In this document: in pieces, positions 1 through 64,000 of the stretch
Layout of the letters: each line of letters begins with the position of its first letter
Position numbering within the stretch: position 1 is the first letter of the stretch
DNA from: Phycisphaerales bacterium
GTDB lineage: Bacteria > Planctomycetota > Phycisphaerae > Sedimentisphaerales > Anaerobacaceae
Length of the DNA stretch: 64,000 nucleotides
Direction of reading: 5' to 3'
Assembly: GCA_003170415.1 (NCBI GenBank)
Contig: PMZJ01000025.1
Span: 1-64,000, forward strand
Made by a program: the position numbers and the translations under genes
Notes under the pieces: model-generated
Seen by the model: only the letters and a program-made list of their open reading frames with translations
What the model was told of the DNA's origin: nothing
Database searches by the model: none

Positions 1-12
1 ATATAGCATAAG

Positions 13-92
13 GTATATTTGACTATAGAAGGTATGCCATTTGTTGCCCAATAAATGTCTATTATTGACTTTTTACAGAATTGATATTTATG
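13..92 (+). repeat. AraC-type control module, copy 1
   Basis: This is the first of three copies of an ~80-bp module. It contains TTGTTGCCC followed by the core GTCTATTATTGAC (57-69) and ends in ATTTATG. It is an imperfect inverted repeat of copy 2 (574-652), with roughly ten differences by eye, and has the same orientation relative to its own strand as the module in front of the AraC gene (4214-4292). The short reading frame starting at 56 stops after about ten codons, so the conservation is at the DNA level. Confidence 0.6.
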
Positions 93-297
93 ATTTTTAA
101 TGCTAAAATAGAGTCAGATTTGTCCCAGCCAGGTGCTTGAAACAAACCGCTTTAGTTATCCGCTTGATCTATTGACTGGGATTTCCCATTTACACTCTTA
201 AACAACATAATTTTTTCCTTACAACATCAATAATCTTGCCAAAATCGCCCTGAACGGTCAAGAAATCTCTTTTCCAAGGCAGTTTTGCCGAGTTAAT

Positions 298-438
298 ATG
301 CTGGACCTCGTTATATTCGTAAATCAGTGGCTTGGAGGCGACTGTTCGGCTGATCCCCATTGTGCTGATTTCAATGGCGATTTGAATGTTGATTCTACTG
401 ATTTTGCATTGATGAGTCAGGAATGGAAGATTAATTAG
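298..438 (+). pseudogene. Dockerin-like C-terminal remnant
   Basis: The frame reads as the end of a secreted Phycisphaerae protein: a half repeat LDLVIFVNQWLGGDC followed by a complete calcium-binding-type repeat with DFNGDLNVDSTDFALM, then a stop at 436-438. It resembles the tail of the GH44 protein downstream, including the paired cysteines between the two repeats. Upstream the frame is open only to about 211 and shows no catalytic domain or signal peptide, so this appears to be the 3' stub of a lost gene. A very short intact gene is possible but unlikely. Confidence 0.5.
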
Positions 439-573
439 AACCTATCCCAAAACCCCCATTATTGGCGTTTTCAACGCAATAAATGGCGTTTTTTGAGGTT
501 TTGGTATGACTTGAAAAACAGGACAATCCTGGATATCCTAATGTATTGTGATACAATAAACGGGGGAAGGTCA

Positions 574-652
574 CATAAATATCGATTCTATAAAAGTCAA
601 TAATAGACATCTGCCGGGCAACAGATGACATATCTTCTATAGTCAAATATGT
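574..652 (-). repeat. AraC-type control module, copy 2
   Basis: This copy is inverted relative to copy 1 and carries the core GTCAATAATAGAC at 596-608, read on the plus strand. It lies directly upstream of the GH44 gene. The core ends 44 nt before the -10 hexamer at 653-658, a distance suited to an AraC-type activator. Confidence 0.6.
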
Positions 653-658
653 TATAAT
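653..658 (+). promoter_or_regulatory. -10 box of the GH44 gene
   Basis: A consensus TATAAT sits 54 nt upstream of the chosen ATG at 712. No good -35 hexamer is visible at the usual distance, which fits activator-dependent transcription from the module just upstream. Confidence 0.45.
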
Positions 659-711
659 ACATGATGCCACGCCTTAAAGCAGAGCATCGCCTGTATTTCG
701 AGGAAAATAAG

Positions 712-3249
712 ATGAAGCAGGTCACAATTTTCATCATATCGGGGTTGTTTATTTCATTAAATTTGTCGATTCAAGCCGCCCCTATTGCTGTTACTTATAA
801 CATTAAAACCGATACGGGCCAAACACCTATCAGCAAATACATATACGGCACAAACTTTTACATGGACACGGATTACACCATTCAAAGAATCGGCGGAAAC
901 CGCTGCACCGCCTATAACTGGGAAAACAACTGGTCCAATGCCGGCAGCGACTATTATTTTGAAAACGACACGATGTGGGATTCATCGAATCCCCCGGTAC
1001 CCGGCCTGGGCTATACTAAACTCATCGACCAGTCTAATTCAATTAACCAGGACTCTATAGTAACCCTGCAATTGGCAGGTTACGTCTCAGCGCCAATCTC
1101 TGGGATGGATTTGAATAGCCAACCGGCCCCATCGCAGTATTTTTATCCCGTTCAATTCGCCAAAGGCGCTCCATTCTGCAGTCCGCCGAACAATCCAAAC
1201 ACTTCCGATGGCGTTGTTTATATGGATGAATTCGTGAATTTTCTCGTTTGGAAATATGGTTATGCAGGCACTCCGACCGGAGTCAAATTCTACTCTTTGG
1301 ATAATGAGGTTGACATTTGGAATGCAACTCATTACGAAGTTCATCCGGCACATCCCTTATGCCAGGAAATTAGAGACAAAGGCGTTGCTTGTGCGGCAGC
1401 AGTCAAAAATGTTGACCCCAATGCCCAAATAACGGGACCTGTCCTTTGCGTGTTCACGGGGTTCCTAAATCTGTGCGGTGCATCCGACTGGTCAAGCGTG
1501 TCAGCAGGCCGACCTTGGTTCATAAGTTATTATCTTGATGAAATGAAAAAGGCGTCGGATGCCAATGGAAGAAGGCTCCTCGATGTTCTTGATGTTCACT
1601 GGTATCCCCCGGAGGATGACGGCAACGGCCATGGTATTTGTACCGACGGTCTTAACGATGCGCGACTGTTTAACGCAAGAATGCAGGCGCCGAGAACCCT
1701 TTGGGACCAAGATTATGTTTATCCAAATACGACATATCCTAATGGCGGTTCAAGCTGGGTAAACCAATCGTATTGGGCGCAATTTTTGCCAATTCTCACA
1801 AGATTTAAATCTGACATACAGACTTACTTTCCGGACACCAATATAGCAATCTCGGAATATACCTGGGGCCCTTCTACGCAATGGGCAACCGGTATTACCA
1901 CAGCCGATTTTCTGGGCATTTGCGGCAAGTATGGCGTATATATGACTAATTACTGGGGAAGTGGCGGCTATATTGACACAGCGGTACAAATGTACAGGAA
2001 TTACGACGGTCTCCATTCGACTTTCGGTGATACCAACGTTCCTGCGACTATGTCAGATAAAGTGAACAGCTCTATTTACGCCTCTGTATTCGCAAGCAAT
2101 GCCAATGAGCTTCATCTTATGGTTATCAATAAAAACCAGACCAGCGATATTACCGGGACATTCAATATCAACAGTCCGCAAAACTTCTTGGCCGGCAGGG
2201 TCTGGAAATTCGATAACACCAGTTCAACCATTTCGGAAACCACCGCAATCAACACCATCACAAATAACTCGTTCACTTATATCATCCCTGCGATGACTGT
2301 TTGCCATATTGTGCTTCGGGTAACCCCGCTAAACGTTTCCATAACTTCGCCTCTCGACGGCGATAGATTTATATCGGGAGACGACATTGTCATTGAGGCA
2401 AATGCTTCCGCTGTTAACGGCTTCGTAACAAAAGTGGAATTCTTTCAAGGTTCGACAAAACTGGGTGAAGATACAGAACCGCCGTATTCTTACACGTGGA
2501 ACGATGTCAACTTGGGCCGATACAGTTTGACCGCACGGGCTACGGATAATAATAACGGGACAACTACCTCAACAGCAGTAAATATCAATGTTGTCAGCGG
2601 CGACGCCACCGGCTTCATTTTAAGAGAATGGTGGACCGAAATTTCCGGAACAGCTGTTAGTAATCTGACCTCGGATATAAATTACCCGACTAACCCGAAT
2701 GGGCGAGCATTGCTTACGTCATTCGAAGGACCTACCAACTGGGCGGATAATTACGGAACGCGTATTCGCGGGTATCTGTACCCACCTGCAAACGGCAATT
2801 ATACGTTCTGGATTGCCAGCGATGACAACGGTCAGTTATGGCTCAGCACCGATGACGACCCTTGCCACGCTGTCCAGATTGCGTATGTGGCAAACTGGAC
2901 GAATTCTCGCGTATGGAACACAGAAACTAATCAGCAGTCGTCGCCCAAACCGCTGCTGGCGGGGCATAAGTATTACATAGAGGCCTTGCAGAAGGAAGGC
3001 GGCGGCGGCGACAATATAGCGGTTGCCTGGCAGGGGCCAGGTATAACGCAGCAGGTAATTGACGGGGCATATCTGTCGCCCTATTTGTATAATTTCAAGG
3101 ATTACGCGACTTTTGCTCCCCAGTGGTTAAAAACCAACTGCTCCCGGTCAAACGCCTGGTGCAGCGGCGCCGATCGCGACCGCGACGGTAACGTCCAGAT
3201 TGATGATTTGGCGGCGTTTGCCGACTGGTGGCTCTATGACAGTGAATAA
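712..3249 (+). CDS. Secreted GH44 endoglucanase/xyloglucanase with Ig-like, PA14 and dockerin-like modules
   Basis: The likely role is endo-hydrolysis of beta-1,4-glucans or xyloglucan outside the cell. The start at 712 follows an A/G-rich GAGGAAAATAAG and gives a clean signal peptide (MKQVTIFIISGLF... cut near residue 23). Residues of about 30-535 show GH44 hallmarks: RIGGNRCTAYNWENN and SNAGSDYYF, the acid/base Glu199 in DNEVDIW and the nucleophile Glu382 in ISEYTWG. A chitobiase-type Ig-like domain follows (NVSITSPLDGDRF), then a PA14 domain (about 645-790), then a two-repeat dockerin-like tail with NCSRSNAWCSGADRDRDG. An in-frame ATG at 661 would abut the -10 box and destroy the signal peptide position. 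A terminator follows. The family call is firm; the exact substrate is inferred. Confidence 0.88.
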   Translation: MKQVTIFIISGLFISLNLSIQAAPIAVTYNIKTDTGQTPISKYIYGTNFYMDTDYTIQRIGGNRCTAYNWENNWSNAGSDYYFENDTMWDSSNPPVPGLGYTKLIDQSNSINQDSIVTLQLAGYVSAPISGMDLNSQPAPSQYFYPVQFAKGAPFCSPPNNPNTSDGVVYMDEFVNFLVWKYGYAGTPTGVKFYSLDNEVDIWNATHYEVHPAHPLCQEIRDKGVACAAAVKNVDPNAQITGPVLCVFTGFLNLCGASDWSSVSAGRPWFISYYLDEMKKASDANGRRLLDVLDVHWYPPEDDGNGHGICTDGLNDARLFNARMQAPRTLWDQDYVYPNTTYPNGGSSWVNQSYWAQFLPILTRFKSDIQTYFPDTNIAISEYTWGPSTQWATGITTADFLGICGKYGVYMTNYWGSGGYIDTAVQMYRNYDGLHSTFGDTNVPATMSDKVNSSIYASVFASNANELHLMVINKNQTSDITGTFNINSPQNFLAGRVWKFDNTSSTISETTAINTITNNSFTYIIPAMTVCHIVLRVTPLNVSITSPLDGDRFISGDDIVIEANASAVNGFVTKVEFFQGSTKLGEDTEPPYSYTWNDVNLGRYSLTARATDNNNGTTTSTAVNINVVSGDATGFILREWWTEISGTAVSNLTSDINYPTNPNGRALLTSFEGPTNWADNYGTRIRGYLYPPANGNYTFWIASDDNGQLWLSTDDDPCHAVQIAYVANWTNSRVWNTETNQQSSPKPLLAGHKYYIEALQKEGGGGDNIAVAWQGPGITQQVIDGAYLSPYLYNFKDYATFAPQWLKTNCSRSNAWCSGADRDRDGNVQIDDLAAFADWWLYDSE

Positions 3250-3280
3250 GATAGCATATGCAAATTGAATCTGAATAAAA

Positions 3281-3311
3281 GGGCCGCAAATTATTCTGCG
3301 GCCCTTTTTTA
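3281..3311. terminator. Bidirectional intrinsic terminator
   Basis: GGGCCGCA and TGCGGCCC form a GC-rich stem at 3281-3304 followed by TTTTTT on the plus strand; the minus strand also ends in a T-rich run. It separates the convergent GH44 and AraC genes. Confidence 0.85.
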
Positions 3312-3346
3312 CTTCTTAAAATTTCAAATTCTCAGTCTCCGTGTTT

Positions 3347-4216
3347 TTAACGTAAGTTTTTAAAGGTGCCGGGGGGTATACCAAAAATCCGTTTGAATAC
3401 TCTGGAAAAATTGAAAGGATCGCTGAAACCGAATTCCCGCGCCACTTCCTTTACCGATGAATCTGATGATTGAAGTCGCTGTGCCGCGAGATTCATTTTC
3501 ATTTGCATCAGATATTGATATGGGCTTTGGTTGTCGAATCTTTTGAAGAGTCTGCAAAGATAAGCATTAGCTATATTACATTCTTCGGCAATCATATCGA
3601 GGCTTCGTATCGAAAGGCAATTCTTCTGTATGATTTCCCTGGATTTTTGATAGGTATAAAAAGCAGCAGACTTTCGTGTATTTTCAATTATAGAAGTTTC
3701 GGCGATTTTAAAAATGAGTTGCTGCAAAATGGCCGTGCATAAAAGGGGAGTATAAGAACTGCCATTTTGCCCATTTTTTATGAGATCTTCAAAAATTCTT
3801 ATTATCGCATCAGGCGCAGATACCTGAACAGCGCTTCCCAAAGCAGGACGGAATTTTCGCAGCATTTTTAAAGCTTCGGACCCGGTAAAATCGACGAAAT
3901 ATTTGACCAGAGGAAATTCAGTTTCATTTGTAATTATATGAGCTATACCCGGGCCGTAAGAAAATACTTTTCCGGCAAAAAGTGTATTTTTTTTATCATC
4001 AAAAACAACTGCGCCTCTTCCACTTGCCACAAATTCAATGGAATAAAAAGGGAAATTAGAACGATCGATTCGATACCCTGGCTGACAATGTTCCCGGCCG
4101 CCGCATACGACCTTAAGTTTTTGATTTTTTTGAGATTGGGTATTTAGATAAAAACGATTTGCCTCCATGACCTGGTTGGAAAAAAAATCCGGCTCTCTTT
4201 TATCAACAGGAACCAT
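3347..4216 (-). CDS. AraC-family transcriptional regulator
   Basis: The C-terminal ~100 residues carry two helix-turn-helix motifs of the AraC/HTH_18 type: SLDMIAEECNIANAYLCRLF and VAREFGFSDPFNFSRVFKR, ending in the usual GIPPGTFK. The N-terminal ~150 residues fit a cupin-like sugar-sensing domain. The frame is open to an earlier ATG at 4246, giving an MSIIDFYG start. That segment, however, is the DNA module also found at 13-92 and 574-652, where it is non-coding, and all three copies end in ATTTATG, which here is the ATG at 4216, so 4216 is preferred. The gene is divergent from the epimerase-led run and is the obvious candidate regulator of the locus, including GH44. Confidence 0.85.
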   Translation of the reverse strand: MVPVDKREPDFFSNQVMEANRFYLNTQSQKNQKLKVVCGGREHCQPGYRIDRSNFPFYSIEFVASGRGAVVFDDKKNTLFAGKVFSYGPGIAHIITNETEFPLVKYFVDFTGSEALKMLRKFRPALGSAVQVSAPDAIIRIFEDLIKNGQNGSSYTPLLCTAILQQLIFKIAETSIIENTRKSAAFYTYQKSREIIQKNCLSIRSLDMIAEECNIANAYLCRLFKRFDNQSPYQYLMQMKMNLAAQRLQSSDSSVKEVAREFGFSDPFNFSRVFKRIFGIPPGTFKNLR

Positions 4217-4292
4217 AAATAATCCATAAAAGTCAATAATAGACATCTAGTGGGCAACAATTGGCATATACTGTAATCATATTTGTATTATA
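4214..4292 (-). promoter_or_regulatory. araC promoter with control module, copy 3
   Basis: The third copy of the module has GTCAATAATAGAC at 4232-4244 and GGGCAAC at 4252-4258. On the minus strand a perfect TATAAT (+4287-4292) lies upstream and would start transcription through the module into the AraC gene. The site would then sit in the leader or early transcribed region, which suits autorepression; it could also act on the divergent run at 4388. Confidence 0.5.
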
Positions 4293-4387
4293 CTAAATAT
4301 GATGAGAAAATCAAGAGTCAATAAGATACAGGTATTAATTCCCGATTCTAAAGTCATTTATTGAGCGGGATAAAAGAGAGGATAATA

Positions 4388-5431
4388 ATGGCAAAGAAGA
4401 ACAATTCGGCAGCGGTCTCATGTATGAAAGAGGACGATTTAATTGTCATTACAGGGGCCGGTGGATTTATCGCCGGGGCATTAGCGAGATATTTCCGCAA
4501 ACAGGGCTTTACCCGCATCCGCGCGATAGACAAAAAGCCGCTGCCGCAATGGTACCAGCAAATCGAAGGCGTAGAATGCCTCTGCATGGACCTGAGTAAT
4601 GAGGGAAATTGCCGCAGGGCCTGCCAGGATGCCGTCGAAGTTTACAATCTTGCTGCGGACATGGGTGGAATGGGATTCATAGAGCGATACAGGATAGAAT
4701 GCCTGCGAAGCATATTAATCAATACACATATGATAGAGTCAGCTTACAGGGCCGGCGCCCGGAGGTATTTCTTCTCATCTTCAGCCTGCGCTTATAACAT
4801 CGAGTTGCAGAAAGATAAAAATTCCCGCGCATTAAAAGAATCCGATGCTTACCCGGCAATGGCTGAGCGGGGATATGGATGGGAGAAACTTATGTCTGAG
4901 ATGTTCTGCCAGGAGTATTATGCGGAAAGAGGATTAGAGACGCATATCGCGAGATTCCATAACGTTTATGGTCCATACGGAACATGGGCCGGTGGACGTG
5001 AAAAGGCCCCCGCTGCAATTTGCCGTAAAGTCATTGAGGCTAAAAATGAAAATTCCGACGAAATCGTTATATGGGGCGACGGGAATCAGACACGCAGCTT
5101 TATGTATATCGATGATTGCGTTAAAGGCATCGATATGATTATGCACTGCGATAAACTTATAGCTACTCCAGTCAATCTCGGGTCAGACCGACTTGTTTCA
5201 ATTAATGACCTGGTTTCAATAGTTGTAGGCATCGGCGGTATCACATTGAAACGCAAATATGATTTGAATGCCCCAAAGGGTGTTGCCGGGCGAAACAGCG
5301 ACAACACATTCATTCAAAAGGTTCTCGGCTGGCAGCCGAATACTCCGCTTGAGGAAGGTTTAAAGAATACTTACGAGTGGATTGAGCAGCAATACAAGGA
5401 CCGCAAAGCCGGCAAACAAACGGTAAATTGA
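4388..5431 (+). CDS. GDP-mannose 3,5-epimerase-like short-chain dehydrogenase
   Basis: This is an extended-SDR nucleotide-sugar enzyme: NAD-binding VITGAGGFIAG near residue 22, the SSSACAYN serine motif and the catalytic YGWEK. The stretches GTWAGGREKAPAAICRK and GDGNQTRSFMYIDDCVKG are characteristic of GDP-mannose 3,5-epimerases, which make GDP-L-galactose and GDP-L-gulose; other GDP- or UDP-sugars cannot be excluded. The ATG at 4388 follows GAGAGG at normal spacing; a TTG at 4361 in frame is less likely. It heads a tight run with the kinase and nucleotidyltransferase, suggesting production or remodelling of an activated L-sugar. In bacteria this enzyme next to fucosidases is uncommon. Confidence 0.8.
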   Translation: MAKKNNSAAVSCMKEDDLIVITGAGGFIAGALARYFRKQGFTRIRAIDKKPLPQWYQQIEGVECLCMDLSNEGNCRRACQDAVEVYNLAADMGGMGFIERYRIECLRSILINTHMIESAYRAGARRYFFSSSACAYNIELQKDKNSRALKESDAYPAMAERGYGWEKLMSEMFCQEYYAERGLETHIARFHNVYGPYGTWAGGREKAPAAICRKVIEAKNENSDEIVIWGDGNQTRSFMYIDDCVKGIDMIMHCDKLIATPVNLGSDRLVSINDLVSIVVGIGGITLKRKYDLNAPKGVAGRNSDNTFIQKVLGWQPNTPLEEGLKNTYEWIEQQYKDRKAGKQTVN

Positions 5432-5436
5432 AAGAT

Positions 5437-6237
5437 ATGACGAAAAATAATCGACTTATTGAAGATGTAATTGGAAAACTTCCATATCGACTTGCTCTTG
5501 CAGGCGGATGGATTGACCAGCCTTTTGTCTCAATGCATAATCCCTCGCCTCCCGGTTCGATGGTAGTTGTCAGCGTCGAGCCGCAATTCAGGTTTATAGA
5601 GCGGGCCGGCATTTGCAGCAGCACACGTAAGATCGCTCTTAAATTGTGGAAAGATGGTCTGCTGTTGGGGAATCCTGAAGAGCTTGTTCAAAAACTTTAT
5701 ATGGAGGAGAATAAAGGTAAAGCCGAGCCATCGGGTTCTCAGGATATGATTGGCATAATCCATCCCGGAATTAATAGACTGGATTATGATTTCACTTATC
5801 GTAAAGGTGTTTTTCCACGCTATATCGAATCATGTAATGATCCCCAAATAGCCGGATGGCTTGAAAAAGTAATTCATATTCTGCCGGTAGCCCCCAGGCC
5901 GGAAGGATACAATCCGTTGGAAACAAAAAACCTGTCTCCTGAATGGATTTCACGTCTCGGAAAGTCAGGCAGGAATTGTTATGAGGCTATTATTGCCAAA
6001 GATGTCGATGCGCTGGGAGCATCGATGAATGAATGTATGTCTTGTTGGGAAAAAATTTTGCCGGGCACGGTTCGTCATCATAAATTAAATGAGGATTTGC
6101 TTCCTTTGCTCGAATATTATCGTTCAAGCTACCCCGGCGCTATGTATTCAGGCTGCGGGGGCGGTTATTTATTTGTCGCATCCCAAAAACCTGTCCCCGG
6201 CGCTTTCAATATCAAAGTGAGAATCAAACAATCATGA
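5437..6237 (+). CDS. GHMP-family sugar kinase-like protein
   Basis: The N-terminus LPYRLALAGGWIDQPFV matches the substrate-binding start of galactokinase, fucokinase and heptose kinases, and SGCGGGYLFVAS near the C-terminus is the third GHMP motif. The usual ATP-loop PxxxGLSSSAA is replaced by EPSGSQDMIGII, closest to the SGxQD form seen in heptose-phosphate kinases. It probably phosphorylates a sugar at C1; which sugar is unknown. A TTG at 5428 overlaps the upstream stop, but the ATG at 5437 is preferred. The stop overlaps the next start by four bases, so the two are translationally coupled. At 266 residues it is short for a fucokinase. Confidence 0.68.
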   Translation: MTKNNRLIEDVIGKLPYRLALAGGWIDQPFVSMHNPSPPGSMVVVSVEPQFRFIERAGICSSTRKIALKLWKDGLLLGNPEELVQKLYMEENKGKAEPSGSQDMIGIIHPGINRLDYDFTYRKGVFPRYIESCNDPQIAGWLEKVIHILPVAPRPEGYNPLETKNLSPEWISRLGKSGRNCYEAIIAKDVDALGASMNECMSCWEKILPGTVRHHKLNEDLLPLLEYYRSSYPGAMYSGCGGGYLFVASQKPVPGAFNIKVRIKQS

Positions 6238-7058
6238 ATAAAGAAAGGAAGGATGTTGTTGTATGCGGAGGATTTGATGATATTCGTTCCTCGGATATTC
6301 GTTTTTTGCATAAAGCATCGAACTTCGGCCTTCTAAACGTATTGTTATGGAACGACGAATTAATAAAATCGAAAACCGGAAATAATCCCAGATTCCCGCA
6401 AAATGAGCGGCTATATTTTCTACAGGCAGTCCGCTATGTTCATAAAGTTTTTATTATAAAATCACTCGATGAAATATTTTCTTTAATTAAATACTTAAAC
6501 TCCTGCATCTGGATTGTTCAACAACAAGAAGATAATCCGGCAATAAGAACATTTTGTAAAACAGCAAAAATAGAATATCTCATTCTTGAAAAAACCGGTC
6601 TTAAAGATTTTCCAGATTTAGGCCTGATGAAATCAGATAATCCCTCCAGAAAAAAGGTGCTTGTCACCGGCTGCTTTGACTGGTTTCATTCCGGTCATGT
6701 CCGTTTTTTTGAGGAAGTATCCCAGTTAGGCAATTTGTATGTTGTTGTGGGCAATGATGCGAATGTTAAAGCCTTAAAAGGATCAGGGCACCCGATGTTT
6801 TCACAAGACGAACGCCGGTATATGACAGAATCTATCAGATATGTTACACAGGCTCTTATTTCAACAGGACAGGGATGGCTGGATGCGGAACCTGAATTGA
6901 AAATGCTAAAACCTGAATTTTATGCTGTGAATGAAGATGGGGACGGACCCGAAAAGCGAAATTATTGTCAGCAAAACGGGATTAAATATGTTGTTCTAAA
7001 GCGTCTGCCTAAAGAAGGTCTTCCGATAAGGCAAAGCACAATAATGCGTGGTTTTTAA
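6234..7058 (+). CDS. Tandem cytidylyltransferase-like protein (one active, one degenerate domain)
   Basis: There are two nucleotidyltransferase-fold halves. The second half starts KKVLVTGCFDWFHSGHVRF and keeps the HxGH signature of the cytidylyltransferase superfamily, plus VVGNDANVKALKG and a late IRQSTIMR resembling ISSTxIR. The first half starts DVVVCGGFDDIRSSDIRFLH, the same pattern with the two histidines lost, so it should be inactive. It overlaps the kinase gene (ATGA), which points to a two-step pathway of sugar phosphorylation followed by nucleotidylation. The nucleotide and the sugar phosphate cannot be read from the sequence. Confidence 0.72.
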   Translation: MNKERKDVVVCGGFDDIRSSDIRFLHKASNFGLLNVLLWNDELIKSKTGNNPRFPQNERLYFLQAVRYVHKVFIIKSLDEIFSLIKYLNSCIWIVQQQEDNPAIRTFCKTAKIEYLILEKTGLKDFPDLGLMKSDNPSRKKVLVTGCFDWFHSGHVRFFEEVSQLGNLYVVVGNDANVKALKGSGHPMFSQDERRYMTESIRYVTQALISTGQGWLDAEPELKMLKPEFYAVNEDGDGPEKRNYCQQNGIKYVVLKRLPKEGLPIRQSTIMRGF

Positions 7059-7088
7059 AAATTTAATATTTTATTTTGGAAAACTAAT

Positions 7089-7481
7089 ATGAAAAAGACT
7101 TTCAAAAGATTTTGCAAATATATCAGACTTAAAAATGCCCCGGAACTTATTGAAGAATATAAAATACTTCATTCTATGGGGGCAGGTTGGCCTGAAATTA
7201 CAGAAGGGATGAAGCAAGTCGGCATCATTGATATGGAAATTTATATCTCGGGAACAAATCTATTTATGATTATGGATACCAAGGCGGACTTCGATCATGA
7301 AAAAGCAATGGCTCAATTAGCGAAATTGCCAAGACAGGCCGAATGGGAAACATTTGTTTCAAAATATCAAGAAACAAATCACGATGCGACGGCTGGTGAA
7401 AAATGGCGAGTGCTTGAACGAATATACAAAATGGACAAAAACACGAATATAACCCTGAAGACGGCTACATTGAACAGATAA
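7089..7481 (+). CDS. L-rhamnose/L-fucose mutarotase family protein
   Basis: This 130-residue protein is of the RhaM type (PF05336): FCKYIRLKNAPELIEEY at the start, VGIIDMEIYISGTNLFMIMD in the middle and a late W-E-x-F. The family interconverts anomers of 6-deoxy-L-sugars. It lies 30 nt after the nucleotidyltransferase and before two fucosidases, so L-fucose is the likelier substrate. The last ~15 residues (NTNITLKTATLNR) are not conserved-looking. Confidence 0.8.
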   Translation: MKKTFKRFCKYIRLKNAPELIEEYKILHSMGAGWPEITEGMKQVGIIDMEIYISGTNLFMIMDTKADFDHEKAMAQLAKLPRQAEWETFVSKYQETNHDATAGEKWRVLERIYKMDKNTNITLKTATLNR

Positions 7482-7616
7482 ACAGTATTTAAGGCAGGAC
7501 GCCGGCGGAAGTGACTGTTGAGAGCAAATAAAATTAGAACGGTTTGTAAAAAAAAAATAAAAAAACATGTCCCATACCCATGATTAATACAGTCTTTATA
7601 TATAATGGGGATTTGT

Positions 7617-9332
7617 ATGAAGATTTCCAGACGTGAAGTTATGCGGATATTGGCCGGGGCCTTACCAGCAGCTTTTTTATCTTCTTGCGGCCATTCTCAG
7701 CAGCAGACCAAAAAACCAATTGCCCAGGAGCCTAATAAGCCCGCACCTGTGCCCGCTCCTAAAATTAAAATACCTCCCGCACCGACCCATATACCTGCTC
7801 CTCCTGGTTTCGGCATAGCAAAAGGACCATTTGAACTAACGTGGGAATCTCTTTCGGCTTACCAGGTCCCTGACTGGTATCGTGACGCGAAATTCGGAAT
7901 CTGGGCGCATTGGGGCCCGCAATGTCAGCCGGAAATGGGGGACTGGTATGCCCAGCAGATGTATTATGAGGATAATCAAATTTACAGATTCCATTGTAAA
8001 AAATACGGTCATCCTTCCAAATTCGGCTTCAAAGATGTTATCAACGAATGGAAGGCTGAAAACTGGGACCCCAAATCGCTTATCGAATTTTATAAAAAAG
8101 CGGGAGCCAGATATTTCTGTGCCCTGGCCAATCACCATGATAATCTCGATTTATGGGATTCTACATATCAGCCATGGAACAGCGTCGCTATCGGCCCTAA
8201 GAAAAATATTATAGCAGGCTGGGAAAAGGCAGTCCGTGACGCGGGTCTTCGTTTCGCGGTTTCTGTTCATGCCGCCCGAACATGGGACTGGTTCCAGCCC
8301 GCCCAGGGGTGGGATAGAAAGGGTGAATTTGCCGGTATTCCTTATGACGGCCTTTTAACAAAAGCCGATGGCAAAGGTAAATGGTGGGATGGCCTCGATC
8401 CCCAGGACCTGTATGCTCAGTATCATCGCAGAGGCACATATAAATATACGCTGGAAGGACAGCCGCCTCTTGATAAGGGATATATTGAAAAATTCTATAA
8501 TCGCACGATTGACCTCATAAGCAAATATAATCCGGACCTGCTTTACTTCGATGATACAATTTTGCCGATTTATCCGACAAGCGATATTGGTCTTAAAATT
8601 GCCGCATATTTTTATAATACAAACCTGGCAAAAAATGGAAAACTCGATGCTGTTTTAACCGGCAAAATACTAAAACCCGAACATCGCAAAGCCATATTAT
8701 ATGATGTCGAAAGAGGAGTTACTGAAGGCGCCGAGACGCTGCCCTGGCAAACAGATACCTGTATCGGCTCATGGCATTATGACCGCAGGATTTACAACGG
8801 GCGTGCATATAAAACCCCAAAACAGGTCATCCAGATGCTCATCGATATTGTCAGCAAAAACGGAAACCTGATGCTCAGTGTACCAGTCCGCGGCGATGGA
8901 ACCATTGATGAGTTGGAAGTAAAAGTTGTTGAGGGGATTGGCCAGTGGTTATCTGCAAATGGAGAAGGAATTTATGCGTCCCGCCCGTGGAAGGTTTACG
9001 GTGAAGGTCCCGCTACAATAAATAAAACGGGAAAAGGCGCGACATCAGATGTAAAAAGATATACTGCCGAAGACATTCGCTTCACTACAAATGGAGATAT
9101 CTTATACGCATTTGCCATGGCCTGGCCCGAAAACGGAAAAACTGTAATTAAATCTCTGGCAAAAGGAAACGAAAACATGCCTGGAGAAATCGGGAAAATA
9201 GAAATGCTCGGAGCCGGTGGTCCTTTGACTTTTGACCGAAATGACCAGGGTCTTACAGTAAATCTTCCCCAAACCAAACCAAATGAATTTGCTTATACAT
9301 TAAAAATTTCGCCCAAACAGGAAAAAGCGTGA
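7617..9332 (+). CDS. GH29 alpha-L-fucosidase, Tat-type lipoprotein
   Basis: The start at 7617 follows GGGG at seven bases; the ATG at 7605 is less suitable. SRREVMRILAGAL has a twin arginine and is followed by the lipobox LSSC, suggesting Tat export and lipid anchoring. A Pro/Ala-rich linker precedes the catalytic domain (from about residue 70): AKFGIWAHWGPQ, ALANHHDNLDLWDS and DLLYFDDTILP with the nucleophile Asp312, all typical of GH29. A small beta-sandwich domain follows (about 450-570). It should remove terminal fucose. It is the first of four hydrolases in the same direction, 33 nt before the GH2 gene. Confidence 0.88.
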   Translation: MKISRREVMRILAGALPAAFLSSCGHSQQQTKKPIAQEPNKPAPVPAPKIKIPPAPTHIPAPPGFGIAKGPFELTWESLSAYQVPDWYRDAKFGIWAHWGPQCQPEMGDWYAQQMYYEDNQIYRFHCKKYGHPSKFGFKDVINEWKAENWDPKSLIEFYKKAGARYFCALANHHDNLDLWDSTYQPWNSVAIGPKKNIIAGWEKAVRDAGLRFAVSVHAARTWDWFQPAQGWDRKGEFAGIPYDGLLTKADGKGKWWDGLDPQDLYAQYHRRGTYKYTLEGQPPLDKGYIEKFYNRTIDLISKYNPDLLYFDDTILPIYPTSDIGLKIAAYFYNTNLAKNGKLDAVLTGKILKPEHRKAILYDVERGVTEGAETLPWQTDTCIGSWHYDRRIYNGRAYKTPKQVIQMLIDIVSKNGNLMLSVPVRGDGTIDELEVKVVEGIGQWLSANGEGIYASRPWKVYGEGPATINKTGKGATSDVKRYTAEDIRFTTNGDILYAFAMAWPENGKTVIKSLAKGNENMPGEIGKIEMLGAGGPLTFDRNDQGLTVNLPQTKPNEFAYTLKISPKQEKA

Positions 9333-9364
9333 GATTTAACCATGAGTTTTTTAGGAGATATTAA

Positions 9365-11836
9365 ATGAAAGTCAGTCGGATAATTTTAATGACATCAATT
9401 TTGTCCATTCTTTTGTCACTGAATTTATCATGCGAGCAAAGCAATAAAATAAGCTCGCAACAAATTCAAATATTTTTTGAAACGAATTCAACAGCCAGGC
9501 AGGTTTTAAATTTCAATAAGGACTGGAAATTCTCAAGAGGCGACATGGATGAAGCAGAAGCTGTAACTTTTAATGATTCGAACTGGCAGCCGGTGCGATT
9601 GCCGCACGATTGGGCAATAACCGGACCATTTAATGAAAAAGTTGAGGGCTCTACGGGCAAACTGCCGTGGGCGGGCGTCGGCTGGTATCGCAAAATATTT
9701 ACTCTCGATAAAGCTGATAAAGGCAAACGAGTTTATTTCGATTTCGATGGCGTAATGGCATTTCCGAAAGTTTATGTAAACGGCCAGTTGGCAGGGAAAT
9801 GGGATTATGGTTATATGTCATTTAGAGTCGATGCCACGCCATTTGTTAAATTCGGCGAGAAAAATATCATAGCCGTAAAGGCCGATACCCGTAAACACTA
9901 CTCACGCTGGTATCCCGGCGCTGGCATTTACCGAAAAGTTGTGATGACGATAGCAGAGCCGGTGCATGTCGCTCACTGGGGAACTTATATTACTACACCG
10001 AAAGTCGCCGATGAATCCGCGACCATTAATGTTTGCACAACTGTTGAAAATCACAATAAATCGAATTCAAAAATAGCTTTAGATGTTGCCTTAATTGACC
10101 CCGATGGAAAAATCATCGCCATACTGACAAATGATGGTAAAATCCCTGGCAATAGTTCAAAAGATATTAATCAAGTGTTTATAATTCCAAATCCGCAGCG
10201 GTGGGATATCACAAGCCCGAAACTTTACACAGCAAAAACAATCGTCCGTATGGGTGATAAGATTGTCGATAATGACGCAACAACATTCGGCATACGTGAA
10301 TTCAAATTTACCGCCAATGATGGTTTTCATCTTAATGGCAGGCGAGTCCAGATTCAGGGCGTTTGCCTGCATCACGACCAGGGCGCTTTAGGAGCAGCAT
10401 TCAATACCCGTGCAATGGAAAGACAACTTGAGATTATGCGCGATATGGGTGTAAACGCTATAAGAACAAGTCATAACCCGCCCGCGCCTGAAGTGCTTGA
10501 GCTTTGCGATAAGATGGGCTTTATTGTCTGGGATGAGGTTTTTGATAAATGGGACAGGACTGCCGACAGAGTTGACGATAAACCTCCTTTTGTGGAATAT
10601 GGCGAAAAGCAGGTGAAAAATTTTGTTTTGCGTGACCGCAACCATCCCTGCGTTGTCGTCTGGTCAATCGGCAACGAAATTCCCAGGGATAAACAGGGAC
10701 TCAATCCCGAACGTGTAAAAATGATGGCCGACTATTTCCGTAAATACGACCTGACAAGACCCGTCAGTATGACATCTAATGATGACAAGGATGCTTCAAA
10801 ACATAATTACGACGGCCTCGATATAGGCGGCTTTAATTACCACCGCAGCTATGGGACCTATCATAAAATGTTTCCGGATAGACCGGTTATTTACAGCGAA
10901 TCCGCTTCAGCCGTCAGCTCAAGAGGCTATTACGACCTCCCGCTGCAAAAGAATAAATCGGAATTAACAAAAAATGTATATCAGGTCAGCTCTTATGACC
11001 GAACCTCCAGATGGTGCGATATACCGGATGTTGAATTCAATTTTCTGGATAATGATAAATTTGTCAGCGGAGAATTTGTCTGGACGGGATTCGATTATCT
11101 CGGCGAGCCTGAACCTTTCATGAAAGAGTCAAGAAGCTCGTATTTCGGCATTGTGGATTTGACAGGCATTCCCAAAGACCGCTACTATTTATATCGCAGC
11201 CGCTGGGCGCCTGATAAAACAACCGTTCACATTCTGCCACACTGGAACTGGCCCGACCGAATCGGGCAAAATGTCCCCGTTTATGTTTACACCAATGGAG
11301 ACACCGCCGAACTTTTCCTTAATGGTCAGTCTCAAGGCAAAAAATCAAAAGCAAAAGAGGCCGGGCCTGGTTATTATGGTGTGATAGACAAATACCGTAT
11401 TTGCTTCAACGACGTAAATTATGAACCCGGAGAGCTTAAGGCGGTTGCCTATAAAGACGGAAAAGAAATTGGTCAGGCCATAATGAAGACAGCTGGCGAA
11501 CCTGCGTTGCTTCGAATGACGCCTGACAGAAAGGAACTTGCCGCGACAGGCGATGACCTTTGCTATCTATTAATCGAAGCGGTCGATGCCAACGGCACGT
11601 TATGTCCTTTGGCGGATAACCTGGTTAAGTTCAAAATCGAAGGCCCTGCCGAAATCGCAGGCGCCGATAACGGCAATCCTCGTTCATTTGAACTGTTCCA
11701 TGACGCCGAACATAAATTGTTCTATGGCAAAGAAACTTTAATTATCCGTTCCGCAGAAGGACAGGGCGGAATTATAAAAATTATTGCCGAAAGTGACGGC
11801 TTGATGCTGGCGGAAGTTACTGTTCAAAGCAAATAA
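9365..11836 (+). CDS. GH2 beta-galactosidase-like lipoprotein
   Basis: The signal MKVSRIILMTSILSILLSL is followed by a lipobox-like LNLSC. The protein has the GH2 layout: jelly-roll domain (about 40-210), Ig-like domain, then a TIM barrel with RTSHNPPAPEVLELCDKMG and WSIGNE (acid/base Glu438) and IYSESAS (nucleophile Glu512). The C-terminal ~200 residues fit DUF4982 plus an Ig-like domain. It probably acts on beta-galactosides or beta-glucuronides of a fucosylated glycan. RBS-like TTAGGAG precedes the ATG. The next gene follows after 32 nt. Confidence 0.87.
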   Translation: MKVSRIILMTSILSILLSLNLSCEQSNKISSQQIQIFFETNSTARQVLNFNKDWKFSRGDMDEAEAVTFNDSNWQPVRLPHDWAITGPFNEKVEGSTGKLPWAGVGWYRKIFTLDKADKGKRVYFDFDGVMAFPKVYVNGQLAGKWDYGYMSFRVDATPFVKFGEKNIIAVKADTRKHYSRWYPGAGIYRKVVMTIAEPVHVAHWGTYITTPKVADESATINVCTTVENHNKSNSKIALDVALIDPDGKIIAILTNDGKIPGNSSKDINQVFIIPNPQRWDITSPKLYTAKTIVRMGDKIVDNDATTFGIREFKFTANDGFHLNGRRVQIQGVCLHHDQGALGAAFNTRAMERQLEIMRDMGVNAIRTSHNPPAPEVLELCDKMGFIVWDEVFDKWDRTADRVDDKPPFVEYGEKQVKNFVLRDRNHPCVVVWSIGNEIPRDKQGLNPERVKMMADYFRKYDLTRPVSMTSNDDKDASKHNYDGLDIGGFNYHRSYGTYHKMFPDRPVIYSESASAVSSRGYYDLPLQKNKSELTKNVYQVSSYDRTSRWCDIPDVEFNFLDNDKFVSGEFVWTGFDYLGEPEPFMKESRSSYFGIVDLTGIPKDRYYLYRSRWAPDKTTVHILPHWNWPDRIGQNVPVYVYTNGDTAELFLNGQSQGKKSKAKEAGPGYYGVIDKYRICFNDVNYEPGELKAVAYKDGKEIGQAIMKTAGEPALLRMTPDRKELAATGDDLCYLLIEAVDANGTLCPLADNLVKFKIEGPAEIAGADNGNPRSFELFHDAEHKLFYGKETLIIRSAEGQGGIIKIIAESDGLMLAEVTVQSK

Positions 11837-11868
11837 AAAAGAGGTATAAGAGAAAGGATTTCAAAACA

Positions 11869-14280
11869 ATGACAGATTCGCAGAAAAAGATACTTGCAAG
11901 CTTATCAATAATCCTCGCGTCTCTGGTGATTGTTCCATGTTTTTTTGACACAGCGGCCCAGGCGGAAGCTCCTGTTTCGATTGCCGGGCCTGGGCCGGTA
12001 GATGTGAACGGGGAAATAGCCGCAGCGAATGGCCCGATTGCATATGCCACGCAACAGGTGATTTCCAAAAACGATTCCGAGTCCGTTATTGCTGAAAAAG
12101 CGGCAAAGGTTCTGCCACGCCCCAATCAGTCGGACTGGATGCGGCGGGAGTGGACCTTTTTCCTTCATTACGGCGTGAACGCATTCAGAGGCGTTGAGTG
12201 GGGTAATGGTCGTGAAGATCCCTCGCAGTTCAATCCTTCAGCGTTTGACGCAAACCAATGGGTCAGCGCGATGAAAGATGCCGGAGGCAAAATGATTGTG
12301 CTCGTTTGCAAGCACCACGATGGATTGTGTCTGTGGCCTACCCGCTACACTTCGCATTCGGTCGCATCGAGTACATGGCTTGGCGGCAAAGGCGATGTTG
12401 TCCGAGCTGTTGCCGACGCCGCCCGAAAGCATGGTCTTAAGCTGGGTGTTTATCTTTCACCAGCCGACCTTTACCAACTGAAGACAAATCCGAAAAATCC
12501 TGCCGGTTACTATGGCAACGACAGCAACAGTATCCTTTCTGTTATTCCCACTGATCCCGCTGATTTAAAGAGCAATCCAGCTTTGGGCCGCACACCACCG
12601 GCCGGTTTCGCGAGTTACAAATATGTGGTGGACGACTACAATCGCTATTTTCTCAACCAGCTTTACGAATTGCTGACCGAGTATGGCCCCATTCAAGAAG
12701 TCTGGTTTGACGGTGCGAACCCGGATCCAAGTGTCAAAGAGACCTACAATTATAACGCGTGGTTTGACCTGATCCGCCACTTGCAGCCCGGGGCGATCAT
12801 TTTCGGCAAAGGGCCGGATGGGCGCTGGGTGGGCAATGAGGGTGGCGTCGGGCGCACCACGGAATGGAGCGTCATTCCTCTGCTTGTTCCGCCCGAAAAG
12901 TCCAATTGGCCCGATCTACAGGAAGGGGACATCGGTAGCCGCGCCAAACTCAAGCCCGGTTCGTATCTCTGGTGGTATCCGGCGGAAACCAATGTCACCA
13001 TTCTCGCCAACGGCCAATGGTTTTGGGGGCATAGGAAGCATCCCAGAAGCCTGCCGCAGTTGGTGGACATTTATTACACGTCCATCGGTCGCAACGGAAA
13101 CCTCATTTTGAACCTGTCTCCAGATACGCGTGGTCTGGTTCCGGATGAGCAGCTTGAAGCCTTGAGCCGGATGGCACAGGTGATTAAGGATACATTCGCC
13201 AAAGACCTTGCTGTTGGCGGCAAAATAACGGCCGACAATTCCAATGCCACCAACAGCCCGTCGCTGGCGCTCGACGGAAACCTCGACACCTGGTGGGAAG
13301 CCGCACCGGGACATACCACCGCCACCTTGACGTTGACGCTGCCGGCATCGGTCACGTTCGATGTCGTTTCTTTGCAGGAAGCGGTGGATCATCGCGGTCA
13401 AAGAATTGAATCCTTTGTCATCGAAGCCTTGAATGGGGCGGCGTGGGTTGCGGCGGGAAAAATAGCGTCAGACGAACTGACAACCGTCGGGCACAAACGG
13501 CTGATACGGCTGAAGTCGCCCGTGACCACCAGCCAGGTACGCATTCGCATTACCGGTTCACGCCTGGAACCGACGCTGGCAGAAATCGGACTCTTCAAGC
13601 AATCCGTTTACGGCCAGTCTCCCGTCATTTCAGATCGTGACACCAACGGCCAAGTGACGGTTAGCAACACCGGCGGTTTAAATATGGTTTATACTGTTGA
13701 TGGTAACACGCCGACGGCCAATTCTGCAGCTTACAGTTCACCGATCTCTCTGCCGTTGACCGGCACCGTGCAGGCTGCCTGCGTCATGCCAAACGGCCAG
13801 CTTGGCATCGTGACTTCAAAAACTTTCGCCGGCCTGCCGCAAACCGGTTGGAAAGTCGTCACCGTGGACAGCCAGGAAACAGCCGGAGGCGACAACGCCG
13901 CCGCCAATGCGATTGACGGCAACTCGTCCACGTTCTGGCACACCCGCTGGAATGAGGATATGAAGCTGCCTCATTTCATCACGATTGACATGGGAACTTC
14001 ACATCGGATTGCCGGCTTCACCTATCTGCCGCGCCAGGACGGGAACCTCAATGGCACCGCCGAAAATTACCGTTTTGAAACCAGCATGGATGGAGTCACC
14101 TGGACGACTAATGTCGCTTCGGGCACGTTCGCCAACATTCGGAACAACCCGTCGCTCCAGCAAGTCAGCTTCGCACCCGTCAACGCCCGATTCTTCCGCT
14201 TCACGGCCTTGCAGGAAATCAACAAAAACGGCTGGACGAGCGCTGCCGAGATATCTGTGTTGTCAGCCACCGGTCTTTAG
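11869..14280 (+). CDS. GH29 alpha-L-fucosidase with two F5/8C (CBM32-like) domains
   Basis: A signal-anchor start (KKILASLSIILASLVIVPC) is followed by a GH29 barrel: EWTFFLHYGVNAF, VLVCKHHDGLCLWPT and EVWFDGANPD with the nucleophile Asp281. The barrel is followed by a first F5/8C domain (NSPSLALDGNLDTWWEA, about 460-575), a chitobiase-like segment with MVYTVDGNTPT, and a second F5/8C domain (NAIDGNSSTFWHTRWNEDM, about 675-800). Such add-ons bind galactose-type or uronic residues. Base composition, especially at third codon positions from about 12.1 kb on, is visibly richer in G+C than in the flanking hydrolase genes, suggesting separate acquisition. Confidence 0.86.
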   Translation: MTDSQKKILASLSIILASLVIVPCFFDTAAQAEAPVSIAGPGPVDVNGEIAAANGPIAYATQQVISKNDSESVIAEKAAKVLPRPNQSDWMRREWTFFLHYGVNAFRGVEWGNGREDPSQFNPSAFDANQWVSAMKDAGGKMIVLVCKHHDGLCLWPTRYTSHSVASSTWLGGKGDVVRAVADAARKHGLKLGVYLSPADLYQLKTNPKNPAGYYGNDSNSILSVIPTDPADLKSNPALGRTPPAGFASYKYVVDDYNRYFLNQLYELLTEYGPIQEVWFDGANPDPSVKETYNYNAWFDLIRHLQPGAIIFGKGPDGRWVGNEGGVGRTTEWSVIPLLVPPEKSNWPDLQEGDIGSRAKLKPGSYLWWYPAETNVTILANGQWFWGHRKHPRSLPQLVDIYYTSIGRNGNLILNLSPDTRGLVPDEQLEALSRMAQVIKDTFAKDLAVGGKITADNSNATNSPSLALDGNLDTWWEAAPGHTTATLTLTLPASVTFDVVSLQEAVDHRGQRIESFVIEALNGAAWVAAGKIASDELTTVGHKRLIRLKSPVTTSQVRIRITGSRLEPTLAEIGLFKQSVYGQSPVISDRDTNGQVTVSNTGGLNMVYTVDGNTPTANSAAYSSPISLPLTGTVQAACVMPNGQLGIVTSKTFAGLPQTGWKVVTVDSQETAGGDNAAANAIDGNSSTFWHTRWNEDMKLPHFITIDMGTSHRIAGFTYLPRQDGNLNGTAENYRFETSMDGVTWTTNVASGTFANIRNNPSLQQVSFAPVNARFFRFTALQEINKNGWTSAAEISVLSATGL

Positions 14281-14402
14281 GACAATATCAGGTTCTAACA
14301 GAGGACGCATATTGTCTGAAATCAGCAAAAGTGGCTCAGTTTTTGGCAACCTGAATTAAGGGTGACAGATGAATATCATATTTTATTTTAAAGGATTGGA
14401 AA

Positions 14403-16028
14403 ATGAGCAAGAAAAATGATGTCTTGCTATGGTGTTTATTAGTGTTTTTTATTGTGTCACTGTCAGCCGCATCTTCACCCCAGGCACCTGCAACCCGTAT
14501 GATCACCGCCGATGTCGGAGTCGAGAAGGGACCGTTGAACCAAATGTTTAATTTATGTGTAGGTGCAGGCCGGGCCAACGAGGGCCTGCGGGCCGACTGG
14601 CAGCAACAGCTTGCCTACGTGCACCGTGAATGCGGTTTTCGATATCTGCGCTTCCATGGACTGCTCTGTGATGATATGGGGGTTTATAGTGAGGATAAAA
14701 ACGGACAACCAGTCTATAACTGGCAATACATCGATGAGCTTTTTGACTTCATGCTGAGTACCGGCGTAAAGCCCTTTGTTGAGATTGGCTTTATGCCTTC
14801 GGCGCTTGCAAGCGGACCAAATACTATTTTCTGGTGGAAGGGAAATGTCACACCGCCAAAGGATTATGCAAAGTGGGAAAATTTGATTAAGGCTTTGGTC
14901 ATGCATTGGAAAGAACGCTACGGCGAAAATGAAGTTGCAACCTGGTATTTTGAAGTATGGAATGAGCCGAATCTTGATGGCTTCTGGATCGGCGACAAGA
15001 AGGGGAAAACTGATGAAGAGTTTTCTAAATATGCCAAGCAGGAGTATTTCAAACTTTATGCTTCGACGGCCAAAGCAATCAAAGCTGTCTCCTCCCGTTT
15101 TCGTGTGGGCGGGCCGGCCACGGCCGGATGTGCGTGGGTACCGGAAACAATCGATTTATGTGTAAAAAACAATGTGCCTATCGATTTTATTTCGACCCAT
15201 CATTACTGTGTTAATTCGGGCTTTCTCGACGAAACCGGGACATCAGGAACCATTTTTTCACAGGATCCCAATGCCATGTCCGGACGTGTGCATGATGTTC
15301 GCCGGCAGATTGCTGAATCCAACGACCCCAACCTCGAATTGCATTTTACCGAATGGAGCGCTTCGTATACCCCGAGCGATCCGATTCACGATAGCTATCA
15401 CAGCGCTGCGTTTATTTTAAACAGCCTGCGGCGTTCCGGCAGTGCGCCGCAGTCTATGTCATATTGGGTTTTCACTGACATCTTTGAAGAAGCGGGACCT
15501 CGTACAACACCGTTTCACGGCGGTTTTGGTCTCATCAATTATCAGGGAATCAATAAACCCGCTTTCTATGCCTATCAGTTTTTAAACCGGCTTGGGGCAA
15601 TCGAACTTAAAAGTAACGATGAAGCATCATGGATCAGCAAGGATGACAAAGGCGGGGTACAGGCTTTGTTCTGGGATTTCACGATAACACATCCTGGTGA
15701 AAAAGTGCTCAACCAGGATTTCTATAAACGTGACCTGCCTCCCAAAAAGGCGATGCAGACTGCCCTGCGCATCAGTGGGCTGAAATCCGGCCGCTATGCC
15801 GCAACTCTCTATAAGGTCGGCTATCGGGTCAACGATGCCTATGCCACCTACTGCGATCTCGGCTCCCCCTCCCAGTTGACCAGGGCGCAAGTCGCCTTCA
15901 TTAAGGATAAAAACGATGGCTCACCGCTTGATAGAAAGGTTGTTATCGTCGGTGATGACGGCGTCTTCGCCAGCGACTATGAGGTGCGTGAAAACGACCT
16001 ATGCCTGGTGTCGCTTTCGCCGTTATAA
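14403..16028 (+). CDS. GH39-type glycosidase
   Basis: A signal peptide (VLLWCLLVFFIVSLSAASS) is followed by a GH39-like barrel: LRFHGLLCDDMGVY, EVWNEPNLDGFW with acid/base Glu188, and LHFTEWSASYTP with nucleophile Glu317. The C-terminal beta-sandwich (about 395-540) is also usual for the family. Known members are beta-xylosidases and alpha-L-iduronidases; the call here is a beta-xylosidase-like activity on plant or algal glycan, not more precise. It is the last intact gene of the hydrolase run. Confidence 0.83.
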   Translation: MSKKNDVLLWCLLVFFIVSLSAASSPQAPATRMITADVGVEKGPLNQMFNLCVGAGRANEGLRADWQQQLAYVHRECGFRYLRFHGLLCDDMGVYSEDKNGQPVYNWQYIDELFDFMLSTGVKPFVEIGFMPSALASGPNTIFWWKGNVTPPKDYAKWENLIKALVMHWKERYGENEVATWYFEVWNEPNLDGFWIGDKKGKTDEEFSKYAKQEYFKLYASTAKAIKAVSSRFRVGGPATAGCAWVPETIDLCVKNNVPIDFISTHHYCVNSGFLDETGTSGTIFSQDPNAMSGRVHDVRRQIAESNDPNLELHFTEWSASYTPSDPIHDSYHSAAFILNSLRRSGSAPQSMSYWVFTDIFEEAGPRTTPFHGGFGLINYQGINKPAFYAYQFLNRLGAIELKSNDEASWISKDDKGGVQALFWDFTITHPGEKVLNQDFYKRDLPPKKAMQTALRISGLKSGRYAATLYKVGYRVNDAYATYCDLGSPSQLTRAQVAFIKDKNDGSPLDRKVVIVGDDGVFASDYEVRENDLCLVSLSPL

Positions 16029-16116
16029 GACTAAAAAGAAGCGCCCCCCCAAAAAAACTGTGCCAGTTATAATTAGAGTGCCGGCATGATAGAACGCAAA
16101 AAGAAGGAGATAAACG

Positions 16117-16227
16117 ATGCGTGGCACAAAGCAAAAGATTAAATGGCAAAGAACAGATGAAGGACTGATTTTGAAAATGCCCGCCGATGGAAATGAAATT
16201 GCAAACGTATTTAAATTAACAATCTAA
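16117..16227 (+). pseudogene. Fucosidase C-terminal tail remnant
   Basis: A 36-codon frame behind AGAAGGAGA encodes KIKWQRTDEGLILKMP followed by IANVFKLTI. This pattern is the last beta-strand pair of GH29 alpha-L-fucosidases. A stop lies immediately upstream in frame and no barrel is present. It is probably the end of a deleted fucosidase, next to the recombination-prone tRNA; the neat RBS makes a tiny expressed peptide possible. Confidence 0.42.
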
Positions 16228-16346
16228 AAGTAACTTAAATAGCAATGGCCGGCATTTCTGTTGCAAATCTGTTGCAAGTACCTTTCCAGATTTAAGGAAT
16301 AGAAAATTATTTAGATGTAAATCAGTCGGAATAAATGGGTTACAAA

Positions 16347-16418
16347 TGGGCCCGGAAGGGATCGAACCTTCGACCAATGGATTATGAGTCCACTGCTCTA
16401 CCGCTGAGCTACGAGCCC
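16347..16418 (-). tRNA. tRNA-Met (CAT)
   Basis: The minus strand folds as a cloverleaf: acceptor GGGCTCG with CGGGCCC, D-arm AGCTCAGCGGTAGAGC, anticodon loop CTCATAA (anticodon CAT) and T-arm GGTTCGATCC. The discriminator is A and CCA is not encoded. The loop CTCATAA matches elongator Met; a tRNA-Ile2 with modified CAT cannot be fully excluded. Its 5' 40 bases recur exactly at 42299-42338. Confidence 0.92.
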
Positions 16419-16504
16419 CTTATGTAACTCTAACCGCTTCAAGCATAACCACTTCCACCTGTGACTGTCAATGCTGAAAATGTATCTTGATGTCTGTTTT
16501 GGTG

Positions 16505-16639
16505 TCAGTCATCCACTCGGACCGTCGTAATATTATTTAGAATTTTGTCAGCCGAAGCAGGGTCATCTGGACGAACGGCCGGATAATACTTCTGTGTGGT
16601 CGGGATATCAGCATGTCCGGCAAGCTGTTGCATAACCTC
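16505..16639 (-). pseudogene. Tyrosine recombinase (integrase) C-terminal remnant
   Basis: The minus strand encodes EVMQQLAGHADIPTTQKYYP and about 25 more residues to a stop at 16505-16507. The GHADI...TTQKYY pattern is the end of the catalytic domain of tyrosine recombinases, with the conserved GH and the nucleophile Tyr. A stop codon lies directly upstream in frame and the R-H part of the catalytic set is gone, so it is dead. It lies beside the tRNA gene, the usual place for an integrase of a tRNA-targeting element. Confidence 0.72.
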
Positions 16640-16724
16640 CTATGAAAAATTCTACCACGCTTTTTGTTTACTCTTGTTAAATATAAGTATGTGAGTGCAC
16701 TATTAGTTGCTAAAATGGCAAAAT

Positions 16725-17165
16725 ATGCAGCAGCGTGGAAAATTGAAAATTCTGTTTCTTTGCACCGGCAACTCCTGTCGGAGCCAGATGGCCGAGGGCT
16801 GGGCGAAAAAGTTTAAAAGCGATTTGATTGAGCCGTATTCGGCTGGTATCGAGCCGCACGGTCTTGACCCGATTGCCGTCAAGGTTATGGCTGAGGTCGG
16901 CGTTGATATATCGAATAATCGTTCAAAACACCTCGACTATTTCAAAGGCGTAAATTTTGATTTTGTTATCACCGTCTGTGACCACGCCCACGAACACTGC
17001 CCCATTTTCCCCGGAAAAACCAGAATTCTTCACTTCGGTTTTGATGACCCGCCCCGACTGGCAAAACAGGCCGCGACCGAGCAGGAAGTATTGGGCATTT
17101 ATCGCAGAGTGCGTGATGAAATAAAGGCATTTGTAAAGCAATTACCAGATAACCTGGTGAAATGA
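16725..17165 (+). CDS. arsC: ArsC-type arsenate reductase / low-molecular-weight phosphatase
   Basis: The phosphate-binding loop CTGNSCR starts at Cys13 and is followed by SQMAEGWAKKF. A second pair of cysteines in VITVCDHAHEHCP matches the redox relay of thioredoxin-coupled ArsC. These reduce arsenate, a phosphate look-alike taken up by Pst. The DP near the C-terminus (FDDPPR) is the general acid region. ATG at 16725 is chosen over a TTG at 16707. It is convergent with the CheW-like gene. No Pho-type promoter is visible in front of it. A phosphotyrosine phosphatase is the alternative, but the extra cysteines argue for ArsC. Confidence 0.82.
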   Translation: MQQRGKLKILFLCTGNSCRSQMAEGWAKKFKSDLIEPYSAGIEPHGLDPIAVKVMAEVGVDISNNRSKHLDYFKGVNFDFVITVCDHAHEHCPIFPGKTRILHFGFDDPPRLAKQAATEQEVLGIYRRVRDEIKAFVKQLPDNLVK

Positions 17166-17185
17166 TACGGAAGCCAATCCGGCTT

Positions 17186-17740
17186 TTATATGCTCAACAT
17201 TTTTTCTGAGCGCATTCGCTTAAAAACGATATAATCCTGCTCCTGCTGATTTTCGTTTCTGCAAATATCCAGCATTCGATGGTTTTCATAAAGCCACGAT
17301 TCCGCCCCGGGGCTTTTACGCATATCGAAGACAAATCTGATATTGACGCTGATGTCTCTCAGTGGTTCAATGCCGGGTTCGCTGGATGCAAACTCCATAA
17401 TCTCATCGATGTCTTCTATTACAACGCCTGTATAATACTGTTGGTGTTCCCAGCGGTGCGACACAATCAGTATGCAGCTTAGATTACTGAACGCGGAAGG
17501 CCGACCAAGCAGCAAAATGCCCGGGTCTATGACGGGTATATATAAGCCGTTAAATTCTATAATGCCTCTTATATGAGTGGGCTTCTCATAATCGAGTTTT
17601 ATAAGCTCCCTGCAGCCCAGACAATGCAGGTTCAATTTTCGTGCCTTGGTTTCGTGAGCAAGCAGAAAGGTCGTAAACCAGTAATATTTGCGTTGGCTGC
17701 TCTCTTCGACTTGCTGTGGCTCTTTTGTCATCGTTACCAT
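17186..17740 (-). CDS. CheW-like domain protein
   Basis: The middle of this 184-residue protein (about 60-130) fits the CheW fold: THIRGIIEFNGLYIPVIDPG with the typical RG...GxxxPV.D pattern, then an ILIVSHRWEHQQYYTGVVID-like strand pair and IDEIMEF. CheW proteins couple receptors to the CheA kinase; no che gene or receptor is nearby, and the ~45 residues on each end are not recognisable. A strong AAGGAG precedes the ATG. The gene sits behind a complete four-unit Pho-type promoter (17871-17924) and an 18-bp palindrome, so it probably answers to phosphate limitation. Its partner is unknown. Confidence 0.7.
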   Translation of the reverse strand: MVTMTKEPQQVEESSQRKYYWFTTFLLAHETKARKLNLHCLGCRELIKLDYEKPTHIRGIIEFNGLYIPVIDPGILLLGRPSAFSNLSCILIVSHRWEHQQYYTGVVIEDIDEIMEFASSEPGIEPLRDISVNIRFVFDMRKSPGAESWLYENHRMLDICRNENQQEQDYIVFKRMRSEKMLSI

Positions 17741-17772
17741 TTGTTCACTCCTTAAACATCGATTTATATCAA

Positions 17773-17790
17773 AAACACAACATTGTGTTT
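17773..17790. promoter_or_regulatory. Perfect 8+8 palindrome upstream of the CheW-like gene
   Basis: AAACACAA and TTGTGTTT are separated by CA, 33 nt in front of the start codon and downstream of the predicted transcription start. It could be a repressor site or a leader hairpin. A larger hairpin (17799-17838, CGCTGGG...CCCAGCG) lies next to it. Confidence 0.4.
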
Positions 17791-17870
17791 CACTTCTTCG
17801 CTGGGGTGCCCTATTACGTCCTGGCCACGCACCCAGCGGTCACATCAACATCCTCCATTACTACGTCCCC

Positions 17871-17924
17871 AGATTAATGAAGGGGTGTCAGTGTTTTATT
17901 AAGTTTCTGTTAGGAATTGGTTAA
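17871..17924 (-). promoter_or_regulatory. Pho-type promoter of the CheW-like gene
   Basis: On the minus strand the units TTAAC, CTAAC, TTAAT and CTGAC start exactly 11 bp apart (plus-strand 17920, 17909, 17898, 17887). Ten bases later comes TAATCT (17871-17876) as a -10 hexamer. This is the same layout as in front of pstS. Confidence 0.7.
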
Positions 17925-18002
17925 TCGCCATCAATATGTGTATGCCCGAAGTATTCAGGAGAGGAAGCAAATCAATTTGACGTTCATTATGGAGCCGCAA
18001 AT

Positions 18003-18056
18003 TTAATTCTTTTCTAATCGATGCCTAATCGCACATCAACAAAGCCGCATTAGAAT
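18003..18056 (+). promoter_or_regulatory. Pho-type promoter of the first pseudopilin gene
   Basis: Units TTAAT, CTAAT, CTAAT and TCAAC start at 18003, 18014, 18025 and 18036, an exact 11-bp period. Ten bases later comes TAGAAT (18051-18056). Transcription would start near 18063, leaving a ~230-nt leader. The box points right, opposite to the box at 17871-17924. Confidence 0.7.
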
Positions 18057-18124
18057 TTTCCTCCAAATCACAGAGTTGCATTTCAAGTATGGTAATTAGA
18101 AAAAAATGAATGTCGAAACTAAAG

Positions 18125-18227
18125 CCGGCATCGCGACCAGGCGGAAGGTGCAAAAAACGAACCCCAAATTTTGTATAAGATTTTGGATCTTGGCAACCAT
18201 TCCCATCTGCGAGATGCCGGTTTTTTT
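18125..18227 (+). ncRNA. Structured leader with terminator-like end (candidate attenuator or small RNA)
   Basis: CCGGCATC (18125-18132) can pair perfectly with GATGCCGG (18213-18220), which is followed by seven T. The competing hairpin CATCT-GCG-AGATG (18204-18216) uses part of the same strand, so two exclusive folds exist. The interior has further pairing (CCAAA with TTTGG). It lies between the predicted start near 18063 and the gene at 18293. I do not recognise a known riboswitch class. It may regulate read-through into the pseudopilin gene or form a ~160-nt phosphate-induced RNA. Confidence 0.45.
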
Positions 18228-18292
18228 GTATGTGACCCGGACCTGGAGGTTCGGACTATGAATAAGGGTTTTATTAGGTAAGGAGCGGTTTT

Positions 18293-19417
18293 ATGAAGGA
18301 ATCACATGTAACGGCAAAACGGGACAGAGTTTCAAAACGAAAACGAATTATTATGCAGCAGCCGGGGTTCACTTTGGTGGAGTTGCTTGTCGTGATAGCC
18401 ATCATTGCCTTGTTGATGGGGATATTGCTGCCAAGCTTAAACAAGGCAAGACAAACGGCATACTGCGCCAAAACGGGCGGTAATATGCATAACGTTGGGA
18501 TTGCGATGGAAACATTCACAAATGATTTCGGAACTTATCCGCCCTCGTATCTGTATCCGAAAGACGCGACTGTAGATGACGTTAAATCAATCATGTGCGA
18601 TGAGGACCCAAGCCGTCCGTTTGGCTATCTGCACTGGTCGTGGTTTCTGTTTGAAAGCGGCCGTGTGGATGCAAGCGCGTTTACCTGCCCTGCGGTAAAA
18701 AGCGGCGGATGTCCTCGCACCAATCCGGGCAGAAAATTGTCTGATTGGGAAAACCAACAGGTGGACCAGACCGGCAGCAACGGCCCAAATCCCTCGCTTC
18801 AGGACAAGCAGGCGCCTCGAATGGCATTTACCGCCAACGCGGCAGTTATACCGAGGAATAAGTTCGCCTGCGATGACATAACCCATCAATACCCAAGACA
18901 TAACCGGCTGGTTCAACCCACGGAAATTCAACGCCCTGCCGAGGTAATCCTATTAACCGAGTTTAACGAGAATTGGCAGACCATTGAAGGAGTGGACGAA
19001 ATCTCCAGTGCACTGGTAAGTAAAAGCCACAGACCTATTCTGCCTTTTACGCATAGTGCCGCCGGTTATGCCGGCTACGCCATATATACCGATGCAGGCA
19101 CCCGTTTTGAATATGGAACGGGATACAATACCGCGAATGTCTCCTGGGGGCTTAAGTCCTGGGCGGATATTTCAAACCCGGGTAACCATTATGTTGACGG
19201 AGAGTCAGGTCAACAACTCAACGCCGTAGGCAGACATCATCCCGGAAGCTGGAGAGCCACTACCGATAAAGGAGCTAATCAGGATATGGGCGGCACCACG
19301 ATGTTCCTTTATTGTGACGGACATACCGAGAGAAAAACAATTCTTGAGACGGTTCAAAAACTCGAATGGGGCAAAAAATTCTACAGCGTAACGGGCGACC
19401 AGATGGTCCTTTATTGA
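18293..19417 (+). CDS. Pseudopilin-like protein (type II/IV prepilin N-terminus)
   Basis: A good GGAG precedes the ATG. After a basic 22-residue leader comes the prepilin motif GFTLVELLVVIAIIALL with the G|F cleavage site and Glu at +5, then a long hydrophobic helix and LLPSLNKARQ. The ~330-residue globular part has several cysteine and Trp-rich patches and ends in a TTMFLYCDGHTE motif, the DGH tail common in planctomycetal and lentisphaeral prepilin-like proteins. Export and assembly would need a prepilin peptidase, not present in this window. It is under a Pho-type promoter and 196 nt upstream of the PstS-dockerin gene, with no terminator between them, so the two are probably co-transcribed. 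The ligand is unknown. Confidence 0.82.
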   Translation: MKESHVTAKRDRVSKRKRIIMQQPGFTLVELLVVIAIIALLMGILLPSLNKARQTAYCAKTGGNMHNVGIAMETFTNDFGTYPPSYLYPKDATVDDVKSIMCDEDPSRPFGYLHWSWFLFESGRVDASAFTCPAVKSGGCPRTNPGRKLSDWENQQVDQTGSNGPNPSLQDKQAPRMAFTANAAVIPRNKFACDDITHQYPRHNRLVQPTEIQRPAEVILLTEFNENWQTIEGVDEISSALVSKSHRPILPFTHSAAGYAGYAIYTDAGTRFEYGTGYNTANVSWGLKSWADISNPGNHYVDGESGQQLNAVGRHHPGSWRATTDKGANQDMGGTTMFLYCDGHTERKTILETVQKLEWGKKFYSVTGDQMVLY

Positions 19418-19613
19418 TAGCGGATGATATTTCGGTGGCCGCATAATAAATTAACAAAAAACTGAATTTATTGAGAATAAAAAAGAGTGAAGGAGAAAGG
19501 AGAAGGAAAGGTAAAAAAGCAGAACTGGCGACGGATGAGGGTATTGAATACTGTAACAAAAATTTAATTTATGTAGATAACTTGATAACTTTAGGTGTTT
19601 GTAGGAGGATAAA

Positions 19614-22226
19614 ATGAGCATCAGAAAAACGTTTTTGGCGGCGATGGCTTTGTGCTGTATGCTGCCTGTCTCACTTTTTGCCGTCACATACGGCCACGGA
19701 AACCAGGTTAATATCTCAGGCGCGACTTTGTTCGCGAGTTTCTTTTCAGCGCCCGCGGGAACTAATGACTACTTGGGCGTTGACCAGGGACTGAATTATA
19801 TGGACAGTACCGGAGCACAACTTTACACCGACGGAGATTTCTTCCGTGGTTATGACCCGTATAATTACAACCTCCCTGACCAATTGGCGTTCAGCGATTG
19901 GACTTCAACCGATGCAAATAACCGCTGGGTAGTGCAGAGCCGCGGCGTCGGCAGCGGTAACGGCCTCAAAGAGCTCGACCTGTTCTATAACAGCGCCCCT
20001 CCAGGCCCAAATAACCCGAATTTTGTACTCCCAAATGACAAATCATACATCAATCGCACACAATGGGGTTACTCCGGCGGATTGATGGGCCCCGGTAATC
20101 CGGCCAACCCGGGTGGATGCGTCGTAGTTCCGCCAAGAATTGATATGGCAGTTATGGATGTTCCGCCAAGGTGGTTTGTGATAGCTGGCGCTGCTGCAAA
20201 CGCTAACTGGCAGGCACATCCGCTGGATGCTGCCGATGGATATGGCCAAAACCCTATTAAATCATGGGACACCGGCCAGAGTAATCAATTGAAAACCCTG
20301 ACCAACCTCAATTTGAACGATCCTCCTGACGCACTGACCATAGTCGGTACACAGGTGGCCTGGGTTGCAAGCGCGTTTATTGCCAACCAGGGAACCGGTT
20401 TGAAAAACGTTACTCAGAATGATATGCAGTATCTGTTTATGACCGGTCGTATGCCAGGCGGCGAAAACCTTTATGCCTGCACACGTGACTCCGGCTCAGG
20501 CACTCGTAACGGAGTGATGAACTCTCTTGGTTTGGACCCGAGCTGGGGCAGAGGCGACAATATGGGCACCAAGAACTCAAGCGGTAACATCTCTTATGTC
20601 GGACCGCTCCATCAGCCAACCAACCTTGACGGCACAAGCGTTATGGCAAATAACGTTACGAACCAGCGTCTGTCAATAGGATACGTCGGCCTTACCACGG
20701 CTAACGGGCAAACCGGCGCGTCCAACTCGGCTTACCAAATACTTAATCTCAAAAAGACCGGCGGTACGCAGTATGTCAGACCTTCAACCACCGACACCGT
20801 GGACAACGCTGATATTAATACCGGCTGGCAAATCGGCGGAAACGAAACCTTCGCGACAGTCGGCAGCCCTGACCCAAATGCTGCCTTCGTGATGCCTTAC
20901 AACAGGTATGCACGCGACTATCTCTGGAACATCAGCAAGAGCATAGCTGAGTTTATTGCCCCCACTACAAGTGACGATCAGAATAATATGCCCGGTCAGT
21001 ACATGGCCAGGAACTGGTCGCTGGCTGCCGCTCTCCAGGCACTTCCGCAGGACAGCGCACCAAGCGTTTTTGTTACGAATCCGAATTACAACGCAAACGT
21101 AAACGCCTATTACAAGTTAAACGGTCCGACTACACCGGCCTGGGTCGATGGTCCGGGTAAAGTCCCGACACGACTTACTGGCGTAACCTATAGTGATGGT
21201 GTAACCGGCTCGAACTCGTACTACCTTGCTTCGGACGGAACTCATCTTGTCTACGGCGGAAATTTGAATCCCCGTAATCAGATTATGGGCGACTTCGATG
21301 GTGACGGAAAGCGCGACATCGGTGACATTCACGATATGATGGTTGCGTTCTCCAATCCTCGCGGTTTCGAGACAGCCAGCGGTGGAACAGGCGTCTGCCC
21401 GGAAATCATCGGCGACTTCACCGCTGACGGCAACTTCACAACCGATGATATTCGGTACTTTGCCGATGGTCTGGCAGTGGTTGACCCGGTCAGCAAACAG
21501 GTCAATCGCTCAGTTGGTTTTGCATTGGTTGACCAGGCCTGGACATCAACCCTTGCCGCTTTGGATGGCAATCATCCGACAGCAGGCAACTTCTTCAATA
21601 CGACTCTTGCACACGGCACCTATCAGCCCGGTTCCGGCTGGTCAAAGGCCGACATTGCAACGCACAATTGGAGAACAACTAAACCGACGATTGGTTATAC
21701 CCCAAGCGCAGATGGCGTTATTGACGCCTGTGACATCGACTATCTCTACTTCATAATCCGCGGCGGACTTAAGGCACAGGCCTTTGGTCAGACCTTGGCT
21801 GCCAACTGCAACTCATGGCAAAAATCGATGAACTGGAACAACCTTGATGACGCCGTATGGATGGATTTGACCTGCGACCTCAATGGCGATATGAAAGTTG
21901 ATATCGACGATGTCAGAACCATCGTTTTAACCATCCTCGGAACGCATTTCGGCGATGCCAATCTCGACGGCGTTGTTGATGCAACTGATATTGCGATTGT
22001 TACCGCTCATCTTGGTCAGCAGGGCGGGTGGGCACAGGGTGATTTTGACGGCGATGGCTGGGTTACTGAATGCGACCTCGATATCGCACTCGCCGCTCAA
22101 AGCGGACAATATGGAGCAATCGAAAGCGCACAAATTGGCGGAAGTGCAGACCTCAACGGTGATGGCATTGTGAACTTCGAGGACTTTGCTATCTTTGCAA
22201 ATCAATGGCTGCAGACAACTAATTAA
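19614..22226 (+). CDS. PstS-like phosphate-binding domain fused to dockerin/EF-hand-type repeats
   Basis: A strong AGGAGG leads to a signal peptide (KTFLAAMALCCMLPVSLFA). The N-terminal ~500 residues read as a PstS-type binding protein: VNISGATLFASFF (like the GxGATFP start of PstS), a VTQNDMQYLFMTGRMPGGENL segment matching the ...IFxGKIxxW region, and YACTRDSGSGTRNGV, the phosphate-contact RDxGSGT loop. The rest (about 545-870) holds at least five acidic Ca-binding-type repeats: DFDGDGKRDIGDI, DFTADGNFTTDDI, DLNGDMKVDIDDV, DANLDGVVDATDI and DLNGDGIVNFEDFAIFANQW at the end. It is over three times the length of a normal PstS and lacks a lipobox. Probably secreted or surface-held phosphate binder. 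Function is inferred; alternative ligands remain possible. Confidence 0.75.
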   Translation: MSIRKTFLAAMALCCMLPVSLFAVTYGHGNQVNISGATLFASFFSAPAGTNDYLGVDQGLNYMDSTGAQLYTDGDFFRGYDPYNYNLPDQLAFSDWTSTDANNRWVVQSRGVGSGNGLKELDLFYNSAPPGPNNPNFVLPNDKSYINRTQWGYSGGLMGPGNPANPGGCVVVPPRIDMAVMDVPPRWFVIAGAAANANWQAHPLDAADGYGQNPIKSWDTGQSNQLKTLTNLNLNDPPDALTIVGTQVAWVASAFIANQGTGLKNVTQNDMQYLFMTGRMPGGENLYACTRDSGSGTRNGVMNSLGLDPSWGRGDNMGTKNSSGNISYVGPLHQPTNLDGTSVMANNVTNQRLSIGYVGLTTANGQTGASNSAYQILNLKKTGGTQYVRPSTTDTVDNADINTGWQIGGNETFATVGSPDPNAAFVMPYNRYARDYLWNISKSIAEFIAPTTSDDQNNMPGQYMARNWSLAAALQALPQDSAPSVFVTNPNYNANVNAYYKLNGPTTPAWVDGPGKVPTRLTGVTYSDGVTGSNSYYLASDGTHLVYGGNLNPRNQIMGDFDGDGKRDIGDIHDMMVAFSNPRGFETASGGTGVCPEIIGDFTADGNFTTDDIRYFADGLAVVDPVSKQVNRSVGFALVDQAWTSTLAALDGNHPTAGNFFNTTLAHGTYQPGSGWSKADIATHNWRTTKPTIGYTPSADGVIDACDIDYLYFIIRGGLKAQAFGQTLAANCNSWQKSMNWNNLDDAVWMDLTCDLNGDMKVDIDDVRTIVLTILGTHFGDANLDGVVDATDIAIVTAHLGQQGGWAQGDFDGDGWVTECDLDIALAAQSGQYGAIESAQIGGSADLNGDGIVNFEDFAIFANQWLQTTN

Positions 22227-22292
22227 CTTAGGATTCCTTCATAGGCCGAGATAAGCCGCAGAGGCGAGTACCCGTCGGACCTCCAAAAGGCA

Positions 22293-22341
22293 GGCCCTGG
22301 GAGAAGTTGACACATACTTCTCCTGGGGCCGCTCGGTTTTT
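22293..22341 (+). terminator. Intrinsic terminator after the PstS-dockerin gene
   Basis: GGAGAAGT (22299 onward) and ACTTCTCC form the stem, extended by GGCCC and GGGGCC; GCTCGG then TTTTT follows. It ends the pseudopilin/PstS-dockerin unit and lies just before the convergent membrane gene. Confidence 0.7.
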
Positions 22342-22349
22342 AATACGCG

Positions 22350-22769
22350 CTAAACGAACAAATAAACACCCCAGATATTATACCAGGCAGCGAAAATATA
22401 TACAACCGATGTGGTGAGAAAAATCGAATAGGCAAATTTTCTGCAGTAAATCGCCAGGTACAGACACGCCGCCCATTTCCATAATGACCCCACTATTGGC
22501 CCGGCAACAGGGCCAAATACGACGGAAGCAAACCGGACAACCGGATGTATCTCTGCAGAAACGCCAAAGTATGACACAAAGTAAACGGTGCTAAGCCCAT
22601 CCGCAATCAAAGCCAGCGTAAATACGAATATGGCTATACGATAAGTGTGCCAGAAGCCGCGGTAATTTAACTTTAAGCGATATCCGATTGGAAGAAGCCC
22701 CGCCTCTGTAGTTATCTGCTCGCAAGCAAATATGTTAAAACTGTTTTTTTTGGCTTGCCCCAAGTGCAT
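22350..22769 (-). CDS. Small integral membrane protein, DUF5658-like
   Basis: This 139-residue protein has a ~40-residue soluble start and three to four predicted membrane spans: IAIFVFTLALIADGLSTVYF, VVRFASVVFGPVAGPIVG, AACLYLAIYC and a final FLTTSVVYIFAAWY. The ADGLSTVYF plus a downstream E-x-HPVVRF resembles the DUF5658 pattern. No enzymatic motif is visible. No Pho-type box faces this gene; it is convergent with the PstS-dockerin gene. Function unknown. Confidence 0.6.
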   Translation of the reverse strand: MHLGQAKKNSFNIFACEQITTEAGLLPIGYRLKLNYRGFWHTYRIAIFVFTLALIADGLSTVYFVSYFGVSAEIHPVVRFASVVFGPVAGPIVGSLWKWAACLYLAIYCRKFAYSIFLTTSVVYIFAAWYNIWGVYLFV

Positions 22770-22880
22770 TTTAACTTATCTCTACTTTCTCCTATATCCT
22801 GAAATCAACCCTATAATCGGCAACTGACAATATGCCCTTAACATCTTTTACGTCGGCAATGTCCGCGAGTTTATTGAAAA

Positions 22881-22907
22881 ATAATGAAATACTAATAAAG
22901 TCCTAAC
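22881..22907 (+). promoter_or_regulatory. Upstream YTAAY cluster (secondary Pho-type site)
   Basis: ATAAT, CTAAT and CTAAC start at 22881, 22892 and 22903, again exactly 11 bp apart and facing right. No -10 hexamer follows at 10 nt. It may be an auxiliary site for the complete box 52 bp further on. Confidence 0.45.
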
Positions 22908-22958
22908 GCATTTAGAGGATGGCTTCATCTTTAGCTTTGGCTGAATATCCCTGAAACT

Positions 22959-23012
22959 TTAATCGTATTTTAATTAGTTGCTAACGCAACTCCAACGTAT
23001 TGCCGGTATCTT
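22959..23012 (+). promoter_or_regulatory. Pho-type promoter of the second pseudopilin gene
   Basis: TTAAT, TTAAT, CTAAC and CCAAC start at 22959, 22970, 22981 and 22992; after ten bases comes TATCTT (23007-23012). The leader to the ATG would be ~155 nt. Confidence 0.7.
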
Positions 23013-23102
23013 ATTTCTTGTGTTGCGGGCAGATGTGTGGCTGGCAGATAGCCATATCCCGTATCAGAGTTATGCAGTTGATGCAAAGAATGGTTTAGGG
23101 CT

Positions 23103-23120
23103 GGAGATACAGATATCTCC
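23103..23120 (+). other. Leader hairpin
   Basis: GGAGATA and TATCTCC pair perfectly around a CAGA loop, 55 nt before the second pseudopilin start and within its predicted leader. No T-run follows, so it is not a terminator; it may stabilise the mRNA or take part in a larger fold with GGCT...AGCC near 23040. Confidence 0.4.
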
Positions 23121-23175
23121 TCCTTGAAGGAATCGTAGAATTGTTTTTGGACAATGGATTGAGAAGGAGAAAAAG

Positions 23176-24186
23176 ATGCCTATGAAGAGAAAAGGATTTA
23201 CGCTGGTGGAACTGTTAGTCGTCATCGCGATAATAGCGCTATTGATGGGTATTCTGCTGCCTTCATTGGCACGTGTCAGGGTAATTGCGAACAGGATGAA
23301 ATGCGGCTCTCAACTGGCCGATATCGGTAAATCGATGATAATGTACGGGGAGGAGAACCGGCAGAATTATCCGGTCGGAGGCATCCGCGGCAGCACCTGG
23401 GCACAATTTAGCACAACTACCCCCGGCATCTTGAAATGGGACGCATCAACAAGGGAATCGGCATTTGCAAACAGCGGCAAGAATGCTACGACATCTTCGT
23501 GCCTGTTTTTGTTGATTAAATACGGCAATATGGTGCCTAAACAATTCACCTGCCCGGACGATGCCGATGCCAAAGAATTTACTTTAGCCGATGAGTATAA
23601 GTCCATGGGTATTACAGACACAACCCAAATGATCAAGGAAGTTTCTGATGCGTGGGACTTTGGCAGCAACCCAGGCGTTTGCTGCAGTTATTCATATCAT
23701 ATGCCCTTTCCAAACACCGATAATACCACGATATCACATTGTTTAGACGCAACATCAAGCCCTGGAAGCCCGCTTTGTGCGGACAGAAATCCCTACCTGG
23801 ATAAAAATGCCAAAGATTACCTGAAAGACCCGAGGATTCCTAATCCATATCTGGGAACAACAGACGGAGAATACCACGATGACAAATTCAAAGGTAATTG
23901 TGCTTCTCATGGCCGCAAGGCGCAAAACGTTTTATTTAACGACGGCCACGTTGCAGCCGAGCTGTATCCAAATTGCGGAATAAACGACGACAATATATGG
24001 AAGTTCTGGCCTTCCTATACCGCAGCACCTACAAATACGGAACTTGAAGTTGGAGCAGGGGTATCTCCTCCTCCGGCGTCGGCAGGCGCAGAAAACCTCC
24101 AATATACACCAGGTGCTGGTTCTGCATCTCCAAAGAGTAAGGACGATGCCTGTCTTGTCAACGAAAGAAACGATAATAAGGAGTAG
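23176..24186 (+). CDS. Second pseudopilin-like protein
   Basis: AAGGAG at six bases selects the ATG at 23176. The short leader MPMKRKG is followed by FTLVELLVVIAIIALL, then LLPSLARVRVIANRMKCG. The globular part (about 300 residues) has NVLFNDGHVAAEL, the same DGH tail motif as the protein at 18293, and paired cysteines; the last ~50 residues are Ala/Pro/Ser-rich. The two proteins share layout rather than close sequence. It carries its own Pho-type promoter and is followed by a hairpin before phoU, which is convergent. Confidence 0.82.
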   Translation: MPMKRKGFTLVELLVVIAIIALLMGILLPSLARVRVIANRMKCGSQLADIGKSMIMYGEENRQNYPVGGIRGSTWAQFSTTTPGILKWDASTRESAFANSGKNATTSSCLFLLIKYGNMVPKQFTCPDDADAKEFTLADEYKSMGITDTTQMIKEVSDAWDFGSNPGVCCSYSYHMPFPNTDNTTISHCLDATSSPGSPLCADRNPYLDKNAKDYLKDPRIPNPYLGTTDGEYHDDKFKGNCASHGRKAQNVLFNDGHVAAELYPNCGINDDNIWKFWPSYTAAPTNTELEVGAGVSPPPASAGAENLQYTPGAGSASPKSKDDACLVNERNDNKE

Positions 24187-24204
24187 TTTGCTTTGCATTC
24201 GTAA

Positions 24205-24238
24205 GGGGCGGAGTATGGTCGTTCGGAACATCCGCCCC
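24205..24238. terminator. Hairpin between the pseudopilin gene and phoU
   Basis: GGGGCGGA (24205-24212) and TCCGCCCC (24231-24238) form a strong stem between two convergent genes. The T-run after it is poor, so termination efficiency is uncertain. Confidence 0.5.
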
Positions 24239-24312
24239 TGTTCATTTCACAGATGACGGGAATAAAACGACGCCGGTTTTATTACGAGTAGCTATTGCGG
24301 GAAGTCAAACGC

Positions 24313-24978
24313 CTATTTGTATTCCTCGGTTCGGTGGCGGGCGATTTGTCCCTCGACCATATAGATGACGTCCTCGGCGATATTGGTGGCGTGGTCGGCT
24401 ATTCGCTCGAGATGCCTCGATACCGACAGTAAATGGATCAGCGAATCCAATTGTTCGGGATTTTTCCTTATGGCATCCTGTATTTTGATATACATTTGCC
24501 TGTTCATCGCGTCAATGGCATCATCGCTTGCGCAAACCTCGTGAGCCAGGCCGGAACTGAGGCCGATAAGCGCATCCAAACTGTGCTTGAGCATATCCTG
24601 TGCCTGTTCAGCCATTTCAACCAGGCCAAGTGATACATCAACCCGCTGGTGTTTGGCCAGGAACGCAGAACGCTCCGCGATATTCACCGCCAAATCGCCG
24701 ATGCGTTCGAGGTCATTATTGATTTTCAGCACGGCAACGATAAAACGCAGGTCGATAGCTACTGGCTGATGAAGAGCGAGCGCCTTGAGACAATCTTCCT
24801 CGACCTCTATTTCGAGCAGGTCAATTTGGGGGTCATTCTGGATTATCTTCTGAGCCAGGTCGTAATCGCGGGTTTCTATCGAAAGCGTCGCGTCACGCAC
24901 GGCTGTTTCAACCATGGCGCTCAGTGTTAACAGTTTCTTTTTCAGATTCTCAATTTCTCGCTGTAAATGAACCGGCAT
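24313..24978 (-). CDS. phoU: Phosphate transport regulator PhoU
   Basis: This is a normal-length PhoU (221 residues) made of two three-helix repeats. Each carries the metal-site motif: LKINNDLERIGDLAVNIAE and LSVSRHLERIADHATNIAED. PhoU links the Pst transporter to PhoR and restrains uptake when phosphate is plentiful. GAGGATT precedes the ATG at 24978. It is the last gene of pstS-C-A-B-phoU and lies 25 nt after pstB. Confidence 0.95.
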   Translation of the reverse strand: MPVHLQREIENLKKKLLTLSAMVETAVRDATLSIETRDYDLAQKIIQNDPQIDLLEIEVEEDCLKALALHQPVAIDLRFIVAVLKINNDLERIGDLAVNIAERSAFLAKHQRVDVSLGLVEMAEQAQDMLKHSLDALIGLSSGLAHEVCASDDAIDAMNRQMYIKIQDAIRKNPEQLDSLIHLLSVSRHLERIADHATNIAEDVIYMVEGQIARHRTEEYK

Positions 24979-25003
24979 TTTTGAATCCTCATTATTAAAG
25001 TGT

Positions 25004-25813
25004 TTATCCGAATCTGCCTGTTATGTAATCTTCCGTCTTTTTGTTGGAGGGGTTCTCGAAAATCTTTGAGGTCAGGTCGTATTCTATAAGCTCACCGAGG
25101 CAGAAGAACGCGGTCGTCTCACTGACGCGTGCCGCCTGCTGCATATTGTGCGTGACTATAACGATTGTGTAATCGTTTTTGAGCTGATTGATAAGATCTT
25201 CGATTTTGCCCGTGGCCAGCGGGTCAAGAGCGGAACACGGCTCATCCATAAGCAGCACCCGCGGCCTGGTCGCAAGAGCGCGTGCAATACACAGCCGCTG
25301 CTGCTGGCCGCCGGAAAGGGCCAAAGCGGATTTTCTCAAATTGTCTTTTACTTCTTCCCACAGGGCAGATGCTTTCAAACTCTGTTCTATAACTTCATCC
25401 AGGGCTGTCCTTTGGGTGATGCCCTGCAGACGCGGGCCGTATGCCACGTTGTCGAATATGCTTTTGGGAAATGGATTTGGTTTTTGGAAGACCATCCCGA
25501 CCTGCTGACGAAGATTTACGAGATTGACCCGCTTGTCGTAGATGTCCTGGCCGTCCACGACCAGTTTACCTTCTGTCCACACACCCGGTATGAGGTCGTT
25601 CATACGGTTTATGCTGCGAAGAAACGTGCTTTTGCCGCAGCCGCTCGGGCCGATTATCGCGGTAACACTGCACGGATTTATATTCATCGTAATGTTCTTC
25701 ACGCCCATCGTTGTGCCGTAGTAAAAATTGAAGTCCTTTGAACTTATTATTGGACAGGCACATTGTGCGGTTTCCCCGTTTTGGGCTGTCTTGTCGCGTA
25801 TATTCTCTTTCAT
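25004..25813 (-). CDS. pstB: Phosphate ABC transporter ATP-binding protein PstB
   Basis: Walker [10 protein letters not shown], the Q-loop [19 protein letters not shown] typical of PstB, signature LSGGQQQR, Walker [14 protein letters not shown] and the H-loop VTHNMQQA are all intact. Length from the ATG at 25813 is 269 residues, as expected. The frame is open to an ATG at 25891 just after the pstA stop, which would add 26 basic residues without homology; that start cannot be ruled out because GAGG lies rather far from 25813. Confidence 0.94.
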
Positions 25814-25894
25814 AATTGGTTCAATCCTCTTTTTGTCCACGGTTCGACTATGCTCACCGCGGGCTGATTGTAAAAGTCGCATCGTCGCCATTGT

Positions 25895-27520
25895 TTAATG
25901 ACCCGCCAGTTTTTTAAACATTCTTGAACGAAGTATAATTGCCACAGTATTAAGACAGAGAATCAGCAGCACTAATGTTACGACCATCCCGAACTGGTTA
26001 TGCGGCACCATAGCGGCCAGCTTATCGCCGACGGCCATATCGTAACTGCCGTAGGAAAGCGTGCGTGTCGGGTCAAATATGGACTTAGGCACCGGCCCAA
26101 GCGCAACCGCCCCCGTAAACAGGACCGGCGCCGTCTCGCCTGCAACCCTGCTCAAGCTCAGTATTACGCCCGTGAGAATCCCCGGCAGCGCCGCTGGCAG
26201 AGTTACTTTGACAAATGTGCGGAATCTGCTTGCTCCCAAAGCTAATGACGCTTCTTTGTAGGTCTGGGGCACGGCTCGTATCGCCTCCTCGCTTGCTCGT
26301 ATCATAACCGGCAAGGTCAATACGGCCAGTGTCATCGAGGCGGCCAGGATGCATCCCTTTGAAGGCGCTCCAAAAAGCGGCAGGAAAAATAACACGAAAA
26401 ACGCAAGCCCAAAAAGGCCGAAAACAATACTCGGGACGCCCGCGAGGGTATTTATGCTCATCCTGATAATTCTGATGACAAGATTATCAGATGCGCATTC
26501 CACCAGATAGGCGGCGGAAATAACGCCGAAAGGCACGACAAAAAGCATAGCGAGTATGGTTAATAAAAGTGTTCCGAGAATTTCGGGGCCGACGCCGCCG
26601 AAGTAATGGCCGGGAGTGCTGTCGTCTATGAAATATTGCCAGTAAAAAGTCGGTTTCGGCTTGAGCATTTCAGGCAGATTCTTCTGAATGTAAATGAAAA
26701 GGCCCTCAATCTCTGTGCCGGCAAACCTCTGCGAACGAGGCGTGAGACGTTTGACCATCGGCTGTCCTGGTCCCTGCTTAATCCATTCCTCATACCAGCA
26801 CAGTTGGCCAAGCAGCTTTTGTGCCAGGTCCCAGCGTGTGGCCCCAAAACGATTCATCATCAAAGCCGGCGTTGCTGTTCCAGGCGCGGGACCCAATAGT
26901 TCGGTTAAAATATCTTCTACCTGCCGAATTTCCTGATAATATCTTTGTCTTTCGGCAAGATTAATCCCGTGTATGTCTTTGCTATACTGTTCGGCAAGCC
27001 CAATGAGACCCGCTGCGGAAGTATTCTTAAACCGCGGGTCGTCTTTGAAGTTGAGGACGTATGCTAAGGATTCGTTCACTTCCGCCGCGTTCGAGCTTGC
27101 GAAAGCCGATTCGAGCCGGTCGCGAATCTGTCTTGTAACAGACCTTAACTCGGCGACTTCCTCTGCGGTTCGGTCTGTTTGCCGGAGGTCATTTCCGAAC
27201 TGACGGTAAATTTGCTTTGCTTTGTCTATAAGGGCTTCGGAATCGATACCACCTTTGAATTTTTCGATTGTGCTGTAAATTTTCGCCCGTGCGATTTCCG
27301 CCTGTCTGCTTTCTGCTGCTATCTTGTCTTCATCGCCCCGGCCGAACAGCACTAATTGCATCTTTCTGAATTCGACTGTCCCCTTGAACGCGACCGCTGA
27401 ACCTCCGCGCCAAAGCATCGGCCCCAGCACGCCTGCCAGCACCAGGCACAGGCAAACCACCGAAGCTCCCGCAACAACGGTGAATATCTTGTCTATCGCA
27501 ATTCGGATACCGGGTCTCAT
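25895..27520 (-). CDS. pstA: Phosphate ABC transporter permease PstA with large extracytoplasmic insertion
   Basis: The C-terminal ~240 residues are a standard PstA permease, with the EAA loop TYKEASLALGASRFRTFVKV and SRVAGETAPVLFTG. In front of it, after a first membrane helix (about 13-37), lies a ~240-residue hydrophilic, mostly helical segment (about 50-290) that ordinary 280-300-residue PstA lacks. Some proteobacterial PstA proteins carry a comparable N-terminal DUF3333 region; whether this is homologous is not evident. Its ATG overlaps the pstC stop by one base. The insert would face the periplasm, near the PstS docking face. Confidence 0.9.
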   Translation of the reverse strand: MRPGIRIAIDKIFTVVAGASVVCLCLVLAGVLGPMLWRGGSAVAFKGTVEFRKMQLVLFGRGDEDKIAAESRQAEIARAKIYSTIEKFKGGIDSEALIDKAKQIYRQFGNDLRQTDRTAEEVAELRSVTRQIRDRLESAFASSNAAEVNESLAYVLNFKDDPRFKNTSAAGLIGLAEQYSKDIHGINLAERQRYYQEIRQVEDILTELLGPAPGTATPALMMNRFGATRWDLAQKLLGQLCWYEEWIKQGPGQPMVKRLTPRSQRFAGTEIEGLFIYIQKNLPEMLKPKPTFYWQYFIDDSTPGHYFGGVGPEILGTLLLTILAMLFVVPFGVISAAYLVECASDNLVIRIIRMSINTLAGVPSIVFGLFGLAFFVLFFLPLFGAPSKGCILAASMTLAVLTLPVMIRASEEAIRAVPQTYKEASLALGASRFRTFVKVTLPAALPGILTGVILSLSRVAGETAPVLFTGAVALGPVPKSIFDPTRTLSYGSYDMAVGDKLAAMVPHNQFGMVVTLVLLILCLNTVAIILRSRMFKKLAGH

Positions 27521-28413
27521 CAGCGTTTCCCGCCCGCTTGTTTGGCTCGTATAAGAAAATATTCGCTAACCATATTCAGGCACAAAATTATAACTAGCAG
27601 CAGCAATCCCGCGGCAAAAAGAGCCCTGTAATGAGGGGAGCCCTTTTCTGTTTCGCCCATATCGCCCGCGATTGTCGCCGTCAGCGTCCGAACCGATTGC
27701 GACAAATCCCACCACGGGCTCGGTATCTGCGCGGCGTTTCCCGACGCCATCCACACGACCATCGTCTCACCGATTGCCCTCATCATTCCAAGCACTATCC
27801 CGGCGATTATTCCGCTGTGTGCGGCCGGTATAACAACTTTGAAAATCGTCTCCATCCGCGTCGCGCCGCACCCGTATGATGCCTCTCTCAATTCCCGTCC
27901 TACCGCTGAGATTGAATCTTCCGAAACACTTATTATCGTGGGTAACGCCATCACCGCCAGAATAAGCGACGCGTTAAGGGCGTTGGTCCCGGTTGAAAAT
28001 CCGAACTTTTCCTGCATCCACGGAGCCAGAACCATCACCGCGAAAAAACCGTAAGCAACCGACGGTATCGCCGCGAGAATCTCAATAATCGGCTTTATGA
28101 TGTTCCTGATTTTCATCGAAACAATATCGCTCAGGAAAACCGCGGCTAAAATACCAACCGGCACGGCAAATATAATCGAGACAATTGTTACGTATCCGGA
28201 ACCCACAAGTAACGCGAGCGTCCCGAATTTAGGGGGGACCGCTTCGGGATACCAAGCTGTGCTTGTGAGAAACTCTTTTATGCTGAATTTGGCGAGAAAC
28301 GGCATCGCTTCCCTGACTACGAACAGGAAAATCAGAAACACCGCCAAGACAGAGGTGCATGTAACAAGAAAAAGGGCCGTCCGGCCGAGGTGAAGTGTAA
28401 GGAAACCCCTCAT
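27520..28413 (-). CDS. pstC: Phosphate ABC transporter permease PstC
   Basis: Six membrane spans and the EAA loop LREASYGCGATRMETIFKV with RAIGETMVVWMASGN mark PstC. The first span begins at about residue 12 when the ATG at 28413 is used. The frame is open to a GTG at 28464, but that segment contains a perfect 9-bp stem (28437-28458) and has no RBS; the start at 28413 is therefore preferred, although GAGG lies close to it. One-base overlap with pstA. Confidence 0.92.
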   Translation of the reverse strand: MRGFLTLHLGRTALFLVTCTSVLAVFLIFLFVVREAMPFLAKFSIKEFLTSTAWYPEAVPPKFGTLALLVGSGYVTIVSIIFAVPVGILAAVFLSDIVSMKIRNIIKPIIEILAAIPSVAYGFFAVMVLAPWMQEKFGFSTGTNALNASLILAVMALPTIISVSEDSISAVGRELREASYGCGATRMETIFKVVIPAAHSGIIAGIVLGMMRAIGETMVVWMASGNAAQIPSPWWDLSQSVRTLTATIAGDMGETEKGSPHYRALFAAGLLLLVIILCLNMVSEYFLIRAKQAGGKR

Positions 28414-28436
28414 ATCCTCGGTTGGTGTAAGCACCA

Positions 28437-28458
28437 GCGGCCGATGTAAATCGGCCGC
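28437..28458. other. Perfect intercistronic stem-loop between pstS and pstC
   Basis: GCGGCCGAT and ATCGGCCGC pair around GTAA. No T-run follows on the minus strand. Such hairpins after the binding-protein gene commonly protect the upstream mRNA so that the binding protein is made in excess over the permease. Confidence 0.6.
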
Positions 28459-28524
28459 CGGCACTAACGTGTCTAATAAAGTTCCCCGCTTTGCTTTAAT
28501 CGCTGAACTCCCAACAACAGGTAA

Positions 28525-29343
28525 TTAGTAATTCGTCACAGGAACAAATCCCTTCGCCAAAATAATTTCCTGGCCCTTTTCGGTCAGATAGAACGTGCAA
28601 AACTTAAAGACCGTTGACCCAAGTTTTGGATAGCCATTCGTGAACATAAACAAAGGTCTCGATACAGGGTAAGTGCCGTTTGAAATGGTCTGCTTTGTCG
28701 GCGCAATTCCGTCGATTTTCAACGCCTTGACGTCGGCATCAACGAAACCAAGACCTACGTAGCCGATTGCCCCGGTGGTGGTCTTGACCCTGGCTTGTGC
28801 CTGCGGATTCGAGTTGACGTATTCGACGTTACTGGCCAGCTTTTCCTCGTTCATAATCTTATCGTTGAACGTTTCGTATGTTCCCGACGATGTGTCTCTG
28901 CTGACAATCACTATCTCCGCATCGGGACCGCCTATTTCTTTCCAGTTCTTGATTTTGCCTGCGTAAATATCACGCACCTGGGCCGTAGTCAGTGCGCTTA
29001 CGGTATTCGACGGATGCACGATAATACATACGCCGTCCATAGCAATCGCGTGTGCGACCGGGAACACGTTTTTTGCCACGGCGCTTTGGAACTCCTTATC
29101 CTTCATAAACCTGCTCATAGTGGCTATGTCGCACCGGCTGTCTAACAACGCGGCCGCTCCGTCGCCGGACCCCGTCTTCTTGACGGTAATCTCAAGACCG
29201 GGGTTTGTCCTCATAAAATACTCCGCGAAAGCATCCGCAATTGGCCCGACGGTCGTGGAACCTTCAATCTGCAGCGTTTCCGCCCGCACCTGACCGGTGA
29301 CTGCGAGCGCCAACAAAACCAAACTACATACTAATCTCTTCAT
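28525..29343 (-). CDS. pstS: Phosphate-binding protein PstS
   Basis: A signal peptide (KRLVCSLVLLALAVTGQVRA) is followed by TLQIEGSTTVGPIADAFAEY, TGSGDGAAALLDSRCDIATM, the AGKIKNWKEIGG segment and SRDTSSGTYETF, the phosphate-contact loop. Length (272) is that of the compact PstS type. The conserved lipobox is missing, so it is periplasmic. AGAAGGAG precedes the ATG. The complete Pho-type promoter directly upstream would drive the pst operon. Confidence 0.95.
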   Translation of the reverse strand: MKRLVCSLVLLALAVTGQVRAETLQIEGSTTVGPIADAFAEYFMRTNPGLEITVKKTGSGDGAAALLDSRCDIATMSRFMKDKEFQSAVAKNVFPVAHAIAMDGVCIIVHPSNTVSALTTAQVRDIYAGKIKNWKEIGGPDAEIVIVSRDTSSGTYETFNDKIMNEEKLASNVEYVNSNPQAQARVKTTTGAIGYVGLGFVDADVKALKIDGIAPTKQTISNGTYPVSRPLFMFTNGYPKLGSTVFKFCTFYLTEKGQEIILAKGFVPVTNY

Positions 29344-29364
29344 TTTTTTGTCTCCTTCTGACTT

Positions 29365-29418
29365 AATTTACGCGAACATTGTTAGAATTACGTTAATAAA
29401 CGGTTAAACTTTCGTTAG
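29365..29418 (-). promoter_or_regulatory. Pho-type promoter of the pst operon
   Basis: On the minus strand CTAAC, TTAAC, TTAAC and CTAAC start 11 bp apart (plus-strand 29414, 29403, 29392, 29381), the cleanest box in the window. Ten bases later comes TAAATT (29365-29370). It serves as the reference for the other boxes. Confidence 0.85.
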
Positions 29419-29430
29419 GGCGGGCTGCCG

Positions 29431-30702
29431 CTAAAACTTGAACACCAGGTCCGCCTGCAGCCGGCGATATTTATCGTTTGTGGTTATATTTTCATCGATG
29501 AAGTAGGTCAGGGCGGTCTGGAAATTCTTCGCTAATTGATAGGTGAAGTTAAACCAGTGCCCCCTGGCATTTGTGCCGCCGCCGTTGAAATCCGAATCGT
29601 TGAATTGGCCTACCACGGCATCGGACTGAACTTCGCGATAGTTATAGCCGAGTTGCCATGAGCCGGGGTCTTTGGCCTTGTTGAACGTCGTACCGATAAG
29701 CCAGGCATTGTTATGTGAACCGGGCGCATCCGTGTTATGAGCAACATCACCATACACTGCGACCGGATAATCCGCGATTTTAGTGCCGTATTCCGCGAAT
29801 CCTTCGACGATGTCATAACCATATCTGTAATCTCCGGCCACTGGGGCTGAGGTGTTGCCGAATAAGCTGTACTTGCCCCACAGCGAGCTAACGTTGGGCT
29901 CATCTTTGATATTGCCATAGGTGTAATAACTCATACCCCCTAACAGATAGCTCTTGTCCTCGAACGTATTCTTTAGATAACCCTGTATCCCCCACAGCGA
30001 TGTAGAAGCCGAAACTGCAGTATCAGGATTATCGGGATTTCCAACCCAGAATCCGCCGCCGTTGATATATGCCTTTAACGAATCGCTAATCGGCAGTTCG
30101 TATTTGGCCGCCAGTCCTTCAGGATTCAAATCGTCATCCCAGATTAACTGGTTGCTGCCGACACGGTAGAAGGGCTGGGGCATTTTGCCGCCTATGAAGT
30201 CAAAACCCTTTATATCTTTAGGATGCCAGTCAAAATACGCCTGGTCTAACCAAATCGGTTTCTTGCTGAAAGCATCCCCCTCGGTCTGGTTTGTAGAAGT
30301 AGGGTCGCCGTTTGACCCGCTGGCTAAACGGAATCCAACGTCAACCTCGTCATTGACTTTATCGTAAATTCCAATCCTGGCGCGAAGCCGATTTCTTTCG
30401 TAGCTGTTGCCTGCCCATTTGCCGCTTTTCTGTGAATCAATCCCCTCGTAGCGGTATCGCAAATCACCGCTGATTTTCATGTTTTCCACCCACTTCATAC
30501 TGTCCGGCACCGTAGATTTCTTCTCTACGGCCTTATTGACCTCCTCGGCGACGACCTTCTTCTGCTGCGCTTCCATCTGGTCAATCCTGGCCTGCAAATC
30601 AGCGAGTTGCTTCTTCATATCGCTGATGTCGTCTGCCTTTACGCTACAGGCGAAAACCAGGCCCAGCAGCAGACACCCACAAATCATCCTTAACTTACTC
30701 AT
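29431..30702 (-). CDS. Outer-membrane porin with N-terminal coiled coil
   Basis: GGAGGT seven bases upstream fixes the ATG at 30702. A signal peptide (LRMICGCLLLGLVFACSVKA) is followed by a short coiled coil (DISDMKKQLADLQARIDQME) and then alternating beta strands to a terminal Phe (DLVFKF), as in outer-membrane barrels; the LRYRYEGID start of the barrel fits the planctomycetal putative porin group. The coiled coil resembles trimeric OprP/OprO-like porins in layout. It has its own Pho-type promoter, so phosphate or phosphate-ester passage is the likely job. Homology to OprP itself is not claimed. Confidence 0.8.
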   Translation of the reverse strand: MSKLRMICGCLLLGLVFACSVKADDISDMKKQLADLQARIDQMEAQQKKVVAEEVNKAVEKKSTVPDSMKWVENMKISGDLRYRYEGIDSQKSGKWAGNSYERNRLRARIGIYDKVNDEVDVGFRLASGSNGDPTSTNQTEGDAFSKKPIWLDQAYFDWHPKDIKGFDFIGGKMPQPFYRVGSNQLIWDDDLNPEGLAAKYELPISDSLKAYINGGGFWVGNPDNPDTAVSASTSLWGIQGYLKNTFEDKSYLLGGMSYYTYGNIKDEPNVSSLWGKYSLFGNTSAPVAGDYRYGYDIVEGFAEYGTKIADYPVAVYGDVAHNTDAPGSHNNAWLIGTTFNKAKDPGSWQLGYNYREVQSDAVVGQFNDSDFNGGGTNARGHWFNFTYQLAKNFQTALTYFIDENITTNDKYRRLQADLVFKF

Positions 30703-30788
30703 TACTCGTACCTCCATAAAAAAACTCCTTTATTACTTGAACGCTGACCCGAGACCACCCCGGATGGCGTCGTACCCGTTTAGGTAGA

Positions 30789-30842
30789 ATATTATTTTAG
30801 CTTCGCTAAAGGCCTGTTAAATTGATGTTAGAATTGCGTTAA
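30789..30842 (-). promoter_or_regulatory. Pho-type promoter of the porin gene
   Basis: Minus-strand units TTAAC, CTAAC, TTAAC and TTAGC lie at plus-strand 30838, 30827, 30816 and 30805, 11 bp apart. TAATAT follows after ten bases (30789-30794). The last unit is degenerate. Confidence 0.68.
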
Positions 30843-30883
30843 TTAAGGAAAGTTAAGTAATTTAGAATAAGTCGAGAAAATAC

Positions 30884-32656
30884 CTATCTAATAGGCAGGT
30901 GAATAGTGAAGGTGCTGCCCTGGCCGGGGGTGCTTTCGACAGAAACCCTCCCGCCGTGAAGATTGGTGATATGTTTGACTATCGCAAGGCCAAGCCCCGT
31001 CCCGCCGAGTTTTCTGCTGCGGGCCTTATCGACAACGTAGAACCGCTCGAATATGCGTGAAAGATGGCTCTTTTCTATGCCGCAACCCGAATCATTCACC
31101 GCGATAATCACTTCATTTTCGGTTGCGTGTGCGATTATCTGAATCGTGCTTCCAGCGGAACTGTATTTAATAGCGTTATCAACGAGATTCAAAACCGCCT
31201 GCTCGAGCAAAGTCGGATTTATCATCGCCTCCAAATCGTCATCGCAATTAATCTCGACTTTGATTTTCTTGTCGCTCGCCTTCGGGCCGGAAAGCTCAAC
31301 TGCCGATTCGAGAACAGACCTGACCTTCAAATGCTCCCTCGCAATCATCCTCGTCTGGCCGTTTTCTTCCAGGCGGGACAAACTCAGTAAATCCTCGATA
31401 ATCGCCATCAATCTGTCGGTATGGCCCGCTATAATGGTGAGAAATCGTCGCGCCTGTTCGGGTTCGTTAATGGCGCCGTCCAAGAGTGTCTCAACAAATC
31501 CTTTGATGGAAGTAATCGGCGTTCTCAGCTCGTGAGAGACGTTGGCCACAAAGTCGCGCCTGATATTTTCCAGCCGCTGCATCCTCGTCATATCGCTCAA
31601 GACGATAACGGCCCCGCTTTTATTGCCCTGATGGTCGGTAAGGTATGTGCCTCTGGCTCGCAGCGAAACGGGCTTCTCTGCCGACAGAGTAATATCCTCT
31701 TCGGTTGGCGCAGAGGACATCAGGGTATATCGCATAAATCGCTGAATATCCACGTTCCTGATTGTCTCTTCGATACTGTGTTCCGTAGCCGAGACGCCGT
31801 CTATCTCAAGAAGTTGTGCCGCTTTCTTATTGATACTCACGACTCGTCCATCCGAATCGACAGCTATCACGCCCTCGGCCATGCTGCTCAAAATCGCTTC
31901 AAGCTGATTCTTCTGGTTTGTTATGGTTTCGATTGTCCCCTTGAGACGGTCTGCGGTTTCGTTGAGCGCTCCCGCAAGCTCGGCTAATTCCTCAGAGTCC
32001 GGCACAGGGACCCTGTGGTCTAACTGGCCGGCGGCAAACCGCTTTGCGGCGTCTTTCATTTGTTCGATGGGCCTGGTTATCTTGCGGGATACAACCAAAG
32101 TCACACCTGCCGCACAAACCGCCGCCCCCACCATTCCCCAGATGATTTTTGCATAAATATCATTCAGTGCCTTGTCAACGGCGGTAACTGGAAGTGCCCC
32201 GCGAATTACAACTATGGTCTGCTCCTGCTCTTTGAGAGGCACGGCGATATACATCATATTTTTGCCTAAGGTATCGCTGAATCGCACGCTCCTGCCGGTC
32301 TGCCCGTTCATTGCCTGCCTGAACTCAGGACGGTCCGCGTGATTTTCCATTTTGGCCGGCTGCTGGTCCGAATCACCGACAACCCGGCCGTCAGGAAGTA
32401 TCATCGTCAGCCGAATCCCGGCGGTTTGACCGAGCAATTTGCATAAATGGTCAACTTCGTCGAATTTCTTCTCGTCCAATGCGGTTAAAATATCCCGCTC
32501 TGCAAGCTCAGTCCTCGATTTAAGGTCCCTGGCAACCTCATCGTAGTAAAACCAGCGGAACGAATAAGACGCATACCAGCTTAAAAGAACAAGCGCAAGG
32601 ATAGTAATTATCAGGTAGGGAAGGTAAAGCTGCCAAAGCAGACGCCTTTTCGCCAT
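30884..32656 (-). CDS. phoR: Phosphate sensor histidine kinase PhoR
   Basis: Two membrane helices (about 9-35 and 165-190) bracket a ~130-residue extracytoplasmic sensor. HAMP follows (RKITRPIEQMKDAAKRFAAG), then PAS (LEAILSSMAEGVIAVDSDGR), HisKA with the phospho-acceptor His375 in VSHELRTP, and HATPase motifs NLVDNAIKYS, DSGCGIEK and GTGLGLAIVKHI. This is the Gram-positive-style PhoR with a true sensor domain rather than the short E. coli type. The ATG lies 3 nt beyond the phoB stop, so they are co-translated. No separate promoter is seen. Confidence 0.9.
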   Translation of the reverse strand: MAKRRLLWQLYLPYLIITILALVLLSWYASYSFRWFYYDEVARDLKSRTELAERDILTALDEKKFDEVDHLCKLLGQTAGIRLTMILPDGRVVGDSDQQPAKMENHADRPEFRQAMNGQTGRSVRFSDTLGKNMMYIAVPLKEQEQTIVVIRGALPVTAVDKALNDIYAKIIWGMVGAAVCAAGVTLVVSRKITRPIEQMKDAAKRFAAGQLDHRVPVPDSEELAELAGALNETADRLKGTIETITNQKNQLEAILSSMAEGVIAVDSDGRVVSINKKAAQLLEIDGVSATEHSIEETIRNVDIQRFMRYTLMSSAPTEEDITLSAEKPVSLRARGTYLTDHQGNKSGAVIVLSDMTRMQRLENIRRDFVANVSHELRTPITSIKGFVETLLDGAINEPEQARRFLTIIAGHTDRLMAIIEDLLSLSRLEENGQTRMIAREHLKVRSVLESAVELSGPKASDKKIKVEINCDDDLEAMINPTLLEQAVLNLVDNAIKYSSAGSTIQIIAHATENEVIIAVNDSGCGIEKSHLSRIFERFYVVDKARSRKLGGTGLGLAIVKHITNLHGGRVSVESTPGQGSTFTIHLPIR

Positions 32657-32659
32657 CCA

Positions 32660-33343
32660 TTAGTCCTTGAAACGATAGCCCACGCCTCTTACGGTCTCAA
32701 TGTATTTTCCGAACTGGCCGAGCTTGCGCCGCAACGACACAATCTGCACATCCACGGCCCGGTCGGTCACAACATAATTGCTCCCGCGAATCGCGTCAAC
32801 TATATTGTATCTGCTCAGCACTAATCCCGGTTTCCTCGCCAGCGTATAAAGAATCATAAACTCCGTAAAAGTAAGTTCTACCAGCTTGTTTTTGAGTTTC
32901 ACCTCGTATCGGGCTGGGTCTATGGTCAGGTCGTGAATCTTGACGGGCGTATTTTCCTGCTTTGCCGCTGTTGCCCTGTATAGAACCCGCCGCACCCTGG
33001 CAATAAGAACCTTGGGGCTAAACGGCTTTGTAACGTAATCATCCGCGCCGACCTCCAGTCCGGAGACAACGTCGGACTCCTCACCTTTGGCGGTCAGCAT
33101 TATTATAGGTATAGAGCTGGTTTTCGAGTCGGCCTTAAGCTGCCTGCAAACCTCGATACCGTCTATTCCCGGTAGCATACGGTCAAGCAGTATCGCGCTG
33201 GGCGGGTTGGCCTTTGCCTTTTTAATCGCCTCTTCGCCGGTAATGGCCGTTTCAACTTTGAATCCTTCTTTGTTGAAGTTGTAACGCACCAGCTCCAGCA
33301 CATCTTCTTCGTCATCTACAGCAAGTATGCTTCCTCTGACCAC
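32660..33343 (-). CDS. phoB: Phosphate response regulator PhoB
   Basis: The receiver domain has DDEED acid pocket residues, phospho-acceptor Asp54 in LLDRMLPG and K in MLTAKGE; the C-terminal winged helix is OmpR/PhoB type, with LTFTEFMILYTLARKPG and VQIVSLRRKLGQFGKYIETV. Start is a GTG at 33343 preceded by AAAGGG. A Pho-type promoter with one weak unit lies 30-83 nt upstream, indicating autoregulation. It is the expected binder of all the 11-bp repeat boxes listed here. Confidence 0.92.
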   Translation of the reverse strand: MVRGSILAVDDEEDVLELVRYNFNKEGFKVETAITGEEAIKKAKANPPSAILLDRMLPGIDGIEVCRQLKADSKTSSIPIIMLTAKGEESDVVSGLEVGADDYVTKPFSPKVLIARVRRVLYRATAAKQENTPVKIHDLTIDPARYEVKLKNKLVELTFTEFMILYTLARKPGLVLSRYNIVDAIRGSNYVVTDRAVDVQIVSLRRKLGQFGKYIETVRGVGYRFKD

Positions 33344-33372
33344 TTGTATCCCTTTCCCTGTGTTTTTTAACC

Positions 33373-33426
33373 AGTATCCGCCGCTTATGTTAGCAAATGA
33401 TTAGTTTAATGCAAATTTTTTGTTAA
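33373..33426 (-). promoter_or_regulatory. Pho-type promoter of phoBR
   Basis: Minus-strand units TTAAC, TTTGC, CTAAT and CTAAC lie at plus-strand 33422, 33411, 33400 and 33389; the second is poor. GATACT follows after ten bases (33373-33378). The 11-bp phase is kept across all four positions. Confidence 0.6.
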
Positions 33427-33523
33427 GACGGGATTGCCGAGAAGTTGACGAAATTAGGCAGATTTGCTGAAAGATAAAAGGCAATACGCTTTTTGGATGC
33501 TGGTTCGACTCCAATTAAATCCG

Positions 33524-33811
33524 CTATACTGCTGCGAATTCCTGCTCCAGTTCGTCTTCCACGTTTATTAATGCTGGTTCATGAGATTTTATAATATGAA
33601 CTGCCATCTCTTCAAATCCTTCGGACTCAAAGACGCAGTCATAGCATTGCCAGAAATCTCCGTGAAAGACAGGCAGTTGTCGCCGGTGTTGTATAAGCTC
33701 AAAAAATATTTCAAGCTCCCTTTCATTAAAGAAGCCCGGGTGGACTATTCTCTCCGAAGATGAAATGCCAAAATCCGAACGTCGTTTAGGTGATACTGCC
33801 CTGATTTCCAT
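33524..33811 (-). CDS. Small C2H2-finger-like protein of unknown function
   Basis: This 95-residue acidic protein has a very good AAGGAGG in front of the ATG. Its middle contains CYDCVFESEGFEEMAVHIIK followed by SH, i.e. C-x2-C-x12-H-x4-H, the spacing of a classical zinc finger. The rest has no recognised domain: an N-terminal RRSDFGISSSERIVHPG and an ELEIFFELIQHRR helix. It is preceded by at least two 11-bp-spaced Pho-type units. Between phoBR and ppk2 it may be a Pho-responsive regulator or adaptor; no function can be assigned. Confidence 0.65.
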   Translation of the reverse strand: MEIRAVSPKRRSDFGISSSERIVHPGFFNERELEIFFELIQHRRQLPVFHGDFWQCYDCVFESEGFEEMAVHIIKSHEPALINVEDELEQEFAAV

Positions 33812-33869
33812 TTTTGAACCTCCTTAATGCGAATTAGCCAAATAATCACGATAAATACTCAGGTTCTTA

Positions 33870-33923
33870 TTACTATAGATTTTTAAGAGCTACTGTAGAA
33901 ATGGTGTGTTAAGATGATGTTAG
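33870..33923 (-). promoter_or_regulatory. Partial Pho-type promoter of the zinc-finger-like gene
   Basis: Two clear minus-strand units, CTAAC and TTAAC (plus-strand 33919 and 33908), are 11 bp apart; the next two positions are poor. A TATAGT (33872-33877) lies close to the expected -10 position but two bases off. The rest of 33812-34096 shows nothing else beyond the ppk2 leader. Confidence 0.45.
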
Positions 33924-34096
33924 ATTCTGTTGTTTTTCGGATTAATTGTTCAGCGTCTTACAATACTTGAGGATTCTTTCCCGTCCTTTTTGCCATATCA
34001 CCTTAATAGGGGATAAGGCCGTATTACTTGTGTATTCGACTGTAATCGCAACCACTTTTGTGCCGATAATATTTTTAGCAATAAGAGGATTGACTT

Positions 34097-34906
34097 ATGA
34101 ACCTTATAGAAAAACTAATGGTCAAACCCGGACATAAGGCAAAACTGGCTGACTGGGACCCGGATTGCACGGACAAATACGAAAACAAGGAACAGGCGAT
34201 TCCTATAATGGATAAGTTGGCCGGCAGGATAGCGAAGCTGCAATACCTGCTCTTCGCGGAGAATAAGCGCGCGATACTTGTGGTGCTTCAGGCGATGGAC
34301 GCCGGCGGCAAAGACGGAACAATCCGGACGGTGATGGGGCCGATGAATCCGCAGGGCTGTAAGGTTACGTCGTTCAAGAAACCGACGGACGAGGAGTTGG
34401 CGCACGATTTCCTGTGGCGTGTTCACAGGTTTGTGCCTCGCAGGGGCGAGGTGCGGATATTCAACCGTTCGCACTATGAGGATGTGCTGATTGTCCGCGT
34501 GCATAACCTTGTGCCTAAATCAATATGGTCGAGGCGATTCGAGCAGATAAATAATTTCGAAAAGCTGTTAGCTGAAAGTGATATTCACGTTATCAAGTTT
34601 TTCCTGCACATAAGCAAGAGCGAGCAGAAGAAGCGTTTCAAGGAACGCCTTGATGACCCGACAAAGAACTGGAAGGCCGAGCCCGGGGATTTCGAAGAGA
34701 GAAAATACTGGGAAGAATATACCAGGGCATACGAGGACGTGCTGACCAGATGCAGCACCGATTACGCCCCCTGGTACGTTATACCCGCCAATCACAAGTG
34801 GTTCAGAAACCTGTCAATTTCGCAAATACTGGTTCATGAATTTGAGAAGTTAAAGATGAAATTTCCGGAACCCATATATGACGTTTCCAAGCTGAAGATA
34901 AAGTAG
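34097..34906 (+). CDS. Polyphosphate kinase 2 family protein
   Basis: The P-loop region VVLQAMDAGGKDGTIRTVMG, the MNPQGCKVTSFKKPT segment, and WRVHRFVPRRGEVRIFNRSHYEDVL with the lid-type NRSHYED are diagnostic of PPK2; length 269 fits a single-domain enzyme. These transfer phosphate between polyphosphate and nucleotides (NDP or NMP phosphorylation), using the store made by PPK1. AGAGG lies nine bases before the ATG. No 11-bp repeat box faces it, unlike its neighbours; GATAAT near 34064 may be its -10. Confidence 0.9.
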   Translation: MNLIEKLMVKPGHKAKLADWDPDCTDKYENKEQAIPIMDKLAGRIAKLQYLLFAENKRAILVVLQAMDAGGKDGTIRTVMGPMNPQGCKVTSFKKPTDEELAHDFLWRVHRFVPRRGEVRIFNRSHYEDVLIVRVHNLVPKSIWSRRFEQINNFEKLLAESDIHVIKFFLHISKSEQKKRFKERLDDPTKNWKAEPGDFEERKYWEEYTRAYEDVLTRCSTDYAPWYVIPANHKWFRNLSISQILVHEFEKLKMKFPEPIYDVSKLKIK

Positions 34907-34979
34907 CGTTTTATCGCGGTTTGCCCTTTTAAGCTCCTGAAGCGGGGTTTTATAAGCTATGCTTCGGCAAAGAACGTTC

Positions 34980-35033
34980 CTAACACAATTATAACAGCAA
35001 AATAACGATTCGCTAATCAACAAATCCGATAAT
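34980..35033 (+). promoter_or_regulatory. Pho-type promoter of the polyphosphate operon
   Basis: CTAAC, ATAAC, ATAAC and CTAAT start at 34980, 34991, 35002 and 35013; ten bases later comes GATAAT (35028-35033). It faces the HD gene and the five genes behind it. Confidence 0.75.
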
Positions 35034-35131
35034 ACAATCCGATATATAAAAAGACAGCCGATGGTTCTGCCGATGTTAAATTAGGTAAAAGTGTCTCAGA
35101 GTAAAAAAATAGTTCCAGTGAGGGCAATGAG

Positions 35132-35776
35132 TTGAAAACAGCGGCGATACTTGAAAATGCGATAGAGTTGTGCGGAGAGGATTATTTCGAGCATCGACAC
35201 GCCAGGCGGGTGGCGAAGTTATCGCTTAAACTTTTCGATTGCCTTGGGCCATTGCACCGGATGGGCAACAGTGAGCGAATCTGGCTTCGAGTCGCTTCTT
35301 TATTGCACGACGTAGGTAAGAGTGTCAGCGGCGAATATCATCATAAAGCGTCCCGTGATATTATAGTCAAGCAGGCGGATTTACCTTTCAGGAAACGTGT
35401 TCGCAAGATAATTGGGCTTGTCGCGCGGTATCATCGGGGGGCATTGCCTGATGATTCGCACAAGTATTATAGCGGATTGAAAGATGATGAGAAGCAATGC
35501 GTAAAAGTGTTGGCGGCAATTCTTCGGCTCGCGGATGGTTTGGACGCGGGACACGAAGGATTAGTTACCGACCTGGCCTGCGAGGTTCAGAGAAAGCGTA
35601 TGGTTCTTTATATCTTGGGCAGGGACGGCATTGATTTGCGCAAGGTAGTAAAGAAGGCGGATTTGTTCGAGCAGGTATTCGGATGCGAGGTTGAGGTGAG
35701 GACGGCTGCGGCGAGGAAGGTTCGCGACATAAATCTTGATTCCAGTCGCTCAAGAATGTATGCTGACGCAGCGTAG
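35132..35776 (+). CDS. Stand-alone HD-domain protein, related to the C-terminal domain of Ppx/GppA
   Basis: The start is a TTG preceded by GTGAGGGCAATGAG. The HD metal site is intact: H in EHRHARRVAKL, LLHDVGKS, then HHKAS, VARYHRGALP and a distal ILRLADGLDAGH. The same order recurs in the protein at 37595 and in the last third of the Ppx-like protein at 38305, so three paralogous HD domains sit in one operon. HD domains of this sort are attached to Ppx/GppA in many bacteria and are proposed to hydrolyse nucleotide phosphates; here substrate is unknown. First gene after the Pho-type promoter. Confidence 0.75.
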   Translation: MKTAAILENAIELCGEDYFEHRHARRVAKLSLKLFDCLGPLHRMGNSERIWLRVASLLHDVGKSVSGEYHHKASRDIIVKQADLPFRKRVRKIIGLVARYHRGALPDDSHKYYSGLKDDEKQCVKVLAAILRLADGLDAGHEGLVTDLACEVQRKRMVLYILGRDGIDLRKVVKKADLFEQVFGCEVEVRTAAARKVRDINLDSSRSRMYADAA

Positions 35777-35803
35777 GGCATACAAGATAAGCGGAGACGT
35801 CTT

Positions 35804-36541
35804 ATGGGGCGACTTGTAATACTTTCGGGGCCGTCGTGTGTCGGCAAAGGCCCGCTCCACAGGGCACTTAAGTTATTTTATCCGCAATTGGCCGGCGAAT
35901 TGAAAAAAGTCGTGCTTTACGACAGCCGCGCACCGAGACCAGGCGAAGTTGACGGCGTCGATTTCCATTTCCGAACACGCGAATATATCGAACAGCTGCG
36001 AAACAAGGATAATTTTCTCGTTACCGACGTGCGAGGCGATTTGCAGGCGCTTGACCTGAATTATTTGCGGGAGACAATTGCCGCGGGGAATGCCTTTTTC
36101 GAGGGCAACCCGGTTATCGGTATGGAACTTACGGGATTGGCGCAACGGGAAAAGATTGCCTGCCTGAATGTGTTTTTGTCGCCTTTGTCCGGAGCGGAGA
36201 TTGAGGACATCAGGGGCAGGCGCGATATTAATTTTGAAATGATGCTGACGGATATGATGCGTCGAAAACTGCTGCGGCGAACAAAAAAACAGAAGGGAAC
36301 AATGTTGCCTGCGGACATTGAAAATATCGAGGTGCGGGCGGGCAGCGCATATAAAGAAATGAAAGAAGCGTGGCGTTACGATTTTGTGATACCAAACCAC
36401 GACGGCGAGGACAGCGAAAACTGGGACGCGTTTGGTTACCCGGTAGGCGACGCGAGAGCCGCGTTATTGTGTTTTGCCGAGATTTTGACCGGCGGCAATC
36501 CGGCTTATGCCAGGAAATGGGCAGAGGGGCTGCTGCCTTAA
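35804..36541 (+). CDS. Guanylate-kinase-like P-loop protein
   Basis: GGAG precedes the ATG. The start LVILSGPSCVGKGPLHRAL is a Walker A of the guanylate kinase type, followed by the GMP-site-like SRAPRPGEVDGVDFHFRTRE. After about residue 80 similarity fades: the lid region is longer (DIRGRRDINFEMMLTDMMRR) and the protein is 245 residues against ~205 for Gmk, so this is probably a specialised paralogue rather than the housekeeping Gmk. It lies 27 nt after the HD gene. It could make nucleotides for PPK2 or phosphorylate another small molecule. Confidence 0.65.
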   Translation: MGRLVILSGPSCVGKGPLHRALKLFYPQLAGELKKVVLYDSRAPRPGEVDGVDFHFRTREYIEQLRNKDNFLVTDVRGDLQALDLNYLRETIAAGNAFFEGNPVIGMELTGLAQREKIACLNVFLSPLSGAEIEDIRGRRDINFEMMLTDMMRRKLLRRTKKQKGTMLPADIENIEVRAGSAYKEMKEAWRYDFVIPNHDGEDSENWDAFGYPVGDARAALLCFAEILTGGNPAYARKWAEGLLP

Positions 36542-36557
36542 AGTTGGAGTTAATCTG

Positions 36558-37613
36558 GTGACTGGTTCAAGTGATATAACGACGGTTGATACGAATTATC
36601 AGTTTCTGGCGTGCCAGTATGTCAAGGTGCAGATACGCGAGCTGAGCCGGCATCTGCGGGGAGCACGCCTTGCGCGGGATACCGAGTATGTTCACCAGGC
36701 CAGAGTCGCTTCTCGCCGGCTGCGGGCGGCGCTGAGGATGTTTAGCGGGTGTTTTCCCGATGCGCGGATGAAAAAGTGGCAAAAGCAGATTAAGCAATTA
36801 ACCAGCCGGCTTGGCGCGGCCAGAGACACCGACGTTCAGGTTGAGTTTCTCAAGGATTTCATATCGAAGATTCCGCTCGCAGGCAAGGGATTGCGGCCCG
36901 GGCTGCGAAGGGTAATGCTGCGGGTAAAACAGAAACGTCATCGTATCCAGCCAAAAATAGTAAAGGTACTCGACCGCATAAAAAAAGACGGGACCATATT
37001 GGATATGCGTGCGGAAGTGAGACGCACCGAAAGGCGGCTTTCCCGGCAAAATATTGATATTCGCAGTCCGTATGTTTTTGACCAAGCGAGACGGTATATC
37101 GAAGAACGGCTCGAAGGGCTGCTGTCCTGCCAGAAGTGCCTTGAGAACGCCGACGACAAGGTGGGACATCACCAGATGAGAATCGCCGCCAAACGGCTGC
37201 GTTATACGCTGGAGATTTGCAATCTGCCTTTCGAGAGACGGCTAAGCGCCAACATAGAAATTATGAAAAGGTTGCAGTCGCTTCTTGGCAGGGTGCACGA
37301 TTGTGACGTGTGGCTTGAAGACCTCGCGAAGTTCACCGACAAGGAGAAAAAGCGGACGGTCAAATACTTAGGCAGCGAAAGGGCCTTTGGCCGGCTAAGA
37401 CCGGGAATTGAATATCTTGTTGGACATCGCCACGCCGACAGGGAATTGTTCTTCGAGAGGAGCAGGGCATTGTGGAAGGAAATTACCGAAGCGGGATTGC
37501 CGGATAATCTTCGTGCGATGATTCAAACACCCTCCTCACGGTCGCAGCGTGCTTCAGGAATTGATAAGAAAGCGGCTTCACGGGACGACAGCCGATGCGA
37601 GAAAAAGACATAA
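36558..37613 (+). CDS. CHAD-domain protein (polyphosphate binding)
   Basis: A GTG at 36558 with TTGGAGT upstream is chosen; the open frame begins at 36507 inside the previous gene. The protein is rich in Arg/Lys and has the paired CHAD motifs VHQARVASRRLRAALRMF with TSRLGAARDTDVQ, and HHQMRIAAKRLRYTLEI with LQSLLGRVHDCDVW. CHAD domains bind polyphosphate through these basic helical surfaces. Position between the kinase-like gene and ppx/ppk1 fits a granule-associated role. The C-terminus (about 310 on) is low-complexity. Confidence 0.85.
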   Translation: MTGSSDITTVDTNYQFLACQYVKVQIRELSRHLRGARLARDTEYVHQARVASRRLRAALRMFSGCFPDARMKKWQKQIKQLTSRLGAARDTDVQVEFLKDFISKIPLAGKGLRPGLRRVMLRVKQKRHRIQPKIVKVLDRIKKDGTILDMRAEVRRTERRLSRQNIDIRSPYVFDQARRYIEERLEGLLSCQKCLENADDKVGHHQMRIAAKRLRYTLEICNLPFERRLSANIEIMKRLQSLLGRVHDCDVWLEDLAKFTDKEKKRTVKYLGSERAFGRLRPGIEYLVGHRHADRELFFERSRALWKEITEAGLPDNLRAMIQTPSSRSQRASGIDKKAASRDDSRCEKKT

Positions 37614-38227
37614 GAGTTGCGGTGGTCAGCGACGTGCACGGCGATTCGCCCGCGCTGGAGGCGGTGCTTGCACTGGCAAAGAAATGCAACCATGAGCGGG
37701 AACATACCCATCAGGTTGAAAAACTGGCGTTGCAGCTTTTCGACCAGCTCGTTGAACTGCATCACTTAGGCGGCCAGGAGAGGTTTATGCTTCGCTGCGG
37801 CGCTTTGCTTCACGACATCGGCTGGATTGAGGGTCAGAAGGGACATCACAAAACTGCCCTGAGAATTATTATGGAAAACGTCGCCCTGCCGTTTGATTCC
37901 CGTGACAAAAGCATCATCGCTCTTCTGGCACGATATCACCGCAAGGCCCTGCCCGCGGGCCGGCATCCATATTTTTGCGACCTTAATGAGAAAGACCAGA
38001 ACATCGTCCGCGTACTTTCGGGCATATTGAGGGTCGCCGATGGTCTTGACCGGACGCATCGGATTCTGGTTGGGGACATAAGCTGCCGGGCCGGCAGAAA
38101 ACAGATATCGCTGATGTGCCGTTCCGTCGAATCGCTCGATTTGGAGTTTGCCGCGGCCGGGGACAAGGCGGAACTGTTTGAGCAGGTGTTCGGGAGAAAA
38201 CTGGTGCTGAAGCGTAAGCCGGGTTGA
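37595..38227 (+). CDS. HD-domain protein with a truncated metallophosphoesterase start
   Basis: Residues about 6-25 (IRVAVVSDVHGDSPALEAVL) are the exact start of a calcineurin-like phosphoesterase, with the D-x-H metal motif, but nothing of the remaining fold follows. From about residue 30 the protein is an HD domain: HEREHTHQVEKLALQLFDQL, LLHDIGWIEGQKGHHKTA, LARYHRKALPAG and ILRVADGLDRTH. It looks like a fusion formed by deletion of most of a phosphoesterase gene, or an alternative start added to an older HD gene. It overlaps the CHAD gene by 19 nt. Confidence 0.75.
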   Translation: MREKDIRVAVVSDVHGDSPALEAVLALAKKCNHEREHTHQVEKLALQLFDQLVELHHLGGQERFMLRCGALLHDIGWIEGQKGHHKTALRIIMENVALPFDSRDKSIIALLARYHRKALPAGRHPYFCDLNEKDQNIVRVLSGILRVADGLDRTHRILVGDISCRAGRKQISLMCRSVESLDLEFAAAGDKAELFEQVFGRKLVLKRKPG

Positions 38228-38304
38228 TGTATCACTGTGGACTAACACTGTTTTATTTGTTAATCTGATACCGGCGATTTCGACTAAAGTTTATGAGGGT
38301 CAGA

Positions 38305-39867
38305 ATGAGCACTGTGGCTGATACAAATCAAGAATCACCTCCGGCCAAAACGCTGGGAGCGATAGATATCGGGTCGAACTCCATTCGGATGGCCGTTGCA
38401 CAGGTGCTGCCGGACGGGCAGATTGAAGTTATTGAGCGGCTGCAACGGGCGGTTCATCTGGGCCAGGATACGTTCCGCACCGGCAGGATAAAAAGTCCCA
38501 CAATGCGGGCGGCGGTGCTGATTCTTCGCGATTTTCAAAACGTGCTGAAAGCATACAATGTTAACTTGGTCAAGGTGGTTGCAACCAGCGCGGTGCGGGA
38601 AGCCGCCAATATGGATACATTTCTTGACCGGGTCCTGATGGCGACGGGGCTTGAGGTAAGCGTCATAAACTCCTCTGAAGAAAGCCGGCTGACGGTTGCT
38701 GCTCTACGTCACGATATGGGCAAGACACAACTATCGAAGAGAAACTCGCTGGTAGTTGGGGTTGGCGGCGGCAACACGGTGATTAACGTCCTGCGAAAAG
38801 GGCAGATTGCCGCATCGCAGAACCTTGCGATTGGGTCAATCCGACTGCAGGAAGTTTTGTCCACAAGCACTGAATCGGCGAACCGGGCAGCCGAGATGAT
38901 ACGACATCAGGTGGCCGGAGTCATATCATCGATGCAGGGATTGCTGCGGCTCAAACAGGCGCGGAGCTTTTACGCCGTGGGAGGAGATGCTCGCTGGGCT
39001 GCCGACCGCGTCGCTAAGCCCACGAAAATCAGGACTTTGCGCTCCGTGTCTGCCAGGGACCTCGACAAGCTGGTCAGCAAAAGCCGGCACCACACGGCAG
39101 ACAAATTAACCAAGATGTACGGCATGTCTTTCAGCGACGCCGAGACGCTGATACCGGCGCTGCTGGTATATCAGGTGCTCCTGCATTCAACGGGCGCTCG
39201 GGAGATACTCGTATCCAATGTTTCGATGCGGGACGGGCTGTTGCTGGACCTGGCGCAACTCGCAACGGGAGCCATAGAGGAATCGGCATACGACGATGTC
39301 ATCCGCTCGGCGTTGTCGGTGGCCAGGAAATACCGAGTGTATTTGAAGCATGCCCTGCACGCCAGGGAGATTTCGGTGCTTTTGTTTGATGAGCTGCTCG
39401 GCGAACACGCGATGACCAAACGGTATCGGCTGCTGCTCGAGGTAGCGTCGATTCTTCATGAAATCGGCACGTTTGTATCGAGCAGGGCGCACCACAAACA
39501 CAGCTGCTATCTGATTACAAACTCCGAGATTCCCGGATTGACGCAGGAAGAGCTGCAGCTTGTAGCCAACGTGGCACGTTATCATCGGCGAAGCAGGCCA
39601 AAGCCGACGCACATCGAGTATATGTCGCTGCCGCGGGAAAAAAGAATGATAGTCAATAAGCTGGCGGCGCTGCTGCGGGTGGCGGATGCGCTGGATGCAA
39701 GTCGCACCCAGCAGGTCCGGAACATTAAGTGCAATATCAGCAACGAAGGCATGGTCATCACCGTCCCCACGACCGCCGATCTGAGTTTGGAAGAGCGCAC
39801 CTTGGCAATGAAAGGCGATTTATTCGAGGACATCTACGGATTACAAATTAGATTAGAGAGAAATTAA
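38305..39867 (+). CDS. Ppx/GppA-like phosphatase with C-terminal HD domain
   Basis: The ATG at 38305 follows GAGGGT; an ATG at 38293 is also in frame. The N-terminal ~310 residues are an actin-fold exopolyphosphatase/pppGpp phosphatase: GAIDIGSNSIRMAVAQ, VVATSAVREAANMDTF, the SSEESRL loop and VVGVGGGNTVINVL. In the last motif the usual Asp-x-Gly-Gly-Gly-Ser is GVGGGNT, i.e. the Asp is Gly and the Ser is Asn, which could alter catalysis. The C-terminal ~200 residues form an HD domain with ILHEIG (Glu for Asp), HHKHS, VARYHRRSRP and LLRVADALD. It is followed by ppk1 after 7 nt. Confidence 0.85.
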   Translation: MSTVADTNQESPPAKTLGAIDIGSNSIRMAVAQVLPDGQIEVIERLQRAVHLGQDTFRTGRIKSPTMRAAVLILRDFQNVLKAYNVNLVKVVATSAVREAANMDTFLDRVLMATGLEVSVINSSEESRLTVAALRHDMGKTQLSKRNSLVVGVGGGNTVINVLRKGQIAASQNLAIGSIRLQEVLSTSTESANRAAEMIRHQVAGVISSMQGLLRLKQARSFYAVGGDARWAADRVAKPTKIRTLRSVSARDLDKLVSKSRHHTADKLTKMYGMSFSDAETLIPALLVYQVLLHSTGAREILVSNVSMRDGLLLDLAQLATGAIEESAYDDVIRSALSVARKYRVYLKHALHAREISVLLFDELLGEHAMTKRYRLLLEVASILHEIGTFVSSRAHHKHSCYLITNSEIPGLTQEELQLVANVARYHRRSRPKPTHIEYMSLPREKRMIVNKLAALLRVADALDASRTQQVRNIKCNISNEGMVITVPTTADLSLEERTLAMKGDLFEDIYGLQIRLERN

Positions 39868-39874
39868 TCAGTTT

Positions 39875-41980
39875 ATGAGTAAAAACATCGACCTTAAAAA
39901 GCCGCAATTATTAATAAACCGGGAGCTAAGCTGGCTCGAGTTCAATGACAGGGTATTGAAGGAGGGGCTTTGTGAACAGCTTCCACTCGGAGAACGGCTC
40001 AAGTTCCTTTCCATCGTCAGCTCAAATCTCGACGAATTCTTTATGATTCGCGTAGCCGGTCTCAGGCAGCAGCGTGCCGCCGAGCCGAGAAAGCAGGACC
40101 CCGGCGGGCTTACCGCCGCTCAGCAACTCGATTTGATTAGCAGACGCACCCACAAAATGGTCGCTGAGCAAATGATGGGTATCAAAGACGTCTTCGCCCG
40201 GCTCAGGGAGCACGGATTCAGCGTTCTGTCTCGGGCTGACTGGACCGACCAGCAGGCACAGTTCCTCCGGCAGCATTTCACCGCTGAGATTCTGCCCGTT
40301 CTTACGCCCATGGCTGTCGAGGAGCTTAAGCCCGCCCCGCTCCTTCCGGGTCTGCAACTGTTTATTGCGTTCACCGTGGTTTCGGGTAAATCCACGGGTA
40401 TTGTCGTTGTTCCCGTTCCGGGACTTTTGCAAAGGTTCGTCAATATCCCTGCCGAAGGGGACATTTATTTATCGCCCGTGGAGGATGTTATAGCGGCCAA
40501 CGCACAGGCCCTGTTCAGCAATGACCACATTATATCCACCGCCTTCTTCCGCATAACCAGAGACGCGGATATCGCGATGCAGGAGGATGAGGCCGCCGAT
40601 CTGCTCAGCACCATTGCCAGGACCGTGCGGGAAAGAAGAAGACGTGCAGCGGTGCGTCTGGAGATATCCGTCGATGCCGATACCCGGTTGAATAAATGGT
40701 TGATGAAATTCCTTCGGCTCAAGTCGCAGGACGTCTATGAGATGGATGGTCCGCTCGACGCCTCTTCTGTAATGAAGCTAATCGACCTGCTGCCTTCAGA
40801 TAAGCTCAAAGCCGAGGACTGGCCCCCTCATCTGCCCCAGGACCTCACAGGCAGCGATGACCTGTGGACTACAATTCAGAAGCGAGACATTATGCTCTTT
40901 CATCCCTATGAGAGCTTCGAGCCGGTTATGAAGCTTGCCGCAGAGGCGGCAAATGACCCGAACGTCCTGGCCATCAAGCAGACGTTATACCGAACAAGCG
41001 GGAGCAGTCCAATCGTCCGGTCCCTTGCCGATGCCGCACGCAATGGCAAAGAAGTAACCGTTCTCGTCGAGCTAAAGGCACGATTCGATGAGACGAGGAA
41101 CGTTGACTGGGCCAGAGAACTCGAAGACGCCGGCTGTCACGTTATCTACGGCATAGCAAAATTCAAGACGCACGCAAAAGCGATGCTCATTGTCCGCCGC
41201 GAGCAGGGACGCATTCGCCGATACGTGCACCTTTCCACCGGCAACTACAACGACCGCACCGCCGGGTTATATTCCGACATTGGCCTTATGACCTGCGACA
41301 CCGGTATCGCCGACGACGTCGCGGCATTTTTCAACCTCCTGACCGGACGTTCCGAAACCATCGGCTGGCAACAGTTGACTATCGCGCCAACTGACATGCG
41401 ACAAAGATTTCTCGACCTCATCGAGCGGGAAATCCGGGTCTCAACCCAGGATGACAGGGGCCTGATTATGGCAAAAATCAACGCGCTCCAGGACCCAGCC
41501 ATCTGTCGCGCGCTTTATCGCGCAAGTCGCGCGGGCGTGCGAGTTATGCTTAACGTGCGAGGTATCTGCTGCCTGCGGCCGGGCGTCAAAAATGTCTCGG
41601 ATAATATCGAGGTCCGCGCCATCATCGACAGGTTCCTCGAACATTCGAGAATCTACTATTTCCGCAACGGCGGCCACGAGGAGGTTTTCCTCAGCAGTGC
41701 CGACTGGATGCGCAGAAATCTCGATTTGCGCCTCGAAATTTTATTCCCCATAAGAGCTGCTGCGATAAAAGCCCGCCTGATTAATATTCTTAAAACCTTC
41801 TTCGCGGACAATGTAAAGGCCTGGCAGCTCCTGCCCGATGGCACTTACAAACGTATGTCCCATCACGGCAAGAAGATACGTGCTCAGGAGAAGTTCTACC
41901 AGGACGCTGTCAATGCCGCATCAGCGGCCCGGCACATAAAACCGAGGTTCCGACCATTAAGCCGGCCCGACAAACAATAG
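39875..41980 (+). CDS. ppk1: Polyphosphate kinase PPK1
   Basis: Full-length PPK1 (701 residues) with the N domain start LLINRELSWLEFNDRVL, SNLDEFFMIRVAGLRQQ, the head domain and two phospholipase-D-like C domains. The autophosphorylated His433 lies in FKTHAKAMLIV and the second catalytic His590 in FLEHSRIYYF; HLSTGNYND is also present. It makes polyphosphate from ATP. As last gene of the Pho-driven operon it would fill the store when phosphate is scarce or re-supplied. No clear terminator follows. Confidence 0.94.
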   Translation: MSKNIDLKKPQLLINRELSWLEFNDRVLKEGLCEQLPLGERLKFLSIVSSNLDEFFMIRVAGLRQQRAAEPRKQDPGGLTAAQQLDLISRRTHKMVAEQMMGIKDVFARLREHGFSVLSRADWTDQQAQFLRQHFTAEILPVLTPMAVEELKPAPLLPGLQLFIAFTVVSGKSTGIVVVPVPGLLQRFVNIPAEGDIYLSPVEDVIAANAQALFSNDHIISTAFFRITRDADIAMQEDEAADLLSTIARTVRERRRRAAVRLEISVDADTRLNKWLMKFLRLKSQDVYEMDGPLDASSVMKLIDLLPSDKLKAEDWPPHLPQDLTGSDDLWTTIQKRDIMLFHPYESFEPVMKLAAEAANDPNVLAIKQTLYRTSGSSPIVRSLADAARNGKEVTVLVELKARFDETRNVDWARELEDAGCHVIYGIAKFKTHAKAMLIVRREQGRIRRYVHLSTGNYNDRTAGLYSDIGLMTCDTGIADDVAAFFNLLTGRSETIGWQQLTIAPTDMRQRFLDLIEREIRVSTQDDRGLIMAKINALQDPAICRALYRASRAGVRVMLNVRGICCLRPGVKNVSDNIEVRAIIDRFLEHSRIYYFRNGGHEEVFLSSADWMRRNLDLRLEILFPIRAAAIKARLINILKTFFADNVKAWQLLPDGTYKRMSHHGKKIRAQEKFYQDAVNAASAARHIKPRFRPLSRPDKQ

Positions 41981-42298
41981 CCGAGGGTTAAAACTTAACA
42001 CTGAACAGGGATAGCAGGGAACATCGTCCCCCCTTTGGGAGAGTTCATCTTTAGTTATGTAATCAGTTCCTCAGCAACCTCAGACATCACCTTGCCCAGG
42101 ATTCTTTGATGGCAACCGATGTGGTTGAAGGATAATTTGGTCAAGCAATCTCAACGGTGTCAAAAAAGTGTCAGTTGTCAGCAGTAATCCACCCCAGAAG
42201 CGACTTGTCAGTGACTTGCTAACTACTTGTAATCCTCGATTTAGGTTTAAAATCGAGCCATAAGGTATTATTGGGAATGCACTTACAACCGGACTCCG
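41981..42298. other. Intergenic stretch without recognisable gene
   Basis: The stretch holds no recognised gene. It contains small imperfect repeats of GTGTCA/TGTCAG near 42155-42175, similar in flavour to the sequence beside the integrase remnant at 16500. A short minus-strand frame (KVMSEVAEELIT) is open but has no start or homology that I can see. It probably represents decayed mobile-element DNA. Confidence 0.3.
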
Positions 42299-42338
42299 GG
42301 ATTATGAGTCCACTGCTCTACCGCTGAGCTACGAGCCC
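42299..42338 (-). pseudogene. Truncated tRNA-Met copy (5' half)
   Basis: These 40 bases are identical to the 5' half of the tRNA at 16347-16418, from the acceptor strand through the D-arm to the end of the anticodon stem. The T-arm and 3' acceptor strand are missing. Beyond the 5' end the similarity continues, more diverged, for ~60 bp (AAGCATAACC then TCTACCTG against AAGCATAACC then TCCACCTG). It lies in the same orientation as the intact gene, so the pair forms a direct repeat 26 kb apart. Confidence 0.8.
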
Positions 42339-42445
42339 GTTAGGGCAACCCTGACCATTTTAAGCATAACCGCTTCTACCTGAAGTTGTCAAGAGCTGGC
42401 CTTAGTGCTTAGTGTAAGTAATTGTGTGTAAGTTAGGGTGAAGGT

Positions 42446-42559
42446 ATGGTTATCATCCGGCTGGAGGCGAAGACCAAGCAGGCGCGAATACTCAAGGCGG
42501 GATTATTAGTGGTTGGTTTGCTGGTAACCTGGGCGGTAGTGAGAATCATCGGGACATAG
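42446..42559 (+). CDS. Possible 37-residue membrane peptide
   Basis: ATG behind AGGGTGAAGGT opens a frame with a basic start (RLEAKTKQARILK) and one hydrophobic helix (AGLLVVGLLVTWAVVRIIG). No homology is recognised. The composition fits a small single-pass membrane protein, but a chance frame is possible. Confidence 0.35.
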   Translation: MVIIRLEAKTKQARILKAGLLVVGLLVTWAVVRIIGT

Positions 42560-42596
42560 CAACGGCCCCCGTTTCATCCTCAATTCCATCCAATTT

Positions 42597-43775
42597 TTAG
42601 AACGGCGGCAGTTTGGGTGCTGATGCCGGAATAACCGCCATAGCTTCAATTTCAACGAGCCATCCGGGACGACATACCGGGGCAACGATTGTCTCCATCG
42701 GAATATCGCCGAATCGCTCCCGTATCCGCTCCCATACAACCGTCTGGTCGCCGGGGTCACGGACATATCCGATTAATACACACATATCCTTTAGCGCAGC
42801 GCCTCCCGATTCAAGCAGGGCCTCCACGTTCTCGACAGTACGGTCAATTTGCCGGGACAGGTCGCCTTCGTGCATAATTTTGCCCTGGTGGTCGATGCTG
42901 GCCGTGCCCGATATGAGGATGTGTTTGCGGTCGCGATAGGCAATCGATGTTCCTCGTTCAAACGTAACGCCGTAGAGATGCGTCGGGCTTAGGTGGTCCA
43001 GCGCAGACAGAAACCTGATTTGGTCCGGCCTCACGCCCGAAATCGCGTATGCGTCCAAAAGGATTTTCGCGGCGGGATTCGCGGATGTTCCCTCGATACC
43101 CGTGCTGGCTATGAAATGCGTATCAGATGTCAGGCCGTGTTCCGCGAAAAACTCTTTGCGGGCTGTTACCAGTCCCTGGTAATTCGCGTCGATGTTCTGA
43201 ACAAAGAACCATGTGCGAATCAGGTTATCAGCCAGTGTCATACCCTGTGCCCGCAAAAAGGTGTCGTATTCCTCGAAGATTCCGCGTGTCTGGCTGTGTG
43301 GCGTTTCTGCGCCTGGGCAGGTTAGGCCGGTCGTCCAGCAATGGGAAAGTTCGCCCCGCTCGAGGATAAGAGATGCGCCTTGTCGTGCCTTGTCTAATTT
43401 ACAATCCGGGTCGCTGATATGGTAAGCCCAAAGCGATAGTTTTGCCGGCGGAAGCGGAGATTGACAGACCCATGACACGGCACAAGGTTCGTCCTGATTT
43501 TTGGGGTTGGAAGACGGCCGGGCCTCAAGCGCGCCTGCCTGGTTTATCAGGTCACTGCAGAAAAACCTCCGGAATACCGCGGTTTGCGTATCCAGCCCAA
43601 TTGAATCAAGCGCATCTTGATATGCGAGGAATACCCAATCCAACTGGGCTTCAATGCTCTCGTGTTCCGTGGGACGCACAATCAGGTGATACTCATCGAC
43701 TCCGCTTTGTCCGCGGAAGTGTGAGATACCTACTGTTGCGGGCATAACTTTGCTGTTAAAGCAATGACATTTCAT
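42597..43775 (-). CDS. Two-domain Rid (YjgF/UK114)-family protein
   Basis: The C-terminal ~130 residues are a Rid domain: ILISGTASIDHQGKIMHEGD, a VENVEALLESGGAALKDMCV helix and the closing VEIEAMAVIPA. The N-terminal ~240 residues are a second, diverged domain, as in the FkbO/Hyg5-like chorismatase group; chorismate hydrolysis is possible but the key residues cannot be checked here. Rid proteins otherwise deaminate reactive enamines. The ATG overlaps the end of the upstream gene by four bases, placing it last in a four-gene leftward operon. Confidence 0.72.
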   Translation of the reverse strand: MKCHCFNSKVMPATVGISHFRGQSGVDEYHLIVRPTEHESIEAQLDWVFLAYQDALDSIGLDTQTAVFRRFFCSDLINQAGALEARPSSNPKNQDEPCAVSWVCQSPLPPAKLSLWAYHISDPDCKLDKARQGASLILERGELSHCWTTGLTCPGAETPHSQTRGIFEEYDTFLRAQGMTLADNLIRTWFFVQNIDANYQGLVTARKEFFAEHGLTSDTHFIASTGIEGTSANPAAKILLDAYAISGVRPDQIRFLSALDHLSPTHLYGVTFERGTSIAYRDRKHILISGTASIDHQGKIMHEGDLSRQIDRTVENVEALLESGGAALKDMCVLIGYVRDPGDQTVVWERIRERFGDIPMETIVAPVCRPGWLVEIEAMAVIPASAPKLPPF

Positions 43776-46141
43776 TGGCGACCTCTGTCTTCCTTAGGTG
43801 TAATCTCAAACGGTATGGCAGGCAGCACGCCAAGATATACCCGTTGTTTCTGTGTCTTCTTTTGATTGCCCGAAGGATTGCTCGGCGGGTCCGCGGAGAT
43901 ATCCACAATCAGATTATCCACAAGCCCGACTTTGGCAGTGTTACTGTCCGCCGCAATCGCGAATGTTAATTTGCCTGGGGTTATGTTCACATCCCCAAGT
44001 GTCAGGCCCGCCGGCGGTTCGCTCAGTTCAAGCTGGATAGTTGATGCAATCGGTCTATTCGGTATTTTGACACGCACGCCTGCTGTGCCGCCTGCGGGGA
44101 TTTTAATACTGTTGTAATCTACCAGCTCGAAAGTCGGCGCACGACGTTTGTAATATCCTGTCATGACCATAAGCTCCTGCGAGGGAACCATGTGCCGGTA
44201 GATAAACGCCTGCATCATATCCTCCGCTGGAGTAACCGGCCTGCTGACCGTTTGGCCGTCGATTTTTGCACGGCCTTCAAGTTGCAGATTAATTGGCTGC
44301 TCTAATGGTTTTTGCGGAGCCGTAAGAGTAACACGCAAACGGTCGCATCCTGCTGGGATTCGTGCCCCGCTTAACTTGAAGCCGGGTGGTGCGTCTTTGA
44401 GCACCAGTTCGATTTCACCGTTAAAGCCGTCTTTCCGTAATGCTTCTATGGTTACAGGAACATTGCCGCCGGCCAGGATGTTTATGCTCGATGGGGCGGC
44501 TAACAAGGCAAAATCCGGCTGCGGGGGGCTGATTCGCAGGCGATAGCCGTAATCCGGCCCGCCGTGATTCTCCGAGTCGGCCAGACGCACAAAGTATGAC
44601 CCGGTGTTAGGCAGCCGGAGGCGCAAATACGAATCGGCATTGTGCGTCAGCAGGCCCACGTTCTTATCCCCATTATCGTCGTTGTATCCCAGCACCTTCC
44701 TATTTGCATCACTGAGCCACAGAAAGGAGTCGAGAGGGGAATTCAACCTGCGGGCATATACCTCGGCAACTATCTCGTCGCCGGCGTTGGCGTCGAACCG
44801 GAATATGTCAACGTCGCCCGGCTTACCGATTCGCCCGTTGATTATCCGCGGCAAGACAATGTGTTGAGCGTCTTCTGTTGTGCCGTTGTCTTCGATTTCA
44901 TTACATTCAGGCAGTGTATCCACCGCGTAAGGGACGCTATTGCTTCGCCGGTTGTTTTGCCGCAACTGGGCCTGACGGATTGCACCGCCGCCGGGCATGG
45001 TATCCAGCAGCATTTCGTTGGTGTCGAGATTCCAGCCGGATATCGAAGCGACAGTGAGAACTCCCGTCTGACCTCCGAGCGGGAACATTTGCGTTATAAA
45101 TGGTTGTTCCGACAAGCTGACGCGATAGACGAAATCCTCCCGCCCACGGTAGATGGAATCGCGAATCTCAATCTCATAATCGCCGTCCCTGGTAATCCTG
45201 TAAAATAACACCGGGTCGGGATGAAAAAGGTAATTGCCCGCGTAGGCCAGCTCTTTGCCTTTAGCGTCATAAAGGGTCAAAGTCGCCTGAAACCAGCCGG
45301 GCACGGCGTCCGCGAGATACGGAATCAGATGTCGGGCCTGTGCCTCTATCGTGAGATTCTGACTTTTTTTTGCGCTGAAGCGGAAGCGGTCCGCTTCGCC
45401 GGGAAGAATTTGTCCGTTGAGCCGGATGGGTACATTGACTTTTGGCGTAAAGGGTTTGCCCGGGTCTTTGAACTCCGGCTCGCAGGTTTCCGGCAGCAGC
45501 CCGACCTGGAAGCATAACGGATTTGTCAGGCCGGCGCTGGTTTCAAGCCGAAGTTCCCGGTCGCCCGGCTCGGCGTTGGGGTCGATGGTAATTTCGATAA
45601 TTGCTATTTCGCCAATCTGCATGCTGACGGGATATTTATTGCCGAGAAATTCTTCCGAAACCTTTTGCAGCCCCTTCGGGCTTAACTTTTCGAGATTTCG
45701 CAAAAGGGGATGGTCCGGCAGCGAAACTGCGGGCGTATTTGTGTCATCGGGCTTATTTACATCGGCTGGTTTATTTATATCTGTCGGCTTATTAACTTCC
45801 TGTACGGCGGGGGACATGTTTTTTTTGCCCGGGCCCTGCTGTTTTTTTCGCAATTCGCTCAGCTGTCTCTGAAGCTCTTTCTTCTGGTCGCCATTCAAAG
45901 GTTTTATCCGGCCAATATAGCGTGTTACCGAACCGCGCACTCCCTGACCTGTTACATAAACTTCGTTGGCGTCTTTAATAAACTGTCCGCCCACGGTAAT
46001 TTTAATGACGGAACCCTGTTGCCCGCCCGCGGGGTAGAGATACCCGATGTGCGGCTCTTTTTCATTCGAGGCGCCATACGCATTTGCCGCGTATAAGACC
46101 ATAATCGCAATCAGTAATCGTCTCGATAAAGTCATCATCAC
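43772..46141 (-). CDS. Secreted protein with PPC (pre-peptidase C-terminal) domains
   Basis: A signal peptide (SRRLLIAIMVLYAANAYG) is followed by an IPT-like domain (GYLYPAGGQQGSVIKITVGG), a Pro/Asn-rich linker with repeated NKPAD units, and two PPC beta-sandwich domains with DRFRFSAKKSQNLTIEA and DIFRFDANAGDEIVAEV. Such proteins commonly follow DUF1549/DUF1501 genes in Planctomycetota. No catalytic motif is visible; a cell-surface binding role is inferred. It lies 5 nt after the DUF1501 gene. Confidence 0.78.
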   Translation of the reverse strand: MMMTLSRRLLIAIMVLYAANAYGASNEKEPHIGYLYPAGGQQGSVIKITVGGQFIKDANEVYVTGQGVRGSVTRYIGRIKPLNGDQKKELQRQLSELRKKQQGPGKKNMSPAVQEVNKPTDINKPADVNKPDDTNTPAVSLPDHPLLRNLEKLSPKGLQKVSEEFLGNKYPVSMQIGEIAIIEITIDPNAEPGDRELRLETSAGLTNPLCFQVGLLPETCEPEFKDPGKPFTPKVNVPIRLNGQILPGEADRFRFSAKKSQNLTIEAQARHLIPYLADAVPGWFQATLTLYDAKGKELAYAGNYLFHPDPVLFYRITRDGDYEIEIRDSIYRGREDFVYRVSLSEQPFITQMFPLGGQTGVLTVASISGWNLDTNEMLLDTMPGGGAIRQAQLRQNNRRSNSVPYAVDTLPECNEIEDNGTTEDAQHIVLPRIINGRIGKPGDVDIFRFDANAGDEIVAEVYARRLNSPLDSFLWLSDANRKVLGYNDDNGDKNVGLLTHNADSYLRLRLPNTGSYFVRLADSENHGGPDYGYRLRISPPQPDFALLAAPSSINILAGGNVPVTIEALRKDGFNGEIELVLKDAPPGFKLSGARIPAGCDRLRVTLTAPQKPLEQPINLQLEGRAKIDGQTVSRPVTPAEDMMQAFIYRHMVPSQELMVMTGYYKRRAPTFELVDYNSIKIPAGGTAGVRVKIPNRPIASTIQLELSEPPAGLTLGDVNITPGKLTFAIAADSNTAKVGLVDNLIVDISADPPSNPSGNQKKTQKQRVYLGVLPAIPFEITPKEDRGRQ

Positions 46142-46146
46142 GCTTG

Positions 46147-47481
46147 TTACATTATTTCCTTTAACCGGTTAGCTGAAGGCATAACCTGAAGAGCTAACCC
46201 TTTTGGGTTTGGAAGCGGGCCATCGGGGTCGATGCCCAGCAGTTCGTATATACTGCCGATTAAATCTGCTGCGAGCACTGGACGCCGGGCGACTTCCTCG
46301 CCCTTATCGTCCGATGCGCCGACGACGTGTCCGCCTTTGAACCCGCCTCCCGCGACAACCGCGCTGAAGCAGTCGCCATAATGTCCCCGCCCGCCGTTCC
46401 AGGGTGATTCCCAAAGGATTTTTGGCGTGCGTCCGAATTCACCGGCCCATTCCACTATCGTGCTGTCAAGCAGGCCACGGTCACTGAGGTCTTGCAGCAG
46501 GGTGGCCATTCCCTTGTCCAATTCGGGGAGCTTGCGGCGCATTATCTCGAAATTCTGCTTATGGGTATCCCAGCCGCCATAATTAACGGTAATGTATGGG
46601 ACACCTATTTCTACAAGCCGGCGAGCCATCAGGCAGGATTGGCCGAATTTGTTCCTGCCGTATTTGTCTCTAAGCTCGTCTTTTTCATTCGACATATCGA
46701 ATACTTTGCCGCCGTCGCCGAGAATCAGGTTGTAGGCCTTCTCTTCACAGTGGTCTAATTGTTCGAATTGCGGGTTTCCCAGCATCGCCTTGCCGAGCGA
46801 ATCGAGCGAGTGGAGCAGTTCGCGTCGGCTTAGCTGTCTCTGGTCTGAAATGCCTTCCGCGACGACCCCTGATACGACGAAACGTTTCTGGCCCGGGTCG
46901 CCTCCCGTGGCGAAGGGTTTATAGCGGGGGCCGAGGAAACCTTCCTCTGAGAATCGCCCCTCGGTTGCTGTAAGCACAATATATGGCGGAATCAGGCCTT
47001 TATAGCCGTGGTCATATCCTTTGAATAATGAGACAACTGCCCCCATACCCGGAAAAACCAGGTTGTCGCCGGGTTTTCGGCCGGTTTTCATTATGTATGT
47101 AGCTGTCTCGTGGGCGTTAACGCCGTGGGTCATACTGCGAATGATTGAATATTTGTCCGCCTGTTTGGCGAGCTGTGGCAATAGTTCGCAAATTTTTATG
47201 CCGTCCACATTTGTCGCAATCGGGTTTTTGAATGGGCCGCAGTAATCGTTACCCGCCTGCGGCTTGGGGTCGAATGTGTCTAAATGCGACGGCCCACCCG
47301 ACATCCATAGCTCTATCACCGCTTTTGCGGGCGTTCGCTTGTTTGCCGGCGGCGAATTTGCGTCCTCACCGCGGGCGTATCCGCCGAACCGCTCAACGAA
47401 TGTCAGGCCTGCCGCGCCGAGAAGTCCCAGCTTCAGCGCTTCTCGCCGGGTAATAACGTATGTATGTTTTTGGTTGCTCAT
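46147..47481 (-). CDS. DUF1501 protein (Tat-exported, sulfatase-like fold)
   Basis: The ATG at 47481 gives a Tat signal (TRREALKLGLLGAAGLTFV). Family motifs are ELWMSGGPSHLDTFDPKP, SMTHGVNAHETATYIMKTGR, YITVNYGGWDTHKQNF and EWAGEFGRTPKI, with GGRGHYGDCFSAVVAGGGFK. An ATG at 47541 would place 20 residues ahead of the signal and overlap the upstream gene by 43 nt. The family sits in the alkaline-phosphatase/sulfatase superfamily and is always next to DUF1549/1553 in planctomycetes. Substrate unknown. Confidence 0.85.
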   Translation of the reverse strand: MSNQKHTYVITRREALKLGLLGAAGLTFVERFGGYARGEDANSPPANKRTPAKAVIELWMSGGPSHLDTFDPKPQAGNDYCGPFKNPIATNVDGIKICELLPQLAKQADKYSIIRSMTHGVNAHETATYIMKTGRKPGDNLVFPGMGAVVSLFKGYDHGYKGLIPPYIVLTATEGRFSEEGFLGPRYKPFATGGDPGQKRFVVSGVVAEGISDQRQLSRRELLHSLDSLGKAMLGNPQFEQLDHCEEKAYNLILGDGGKVFDMSNEKDELRDKYGRNKFGQSCLMARRLVEIGVPYITVNYGGWDTHKQNFEIMRRKLPELDKGMATLLQDLSDRGLLDSTIVEWAGEFGRTPKILWESPWNGGRGHYGDCFSAVVAGGGFKGGHVVGASDDKGEEVARRPVLAADLIGSIYELLGIDPDGPLPNPKGLALQVMPSANRLKEIM

Positions 47482-47498
47482 ATATTTTGTCAGCGATT

Positions 47499-49067
47499 TT
47501 AATGCCGGTATAGAAATTCCTTGGTATTGATTAGCGCCCATGCCAAATCTTCGATGGCGGCTTTGCGTGTCATCCCTTCTTTTTGAAAATATTTATCGGC
47601 GGTGTCCGATTCGGCCTGCGTCGGATAGCGTGACAGGATGGTCAGGTAAATGTTTTTTATAAGCTCAATGCGGTTACCTTTCGCGGCTTCTGCCTGCTGG
47701 CGCAATATCGGGCTTCGTTCTATCTTGTTTTTGATATCGTTTGAATTTAGCAGATACAGCCGCTGAAAGTCCGAGGGCTGATTGTTGCGTTCGGATTCCA
47801 GTCCGGTATCGCGTGCGGGCCGGCCGAACATTTCAAGAAACTGACTTGTTATGCTGCCGTCCTCCAGTTTAATGGCTCGCCGTCCTTCGGGAATAAACGT
47901 GAAGGGTTCCGGTATGTTGCTTGAATAGTTTTCCCCTGTTCCGCTAATCTGGTCTAAAGCGTCGATTAAAACTTCCGCGTCCAGTCGGCGGACAGGATAA
48001 CAGGCGAACATTGCCTCGGCTTGCGGATTATCACTACGAGGAATCGAAGATTGCTGGTATATACCGGAGTTGAGGATAAGCCGGTAAATATGTTTCAGGT
48101 CGTATTTGGACCTCACAAGCTCCTTTTCCAAAAAGGCAAGCAGTTCAGGATTTACCGGGGGATTGTCCGGCCGGATATCATCCGGTTCGTTAATAATGCC
48201 GCGACCCATCAGCCAGGTCCATACGCGGTTGGTTATATTGCGTGCGAACCATTGATTATTCGGTTCGGTAAGCCAGTCGGCAAATACTCGCCTTGGGTCA
48301 TCCTCGGGCCGAATTTGTACTGTTTTGCCGTCCGGGAAAACGGCCTCACGCGGGCCTACCGGCGCCGGGTTCAGATATACGATTTCTTCTTTCCATTCGG
48401 CGGTTTTCTTATAGGCGACCTGTGAGAAGAAAACTTCCATATTGGTCCGGGTGGATTGGGGTAAACTTTCATAACGCGTTCCCATAAACGTCAGGGCAAC
48501 TGTCCTGGCAATATCGGAGGGTTGCCTGCCCTGAATCGCACGGTAGAAATTTACCTGCGGCACGCGGAAGTTACTGCCGCTCGAAGTTAATAGCTCACGG
48601 ACGAACTGGTCATAAGGCATATTCGTGCGTATGCAATCGTGAATCCAGTGATAATACGCCTGCACCGCGTTGGGCCAAAGGTTTATAGGAAATTCGGACT
48701 TGACCCTCAGCAGGTCGCACCACTTAAGCGTCCAGTAGTCGACGAATTCCTCCCGTTCCAGCAGGCGGTTAATAAGCGATATGCGTTTGTTCGGGTTGCT
48801 GTCTTCCAGAAATTTGCGAATTTCCGGCGGCGATGGTAACGTGCCGATGACATCCAGATATACACGTCTTATGAAAACTTCGTCTGAGCAGAGGAGAGCC
48901 GGCTTGATGCCGCGATTCTTCAATCCCGCCGACACCAGGGTATCAATACGGCTTGCCGATACTATCCCGATGTCGCTTTCAAATGGAGGCGCAATCTGTG
49001 GTGGTTCAGCGCCACATTGGTTAATGATTGCCATTAAGACCAGAGCCGCGAGTAACGGTCTGTTCAT
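47499..49067 (-). CDS. DUF1549 and DUF1553 domain protein
   Basis: GGAG precedes the ATG; a signal peptide (LLAALVLMAIINQCGA) follows. The N-terminal part is DUF1549 (FIRRVYLDVIGTLPSPPEI, WTLKWCDLLRVKSE, MPYDQFVRELL) and the C-terminal part is DUF1553 (RVFADWLTEPNNQWFARNI with NRVWTWLMGRGI, and a distal RLYLLNSNDI). No cytochrome haem motif CxxCH is present, unlike longer relatives. First gene of the operon with DUF1501, PPC and Rid genes. Confidence 0.86.
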   Translation of the reverse strand: MNRPLLAALVLMAIINQCGAEPPQIAPPFESDIGIVSASRIDTLVSAGLKNRGIKPALLCSDEVFIRRVYLDVIGTLPSPPEIRKFLEDSNPNKRISLINRLLEREEFVDYWTLKWCDLLRVKSEFPINLWPNAVQAYYHWIHDCIRTNMPYDQFVRELLTSSGSNFRVPQVNFYRAIQGRQPSDIARTVALTFMGTRYESLPQSTRTNMEVFFSQVAYKKTAEWKEEIVYLNPAPVGPREAVFPDGKTVQIRPEDDPRRVFADWLTEPNNQWFARNITNRVWTWLMGRGIINEPDDIRPDNPPVNPELLAFLEKELVRSKYDLKHIYRLILNSGIYQQSSIPRSDNPQAEAMFACYPVRRLDAEVLIDALDQISGTGENYSSNIPEPFTFIPEGRRAIKLEDGSITSQFLEMFGRPARDTGLESERNNQPSDFQRLYLLNSNDIKNKIERSPILRQQAEAAKGNRIELIKNIYLTILSRYPTQAESDTADKYFQKEGMTRKAAIEDLAWALINTKEFLYRH

Positions 49068-49314
49068 TAAGAATTCTCCGGCATTTCACGCCTTCAATTC
49101 ATTCTCAAAATATCAATGATGGGTGGGGATTAGCGCCTGCAGGAAAGACGTTCCTGCTATAGGACTTATTGCCTGATTGCCTATTATACCGGCATAGACG
49201 GTTCACGCAAACACTTGCCCGCTTTGATTAAAAGGCCTTTAGTTTCCCGTCCGATGGCTGTTTGGGGTAAACAGAGTTTTGGTAATGAACCAATTGATAT
49301 GTGATTACGGCAGG

Positions 49315-50004
49315 TTACTCAACCAGCAGGTCCGCGGTAACTACGTCGGGGCTGTCCTGCATAATGTCGTCGTTGAGAGTGCCGACCGATTTGAGATGTG
49401 ATATGCCCGCCAGCTTCCTCGTATCGACAAGCCGGGCGCCTTTGGCCGCTATCTTGCGAAACGCGTGCCTTGCCTTTTGTTTATCCTGTGCCCCGACCGC
49501 ATCGACCACAACCGTAACCCGCTTGCCTCGCTGCAACAACCCCAGCGCCGTCGCCTCAATAGCTCCTTCCGCACAGGCGCCTATCAGCACAAATTCATTT
49601 GCGCGGATTTCGCTCAGCAGTCGGTCTATCCTCGGCTCATCAAACGGGTCCAAGCACCGCTTGTGCAGAATAATCTGTCGATACTTCCTCAGCAAATCCA
49701 CAGGCAGGTCAGTGTTGTTGTCCGCCGCGAAGCTCGCCCGGTTGCTCAAAAGCGTATAGTTAATTTTCTCCATCCCTTCCGTCCCGTCCACGCAGAACCC
49801 GCCGTTGTTCTCAGGATGAACCTCGCATATCGATACGACCGGGATTTTCTTGGCGCGGGCAAAAGCTATTACCCTTCTGATGTGGCTTAGAACCCTTCTG
49901 CGATTACCAACACGCGCCATGCCGCTATCCACGAAAAAGTCCCTCTGCGTGTTGATGTCTATCAAAACCTGCTTGCGACGAGTTTTCATTAATTGCCGTA
50001 TCAT
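49315..50004 (-). CDS. Isochorismatase-family cysteine hydrolase
   Basis: The triad of the family is visible: Asp in LIDINTQRDFF, Lys in ILHKRCLDPF and Cys in LIGACAEGAIEATALGLL. Members hydrolyse nicotinamide, isochorismate or N-carbamoyl compounds; the substrate is not evident. Its ATG overlaps the stop of a 56-residue frame by ATGA, indicating coupling. The ~250 nt downstream hold no gene. Confidence 0.85.
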   Translation of the reverse strand: MIRQLMKTRRKQVLIDINTQRDFFVDSGMARVGNRRRVLSHIRRVIAFARAKKIPVVSICEVHPENNGGFCVDGTEGMEKINYTLLSNRASFAADNNTDLPVDLLRKYRQIILHKRCLDPFDEPRIDRLLSEIRANEFVLIGACAEGAIEATALGLLQRGKRVTVVVDAVGAQDKQKARHAFRKIAAKGARLVDTRKLAGISHLKSVGTLNDDIMQDSPDVVTADLLVE

Positions 50005-50171
50005 TTTGGCAACCTTCTCTCTAAGACGCCGCTCTCTTTGAGCTTTACTCCTGGCTTTGGGCTTCTACTAATAATTACGTCCAAAAGCCGTTTCTGGTAC
50101 AAAAATTTATCCAATAAAATTTTGTCCTCTCTCGCAACCCAGCCATTCTCAATATCGATTAGCCATGACAT
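50001..50171 (-). CDS. Small gene coupled to the isochorismatase-family gene
   Basis: A 56-codon frame starts MSWLIDIENGWVAREDK, continues ILLDKFLYQKRLLDVI and ends RRLPK. Its stop overlaps the next ATG (ATGA), the arrangement of translationally coupled pairs. It is charged, without membrane helix or signal; RBS is weak (AAGGGC far upstream). No family is recognised. Confidence 0.45.
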   Translation of the reverse strand: MSWLIDIENGWVAREDKILLDKFLYQKRLLDVIISRSPKPGVKLKESGVLERRLPK

Positions 50172-50308
50172 TGACTTTAAGCCCTTATTTTGCCGTTTTT
50201 ACCCCGCCCAATACTGGGGTTTGGCAAAACCCTGTCGTTCCCTTATAATAAAGTCCATTATCAGCCAAAATGTTACAAAAGCTGGCCTTATACTGATTGG
50301 TTATCAAA

Positions 50309-50935
50309 ATGTCAAGACAATTAAATCACTATCCGAAATTTGTCCTTGAGCACCAAAACCCGCCTGTCAAGGTTAATTTTGGTGATATTTTCGGACGTTT
50401 GGCCCCCGTCCACATCGAGATTGGGTCAGGCAAGGGGACATTTTTGGTAAACCAGGCAAGATGCCGGCCCGACGCCGATTTTATCGGGATTGAATGGGCT
50501 GGCAAATATTACCGTTTCGCAGTTGACCGACTTGGCAGATGGAATCTGACTAACGTCCGTATAATCTGCACCGATGCCGTCCGTTATATCGCCGAATGTG
50601 TCCCCGATTCCTCCGTCGATTGCTTCCACTTTTATTTCCCCGACCCTTGGCCCAAAAAACGCCACAAAAAAAGACGTTTCATCAACGATGCCAATACCGA
50701 CCAGCTCATCCGCTGCCTCAAACCTGCCGGCGAAATCCGCGTTGCCACCGATTTTGAGGAGTACTTTGAACAGATAAAATCTGTGTTTGTATCGAAAGCA
50801 GACCAGCTTGAGCAAATCGATTTTCTCCCTAACGCCGGCGCTCAAATCGGCGAATGGGTCGGCTCAAACTTCGAACGCAAATACCTCAAAGAAAACAGAC
50901 CTATCTTCACAATAGCCGTCAGAAAACGCGGATAA
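50309..50935 (+). CDS. trmB: tRNA (guanine-N7-)-methyltransferase TrmB
   Basis: It modifies G46 in tRNA using S-adenosylmethionine. The SAM motif HIEIGSGKGTFLV, GIEWAGKYYRF, the HFYFPDPWPKKRHKKRR signature and FEEYFEQI are all present in order. Length 208 fits. The ATG at 50309 is used; a TTG at 50297 is also in frame. Confidence 0.94.
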   Translation: MSRQLNHYPKFVLEHQNPPVKVNFGDIFGRLAPVHIEIGSGKGTFLVNQARCRPDADFIGIEWAGKYYRFAVDRLGRWNLTNVRIICTDAVRYIAECVPDSSVDCFHFYFPDPWPKKRHKKRRFINDANTDQLIRCLKPAGEIRVATDFEEYFEQIKSVFVSKADQLEQIDFLPNAGAQIGEWVGSNFERKYLKENRPIFTIAVRKRG

Positions 50936-50982
50936 CCCCAGTCGGCAACCTGTCGCGAGCAAAGCCAAGGGGGCGGCAATCC

Positions 50983-51309
50983 CTACAACCCCATCTGCTC
51001 AATGCTCTTCAAAAACTGTGCGTACTTTTCAAGGGCCCATATGCCCAGCGCCACCGTAAAGGCGATTGTCACAATCGTCCAGAATATTTTGCCGATGATA
51101 CTGTATTGCGGATTTTTCCATATAAACGGCAGCGCAAGTGGTTGTAAGAGCAATATCCAGAGAATCACCATCGGTGTTTTGTAATACCATTTGACACCAG
51201 CGTCTTTCCTTAATCCCCTCAATTCGGCGTCGATTAAAAATTCGCCGCAGTGTTTGCACTTCACCGCCTCATCCTGAATCTCTTCCGCGCAAAACGGACA
51301 CTTCTTCAT
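50983..51309 (-). CDS. Zinc-ribbon membrane protein
   Basis: The N-terminal zinc ribbon has two knuckles, CPFCAEEI and CKHCGEF. It is followed by two membrane spans: TPMVILWILLLQPLALPFIW and IFWTIVTIAFTVALGIWALE. RBS-like AGGGA precedes the ATG. Proteins of this make-up are widespread and functionally unassigned. Confidence 0.72.
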   Translation of the reverse strand: MKKCPFCAEEIQDEAVKCKHCGEFLIDAELRGLRKDAGVKWYYKTPMVILWILLLQPLALPFIWKNPQYSIIGKIFWTIVTIAFTVALGIWALEKYAQFLKSIEQMGL

Positions 51310-51498
51310 ATTATATCCCTGTACGCTTATGGGTATTTAGAACTGTACTCTCCTATATATTTCGGCGTTCTCCGTGCCAACCAATAGAAAAAACGCTGTA
51401 TCCCACCCGGCTTTCTTGCGATATATGAACGACGCTCGCCCCTGTCGTATTTTTTTCGCAGTTGTCTATTTTTTGCTCGCCAGGAGATTTGTCGTAAG

Positions 51499-51504
51499 GT
51501 ATAA
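51499..51504 (+). promoter_or_regulatory. Possible -10 box
   Basis: TATAAT lies ~60 nt before the nitronate monooxygenase-like gene. No convincing -35 is present. The rest of 51310-51560 shows nothing recognisable. Confidence 0.35.
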
Positions 51505-51560
51505 TACCGGCAAGCATCGGGTTCTAAAATGCTGCGAAGATCCTTCGTTGCGAATATTGA

Positions 51561-52691
51561 GTGAGGTTTTATACGAGCTTGAAAAATATACCAACACTGC
51601 GAATAGGAAATATCGAAACCAGGGTTCCGATTATTCAGGGTGGAATGGGAGTTGGTATCTCCCTGTCAGGTTTGGCCTCGGCCGTCGCAAATGCCGGCGG
51701 CATCGGCGTTATCGCCACCGCTGGAATAGGCCAGCTCGAGCCGGATTCCCACACGAATTTCAACGAAGCGAACAACAGGGCGCTGCGAAAAGAACTCATC
51801 AAGACAAGGGCCAAAACCGACGGAATCATCGGCTTGAATATAATGGTCGCCCTCTCGGATTTTGACGACCTCGTACAGTGCGGCGTCGATGAAAAAGTTG
51901 ACGTCCTTTTTCTTGGCGCCGGGCTTCCGATAAGACTTCCCAAAACGCTCCCTCTTGATGCGCTGGGCTCGCTGCACACAAAGTTTGTCCCCATCGTATC
52001 CTCAGACAGGGCCGCGGAGCTTATATTCAAATCCTGGGCCAAACACTTCAATCATGTCCCCGACGCGGTCGTTGTCGAAGGCCCTCTTGCCGGCGGACAC
52101 CTCGGCTTCAGAAAAGAGGATATCACTGACCCCGGACACGCCCTGGAAAAATTAGTGCCCTCCGTTATCTCCGTGATAAAACCTTACGAGCAGAAGTTCC
52201 AAAAAAGTATCCCCGTCATCGCCGGAGGCGGCGTATACACCGGCGCGGATATCTATAAATTTATGCAGTTGGGCGCCAGTGCCGTGCAAATGGCGACAAG
52301 GTTCGTCGCGACCTTCGAATGTGACGCCTCCGATGAATTTAAACAGGCGTTTATCCGCTGCACAAAAGACGACATCATCATTATTGACAGCCCCGTCGGC
52401 CTGCCCGGCAGGGCCATACGCTGCGAATTTCTCGACAGGATCGCCTCAGGCCAAAAAGAACCCTTCAAGTGCCCCTGGAAATGCCTGAGAAGCTGCGATT
52501 TCAAAAACGTCCCTTACTGCATTGCCCTCGCGCTTACCAACGCCAAAAACGGCGACCTCAAAGACGGCTTCGCCTTCGCCGGCGCAAACGTCTATAGAGT
52601 GGACAAACTCGTTTCCGTAAAAGAGCTCATCGATGGCTTAATGGAAGAGTATTCCAGTTGCGCCGCCCCCGCCGGCGTCCACGCCAGATAA
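51561..52691 (+). CDS. Nitronate monooxygenase / FabK-like flavin enzyme
   Basis: An FMN-binding TIM barrel: VPIIQGGMGVGISLSGLASA near the start, VVEGPLAGGHLGF with the family His, VIAGGGVYTGADIYKFMQLG and AVQMATRFVATFEC. Both 2-nitropropane dioxygenase and FabK-type enoyl reductases share this. The C-terminal ~90 residues have a cysteine cluster (CPWKCLRSCDF), common in anaerobe members. Start is a GTG at 51561; a TTG at 51579 would also fit. Confidence 0.82.
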   Translation: MRFYTSLKNIPTLRIGNIETRVPIIQGGMGVGISLSGLASAVANAGGIGVIATAGIGQLEPDSHTNFNEANNRALRKELIKTRAKTDGIIGLNIMVALSDFDDLVQCGVDEKVDVLFLGAGLPIRLPKTLPLDALGSLHTKFVPIVSSDRAAELIFKSWAKHFNHVPDAVVVEGPLAGGHLGFRKEDITDPGHALEKLVPSVISVIKPYEQKFQKSIPVIAGGGVYTGADIYKFMQLGASAVQMATRFVATFECDASDEFKQAFIRCTKDDIIIIDSPVGLPGRAIRCEFLDRIASGQKEPFKCPWKCLRSCDFKNVPYCIALALTNAKNGDLKDGFAFAGANVYRVDKLVSVKELIDGLMEEYSSCAAPAGVHAR

Positions 52692-52751
52692 AAAATTAAC
52701 CTCCCGCAACGCGGATTCCCGGTAGCCATAAACACTTCCTCATCCGCCCGT

Positions 52752-52796
52752 AATTCAATTCAACATTTAACATTAGATATTGGACATTCAACATTT
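52752..52796. repeat. AT-rich short-word repeat
   Basis: The stretch is built from CAACATTTAACATT and GGACATTCAACATTT-like words and abuts the 3' end of mtaB. It resembles dispersed simple-word repeats; the sister repeat type is at 53512-53541. Confidence 0.45.
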
Positions 52797-54198
52797 ACTG
52801 CCATCTGTCCTCAATTCCCGTTGCTCCCTCAGAAGTTGCTGCCGTGATTTTGACTCTAACTATTTCATTTTTCTTAAATCCGAAATCATTTTCCCTAATT
52901 TGCTCGCCTGCCCCCGAGTGGTTCTTGCTTTGGTTTAGCAACAGGGGGTCCAGGTAAACCATAAAATAACGCTCACTTCTACCCGACAATGGCTCAGTAT
53001 CTTCCAAAAGCACTTCACACGTCTCGCCAATAAATTGTTCTCTAAACTTAAAGGCCAATTCATCACTTATTTTCCGCAGAATCTGTGCCCGGTTTTTAAC
53101 CACGTCCGCCGGCAATCTGCCTTTGAGCTTCGCCGCGGCCGTCCCCGCCCTCACCGAAAACGGAAACACGTGTATCTTCGAAAACCCCGCCCACTTTGAA
53201 AGTTCAACCGTCTGTTGAAAATCCTCATCCGTCTCGCCCGGAAACCCCACGATAATATCCGCCGTAATCGCGGGCCTGTCTAATCTCCGTTTTATCAGCT
53301 CAATTTTTTCCCGCAGTTCTTTTGCGTCATACTGCCGACACATTCTTTTCAGCGTCGCGCTCGAACCCGACTGCACCGACAAATGAATATGCGGCATAAT
53401 ATTCTTATGCGCACAGAACACGTCTAACAATTCCTCGCTAATATCCCCCGGCTCCAAACTACTCACCCGAATTCTCAATAACCCCGGTATTTGTGCTAGG
53501 GCCGTTAATAAATTGGAAATTGGAAATTGAAAATTGGAAATCTCAGGGGTCTTTCTTACTGTTTCCCGCCCATACGCTCCCAAATTGACTCCCGTAACCA
53601 CAATTTCCTTATGTCCAGCCGCAACGAGGGCCTTTGCCTCCGCCACCGCCTCCTCAATCGGCTTGCTTTGAACATCAGGCCTGACTTTAGGTACAATACA
53701 ATAGCTGCAAAGGCCATCACAGCCGTCTTGGACCTTGAGAAACGCACGGGTATGCCCCTTGAAACTTGACAATTGTGGCAATTTGGGATATTTGGCGAAT
53801 TTAGCCATTACATCCTTGATTTTTGAGCCGTTTTCTGCTTTAATAAGGGGATTGTCGCCGATGATAATTTGGGTGATTCTTTTCGCCAAATCGTCTCGGC
53901 TGCTGATGATATGAACATTATCGCCGTCGCAAGCGGTCATTTCCCGGCTGTTCATCGCCGGAAGACACCCGCAGACGACCCTTACGCCGGCTGGATTGGC
54001 CTTTAACGCTCTTTGTATATATTGCCTGCTCTTGGCTGAAGCCGTACCTGTTACGCAACAGGTATTTATCACGGCTAAATCGGGATTCTCACCCGACACC
54101 GCCGCCGACAGACCCAGCTCCTCAAGAAGCTGGGCTATCTGGGCACTTTCATATTGATTGACTTTACAGCCAAGCGTATATATGGAAAAAGTTCTCAT
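52795..54198 (-). CDS. mtaB: tRNA t6A37 methylthiotransferase MtaB
   Basis: It converts t6A37 to ms2t6A37. The UPF0004 domain has YTLGCKVNQYESAQ and NTCCVTGTASAKSRQ; the radical-SAM cluster is CDGLCSYCIVP; GFPGETDEDF and a TRAM domain follow. Around residue 222-232 there is a run FQFPISNL encoded by the simple repeat at 53512-53541, inserted in frame into a loop between conserved blocks. Length (467) is slightly above the usual ~430. Confidence 0.92.
   Translation of the reverse strand: MRTFSIYTLGCKVNQYESAQIAQLLEELGLSAAVSGENPDLAVINTCCVTGTASAKSRQYIQRALKANPAGVRVVCGCLPAMNSREMTACDGDNVHIISSRDDLAKRITQIIIGDNPLIKAENGSKIKDVMAKFAKYPKLPQLSSFKGHTRAFLKVQDGCDGLCSYCIVPKVRPDVQSKPIEEAVAEAKALVAAGHKEIVVTGVNLGAYGRETVRKTPEISNFQFPISNLLTALAQIPGLLRIRVSSLEPGDISEELLDVFCAHKNIMPHIHLSVQSGSSATLKRMCRQYDAKELREKIELIKRRLDRPAITADIIVGFPGETDEDFQQTVELSKWAGFSKIHVFPFSVRAGTAAAKLKGRLPADVVKNRAQILRKISDELAFKFREQFIGETCEVLLEDTEPLSGRSERYFMVYLDPLLLNQSKNHSGAGEQIRENDFGFKKNEIVRVKITAATSEGATGIEDRWQ
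53512..53541. repeat. In-frame AATTGGAAATTG repeat within mtaB
   Basis: On the plus strand the words AAATTGG and AAATTGA repeat across ~30 bp. It adds about ten residues to MtaB without breaking the frame. Confidence 0.6.
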
Positions 54199-54289
54199 AG
54201 CTCCTATAATAATATAATTCTTTGTGTTATACTATTTGCGTTGGCAGCCGAAAACAAGTCCCAGTTCGCTGGGGCAGGAGGCGTAGTTT

Positions 54290-56581
54290 ATGGCGGAAAG
54301 AATCGGGTCGGTCTGGGCCATCGACATCGGAAATACCTCGCTCAAGGCGCTCCGCCTTAGCAACGAATCCGGCGCCCTCGAGGTCATCGGCTTCGACAAT
54401 ATCACCCACGGAAAAGTCCTCTCCGGCTCAGGAATCAAGGACCAGGAAAAGCAGGAGCTTATAGCTATCTCGCTTCGCCAGTTTGTCCAGCAAAACGACC
54501 TCGGCAGAGACGAAATCATCGTCGCTGTCCCAAGCGCAAACAGTTTCGCTCGTTTTGTCAATCTCCCGCCCGTCGAGCAAAAAAGAATTCCCGAAATCGT
54601 CAAATTCGAAGCCAGCCAGCAGATTCCTTTTGATATCAACGAGGTCGCATGGGATTGGCAATTGATGACGGAGGCGGGGGCGGCGGAGGCGAAGGTCGGG
54701 ATATTCGCGATAAAAAACGACGTGGTGACGGCGGAACTTGAACATTTCAGCAGAGAGAATTTGGAGGTTACATACGTTCAGATAGCGCCGATGGCGCTTT
54801 ATAACTATATTTTTTACGACAGGCCTGATTTGATGCGTTCGGATACGCAGGCGACGGTGGTGCTGAACATCGGGGCTGAAACTACCGACCTTGTGGTCTG
54901 CACTAAATCGGACGTCTGGCAGCGGACGATAGCGATGGGGGGCAACGCCTTTACCAAGGCGATAGCGGACACGTTCAAGCTGAATTTTGAAAAGGCGGAG
55001 AAGCTTAAGCGGACCGCACCAATGAGCAAATACGCCAGGCAGATTCTTCAGGCGATGAAGCCGGTGTTCACGGACCTGGCGTCGGAGATTCAGCGTTCGC
55101 TCGGTTTTTATACCAGTTCGCATTCGAATGTGAAGCTGGCGAGAGTTATCGCGCTGGGCGGCGGCACGAAGATGCGAGGTTTGCTCCAGTACCTTCAGCA
55201 GAGCTTGCAGATGCCGATAGAGCGGCCAGACGCGTTCAAGCAGGTCGGGATAAACGCGTCGGTCTCAGCGGCGAAGTTCCATGAAAGCATATGTGATTTT
55301 GGCGTTGTGTACGGGTTAGGGGTGCAGGCGCTTGGTCTTGGGCGGATAGAGAGCAATCTGTTGCCCCGGAGCATAGCCAAGTCAATGGTATGGGCAAGCA
55401 AGACGAAGTTTTTTGTGCTGGCGGCGTGCCTGATATTAGTGGCGTCGATACTGGCGTTTGCAAGGACGCTTATAGACCGCGCCAGCTACACCAGCAAGGT
55501 ATCGCAGAGAGAGGCAACAAAGTTGGTGCTGGATGCCGCAAAGAAGGCCCAGAGCGACCTAAAGGCCGAAGAGGCCAGGGCCGGCGAGTCGGAAGCGGTG
55601 ATAAAAAAGGAGTTCGATCTGTTTAAGTATCGTGATATGGTGCCTTTGCTGTATCAGAAGTTGATAGGGACGCTGCCGAATGCCAAAAGCAACCCGGAGC
55701 AGGCGGAGCTTTACCGAGCTTTTGCCCGCGGTGACGCGGAGACTATAAAAGATAAGTTTCCGGACCGCAGGGAGCGCAAGGAGATTTTTGTAACAGGGAT
55801 GTCTATTTACTATACGCTGGATGTCGAGAGCGCTCAGTTCGGAACGATAGGTTTTGAGAGGGGTGTTGATTCCAGGGATACGCTCGGAGAGGCAGGTTCA
55901 GGCGGTCAGATGGCGTCGAGAGATATGATGATGAGGGGCGGGGGCGGACGAGGCAGGGCGCCGAGTAGATATTCGCCTGCGATGCGAGGTAGGATGGCGG
56001 GAGTTCCGTCAACGGGGCCGGGCGGCGGGGCGTCGAATCGCGGTTTTGTAGTAACGATTTCCGGTTACAGTCCGTATAAGACAATTACCGAACTACTCGA
56101 CCCTGTTGAAGTGCAGGACGATCCGAATAAGTGGGGATTAGTCACCCGGCTTATGCATTTGGACAGTATGTTTGATGGCAACAGTCCCTTTGAGCTTTAT
56201 AAGAAGACGGACAAACAGCATTTTAACCTTCAGACCGGAGAAGTGGATTTGGAGGCGGAGATACCTCCGGGTATCGGCGTAAAAAAGAACATTGAGGGCA
56301 AGGGCGATGTGATTATTGACCCGATGACCAACGAGATTATCTGCAAGGTTACGGATACCGACGAGGGCGGCAAGAAAGTTACGAAGGTTAACGATTCCTG
56401 GTTTGTGCTGAATTTTAAGTTGAGGTGGAAGGATGCACCAGGAGCGTCTGTTGAAGAGGGCGGCGGCAGCCCAGAGACGGCGCCAAGTGCGAGCCCGCCA
56501 CCGCCACCGCCAAGTCCTGCCAAAGCACCCGCTTTGCGGAAGAAAACCAGCGCGCCCAGATTGAGAGGGGGGGATGAGTGA
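54290..56581 (+). CDS. PilM-like actin-fold protein with membrane helix and added C-terminal domain
   Basis: Residues ~1-350 match PilM: VWAIDIGNTSLKALRL, IPEIVKFEASQQIPFDINEV, VVLNIGAETTDLVV and VIALGGGTKMRGL. PilM is normally a ~350-residue cytosolic protein that binds the tail of PilN. Here the chain continues through a membrane helix (about 371-394, FFVLAACLILVASILAFA) into a ~360-residue extracytoplasmic part with a coiled coil, a Gly/Met/Arg-rich linker (about 540-585) and a Pro-rich end (PPPPPPSPAKAP). It appears to combine PilM and a PilN-like partner. AGGAGG precedes the ATG; TATACT near 54222 may be the -10. First of three overlapping or adjacent genes. Confidence 0.8.
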   Translation: MAERIGSVWAIDIGNTSLKALRLSNESGALEVIGFDNITHGKVLSGSGIKDQEKQELIAISLRQFVQQNDLGRDEIIVAVPSANSFARFVNLPPVEQKRIPEIVKFEASQQIPFDINEVAWDWQLMTEAGAAEAKVGIFAIKNDVVTAELEHFSRENLEVTYVQIAPMALYNYIFYDRPDLMRSDTQATVVLNIGAETTDLVVCTKSDVWQRTIAMGGNAFTKAIADTFKLNFEKAEKLKRTAPMSKYARQILQAMKPVFTDLASEIQRSLGFYTSSHSNVKLARVIALGGGTKMRGLLQYLQQSLQMPIERPDAFKQVGINASVSAAKFHESICDFGVVYGLGVQALGLGRIESNLLPRSIAKSMVWASKTKFFVLAACLILVASILAFARTLIDRASYTSKVSQREATKLVLDAAKKAQSDLKAEEARAGESEAVIKKEFDLFKYRDMVPLLYQKLIGTLPNAKSNPEQAELYRAFARGDAETIKDKFPDRRERKEIFVTGMSIYYTLDVESAQFGTIGFERGVDSRDTLGEAGSGGQMASRDMMMRGGGGRGRAPSRYSPAMRGRMAGVPSTGPGGGASNRGFVVTISGYSPYKTITELLDPVEVQDDPNKWGLVTRLMHLDSMFDGNSPFELYKKTDKQHFNLQTGEVDLEAEIPPGIGVKKNIEGKGDVIIDPMTNEIICKVTDTDEGGKKVTKVNDSWFVLNFKLRWKDAPGASVEEGGGSPETAPSASPPPPPPSPAKAPALRKKTSAPRLRGGDE

Positions 56582-57810
56582 TGGGCAAGATTGACTTGTC
56601 TAAATTGAAGGATTTAATGAAGGGGCTGGGGGGATTGCGGGTGTATCTCGTGTTGATTTGGCCCGCGGTGATACTTTTAGCGTGCGGCGGGGTTCTGACT
56701 GCGACCTGGCTGATGGGCGGCAGTTTAAAACAGAAGGCGGACAGGGAAAGTGTGCCGATGGGCAACCAGGTAAGGGAAATGTTGAAAAAGTTGCCCGCCG
56801 CCGGTCAGGCGGAGGTGGAGAAACAGTATCAGGATGCATACCAGCAGGACGCGAACCTGATAAAGTTGTTATCGGTAGAGAGTTCTCAGCGTGAACTGCT
56901 CAGTTACGACATATTTCCGCAGCCAAAGGATACTTCGACGTTGCTGTTCACCAGGTTTGGCGCCAAGTTTCGTCAGGGGGTTGAGGGTTTGATAGCGAAG
57001 GTCCGTGGGGGCGATTGTCCCAGTGCGGAGGAGTTGAATGCCGCCAGGCAGACGGGAAAAAGCCCGGGGTTTTTGGGGTTGAGCGGAGCGGGTGGAGCAT
57101 CGTCAAGGATAGTCGAGGAGATTTGTCATGCCAGGGCCAAGTCGGTGTCCATATATGCGAATCCGGAAACTGTGAGCGGGTACGATTTCTGGAAGGCATA
57201 TCAGTACTCCAATATGGATGACAGTGTCAAGGACTGCTGGTTCTGGCAGGTTGGTTACTGGATAATTGAGGACGTGTTTTCGACGGCAGGGGCGATGAAT
57301 GCCGGTTCGAGCAGCGTGTTAACGTCACCTGTAAAGCGTGTGGAGCAAGTCGGTTTTGTTAGGCCGGAGGCCCTTTTGAACGCTGGTGCCGCGACAACGT
57401 CTCAGGAGCGGCCGAAATACGTAAACAAGCCGGATGAACAGTTGACTGAGTCGTTCACTGGTCGAATAAGCAACGAGAACATAGACGTGGTGCATTTTAG
57501 TATGGTGGTGGTGTTGAGCAGCAAGGCAATAATACCTTTTATGCGGGAGTTGTGCAGTGCCAAGGAGCACAGGTTTATGGGATTCACGGGTCAGGAGCCG
57601 GCAAAGGTATTCAAGCACAACCAGATTACCATTTTGGAGAGCAGGGTAAAGCTGGTGGATTTGACGTCGGCCGACCATCGGTATTATAGATATGGGTCGG
57701 ACTCGGTTGTCGAAGTTGAACTTGTTTGCGAATACATCTTCAACAAGAAGGGGTATGACGCAATAAAGCCGGAGTCGGTAAAGAACCCTGCGGCAAAGAC
57801 AGGCGGTTAG
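56581..57810 (+). CDS. Single-pass membrane protein of a PilM-linked operon
   Basis: Its ATG overlaps the previous stop by one base (TGATG), with AGAGGGGGGG upstream; a GTG at 56578 is equivalent. Layout: short cytosolic start, one helix (about 22-47, VYLVLIWPAVILLACGG), then a coiled coil and a ~330-residue extracytoplasmic domain that is not recognised. Position and topology are those of PilN or PilO, but sequence does not show them. Probably part of an inner-membrane assembly platform. Confidence 0.68.
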   Translation: MGKIDLSKLKDLMKGLGGLRVYLVLIWPAVILLACGGVLTATWLMGGSLKQKADRESVPMGNQVREMLKKLPAAGQAEVEKQYQDAYQQDANLIKLLSVESSQRELLSYDIFPQPKDTSTLLFTRFGAKFRQGVEGLIAKVRGGDCPSAEELNAARQTGKSPGFLGLSGAGGASSRIVEEICHARAKSVSIYANPETVSGYDFWKAYQYSNMDDSVKDCWFWQVGYWIIEDVFSTAGAMNAGSSSVLTSPVKRVEQVGFVRPEALLNAGAATTSQERPKYVNKPDEQLTESFTGRISNENIDVVHFSMVVVLSSKAIIPFMRELCSAKEHRFMGFTGQEPAKVFKHNQITILESRVKLVDLTSADHRYYRYGSDSVVEVELVCEYIFNKKGYDAIKPESVKNPAAKTGG

Positions 57811-57845
57811 GCGGCGTAGCTGGGCGGGTTTGGGGTTTTAGGACT

Positions 57846-59825
57846 ATGATTAAAAAGCGAAGCAATTTCATAGATGAGCATATCGAAAAGGTGGCGCTGG
57901 TAATAGGCGGTCTGGCGGCTATCTACGTTTTGTATGCGTTTGTGCTGCGAGGCCCGGAATTGGTTTTCGACAACCAGAAGTTCCGTCCCGGCCAGCTTGA
58001 CATATACATAGCGGAGCAATCTGAAAAACTGAAAGAGCGGCTGGCGCGGGACCCGATTCCCAAGCCCCCATACGTGCCCCAAAGCGTTGATTTTCTGGCG
58101 AAGATGAATTTGGTGCTGGATAAGAACTTGAACGTTCTCTGGCCGGTGCCGAGTTCGGTGGAGATGATGGTAGATAAGAAGTACCGCATGCCCGTGATTG
58201 GTTCCGTTAATGATGTTGCCGTGGAACACATAAGGGCAGCGGCCTATATGCCGAAAGTTGCGGTTACGGCGGAGAATTTCGGGTCAGAAGAGACGTATGA
58301 GCCGAACGACCTGGATTTGGTCACCGTTCAGGCGAGTTTCGACCTTGCGCCGTTAATAGACAGTTTTCAGGAGTGCTTTGCGGGCAAAGAGGTTCCTGAA
58401 GGGTGGCGTGATGCCGGTTTGGTCAAGCCGGTGTTTGCGGCGGTTCAGTTACAGAGGCAGCGTTTAGGTGATAATGGTGAATGGGGCCAGTGGGAGGATG
58501 TGCCCCGCGTGAAAATAGACCCAGAGAGAGACGACTACAAGATAATAGAGGATGTAAACGGCCTGCCGAGCGGCGGGGTTATGGTTCAGTTTGCGAAGTT
58601 CAGCGACCCGCGGATACAGGTCAATTTGCTGCAGCCGGCGCCGTATAAGATAGCGTCGGCTGACGATGATTGGCTGCCGCCTTTGCTGCACAGGAAGTTT
58701 TTGACGGTTCGGCGAGAGAAGGAGGCGCAGGATCGGCGTGAGACGATAGAGGCAAAGGCAGCGGAAGAACGTGACAAGACGGCGGCGAGGCCGGCGAGAG
58801 AGGATCACGTGGTGGCAGAAAAGCCCCGTAGCACGGCGGCAGGCGGCGCCGGGTACCGGGGAGGGGCGGCAGGCGGCGGGGGCCGAGGCGGAATGGAAAT
58901 GGGGGGAAGCGCAGCTCGCAATCTTCCGAAAACGGCGACGGCCAAGCCGGACAGGACATCGGAGCGTGACCGGCGGACTGAATCGACAACGGCGGCTGAG
59001 CAGAGAAAGACCGCCAAGCCGGTAGTAACAGAGGCGACGATATACGACGAGATGAAAAAGATGCTGCTGACGAGGAAGGATATCGGCAAGCTGCGCGAGA
59101 CGATAACATTCTGGGCCTATGATGATACCGTTGAGCCAGGCGCAAATTATCAGTATCGTATTCGGCTTGGGGTGTTCAATCCCGTGGCCGGGACCGGCGA
59201 GGTGCGTGAGGAAGACGCCGAGAAGGACAGCAAGGTGATATTATGGAGCGAATTTTCGGATGTGACGGACACAGTGGCGATACCCAAGCGGCTGTATTTC
59301 TTCCCGGTAAACGTTCAGGAGGCATCCATGGCGGCGGAGGTGCAGGTTTGCAGGTACGTGCTGGGCTATTGGCACAGTGAGCCGTTTATGGTAAAGCGCG
59401 GGGACGTGATAGGCAGGGTGGCGAAGGTCGAGCCGAGCGATAAAGATAAAATCGCAAATGTGAAACTGCCTGAGATGATAGATTATTCTACGGGGGCGGT
59501 TGTGGTGGACATGGTAGCGATGAACGACTGGTTCGGGGACAAAACTCTCCAGTCGCGGCAGTATTTTGATATGCTGTTCAGTTTTGACGGGACGAGAGTG
59601 GAGAGATTACCTGCGAAACAGATGTACTGGCCTGAGGAACTGCGTTTGAAGTATAGCGAGCTGAAGACGCTCGAGAAAAAGCCCAAGGAGCCATGGCGTG
59701 CCTGGAGCAGCACCGGTGCGTCGGAAATGCAGCAGCGTGCTGTGCCCGGGGATCATATGAGAGGGCCGATGGATAGGGGCGGCGAGATGCAGGACGGAAT
59801 GCCAGACAGGAGACCGGGGCGGTAA
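57846..59825 (+). CDS. Single-pass membrane protein with low-complexity linker, PilM-linked operon
   Basis: One N-terminal helix (about 14-38, IEKVALVIGGLAAIYVLYAF), a first extracytoplasmic domain (40-290), an Arg/Glu/Gly-rich low-complexity linker (about 290-400), then a second domain with YDDTVEPGANYQYRIRLGVF, which reads like a fibronectin-type or PilP-like beta sandwich, and a Met/Arg/Gly-rich tail. It starts 35 nt after the previous gene. No enzymatic motif. Together the three genes look like a lineage-specific version of PilMNOP. Confidence 0.66.
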   Translation: MIKKRSNFIDEHIEKVALVIGGLAAIYVLYAFVLRGPELVFDNQKFRPGQLDIYIAEQSEKLKERLARDPIPKPPYVPQSVDFLAKMNLVLDKNLNVLWPVPSSVEMMVDKKYRMPVIGSVNDVAVEHIRAAAYMPKVAVTAENFGSEETYEPNDLDLVTVQASFDLAPLIDSFQECFAGKEVPEGWRDAGLVKPVFAAVQLQRQRLGDNGEWGQWEDVPRVKIDPERDDYKIIEDVNGLPSGGVMVQFAKFSDPRIQVNLLQPAPYKIASADDDWLPPLLHRKFLTVRREKEAQDRRETIEAKAAEERDKTAARPAREDHVVAEKPRSTAAGGAGYRGGAAGGGGRGGMEMGGSAARNLPKTATAKPDRTSERDRRTESTTAAEQRKTAKPVVTEATIYDEMKKMLLTRKDIGKLRETITFWAYDDTVEPGANYQYRIRLGVFNPVAGTGEVREEDAEKDSKVILWSEFSDVTDTVAIPKRLYFFPVNVQEASMAAEVQVCRYVLGYWHSEPFMVKRGDVIGRVAKVEPSDKDKIANVKLPEMIDYSTGAVVVDMVAMNDWFGDKTLQSRQYFDMLFSFDGTRVERLPAKQMYWPEELRLKYSELKTLEKKPKEPWRAWSSTGASEMQQRAVPGDHMRGPMDRGGEMQDGMPDRRPGR

Positions 59826-59836
59826 AATCAAGGGTA

Positions 59837-60901
59837 TTAGCCCTTTGGACAATTAGCTGTAAGAACAACGCAGCCATTTTTTGTGACGAGGATATCGTCT
59901 TCGATTCTGACGCCGAGGCGTCCGGGGATATAAACGGCCGGCTCGATTGTAATCATGTCGCCCACCCGCAATGTTCCTTTGCTCTTGTTCGATACAACGG
60001 GCAGTTCGTGTATTTCGAGGCCCAGTCCGTGTCCGGTTCCGTGGTCATAGACAGGCAGACCTGCTTTTTTTATGATTTCTTTTGCGGCGGCGTCGATGCT
60101 GCTGATTTCGACACCCGCTTTGACCATCTTGAGTGCGGCGGCCTGTGCCTGTTTTACAACGGCGTAAACTCTTGTATACAGCCCGCCGGCGGTTCCTACC
60201 GGGAAACATCTGGTCAGGTCACAGCAGTAGCCATTGTGCCGCGCGCCGAAATCGATGAGGACGGTATCATTTTTGCGTAATTTGCGAGAGGTGGGCTGGT
60301 GATGAGGTCTTGAAGCATTGGGACCGAACGCGACAATTGTTTCAAAGCTGTTTGTGCCTCCGGCTTTTCTGATTTCAAAATCTACAATTCCCGCCAGCTT
60401 GTTTTCCGTCAGGCCCGGTTTTACATGTCGAAGCACGCGCTCGAAGGCCCGTGCGGCGATTTTAGCGGCGGCTCGAATGGCCGAAACCTCTGAGTTATCT
60501 TTTTTCCGGCGTGCCGATTCGACGATACCTTCGGCGGCCTTCAGTCGGCAGGACAGGTTTTTCTTCAGCGACTGGAAATTAGCGAGTGATATTGATTTTT
60601 CGACAGCCGCGGTTTTTATTCCGCGTCGATTCCGCAGCAGTTCGGCGATTGCTTTGGCCATTGCCTCTTTGCGTTCAACAATCCTGCAGAATCGGCACTG
60701 GGCCGCGGCCTGTTCGGAGTACCTGCTGTCGGTTACGAGTATAACCGCTCCTGGCAAAACCACCGCCCAACTGTCGTCACCGGTAAAGCCGGTCAGGTAA
60801 GTTACATTGGCTGGTTTTGTGGCTATAAGGCAATCGGCCTTTAGCCGGGCAATTCCGGCCCGGATACCCCTGAGCCGGACTTTATGTGTATGGCTGTCCA
60901 T
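59837..60901 (-). CDS. M24-family aminopeptidase (Xaa-Pro type)
   Basis: A creatinase-like N-terminal domain (CLIATKPANVTYLTGFTGDD) precedes the pita-bread domain. Metal ligands are in place: two Asp in VLIDFGARHNGYCCDLTR, His in HGTGHGLGLEIHE, Glu in ITIEPAVY and Glu in GVRIEDDI. It would cleave the first residue from X-Pro peptides. The ATG at 60901 is used; a TTG at 60922 is in frame. Confidence 0.9.
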   Translation of the reverse strand: MDSHTHKVRLRGIRAGIARLKADCLIATKPANVTYLTGFTGDDSWAVVLPGAVILVTDSRYSEQAAAQCRFCRIVERKEAMAKAIAELLRNRRGIKTAAVEKSISLANFQSLKKNLSCRLKAAEGIVESARRKKDNSEVSAIRAAAKIAARAFERVLRHVKPGLTENKLAGIVDFEIRKAGGTNSFETIVAFGPNASRPHHQPTSRKLRKNDTVLIDFGARHNGYCCDLTRCFPVGTAGGLYTRVYAVVKQAQAAALKMVKAGVEISSIDAAAKEIIKKAGLPVYDHGTGHGLGLEIHELPVVSNKSKGTLRVGDMITIEPAVYIPGRLGVRIEDDILVTKNGCVVLTANCPKG

Positions 60902-61126
60902 TTCGCAAAATTCTCCAGTCAAAAACCTGCTGCCAGTATTAACAGCGCGGACGGGAAAAATAAAGATTTTTCCCGTGTCGATTTGGAGAAGAGGGGTTTT
61001 TTTGTATATTTTATTTGGGCAGGTTTATCCGGCTGGGGGGAGAAGCCGGTTAAAAATAGAGCGTATCGCCTCGCAATTATAGCCGGGGCCAAAGGTGCAT
61101 AATTTCAACGCCTCATTTCACCTGAA

Positions 61127-61157
61127 ACAGGACGGCGAAAGTCGTCCTGTTTTTTTA
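61127..61157 (+). terminator. Orphan intrinsic terminator
   Basis: ACAGGACG and CGTCCTGT form a perfect 8-bp stem followed by seven T. It faces right, but no rightward gene ends upstream; the upstream gene is transcribed the other way. The 60902-61126 stretch otherwise shows no gene. It may end a small RNA or act as an attenuator before the rhomboid gene. Confidence 0.7.
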
Positions 61158-61238
61158 TATCTTGCCCGTCCGGCGGAAAACCATTACAATGCTGCCCTTT
61201 GAATCGTCCAGCTTTTTCAAAGGTAAATTGATTCTATT

Positions 61239-62399
61239 ATGCTACTGCCAATTCGCACAAGCGTCAGGTCATCCAGAACGCCATACGCCAATTACGCCCT
61301 AATAGCCGTAAATATAGTTGTGTTCCTGTTAACTTACTGGCCCGATGAGCGGGCAAGGGAGATTCTGCGACCCTGGGCGGAGCAGTTTGTTTTCACGCCT
61401 GCTCACCCGTTTCTGTGGCAGTTCATAACATACGCTTTTTTGCACAGCGGTTATCTGCATATATTCGGCAACATGTTCTTTTTGTATATATTCGGCAATA
61501 ACGTAAACGACAAACTCGGCCATTTCGGCTACACTTGTTTTTACTTGGCGGGCGCGGTGTTCAGCGCGGTCGGTCATACGCTGATAAACAGCAATCCCGT
61601 TATGGGGGCAAGCGGCGCGGTGGCAGCGGTGACAGGGGCGTATCTTGTGCTGTTTCCGCAGACCCTTATAACTATTGCTTACTGGTTCATCTTTATCGGC
61701 ACGGTTGATGTTCCGGCCATTTACTTTATCGCGTTCAAGATGATAATTTACGATAACGTCATCGGCCGATATACGTCCAACGTTGCTTACGATGCGCATC
61801 TTGCGGGTTACTCGTTCGGCATTGTTTCGTCAGCGTTTTTGCTGGCGACGGGATTGCTTAGCAGTTCGCAATTTGACCTTTGGGCGATGCTCAAGCAGTG
61901 GAACCGCCGGCGCATATACCGCGACGCTATTTCCACCGGCTATGACCCATATACCGGCATGGGCGGCAAAAAAAGTATAACAGCGAGAGATGTAACAAAG
62001 CCGGGGCCTGATGAGCCGCAGATTAGGCAGTTACGCGAGGATATCACCAACAGCGTTTATCGGCACGACCTTCAAACTGCCGCTCAACAGTATCTCAACC
62101 TTATGTCGCTCGATAGCCAGCAGATTCTGCCCCGCCAGCATTTGCTCGATATTGCCAACCAGTTTGCCAGCGATGGCGAATACAAGGAGGCCGCGTCGGT
62201 TTACGAAAAGTTTCTCACTCACTACGCCAATTATGAGCATATCGAGCAGGTCGAGCTGATGCTGGGGATAATATATTCGCGGTATCTTGAGAAGTTCGAC
62301 CTTGCGCTGAATCATTTGCGCGCCGCCGAGAGGAAAATTGTTGACCCCGCCCAGTTATTGATGTGCCGGTCTGAAATCGAAAAACTGCAGAGCCGGTAG
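61239..62399 (+). CDS. Rhomboid-family intramembrane serine protease with C-terminal helical repeats
   Basis: Membrane core with the HxxxGN region (LHIFGNMFFLYIFGNNV), catalytic Ser in NPVMGASGAVAAVTG and catalytic His in YDAHLAGYSFG. After about residue 220 a cytosolic tail has helical, TPR-like repeats (YLNLMSLDSQQILPRQHLL, EYKEAASVYEKFLTHYANYE). Rhomboids cleave membrane helices; substrate unknown. RBS is weak. Confidence 0.88.
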   Translation: MLLPIRTSVRSSRTPYANYALIAVNIVVFLLTYWPDERAREILRPWAEQFVFTPAHPFLWQFITYAFLHSGYLHIFGNMFFLYIFGNNVNDKLGHFGYTCFYLAGAVFSAVGHTLINSNPVMGASGAVAAVTGAYLVLFPQTLITIAYWFIFIGTVDVPAIYFIAFKMIIYDNVIGRYTSNVAYDAHLAGYSFGIVSSAFLLATGLLSSSQFDLWAMLKQWNRRRIYRDAISTGYDPYTGMGGKKSITARDVTKPGPDEPQIRQLREDITNSVYRHDLQTAAQQYLNLMSLDSQQILPRQHLLDIANQFASDGEYKEAASVYEKFLTHYANYEHIEQVELMLGIIYSRYLEKFDLALNHLRAAERKIVDPAQLLMCRSEIEKLQSR

Positions 62400-62409
62400 T
62401 TATTCGTTT

Positions 62410-62961
62410 CTACTTTGGCACCATCATGTGCATCCAGTAAGCCAGGCAACCCGTCCAGGTCCAAACGGCTGAGGCGGCGAACAATACAAGCGAGCCAATG
62501 ATACGCAGGCCCTTTTTGTCGTTTTGCCAAACCACGAGCGGCGAGAAAATACCGCATACTCCGCTCAATATAAAACCGACGCCCGACAAAGTCGGATGCG
62601 TTGTCAGGCCAAGGTCAATTATCCGCACGCCCAATAGAGTTGCTGTTGCGCCTGCGAAAAAGGCGTATATCGCCAAAGGCAAAAGTTCCCATCTTTTGGC
62701 TAATGCCAAAGCCAGGCCGAGTAAAAGCACGCCCAATAACACCGACATTTCGCCGTATGCCGAGCTATACGGTTTAGGTAACGGCCAGGTGAGGGTAATC
62801 GCAAATCCGCCTATCGCTGCGACAAGGCCGCAGATTGCGAATGCCGGGACCCATTGGCCGGTATCTTCCGGCGAATCCAAATCACGCCAGACGAAGCAGC
62901 CGAGCAGGAATAACCCCGCAGCCATATTTATCAGCATCAGCGTCACATAATCGATCATCAT
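62410..62961 (-). CDS. DUF981-family membrane protein
   Basis: GGAGG five bases upstream selects the ATG at 62961 over an in-frame one at 63000. About six spans; PYSSAYGEMSVLLGVLLLG and ALALAKRWELLPLAIYAFF fit the DUF981 pattern. Function unknown. It is convergent with the rhomboid gene (10-nt gap). Confidence 0.72.
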   Translation of the reverse strand: MMIDYVTLMLINMAAGLFLLGCFVWRDLDSPEDTGQWVPAFAICGLVAAIGGFAITLTWPLPKPYSSAYGEMSVLLGVLLLGLALALAKRWELLPLAIYAFFAGATATLLGVRIIDLGLTTHPTLSGVGFILSGVCGIFSPLVVWQNDKKGLRIIGSLVLFAASAVWTWTGCLAYWMHMMVPK

Positions 62962-63012
62962 AATCGACCTCCTAATTTCTTTATCTGTGGTTTTGGGCAA
63001 AGCGTTTTCATG

Positions 63013-63285
63013 TTACCCGAAATTATAATACTTTTTGACGGCCTTTTTTACTTTCCAGGTGCATTCGAGGTCAACAGGGAAGATGACGAAATCGCCGGGG
63101 CCGAAGCTGACCGATTCTTTGCCGTCGGTTACGGTTACGTCACCCTCAAGTATCAGGCAGGTTTCCTTTTCGGTGTAGGCCCAGTCGAATTCGCTCGGCT
63201 TGCAGGTCCAAATCGGCCAGGTCTTGCAGGTTTTCTCTTCCTCTTTACTGGGCTTTCGCACTACCACGTCTTTTATCGTAGGCAT
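63013..63285 (-). CDS. Cupin-domain protein (ureidoglycine aminohydrolase-like)
   Basis: A 90-residue single cupin: CKTWPIWTCKPSEFDWAYTE, then ETCLILEGDVTVTDG and FGPGDFVIFPVDLECTWKV. This is the DUF861-type cupin pattern. AAGGAG precedes the ATG. Specific ligand unknown; the metal-binding His of many cupins is absent. Confidence 0.82.
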   Translation of the reverse strand: MPTIKDVVVRKPSKEEEKTCKTWPIWTCKPSEFDWAYTEKETCLILEGDVTVTDGKESVSFGPGDFVIFPVDLECTWKVKKAVKKYYNFG

Positions 63286-63432
63286 ATTTCGCTCCTTTAT
63301 GGTTTGTCTCGGTTTCGCTGGGGGTATTATATCCCGTCTTTTGTCTTTTGCAAACCCGCAGGCGAATTTCGTTTAATCGTTCTGGCAAAATGGGCGGTTT
63401 TGGCTTACATTATTCGCTTTATAAAACGAATT

Positions 63433-64000
63433 ATGAACAATGAACAACTAAGCGCATTTAAGGCGTGGTTTGATAAATTCGTCGCGGGGTTTTACAGCGA
63501 TGACGAATATATCAACGCCAATATCAAGATGAAAGAGGAACACACCGGACGGGTGTGTTCGGAGATGCTTTACCTTGCGGACCAACTGCACCTTGTGGGC
63601 AATCAACGATTACTGGCTGAGACGATTGCGCTATTTCACGACGTGGGGCGGTTTCCGCAATTTCTAAAATACCAGACATATAGCGACCCGAAGAGTATCA
63701 ACCACTGCCTTCTCGGTCTTGAGGTACTGCAAAAGGAAAATATCCTGGTGCAGTTGCCGGATAACGAAAGACAAATCATCGAAACCGCGATTCGCTATCA
63801 TGGCGAAAAGGAACTGCCAAATAATCTTACGGGCGATACGCTGTTATTATCTCAAATGATACGCGACGCGGATAAGTTAGATATTTTTAACGTGGTTATA
63901 AAGGCGTATATTCAGCGAAGAGACGACCCGGATAATTTCAAGCTCGAAATGGAGGTGCTCGATGAGCCGAGGTGCACGCCTGAGGTGCTTGACGCGATTC
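63433..64000 (+). CDS. HD-domain phosphohydrolase, partial
   Basis: The frame starts at an ATG at 63433 and is open to the window edge (189 codons). HD residues: H in KEEHTGRVCSEM, LFHDVGRFPQF, then a SINHCLLGLEVL helix, IRYHGEKELP and MIRDADKLDIF. It is a metal-dependent phosphohydrolase of uncertain substrate, of a different subgroup from the three HD domains at 35-40 kb. The 3' end lies outside. Confidence 0.8.
   Translation, partial: MNNEQLSAFKAWFDKFVAGFYSDDEYINANIKMKEEHTGRVCSEMLYLADQLHLVGNQRLLAETIALFHDVGRFPQFLKYQTYSDPKSINHCLLGLEVLQKENILVQLPDNERQIIETAIRYHGEKELPNNLTGDTLLLSQMIRDADKLDIFNVVIKAYIQRRDDPDNFKLEMEVLDEPRCTPEVLDAI

Follow-up and report, generated by a model that had tools for sequence, protein, structure and literature searches.

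The question raised by this locus is why some 60-80 bp of DNA recur around the gene of an AraC-family regulator and that of a GH44 glycoside hydrolase. In the window (the whole 64,000-nucleotide stretch of DNA analysed), the 13-mer GTCTATTATTGAC is found exactly at 57-69 on the (+) strand and at 596-608 and 4232-4244 on the (-) strand, and sequence likeness extends ~60-80 bp around each copy. An earlier note on this DNA had described three copies of a control module, and these are real, each containing the exact 13-mer; the TTGTTGCCC that it placed near the core is matched letter for letter by copies 1 and 3, whereas copy 2 reads CTGTTGCCC. When up to two mismatches are tolerated, the window holds 5 matches to the 13-mer against 1.14 expected, a number reached in 0 of 100 shuffles.

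The genome (2.67 Mb in 43 contigs) contains the exact 13-mer six times, three in the contig of the window (C30) and three in C14, a contig of 9770 bp. With up to one mismatch, 8 matches are obtained versus 7 for a reversed control pattern, so that only exact, long matches of the 13-mer carry weight. A 77-bp query returned the same six places and one extra at E = 1.16; a sequence-profile search, run with stricter filters able to lose weak matches, returned the same six, each at E < 1e-11, together with a partial match in C25 (E 0.037). Since C30 and C14 begin with the same 107 bp in reverse-complement orientation, copy A (C30:57) and the match at C14:39-51 may be one place, which gives five or six distinct places: A (C30:57, C14:39), B, C, E (C14:5603) and F (C14:9658). 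C14 and C30 probably abut at copy A, C14 preceding, in which case the cluster of sites would span one locus. In the genome-wide motif scan that the earlier note had proposed, the exact 13-mer is confined to C30 and C14, and every distinct place sits just upstream of a gene; the many copies away from promoters that it had named as evidence against an operator were not observed in the genome scans. Positions 5503-5631 and 9642-9770 of C14 (L009) form an exact inverted repeat of 129 bp, the second copy being the contig end, which is either a true duplication or an assembly repeat.

A pair of direct-repeat half-sites

The unit first described, a 13-bp core plus TTGTTGCCC, has to be corrected to two direct-repeat half-sites lying on the opposite strand. 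Read on that strand, the module is a candidate operator of 38 bp that points to the downstream genes and consists of two 17-bp half-sites, GNCAANNNTNKNCAT, with a 4-bp spacer and a pitch of 21 bp; a -10-like hexamer comes next. The layout at each place is GTCAATAATAGACATCT-NNNN-GGCAACAAATGGCATAT, then the -10-like hexamer, then the gene. Copy A occupies 32..69 on the (-) strand (half-site 1 69-53, spacer 52-49, half-site 2 48-32) and is directed towards a GH44 fragment in C14; copy B occupies 596..633 on the (+) strand (half-site 1 596-612, spacer 613-616, half-site 2 617-633) and is directed towards the GH44 gene of the window. Copy C, at 4232..4269 on the (+) strand (half-site 1 4232-4248, spacer 4249-4252, half-site 2 4253-4269), stands in the gap that separates araC from a divergent epimerase operon and faces both.

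At a shift of 21 bp, half-sites 1 and 2 are identical at 10 (A), 11 (B), 12 (C), 11 (E) and 11 (F) of 17 positions. Shuffles of single copies gave P 0.0005-0.010 at shift 21 and P 0.008-0.23 across shifts 17-40 (copy A, weak by itself, standing at P = 0.010 and 0.23), and because of the latter range the repeat is unproven from single copies alone. In 22 araC-linked loci, 10 of them planctomycete and 12 not used for the profile presented below, half-site 1 and the sequence 21 bp further on agree at 10.91 of 17 positions on average, against a mean of 4.43 (sd 1.22) over shifts 8-59, the next best reaching 6.23; none of 2000 column shuffles attained 10.91 at any shift, for all 22 loci and for each subset, a statistic that is partly conditioned for the 12, since the profile that picked them already contains both half-sites at a fixed pitch. 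Less conditioned evidence may come from position 12, which by eye is C in both half-sites of 7 of the 12 non-profile loci and of 0 of the 10 planctomycete loci, as if both half-sites changed together. When half-sites are pooled (n = 44), the counts are G1 44, C3 43, A4 44, A5 44, T9 42, C13 40, A14 42 and T15 44. A palindromic reading was also considered, as GTCTATTATTGAC resembles an inverted repeat, but was rejected: the common feature is the match in the same orientation at 21 bp.

Conservation beside the regulator gene

The araC gene lies at 3347..4246 on the (-) strand. Its product is a member of the AraC/XylS family, with both the DNA-binding and the sugar-binding/dimerisation domain recognised: HTH_18 scores 70.7 bits against a cut-off of 33.6 over the C-terminal residues 219-296, HTH_AraC is also above its cut-off, and the N-terminal AraC_binding domain (PF02311) scores a modest 24.9 bits against 21.1. 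Besides G000, orthologues of this gene are found in G001 (91% identity) and G003 (94%), while G002 has none at E <= 1e-20 and only a 24% match. Module matches number six in G000, three in G001, four in G003 and zero in G002, such that, of the four genus genomes, the same three possess an araC orthologue and module matches.

At the level of the family, an AraC relative at E <= 1e-20 is present in 15 of 89 genomes. In a gapless scan of the regions, the interval separating araC from the divergent epimerase gene contained a 17+4+17 site in G043, G080, G076, G009, G004, G005, G007 and G051 (49-66% AraC identity). A weaker site of 29.5 bits stands at the same place in G075 (60% identity); G025 (43%) has only a poor match of 4.3 bits, 2.8 kb from araC, and both it and G056 possess an AraC relative and no strong site. 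Strong sites were also found in G041 (L096, L116, L117), G032 (L095, L111) and G006 (L093), three genomes yet having no AraC relative at E <= 1e-8, which points either to incomplete assembly or to another regulator. Over the 89 genomes, 12 have site and araC, 3 araC only, 3 site only and 71 neither (Fisher P 8e-10, with relatedness ignored, an araC cut-off of E <= 1e-20, a site cut-off of E <= 1e-4 chosen after seeing the list, and many of the sites adjoining araC itself).

Alternatively, the sites might mainly serve another regulator with an AraC-type domain, for instance a LacI-AraC (XylR-like) fusion, AraC being secondary or uninvolved. The three genomes just mentioned would fit such a situation, as would three ORFs: a LacI-AraC fusion of 392 aa, encoded divergently from the G001:C15 site, a similar one divergent from the G003:C20 site, and one of 89 aa, remnant-like, close to the C14:5603 site. 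It is the AraC gene, however, and not a fusion, that the site adjoins in the loci examined across the family and beyond, and we judge this explanation improbable. Cross-talk is possible with the LacI-AraC fusions that stand divergent from two operator sites of the genus (L058:1516-2694 and L060 near 9507).

Twenty-two loci with AraC relatives, taken from a scan of named genomes, were searched with a profile built on 21 sites. In 17 of the 22, the best profile position of the whole locus coincides with the araC 5' end or lies no more than 65 bp from it, in inverted orientation; in L064 the best match is the GH44 site and the araC-adjacent site comes second. Six of these loci are from profile-source genomes (L061, L063-L066, L079), and among the 16 outside the profile L062 is masked at the araC 5' end, which leaves 15 readable. 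In 12 of these 15 the best match adjoins the araC 5' end, and the profile scan gave no site upstream of araC in L075, L081 and L082. The 12 positives comprise nine MAGs titled Verrucomicrobia, Limisphaerales or Akkermansiaceae, L077 (Pirellulaceae) and the bacteria L072 and L076; the lowest (L073, L074, L076 and L077) score 3.9-9.1 bits, yet at least 19 bits above the next place in the locus. Their divergent gene, as judged from its sequence without Pfam, appears to be the same epimerase in 10 of the 12, and is aldo-keto reductase-like in L070 and fucosidase-like in L078. The operator design thus seems to be kept by relatives of the regulator in two bacterial phyla (Planctomycetota, and MAGs titled Verrucomicrobia). 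No earlier description of this operator was found in the one open-licence library searched; it is absent from the excerpts of PMC5583593, and the text of PMC11131199 does not mention AraC. At L081:8874, downstream of the distant AraC relative (33% identity), stands a near-perfect pair of tandem half-sites (ATCAGGAATCGGCATGT / GTCAGGAATCGACATCT), perhaps the operator of a sister regulator.

The question also arises as to whether the copies are alike simply by descent, being promoter DNA that was recently duplicated and travelled with GH44 and its neighbours, with no operator involved. The GH44 gene and the C14 fragment have a start sequence in common, places E and F are identical over 129 bp, and within the genus one copy closely resembles another. 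The spread of the copies could well be due to duplication, which would not explain, however, why the half-sites persist at an exact pitch: beside araC this pitch is exact at ~43-66% AraC identity, in surroundings that have diverged. As a full account we hold duplication to be improbable, a shade less likely than service to another regulator. The earlier proposal of an operator for the AraC-family protein is supported by the site beside araC in the 12 of 15 readable non-profile loci, and we consider it probable that the module is the operator of the protein encoded at 3347-4246, which would act as a sugar-responsive activator of sugar-degradation genes. The candidate operator and its small candidate regulon are well supported, for a regulator of a known kind.

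Promoter geometry, start codon and a third half-site

The operator lies upstream of the -10-like hexamer. For GH44, the putative -10 is TATAAT at 653..658 on the (+) strand, 36 bp past the start of half-site 2, and for the epimerase it is TATACT at 4289..4294 on the (+) strand, whose reverse complement falls within AGTATAATA on the araC strand; copy A has a weak TATGCT at 10-5 on the (-) strand, read by eye (4 of 6 bases). A hexamer with 5-6 of the 6 TATAAT bases begins 36-38 bp past the start of half-site 2 at 11 of 13 genus sites, the exceptions being copy A, with only TATGCT, and G003:C20, with none; at some sites, other offsets offer a -10-like hexamer just as good. From offset 36, a spacer of 17 bp would make the -35 hexamer overlap the last 4 bp of half-site 2, and if transcription begins 7 nt past the -10, the centre of the operator would be at ~-50 in B and C. 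This geometry fits activation at the target promoters.

In araBAD, half-sites of 17 bp stand at a pitch of 21 bp and overlap the -35 by 4 bp, and rhaBAD also has tandem half-sites. The module resembles araI1-I2 of E. coli in having an AraC-family protein as its probable regulator and two direct-repeat half-sites at a 21-bp pitch; the araBAD half-sites are next to or overlap the -35 region, and here a -10-like hexamer stands at a fitting distance in the 11 of 13 genus sites. A further single candidate half-site on the side of the araC promoter, described below, would be another common point. The letters of the half-sites differ, however, and the protein scores 60.6 bits with the E. coli-type AraC model (NF007860), below its curated cut-off of 208. 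Activators of the RhaS type are likewise AraC-family sugar activators, and the genes that follow copy C include one for a RhaM-type mutarotase; the RhaS model (NF010028) gives 45.8 bits, far below its curated cut-off of 288, and no rhamnose isomerase or kinase was present among the genes scanned. According to excerpts of PMC7408454, the operator centre of araBAD is at -52.5, to be compared with ~-50 here from the assumed start. Excerpts of the same source and of PMC4486848 describe how, with sugar, an AraC dimer on I1-I2 by the -35 activates, and how, without sugar, AraC bridges I1 to a distant half-site.

By analogy, we infer AraC binding, activation, an inducer and autoregulation as follows. 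A dimer of the regulator would occupy both half-sites (GNCAANNNTNKNCAT, 4 bp apart), whose four boxes at 0, 10, 21 and 31 bp would lie on one face of the helix. The end of half-site 2 would coincide with the expected -35 of the target promoter, the -10-like hexamer following 36-38 bp past the start of that half-site. Once bound to its inducer, for which L-fucose or a related sugar is our guess, the dimer would bring in RNA polymerase in the manner of AraC at araI1-I2; the genes switched on would be GH44, the CBM6/PA14 and pseudopilin-like genes of C14, and the string of genes from epimerase to fucosidase. At the araC promoter, copy C overlaps the araC 5' end and might also limit araC transcription.

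This overlap has a consequence for the start codon of araC. Read on the other strand, the CAT box in half-site 1 of copy C gives the ATG at 4246. As the earlier note had argued, the conservation of 'MSIIDF' is a matter of DNA; the peptide letters come from this conserved box in reverse. Of 24 araC loci, 9 carry at the box an ATG that shares an open frame with araC, 2 (L021, L080) carry ATA, and in 13 the frame or a stop excludes the box codon as the araC start. A coding origin of the conserved stretch, as a native MSIIDF N terminus or a short leader peptide, would agree with those 9 loci, with the occurrence of ATGTCTATTATTGAC in every copy and with its continuation at C14:5603 (MSIIDFAKDFIKV...) over 58 codons. 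The unusable or ATA codons in the remaining loci, however, argue against it, as do the stop after 9 codons in copy A and the extension of the conservation to half-site 2, upstream of the ATG, and we find this origin very improbable. The move of the start to 4216, which had been proposed as necessary, is favoured for this genus, where G001 has ATA at the codon corresponding to 4246 and its earliest in-frame ATG at the equivalent of 4216, but the sequence does not establish that it is required. In L071, L073, L074 and L076, no likely araC start was seen besides the box ATG, which may be the real one there. An ATG created by a conserved operator box can thus mislead calls of the araC start.

A third, single half-site, termed O (GTCAATAAGATACAGGT), is seen at 4317..4333 on the (+) strand, 85 bp past the start of copy C. 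Regulator and operator are otherwise of a known kind, and this half-site at 85 bp is the least ordinary part of the locus. All 12 planctomycete araC loci examined, 3 of them from this genus, have a GTCAA site 83-87 bp past the start of half-site 1; as O was chosen by the string GTCAA, its own profile is circular. The profile of half-sites 1 and 2 peaks at offset 85 in the planctomycete set, at -9.4 (mean -23.2, sd 4.4), with offset 52 a close runner-up at -10.9. Offset 85 comes only sixth in the remaining 12 loci, and O is unsupported for that group; outside the planctomycete set, a site resembling O does stand at 84-85 in L068 and L072. The TTGAC of O was also considered as the -35 of araC, and rejected: its distance to the shared TATAAT, 23-24 bp in loci counted by eye, is too long.

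Looping at the araC promoter is possible by analogy. Without sugar, a dimer would bridge half-site 1 and O, 85 bp or ~8 turns apart, and the resulting mini-loop would enclose the -10 shared by the two divergent promoters and silence both. With sugar bound, the dimer would shift to half-sites 1-2, so that the epimerase-fucosidase genes would be on and araC blocked, and target promoters devoid of O would undergo activation only. That the araC/epimerase promoter is such a compact two-way switch, silenced on both sides by the sugar-free loop, seems to us rather doubtful.

Genes after the sites

The first gene differs from place to place: the C14 GH44 fragment after A, GH44 after B, the epimerase after C, a CBM6/PA14 protein after E and a pseudopilin-like protein (N_methyl, DUF1559) after F. 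The GH44 glycoside hydrolase of the window (712..3249 on the (+) strand, ATG at 712, the mechanical ORF running from 661) carries Big_7 and PA14 domains. The first gene past copy C encodes an NAD-dependent epimerase/dehydratase (PF01370; 4388..5431), whose best NCBIfam match is GDP-L-fucose synthase, at 115 bits against a cut-off of 500. It is followed on the same (+) strand by a protein with no Pfam hit (5428-6237), a cytidylyltransferase-like protein (6234-7058), the RhaM-type mutarotase (7089-7481) and, last of the genes listed, a GH29 alpha-L-fucosidase (7605-9332), and the genes from 5428 to 9332 would be co-transcribed with the epimerase.

A Pfam scan of ten proteins encoded after further sites gave four GH29 (L093, L097, L098, L112), one GH127 (L110), a GH65N_2 domain in L096, an epimerase in L095 and no match for L058, L060 and L111. 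As the GH65N_2 domain is usual in GH95, we take L096 to be of GH95 type. By sequence alone, L109 and L115 are GH29-like, L116 is GH2-like and L118 resembles a LamG protein; the site of L119, at 2.2 bits, is probably a chance match. The candidate operator would serve GH44, the epimerase operon and secreted proteins, and the regulon is probably linked to fucose. A readable operator code would thus be available for a sugar regulator of Planctomycetota and MAGs titled Verrucomicrobia, groups rich in glycan degradation. Such a code lists genes likely to be co-controlled, including those of proteins with no family assignment, and points to a candidate class of inducer.

Two pieces of genes were observed near copy A. 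In C14, L009:166-639 is a fragment of a GH44 paralogue, the start of which matches the GH44 of the window and the frame of which ends at ~158 codons; it is either a decayed copy or an assembly fault. Between copies A and B, positions 280-440 of the window hold a piece that, judged by its sequence alone, is dockerin-like (MLDLVIFVNQWLGGDC...), seemingly the remnant of a gene.

Follow-up and report, generated by a model that had tools for sequence, protein, structure and literature searches.

Phosphate capture is generally regarded as a periplasmic process, and secreted proteins of the PstS type have been linked chiefly to the DING proteins of Pseudomonas. In Escherichia coli PstS, phosphate is contacted by residues T10, F11, S38, D56, R135, S139, G140 and T141, with F11 acting through its main chain. 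We know of no DING protein, Psp included, that has a calcium-type repeat chain or a PEP-CTERM or dockerin tail. Psp of Pseudomonas fluorescens SBW25, a PstS-like DING protein, is induced by Pi limitation, possesses a Pho-box-like motif, is secreted mainly via the Hxc type II system encoded adjacent to it, and has been proposed as a phosphate scavenger for Pst (PMC2225411).

The gene analyzed here, hereafter PSTL, resembles the DING/Psp proteins (PDB 2q9t and 4f1u, among its structural matches at E of about 2e-3) in its PstS-like character and a proposed role in extracellular scavenging; a candidate Pho-box-like site also lies at some distance upstream of the PSTL locus. It differs in that a whole type II secretion cluster adjoins psp, whereas a single pilin-like gene adjoins PSTL, and the DINGGG signature characteristic of DING proteins was absent from the PSTL N terminus. 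With ordinary PstS (TIGR02136, TIGR00975, PF12849), PSTL shares a type II periplasmic binding protein (PBP) fold, seven of eight contact residues, an IGYVG-type motif and, in part of its family, a pst/pho gene neighborhood, but it is set apart by insertions, an EF-hand/dockerin chain, sorting tails, a pilin-like partner and the presence of a separate pstS in the genome.

Domain layout of PSTL

PSTL is encoded in a 64-kb window, the whole stretch of DNA analyzed here, which is contig C30 of a 2.67-Mb, 95% complete Phycisphaerae assembly whose closest public relatives are Phycisphaerales MAGs. Its parts are as follows.

19614..22226, + strand: PSTL, 870 aa with an ATG start; PstS-like domain followed by an EF-hand/dockerin-type chain
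19701..21122, + strand: PstS-type (type II PBP) domain, residues ~30-503
21279..21953, + strand: middle region, residues 556-780; conserved and family-specific, with EF-hand-like loop-helix units
21951..22223, + strand: dockerin-type tail with loops at residues 781, 810 and 846; C terminus FANQWLQTTN

The N terminus begins with a signal-peptide-like segment, beyond which the protein continues as ...YGHGNQVNISGATLF. Pfam placed Dockerin_1 (PF00404) at residues 780-824 (30.9 bits against a cutoff of 22.9, E = 3e-7) and an EF-hand pair below threshold, and a scan with NCBIfam gave no match above cutoff. The N-terminal domain was recognized by neither collection, with no PBP match from the curated PstS/PBP_like_2 models, and PF12849 was reached by a single one of 40 homologues (0.005). 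As this domain is invisible to curated models, the sequence-only reading, which had picked out PstS signatures by eye, was worthwhile: SGATLFASFF lies at residues 35-44 and YACTRDSGSGTRNGV at residues 287-301. Matches also bore out two of its other observations, that the FANQWL tail recurs on other ORFs of the genome and that a normal pstS stands separately at 28525-29343 (TIGR02136, 3e-80).

Fold and phosphate pocket

An alignment of 40 diverse PSTL homologues was used for invariance counts and for AlphaFold2. The full-length model (pLDDT 83.6, pTM 0.84) had 34 Foldseek matches in the PDB at E ≤ 1e-3, all of them phosphate-binding proteins such as PstS and PhoX, the best being 4ecf (1.6e-6); the first match from outside the phosphate binders was a ferric-binding protein at 5e-3. 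AlphaFold2 and Foldseek thus predict a PstS-type type II PBP fold, the comparison by which the domain call had been proposed to stand or fall. TM-scores were modest (about 0.5 normalized by target) because of large insertions in PSTL, whose N-terminal domain spans about 470 residues compared to about 250 in ordinary PstS. A sequence-profile search alone reached the PstS chains 4exl (0.0096) and 4ecf (0.011). Profile-profile alignment of PSTL residues 1-520 with PstS by hhalign gave P = 8e-8 globally and 3e-5 locally, whereas the full-length alignment, before trimming to the PBP domain, was weaker (P = 0.005). The register placed TRDSGSGT of PSTL on SRDTSSGT of PstS and IGYVGL on IGYVGL. Locally, the profile alignment with PstS was good for the second half of the PBP domain only, and with a profile seeded on E. 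coli PstS the local alignment worked, whereas the global one did not align.

Scored against the eight contact residues, with numbering checked on the E. coli sequence, PSTL was identical at seven, F11 being replaced by L39. The counterparts are as follows.

19719..19727, + strand: G36-A37-T38, counterpart of E. coli PstS GAT10; invariant or at least 90% conserved in 40 homologues
19950..19958, + strand: G113-S114-G115, counterpart of E. coli PstS S38; S114 invariant
20157..20159, + strand: D182, counterpart of E. coli PstS D56; invariant
20484..20504, + strand: R291-D-S-G-S295-G296-T297, counterpart of E. coli PstS R135/S139/G140/T141; R291, S295, G296 and T297 invariant

All seven ligand residues (T38, S114, D182, R291, S295, G296 and T297) fall within the only 38 invariant columns among the 40 homologues, and the columns of GAT, RxxGSGxG, D182 and R291..S295-G296-T297 vary little or not at all. 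We infer that PSTL would bind phosphate. E. coli PstS D137 is replaced by S293, with D292 adjacent, and the large insertions mean that ligand choice could differ.

Calcium-type chain and exchangeable tail

Canonical 12-residue calcium-type loops start at PSTL residues 560, 601, 781, 810 and 846, and homologues carry a mean of 4.2 such loops compared to 0.12 in shuffled sequences. In the AlphaFold2 model, each loop is backed by a helix, and two further, degenerate loop-helix units occur at residues ~696-715 and ~755-774, giving seven units across residues ~556-870, five of them with canonical loops. The earlier count of at least five acidic calcium-binding-type repeats therefore stands.

Residues 556-780 are conserved across the family together with the PBP domain, whereas the terminal ~90 residues are not: homologues end in dockerin tails, GC-type dockerin-like tails or a PEP-CTERM segment (VPEPA...RRRK). 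Among the 40 homologues, 18 had Dockerin_1 and seven had a PEP-CTERM tail, a motif absent from the PSTL of the window. Since the tail is replaced in relatives, its behavior is that of an exchangeable module for sorting or attachment, and no sequence evidence speaks more strongly than this exchange for a tail that serves in sorting or attachment outside the cytoplasm and probably beyond the periplasm. A calcium-loop chain with exchangeable sorting tails fits an extracellular place.

The sequence-only reading had assigned the repeats a calcium-dependent attachment role, for which we found no support: no cohesin (PF00963) was detected at E ≤ 1 in the 95% complete assembly, and residues 556-780 belong to the conserved body of the family and are not an anchor added to it. 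A cellulosome-like reading likewise gained no support, as no cohesin was detected. Compared to type I dockerins (PF00404) and the proposed 'planctosome' (PMC6461901), PSTL is alike in that residues 780-870 exceed the Dockerin_1 cutoff and other ORFs of the genome match too; it differs in that no cohesin was detected here, residues 556-780 are family-specific and relatives swap the tail for PEP-CTERM. The genome carries a dozen dockerin-type matches, with no cohesin detected alongside them, and four secretin matches.

Two homologues from genomes of family f10, L092 (442-3537, - strand) and L093 (8127-11219, + strand), carry an additional N-terminal domain of ~200 residues, which in the one scanned is a lamin-tail domain (LTD, 1.6e-12). 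The 'planctosome' proposal (PMC6461901) likewise calls on LTD for anchoring.

A pilin-like partner

Directly upstream of PSTL is a pilin-like gene, pp1, that the sequence-only reading had missed; a second pilin-like gene lies downstream.

18293..19417, + strand: pp1, pilin-like/pseudopilin-type, 374 aa; prepilin N-terminal motif and a large conserved C-terminal domain
23176..24186, + strand: pp2, second pilin-like gene, unrelated to pp1; adjoins PSTL only within this genus

The pp1 N terminus has an N_methyl match in Pfam and scores 28.7 bits with TIGR02532 (cutoff 16.3), and pp1 stays below the equivalog cutoffs of GspG (36.8 against 88.9 bits) and GspH (25.7 against 80 bits). Its model (AlphaFold2, pLDDT 85.7) had pilins as its nearest folds in the PDB, weakly (E ≥ 0.4) and over the pilin helix only. 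With type II pseudopilins (TIGR02532, PF07963), pp1 shares a prepilin N-terminal helix motif as well as a long helix of pilin type, but it differs in its C-terminal ~300 aa, which lack a convincing PDB match, and in its constant pairing with PSTL. The full-length family is single-copy in the genome, the other ~24 matches covering the N-terminal pilin segment only.

The pp1 family was present in 94 of the 95 genomes with PSTL and lay within 3 kb of it in 92; in the remaining two, pp1 was on another contig in one and 78 kb away in the other. In the single genome with PSTL only, PSTL sits at a contig end. No conserved neighbor family beyond pst/pho and pp1 was found around PSTL loci, so pp1 and PSTL form a unit.

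The pp1 leader (18105-18292, + strand) is 94% conserved in three congeners and contains a long stem, GCCGGCATC...GATGCCGG, with a run of T after it, resembling an attenuator or riboswitch-type element; its folding z-score is modest (-1.8). An Rfam scan of the window and the leader returned a tRNA and nothing else.

Phosphate gene context

In the window, the pp1-PSTL pair lies 2 kb from a phosphate uptake and regulation cluster.

24313..24978, - strand: phoU (TIGR02135, 1.3e-59)
25004..28464, - strand: pstB, pstA and pstC (TIGR00972, TIGR00974, TIGR02138)
28525..29343, - strand: ordinary pstS (TIGR02136)
29431..30717, - strand: putative porin of the pst operon (Porin_5, 7e-48)
30884..33343, - strand: phoR-like sensor kinase (NCBIfam PnpS over cutoff) and phoB-like response regulator (PhoB 7e-71, below the curated cutoff)
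17885..17924, + strand: Pho-box-like site made up of four 11-bp-spaced units (GTGTCAG/TTATTAA/CTGTTAG/TGGTTAA); pp1 begins about 370 bp further downstream

Genes for pst/pho adjoin the pair in about a dozen of 47 loci examined; in about three quarters of the 47, no pst/pho gene was detected within about 9 kb, though many of these loci are distant from the query and lie on short contigs. Most pst-linked loci carry their own ordinary pstS. In three genomes (G239, G023 and G030), the pair is situated between phoR and the porin/pst genes on one strand. In G298 the order is phoB-phoR-pp1-PSTL-pstS, with phoR to pstS on one strand, and in G037 the order is phoB, phoR, pp1, PSTL, pstS, pstC, pstA, pstB and phoU, with other ORFs separating phoR and pp1.

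The Pho-box-like site had the top four-unit score in the window (32.8, compared to 30.8 for the best of 20 first-order simulated 64-kb sequences), under scoring weights that were hand-set and slightly relaxed after a first look, in intergenic DNA that is AT-rich. Other high-scoring sites lie upstream of pstS (29379), the porin (30803) and phoB (33387), and a four-unit site also precedes an exopolyphosphatase-like gene (35132). The site near pp1 falls within a block conserved with pp1 in two congeners. Relative to pp1, it is oriented opposite to the pstS, porin and phoB sites; given this orientation and its distance of ~370 bp, it may serve the divergent gene at 17186-17740.

That gene (- strand), weakly CheW-like, shares the intergenic region with the site. 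On the other side of the pst/pho genes, a polyphosphate cluster adjoins phoB (34097-41980, + strand), comprising PPK2, two HD/Ppx-domain proteins, a CHAD protein, Ppx/GppA and PPK1.

Distribution of the family

The match table placed PSTL in 95 of 397 genomes of class Phycisphaerae, extending to other genomes the domain pair that the sequence-only reading had proposed to look for. In a phylum sample of 392 genomes, all ten PSTL matches fell within the same class. The distribution is patchy, one congener (G002) having no PSTL, and no relatives were found among viral contigs or plasmids. A literature search for Planctomycetes, PstS and dockerin together found no paper. PSTL apparently represents an unnamed family, seen only in class Phycisphaerae within the genomes sampled, and an undescribed, class-restricted group in which the PstS-like protein comes with a pilin-like partner dedicated to it.

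One set of genomes (family f13, e.g. G103:C1:3622756-3625589 and G066:C4) encodes a PSTL subfamily that is more diverged and has a pp1-like neighbor to itself, and some genomes of this type have a pp1-like gene without a detected PSTL. Further members were probably missed by the profile.

Proposed function and alternatives

The most economical reading of these data is extracytoplasmic phosphate capture under phosphate starvation, for which Psp of P. fluorescens is the precedent. On balance, we think it probable that PSTL is a surface-located or secreted phosphate-capture protein of the Pho regulon, exported by Sec, with pp1 aiding its export or anchoring and Pst taking the phosphate in. PSTL would be Sec-exported under Pho control to a probable location on the outer surface or in the medium, where its PstS-type domain would close over orthophosphate with the PstS ligand set. 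The EF-hand/dockerin-type loops, if loaded with calcium, could form a rigid stalk ending in the exchangeable sorting or attachment tail. We postulate that pp1 brings PSTL to the surface or keeps it there, whether as a dedicated pseudopilin within machinery resembling type II secretion or as a pilin-type anchor, and that captured phosphate might then pass through the operon porin to periplasmic PstS and on to PstCAB. The pair may represent a kit that captures phosphate extracellularly and delivers it to the ordinary importer. Established computationally are the fold, the ligand residues, the exchange of tails, the pairing with pp1 across the class and the Pho linkage; phosphate binding, calcium loading, secretion, hand-over and the part played by pp1 are inferred. 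Of the earlier proposal that a phosphate-binding protein is held outside the cell by calcium repeats, the external phosphate-binding protein gains from the PstS-type fold, ligand residues, Pho context and tails, whereas attachment through the repeats is not supported; for its suggestion of mineral-phosphate binding, we found no supporting evidence.

An unlikely alternative reading is that PSTL and pp1 both belong to a surface fiber or adhesin, in which the PBP fold would be phosphate-sensing or structural and would not feed uptake. The constant partner is indeed pilin-like, with a large C-terminal domain lacking assignment, and most loci have no pst genes nearby; however, invariance of the ligand residues points to phosphate use, and the pair is embedded in a pho/pst operon in several genomes. 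The same invariance, together with structural matches at E ≤ 1e-3 that are all phosphate-binding proteins, makes it improbable that PSTL has kept the PstS fold but binds some other ligand outside the cell (an organic phosphate, polyphosphate, a phosphonate or a different oxyanion), although large insertions around the pocket, the changes of D137 to S and F11 to L, and good local alignment confined to the second half of the PBP domain would all be in keeping with this.

PSTL might instead be an alternative periplasmic binding protein that feeds PstCAB directly, with its C-terminal chain a stability module. A PstS-type pocket and pst linkage are what such a receptor would have, but the window and several linked loci have a normal pstS together with pstC, PSTL is about three times as large as PstS, the PEP-CTERM and dockerin-type tails of homologues suggest export beyond the periplasm, and the gene that consistently neighbors PSTL codes for a pilin-like protein, not a permease. 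We regard this explanation as quite improbable.

Returning to extracytoplasmic capture, a stronger and more doubtful version is that Phycisphaerae possess a class-wide two-gene surface module without a described counterpart, in which the pilin-like protein carries or extrudes a calcium-stiffened PstS-type receptor at the cell surface, phosphate is caught outside the outer membrane and a dedicated porin hands it to Pst. More generally, a conserved family with calcium-type chains, exchangeable surface-sorting tails and one dedicated pilin-like partner, present in roughly a quarter of the sampled Phycisphaerae genomes, would represent a second way of scavenging phosphate outside the cell. It would also point to a role for one of the numerous planctomycete pilin-like genes that lack an explanation, and for dockerin-type tails in the absence of a detected cohesin.

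Other genes in the window

Elsewhere in the window, a run of glycosidases (7605-14280, + strand) comprises two alpha-L-fucosidase family proteins, a GH2 enzyme and then a GH39, and an adjacent pair of DUF1501 and PSCyt2-PSD1 (DUF1549/DUF1553) genes is located at 46147-49067 (- strand).
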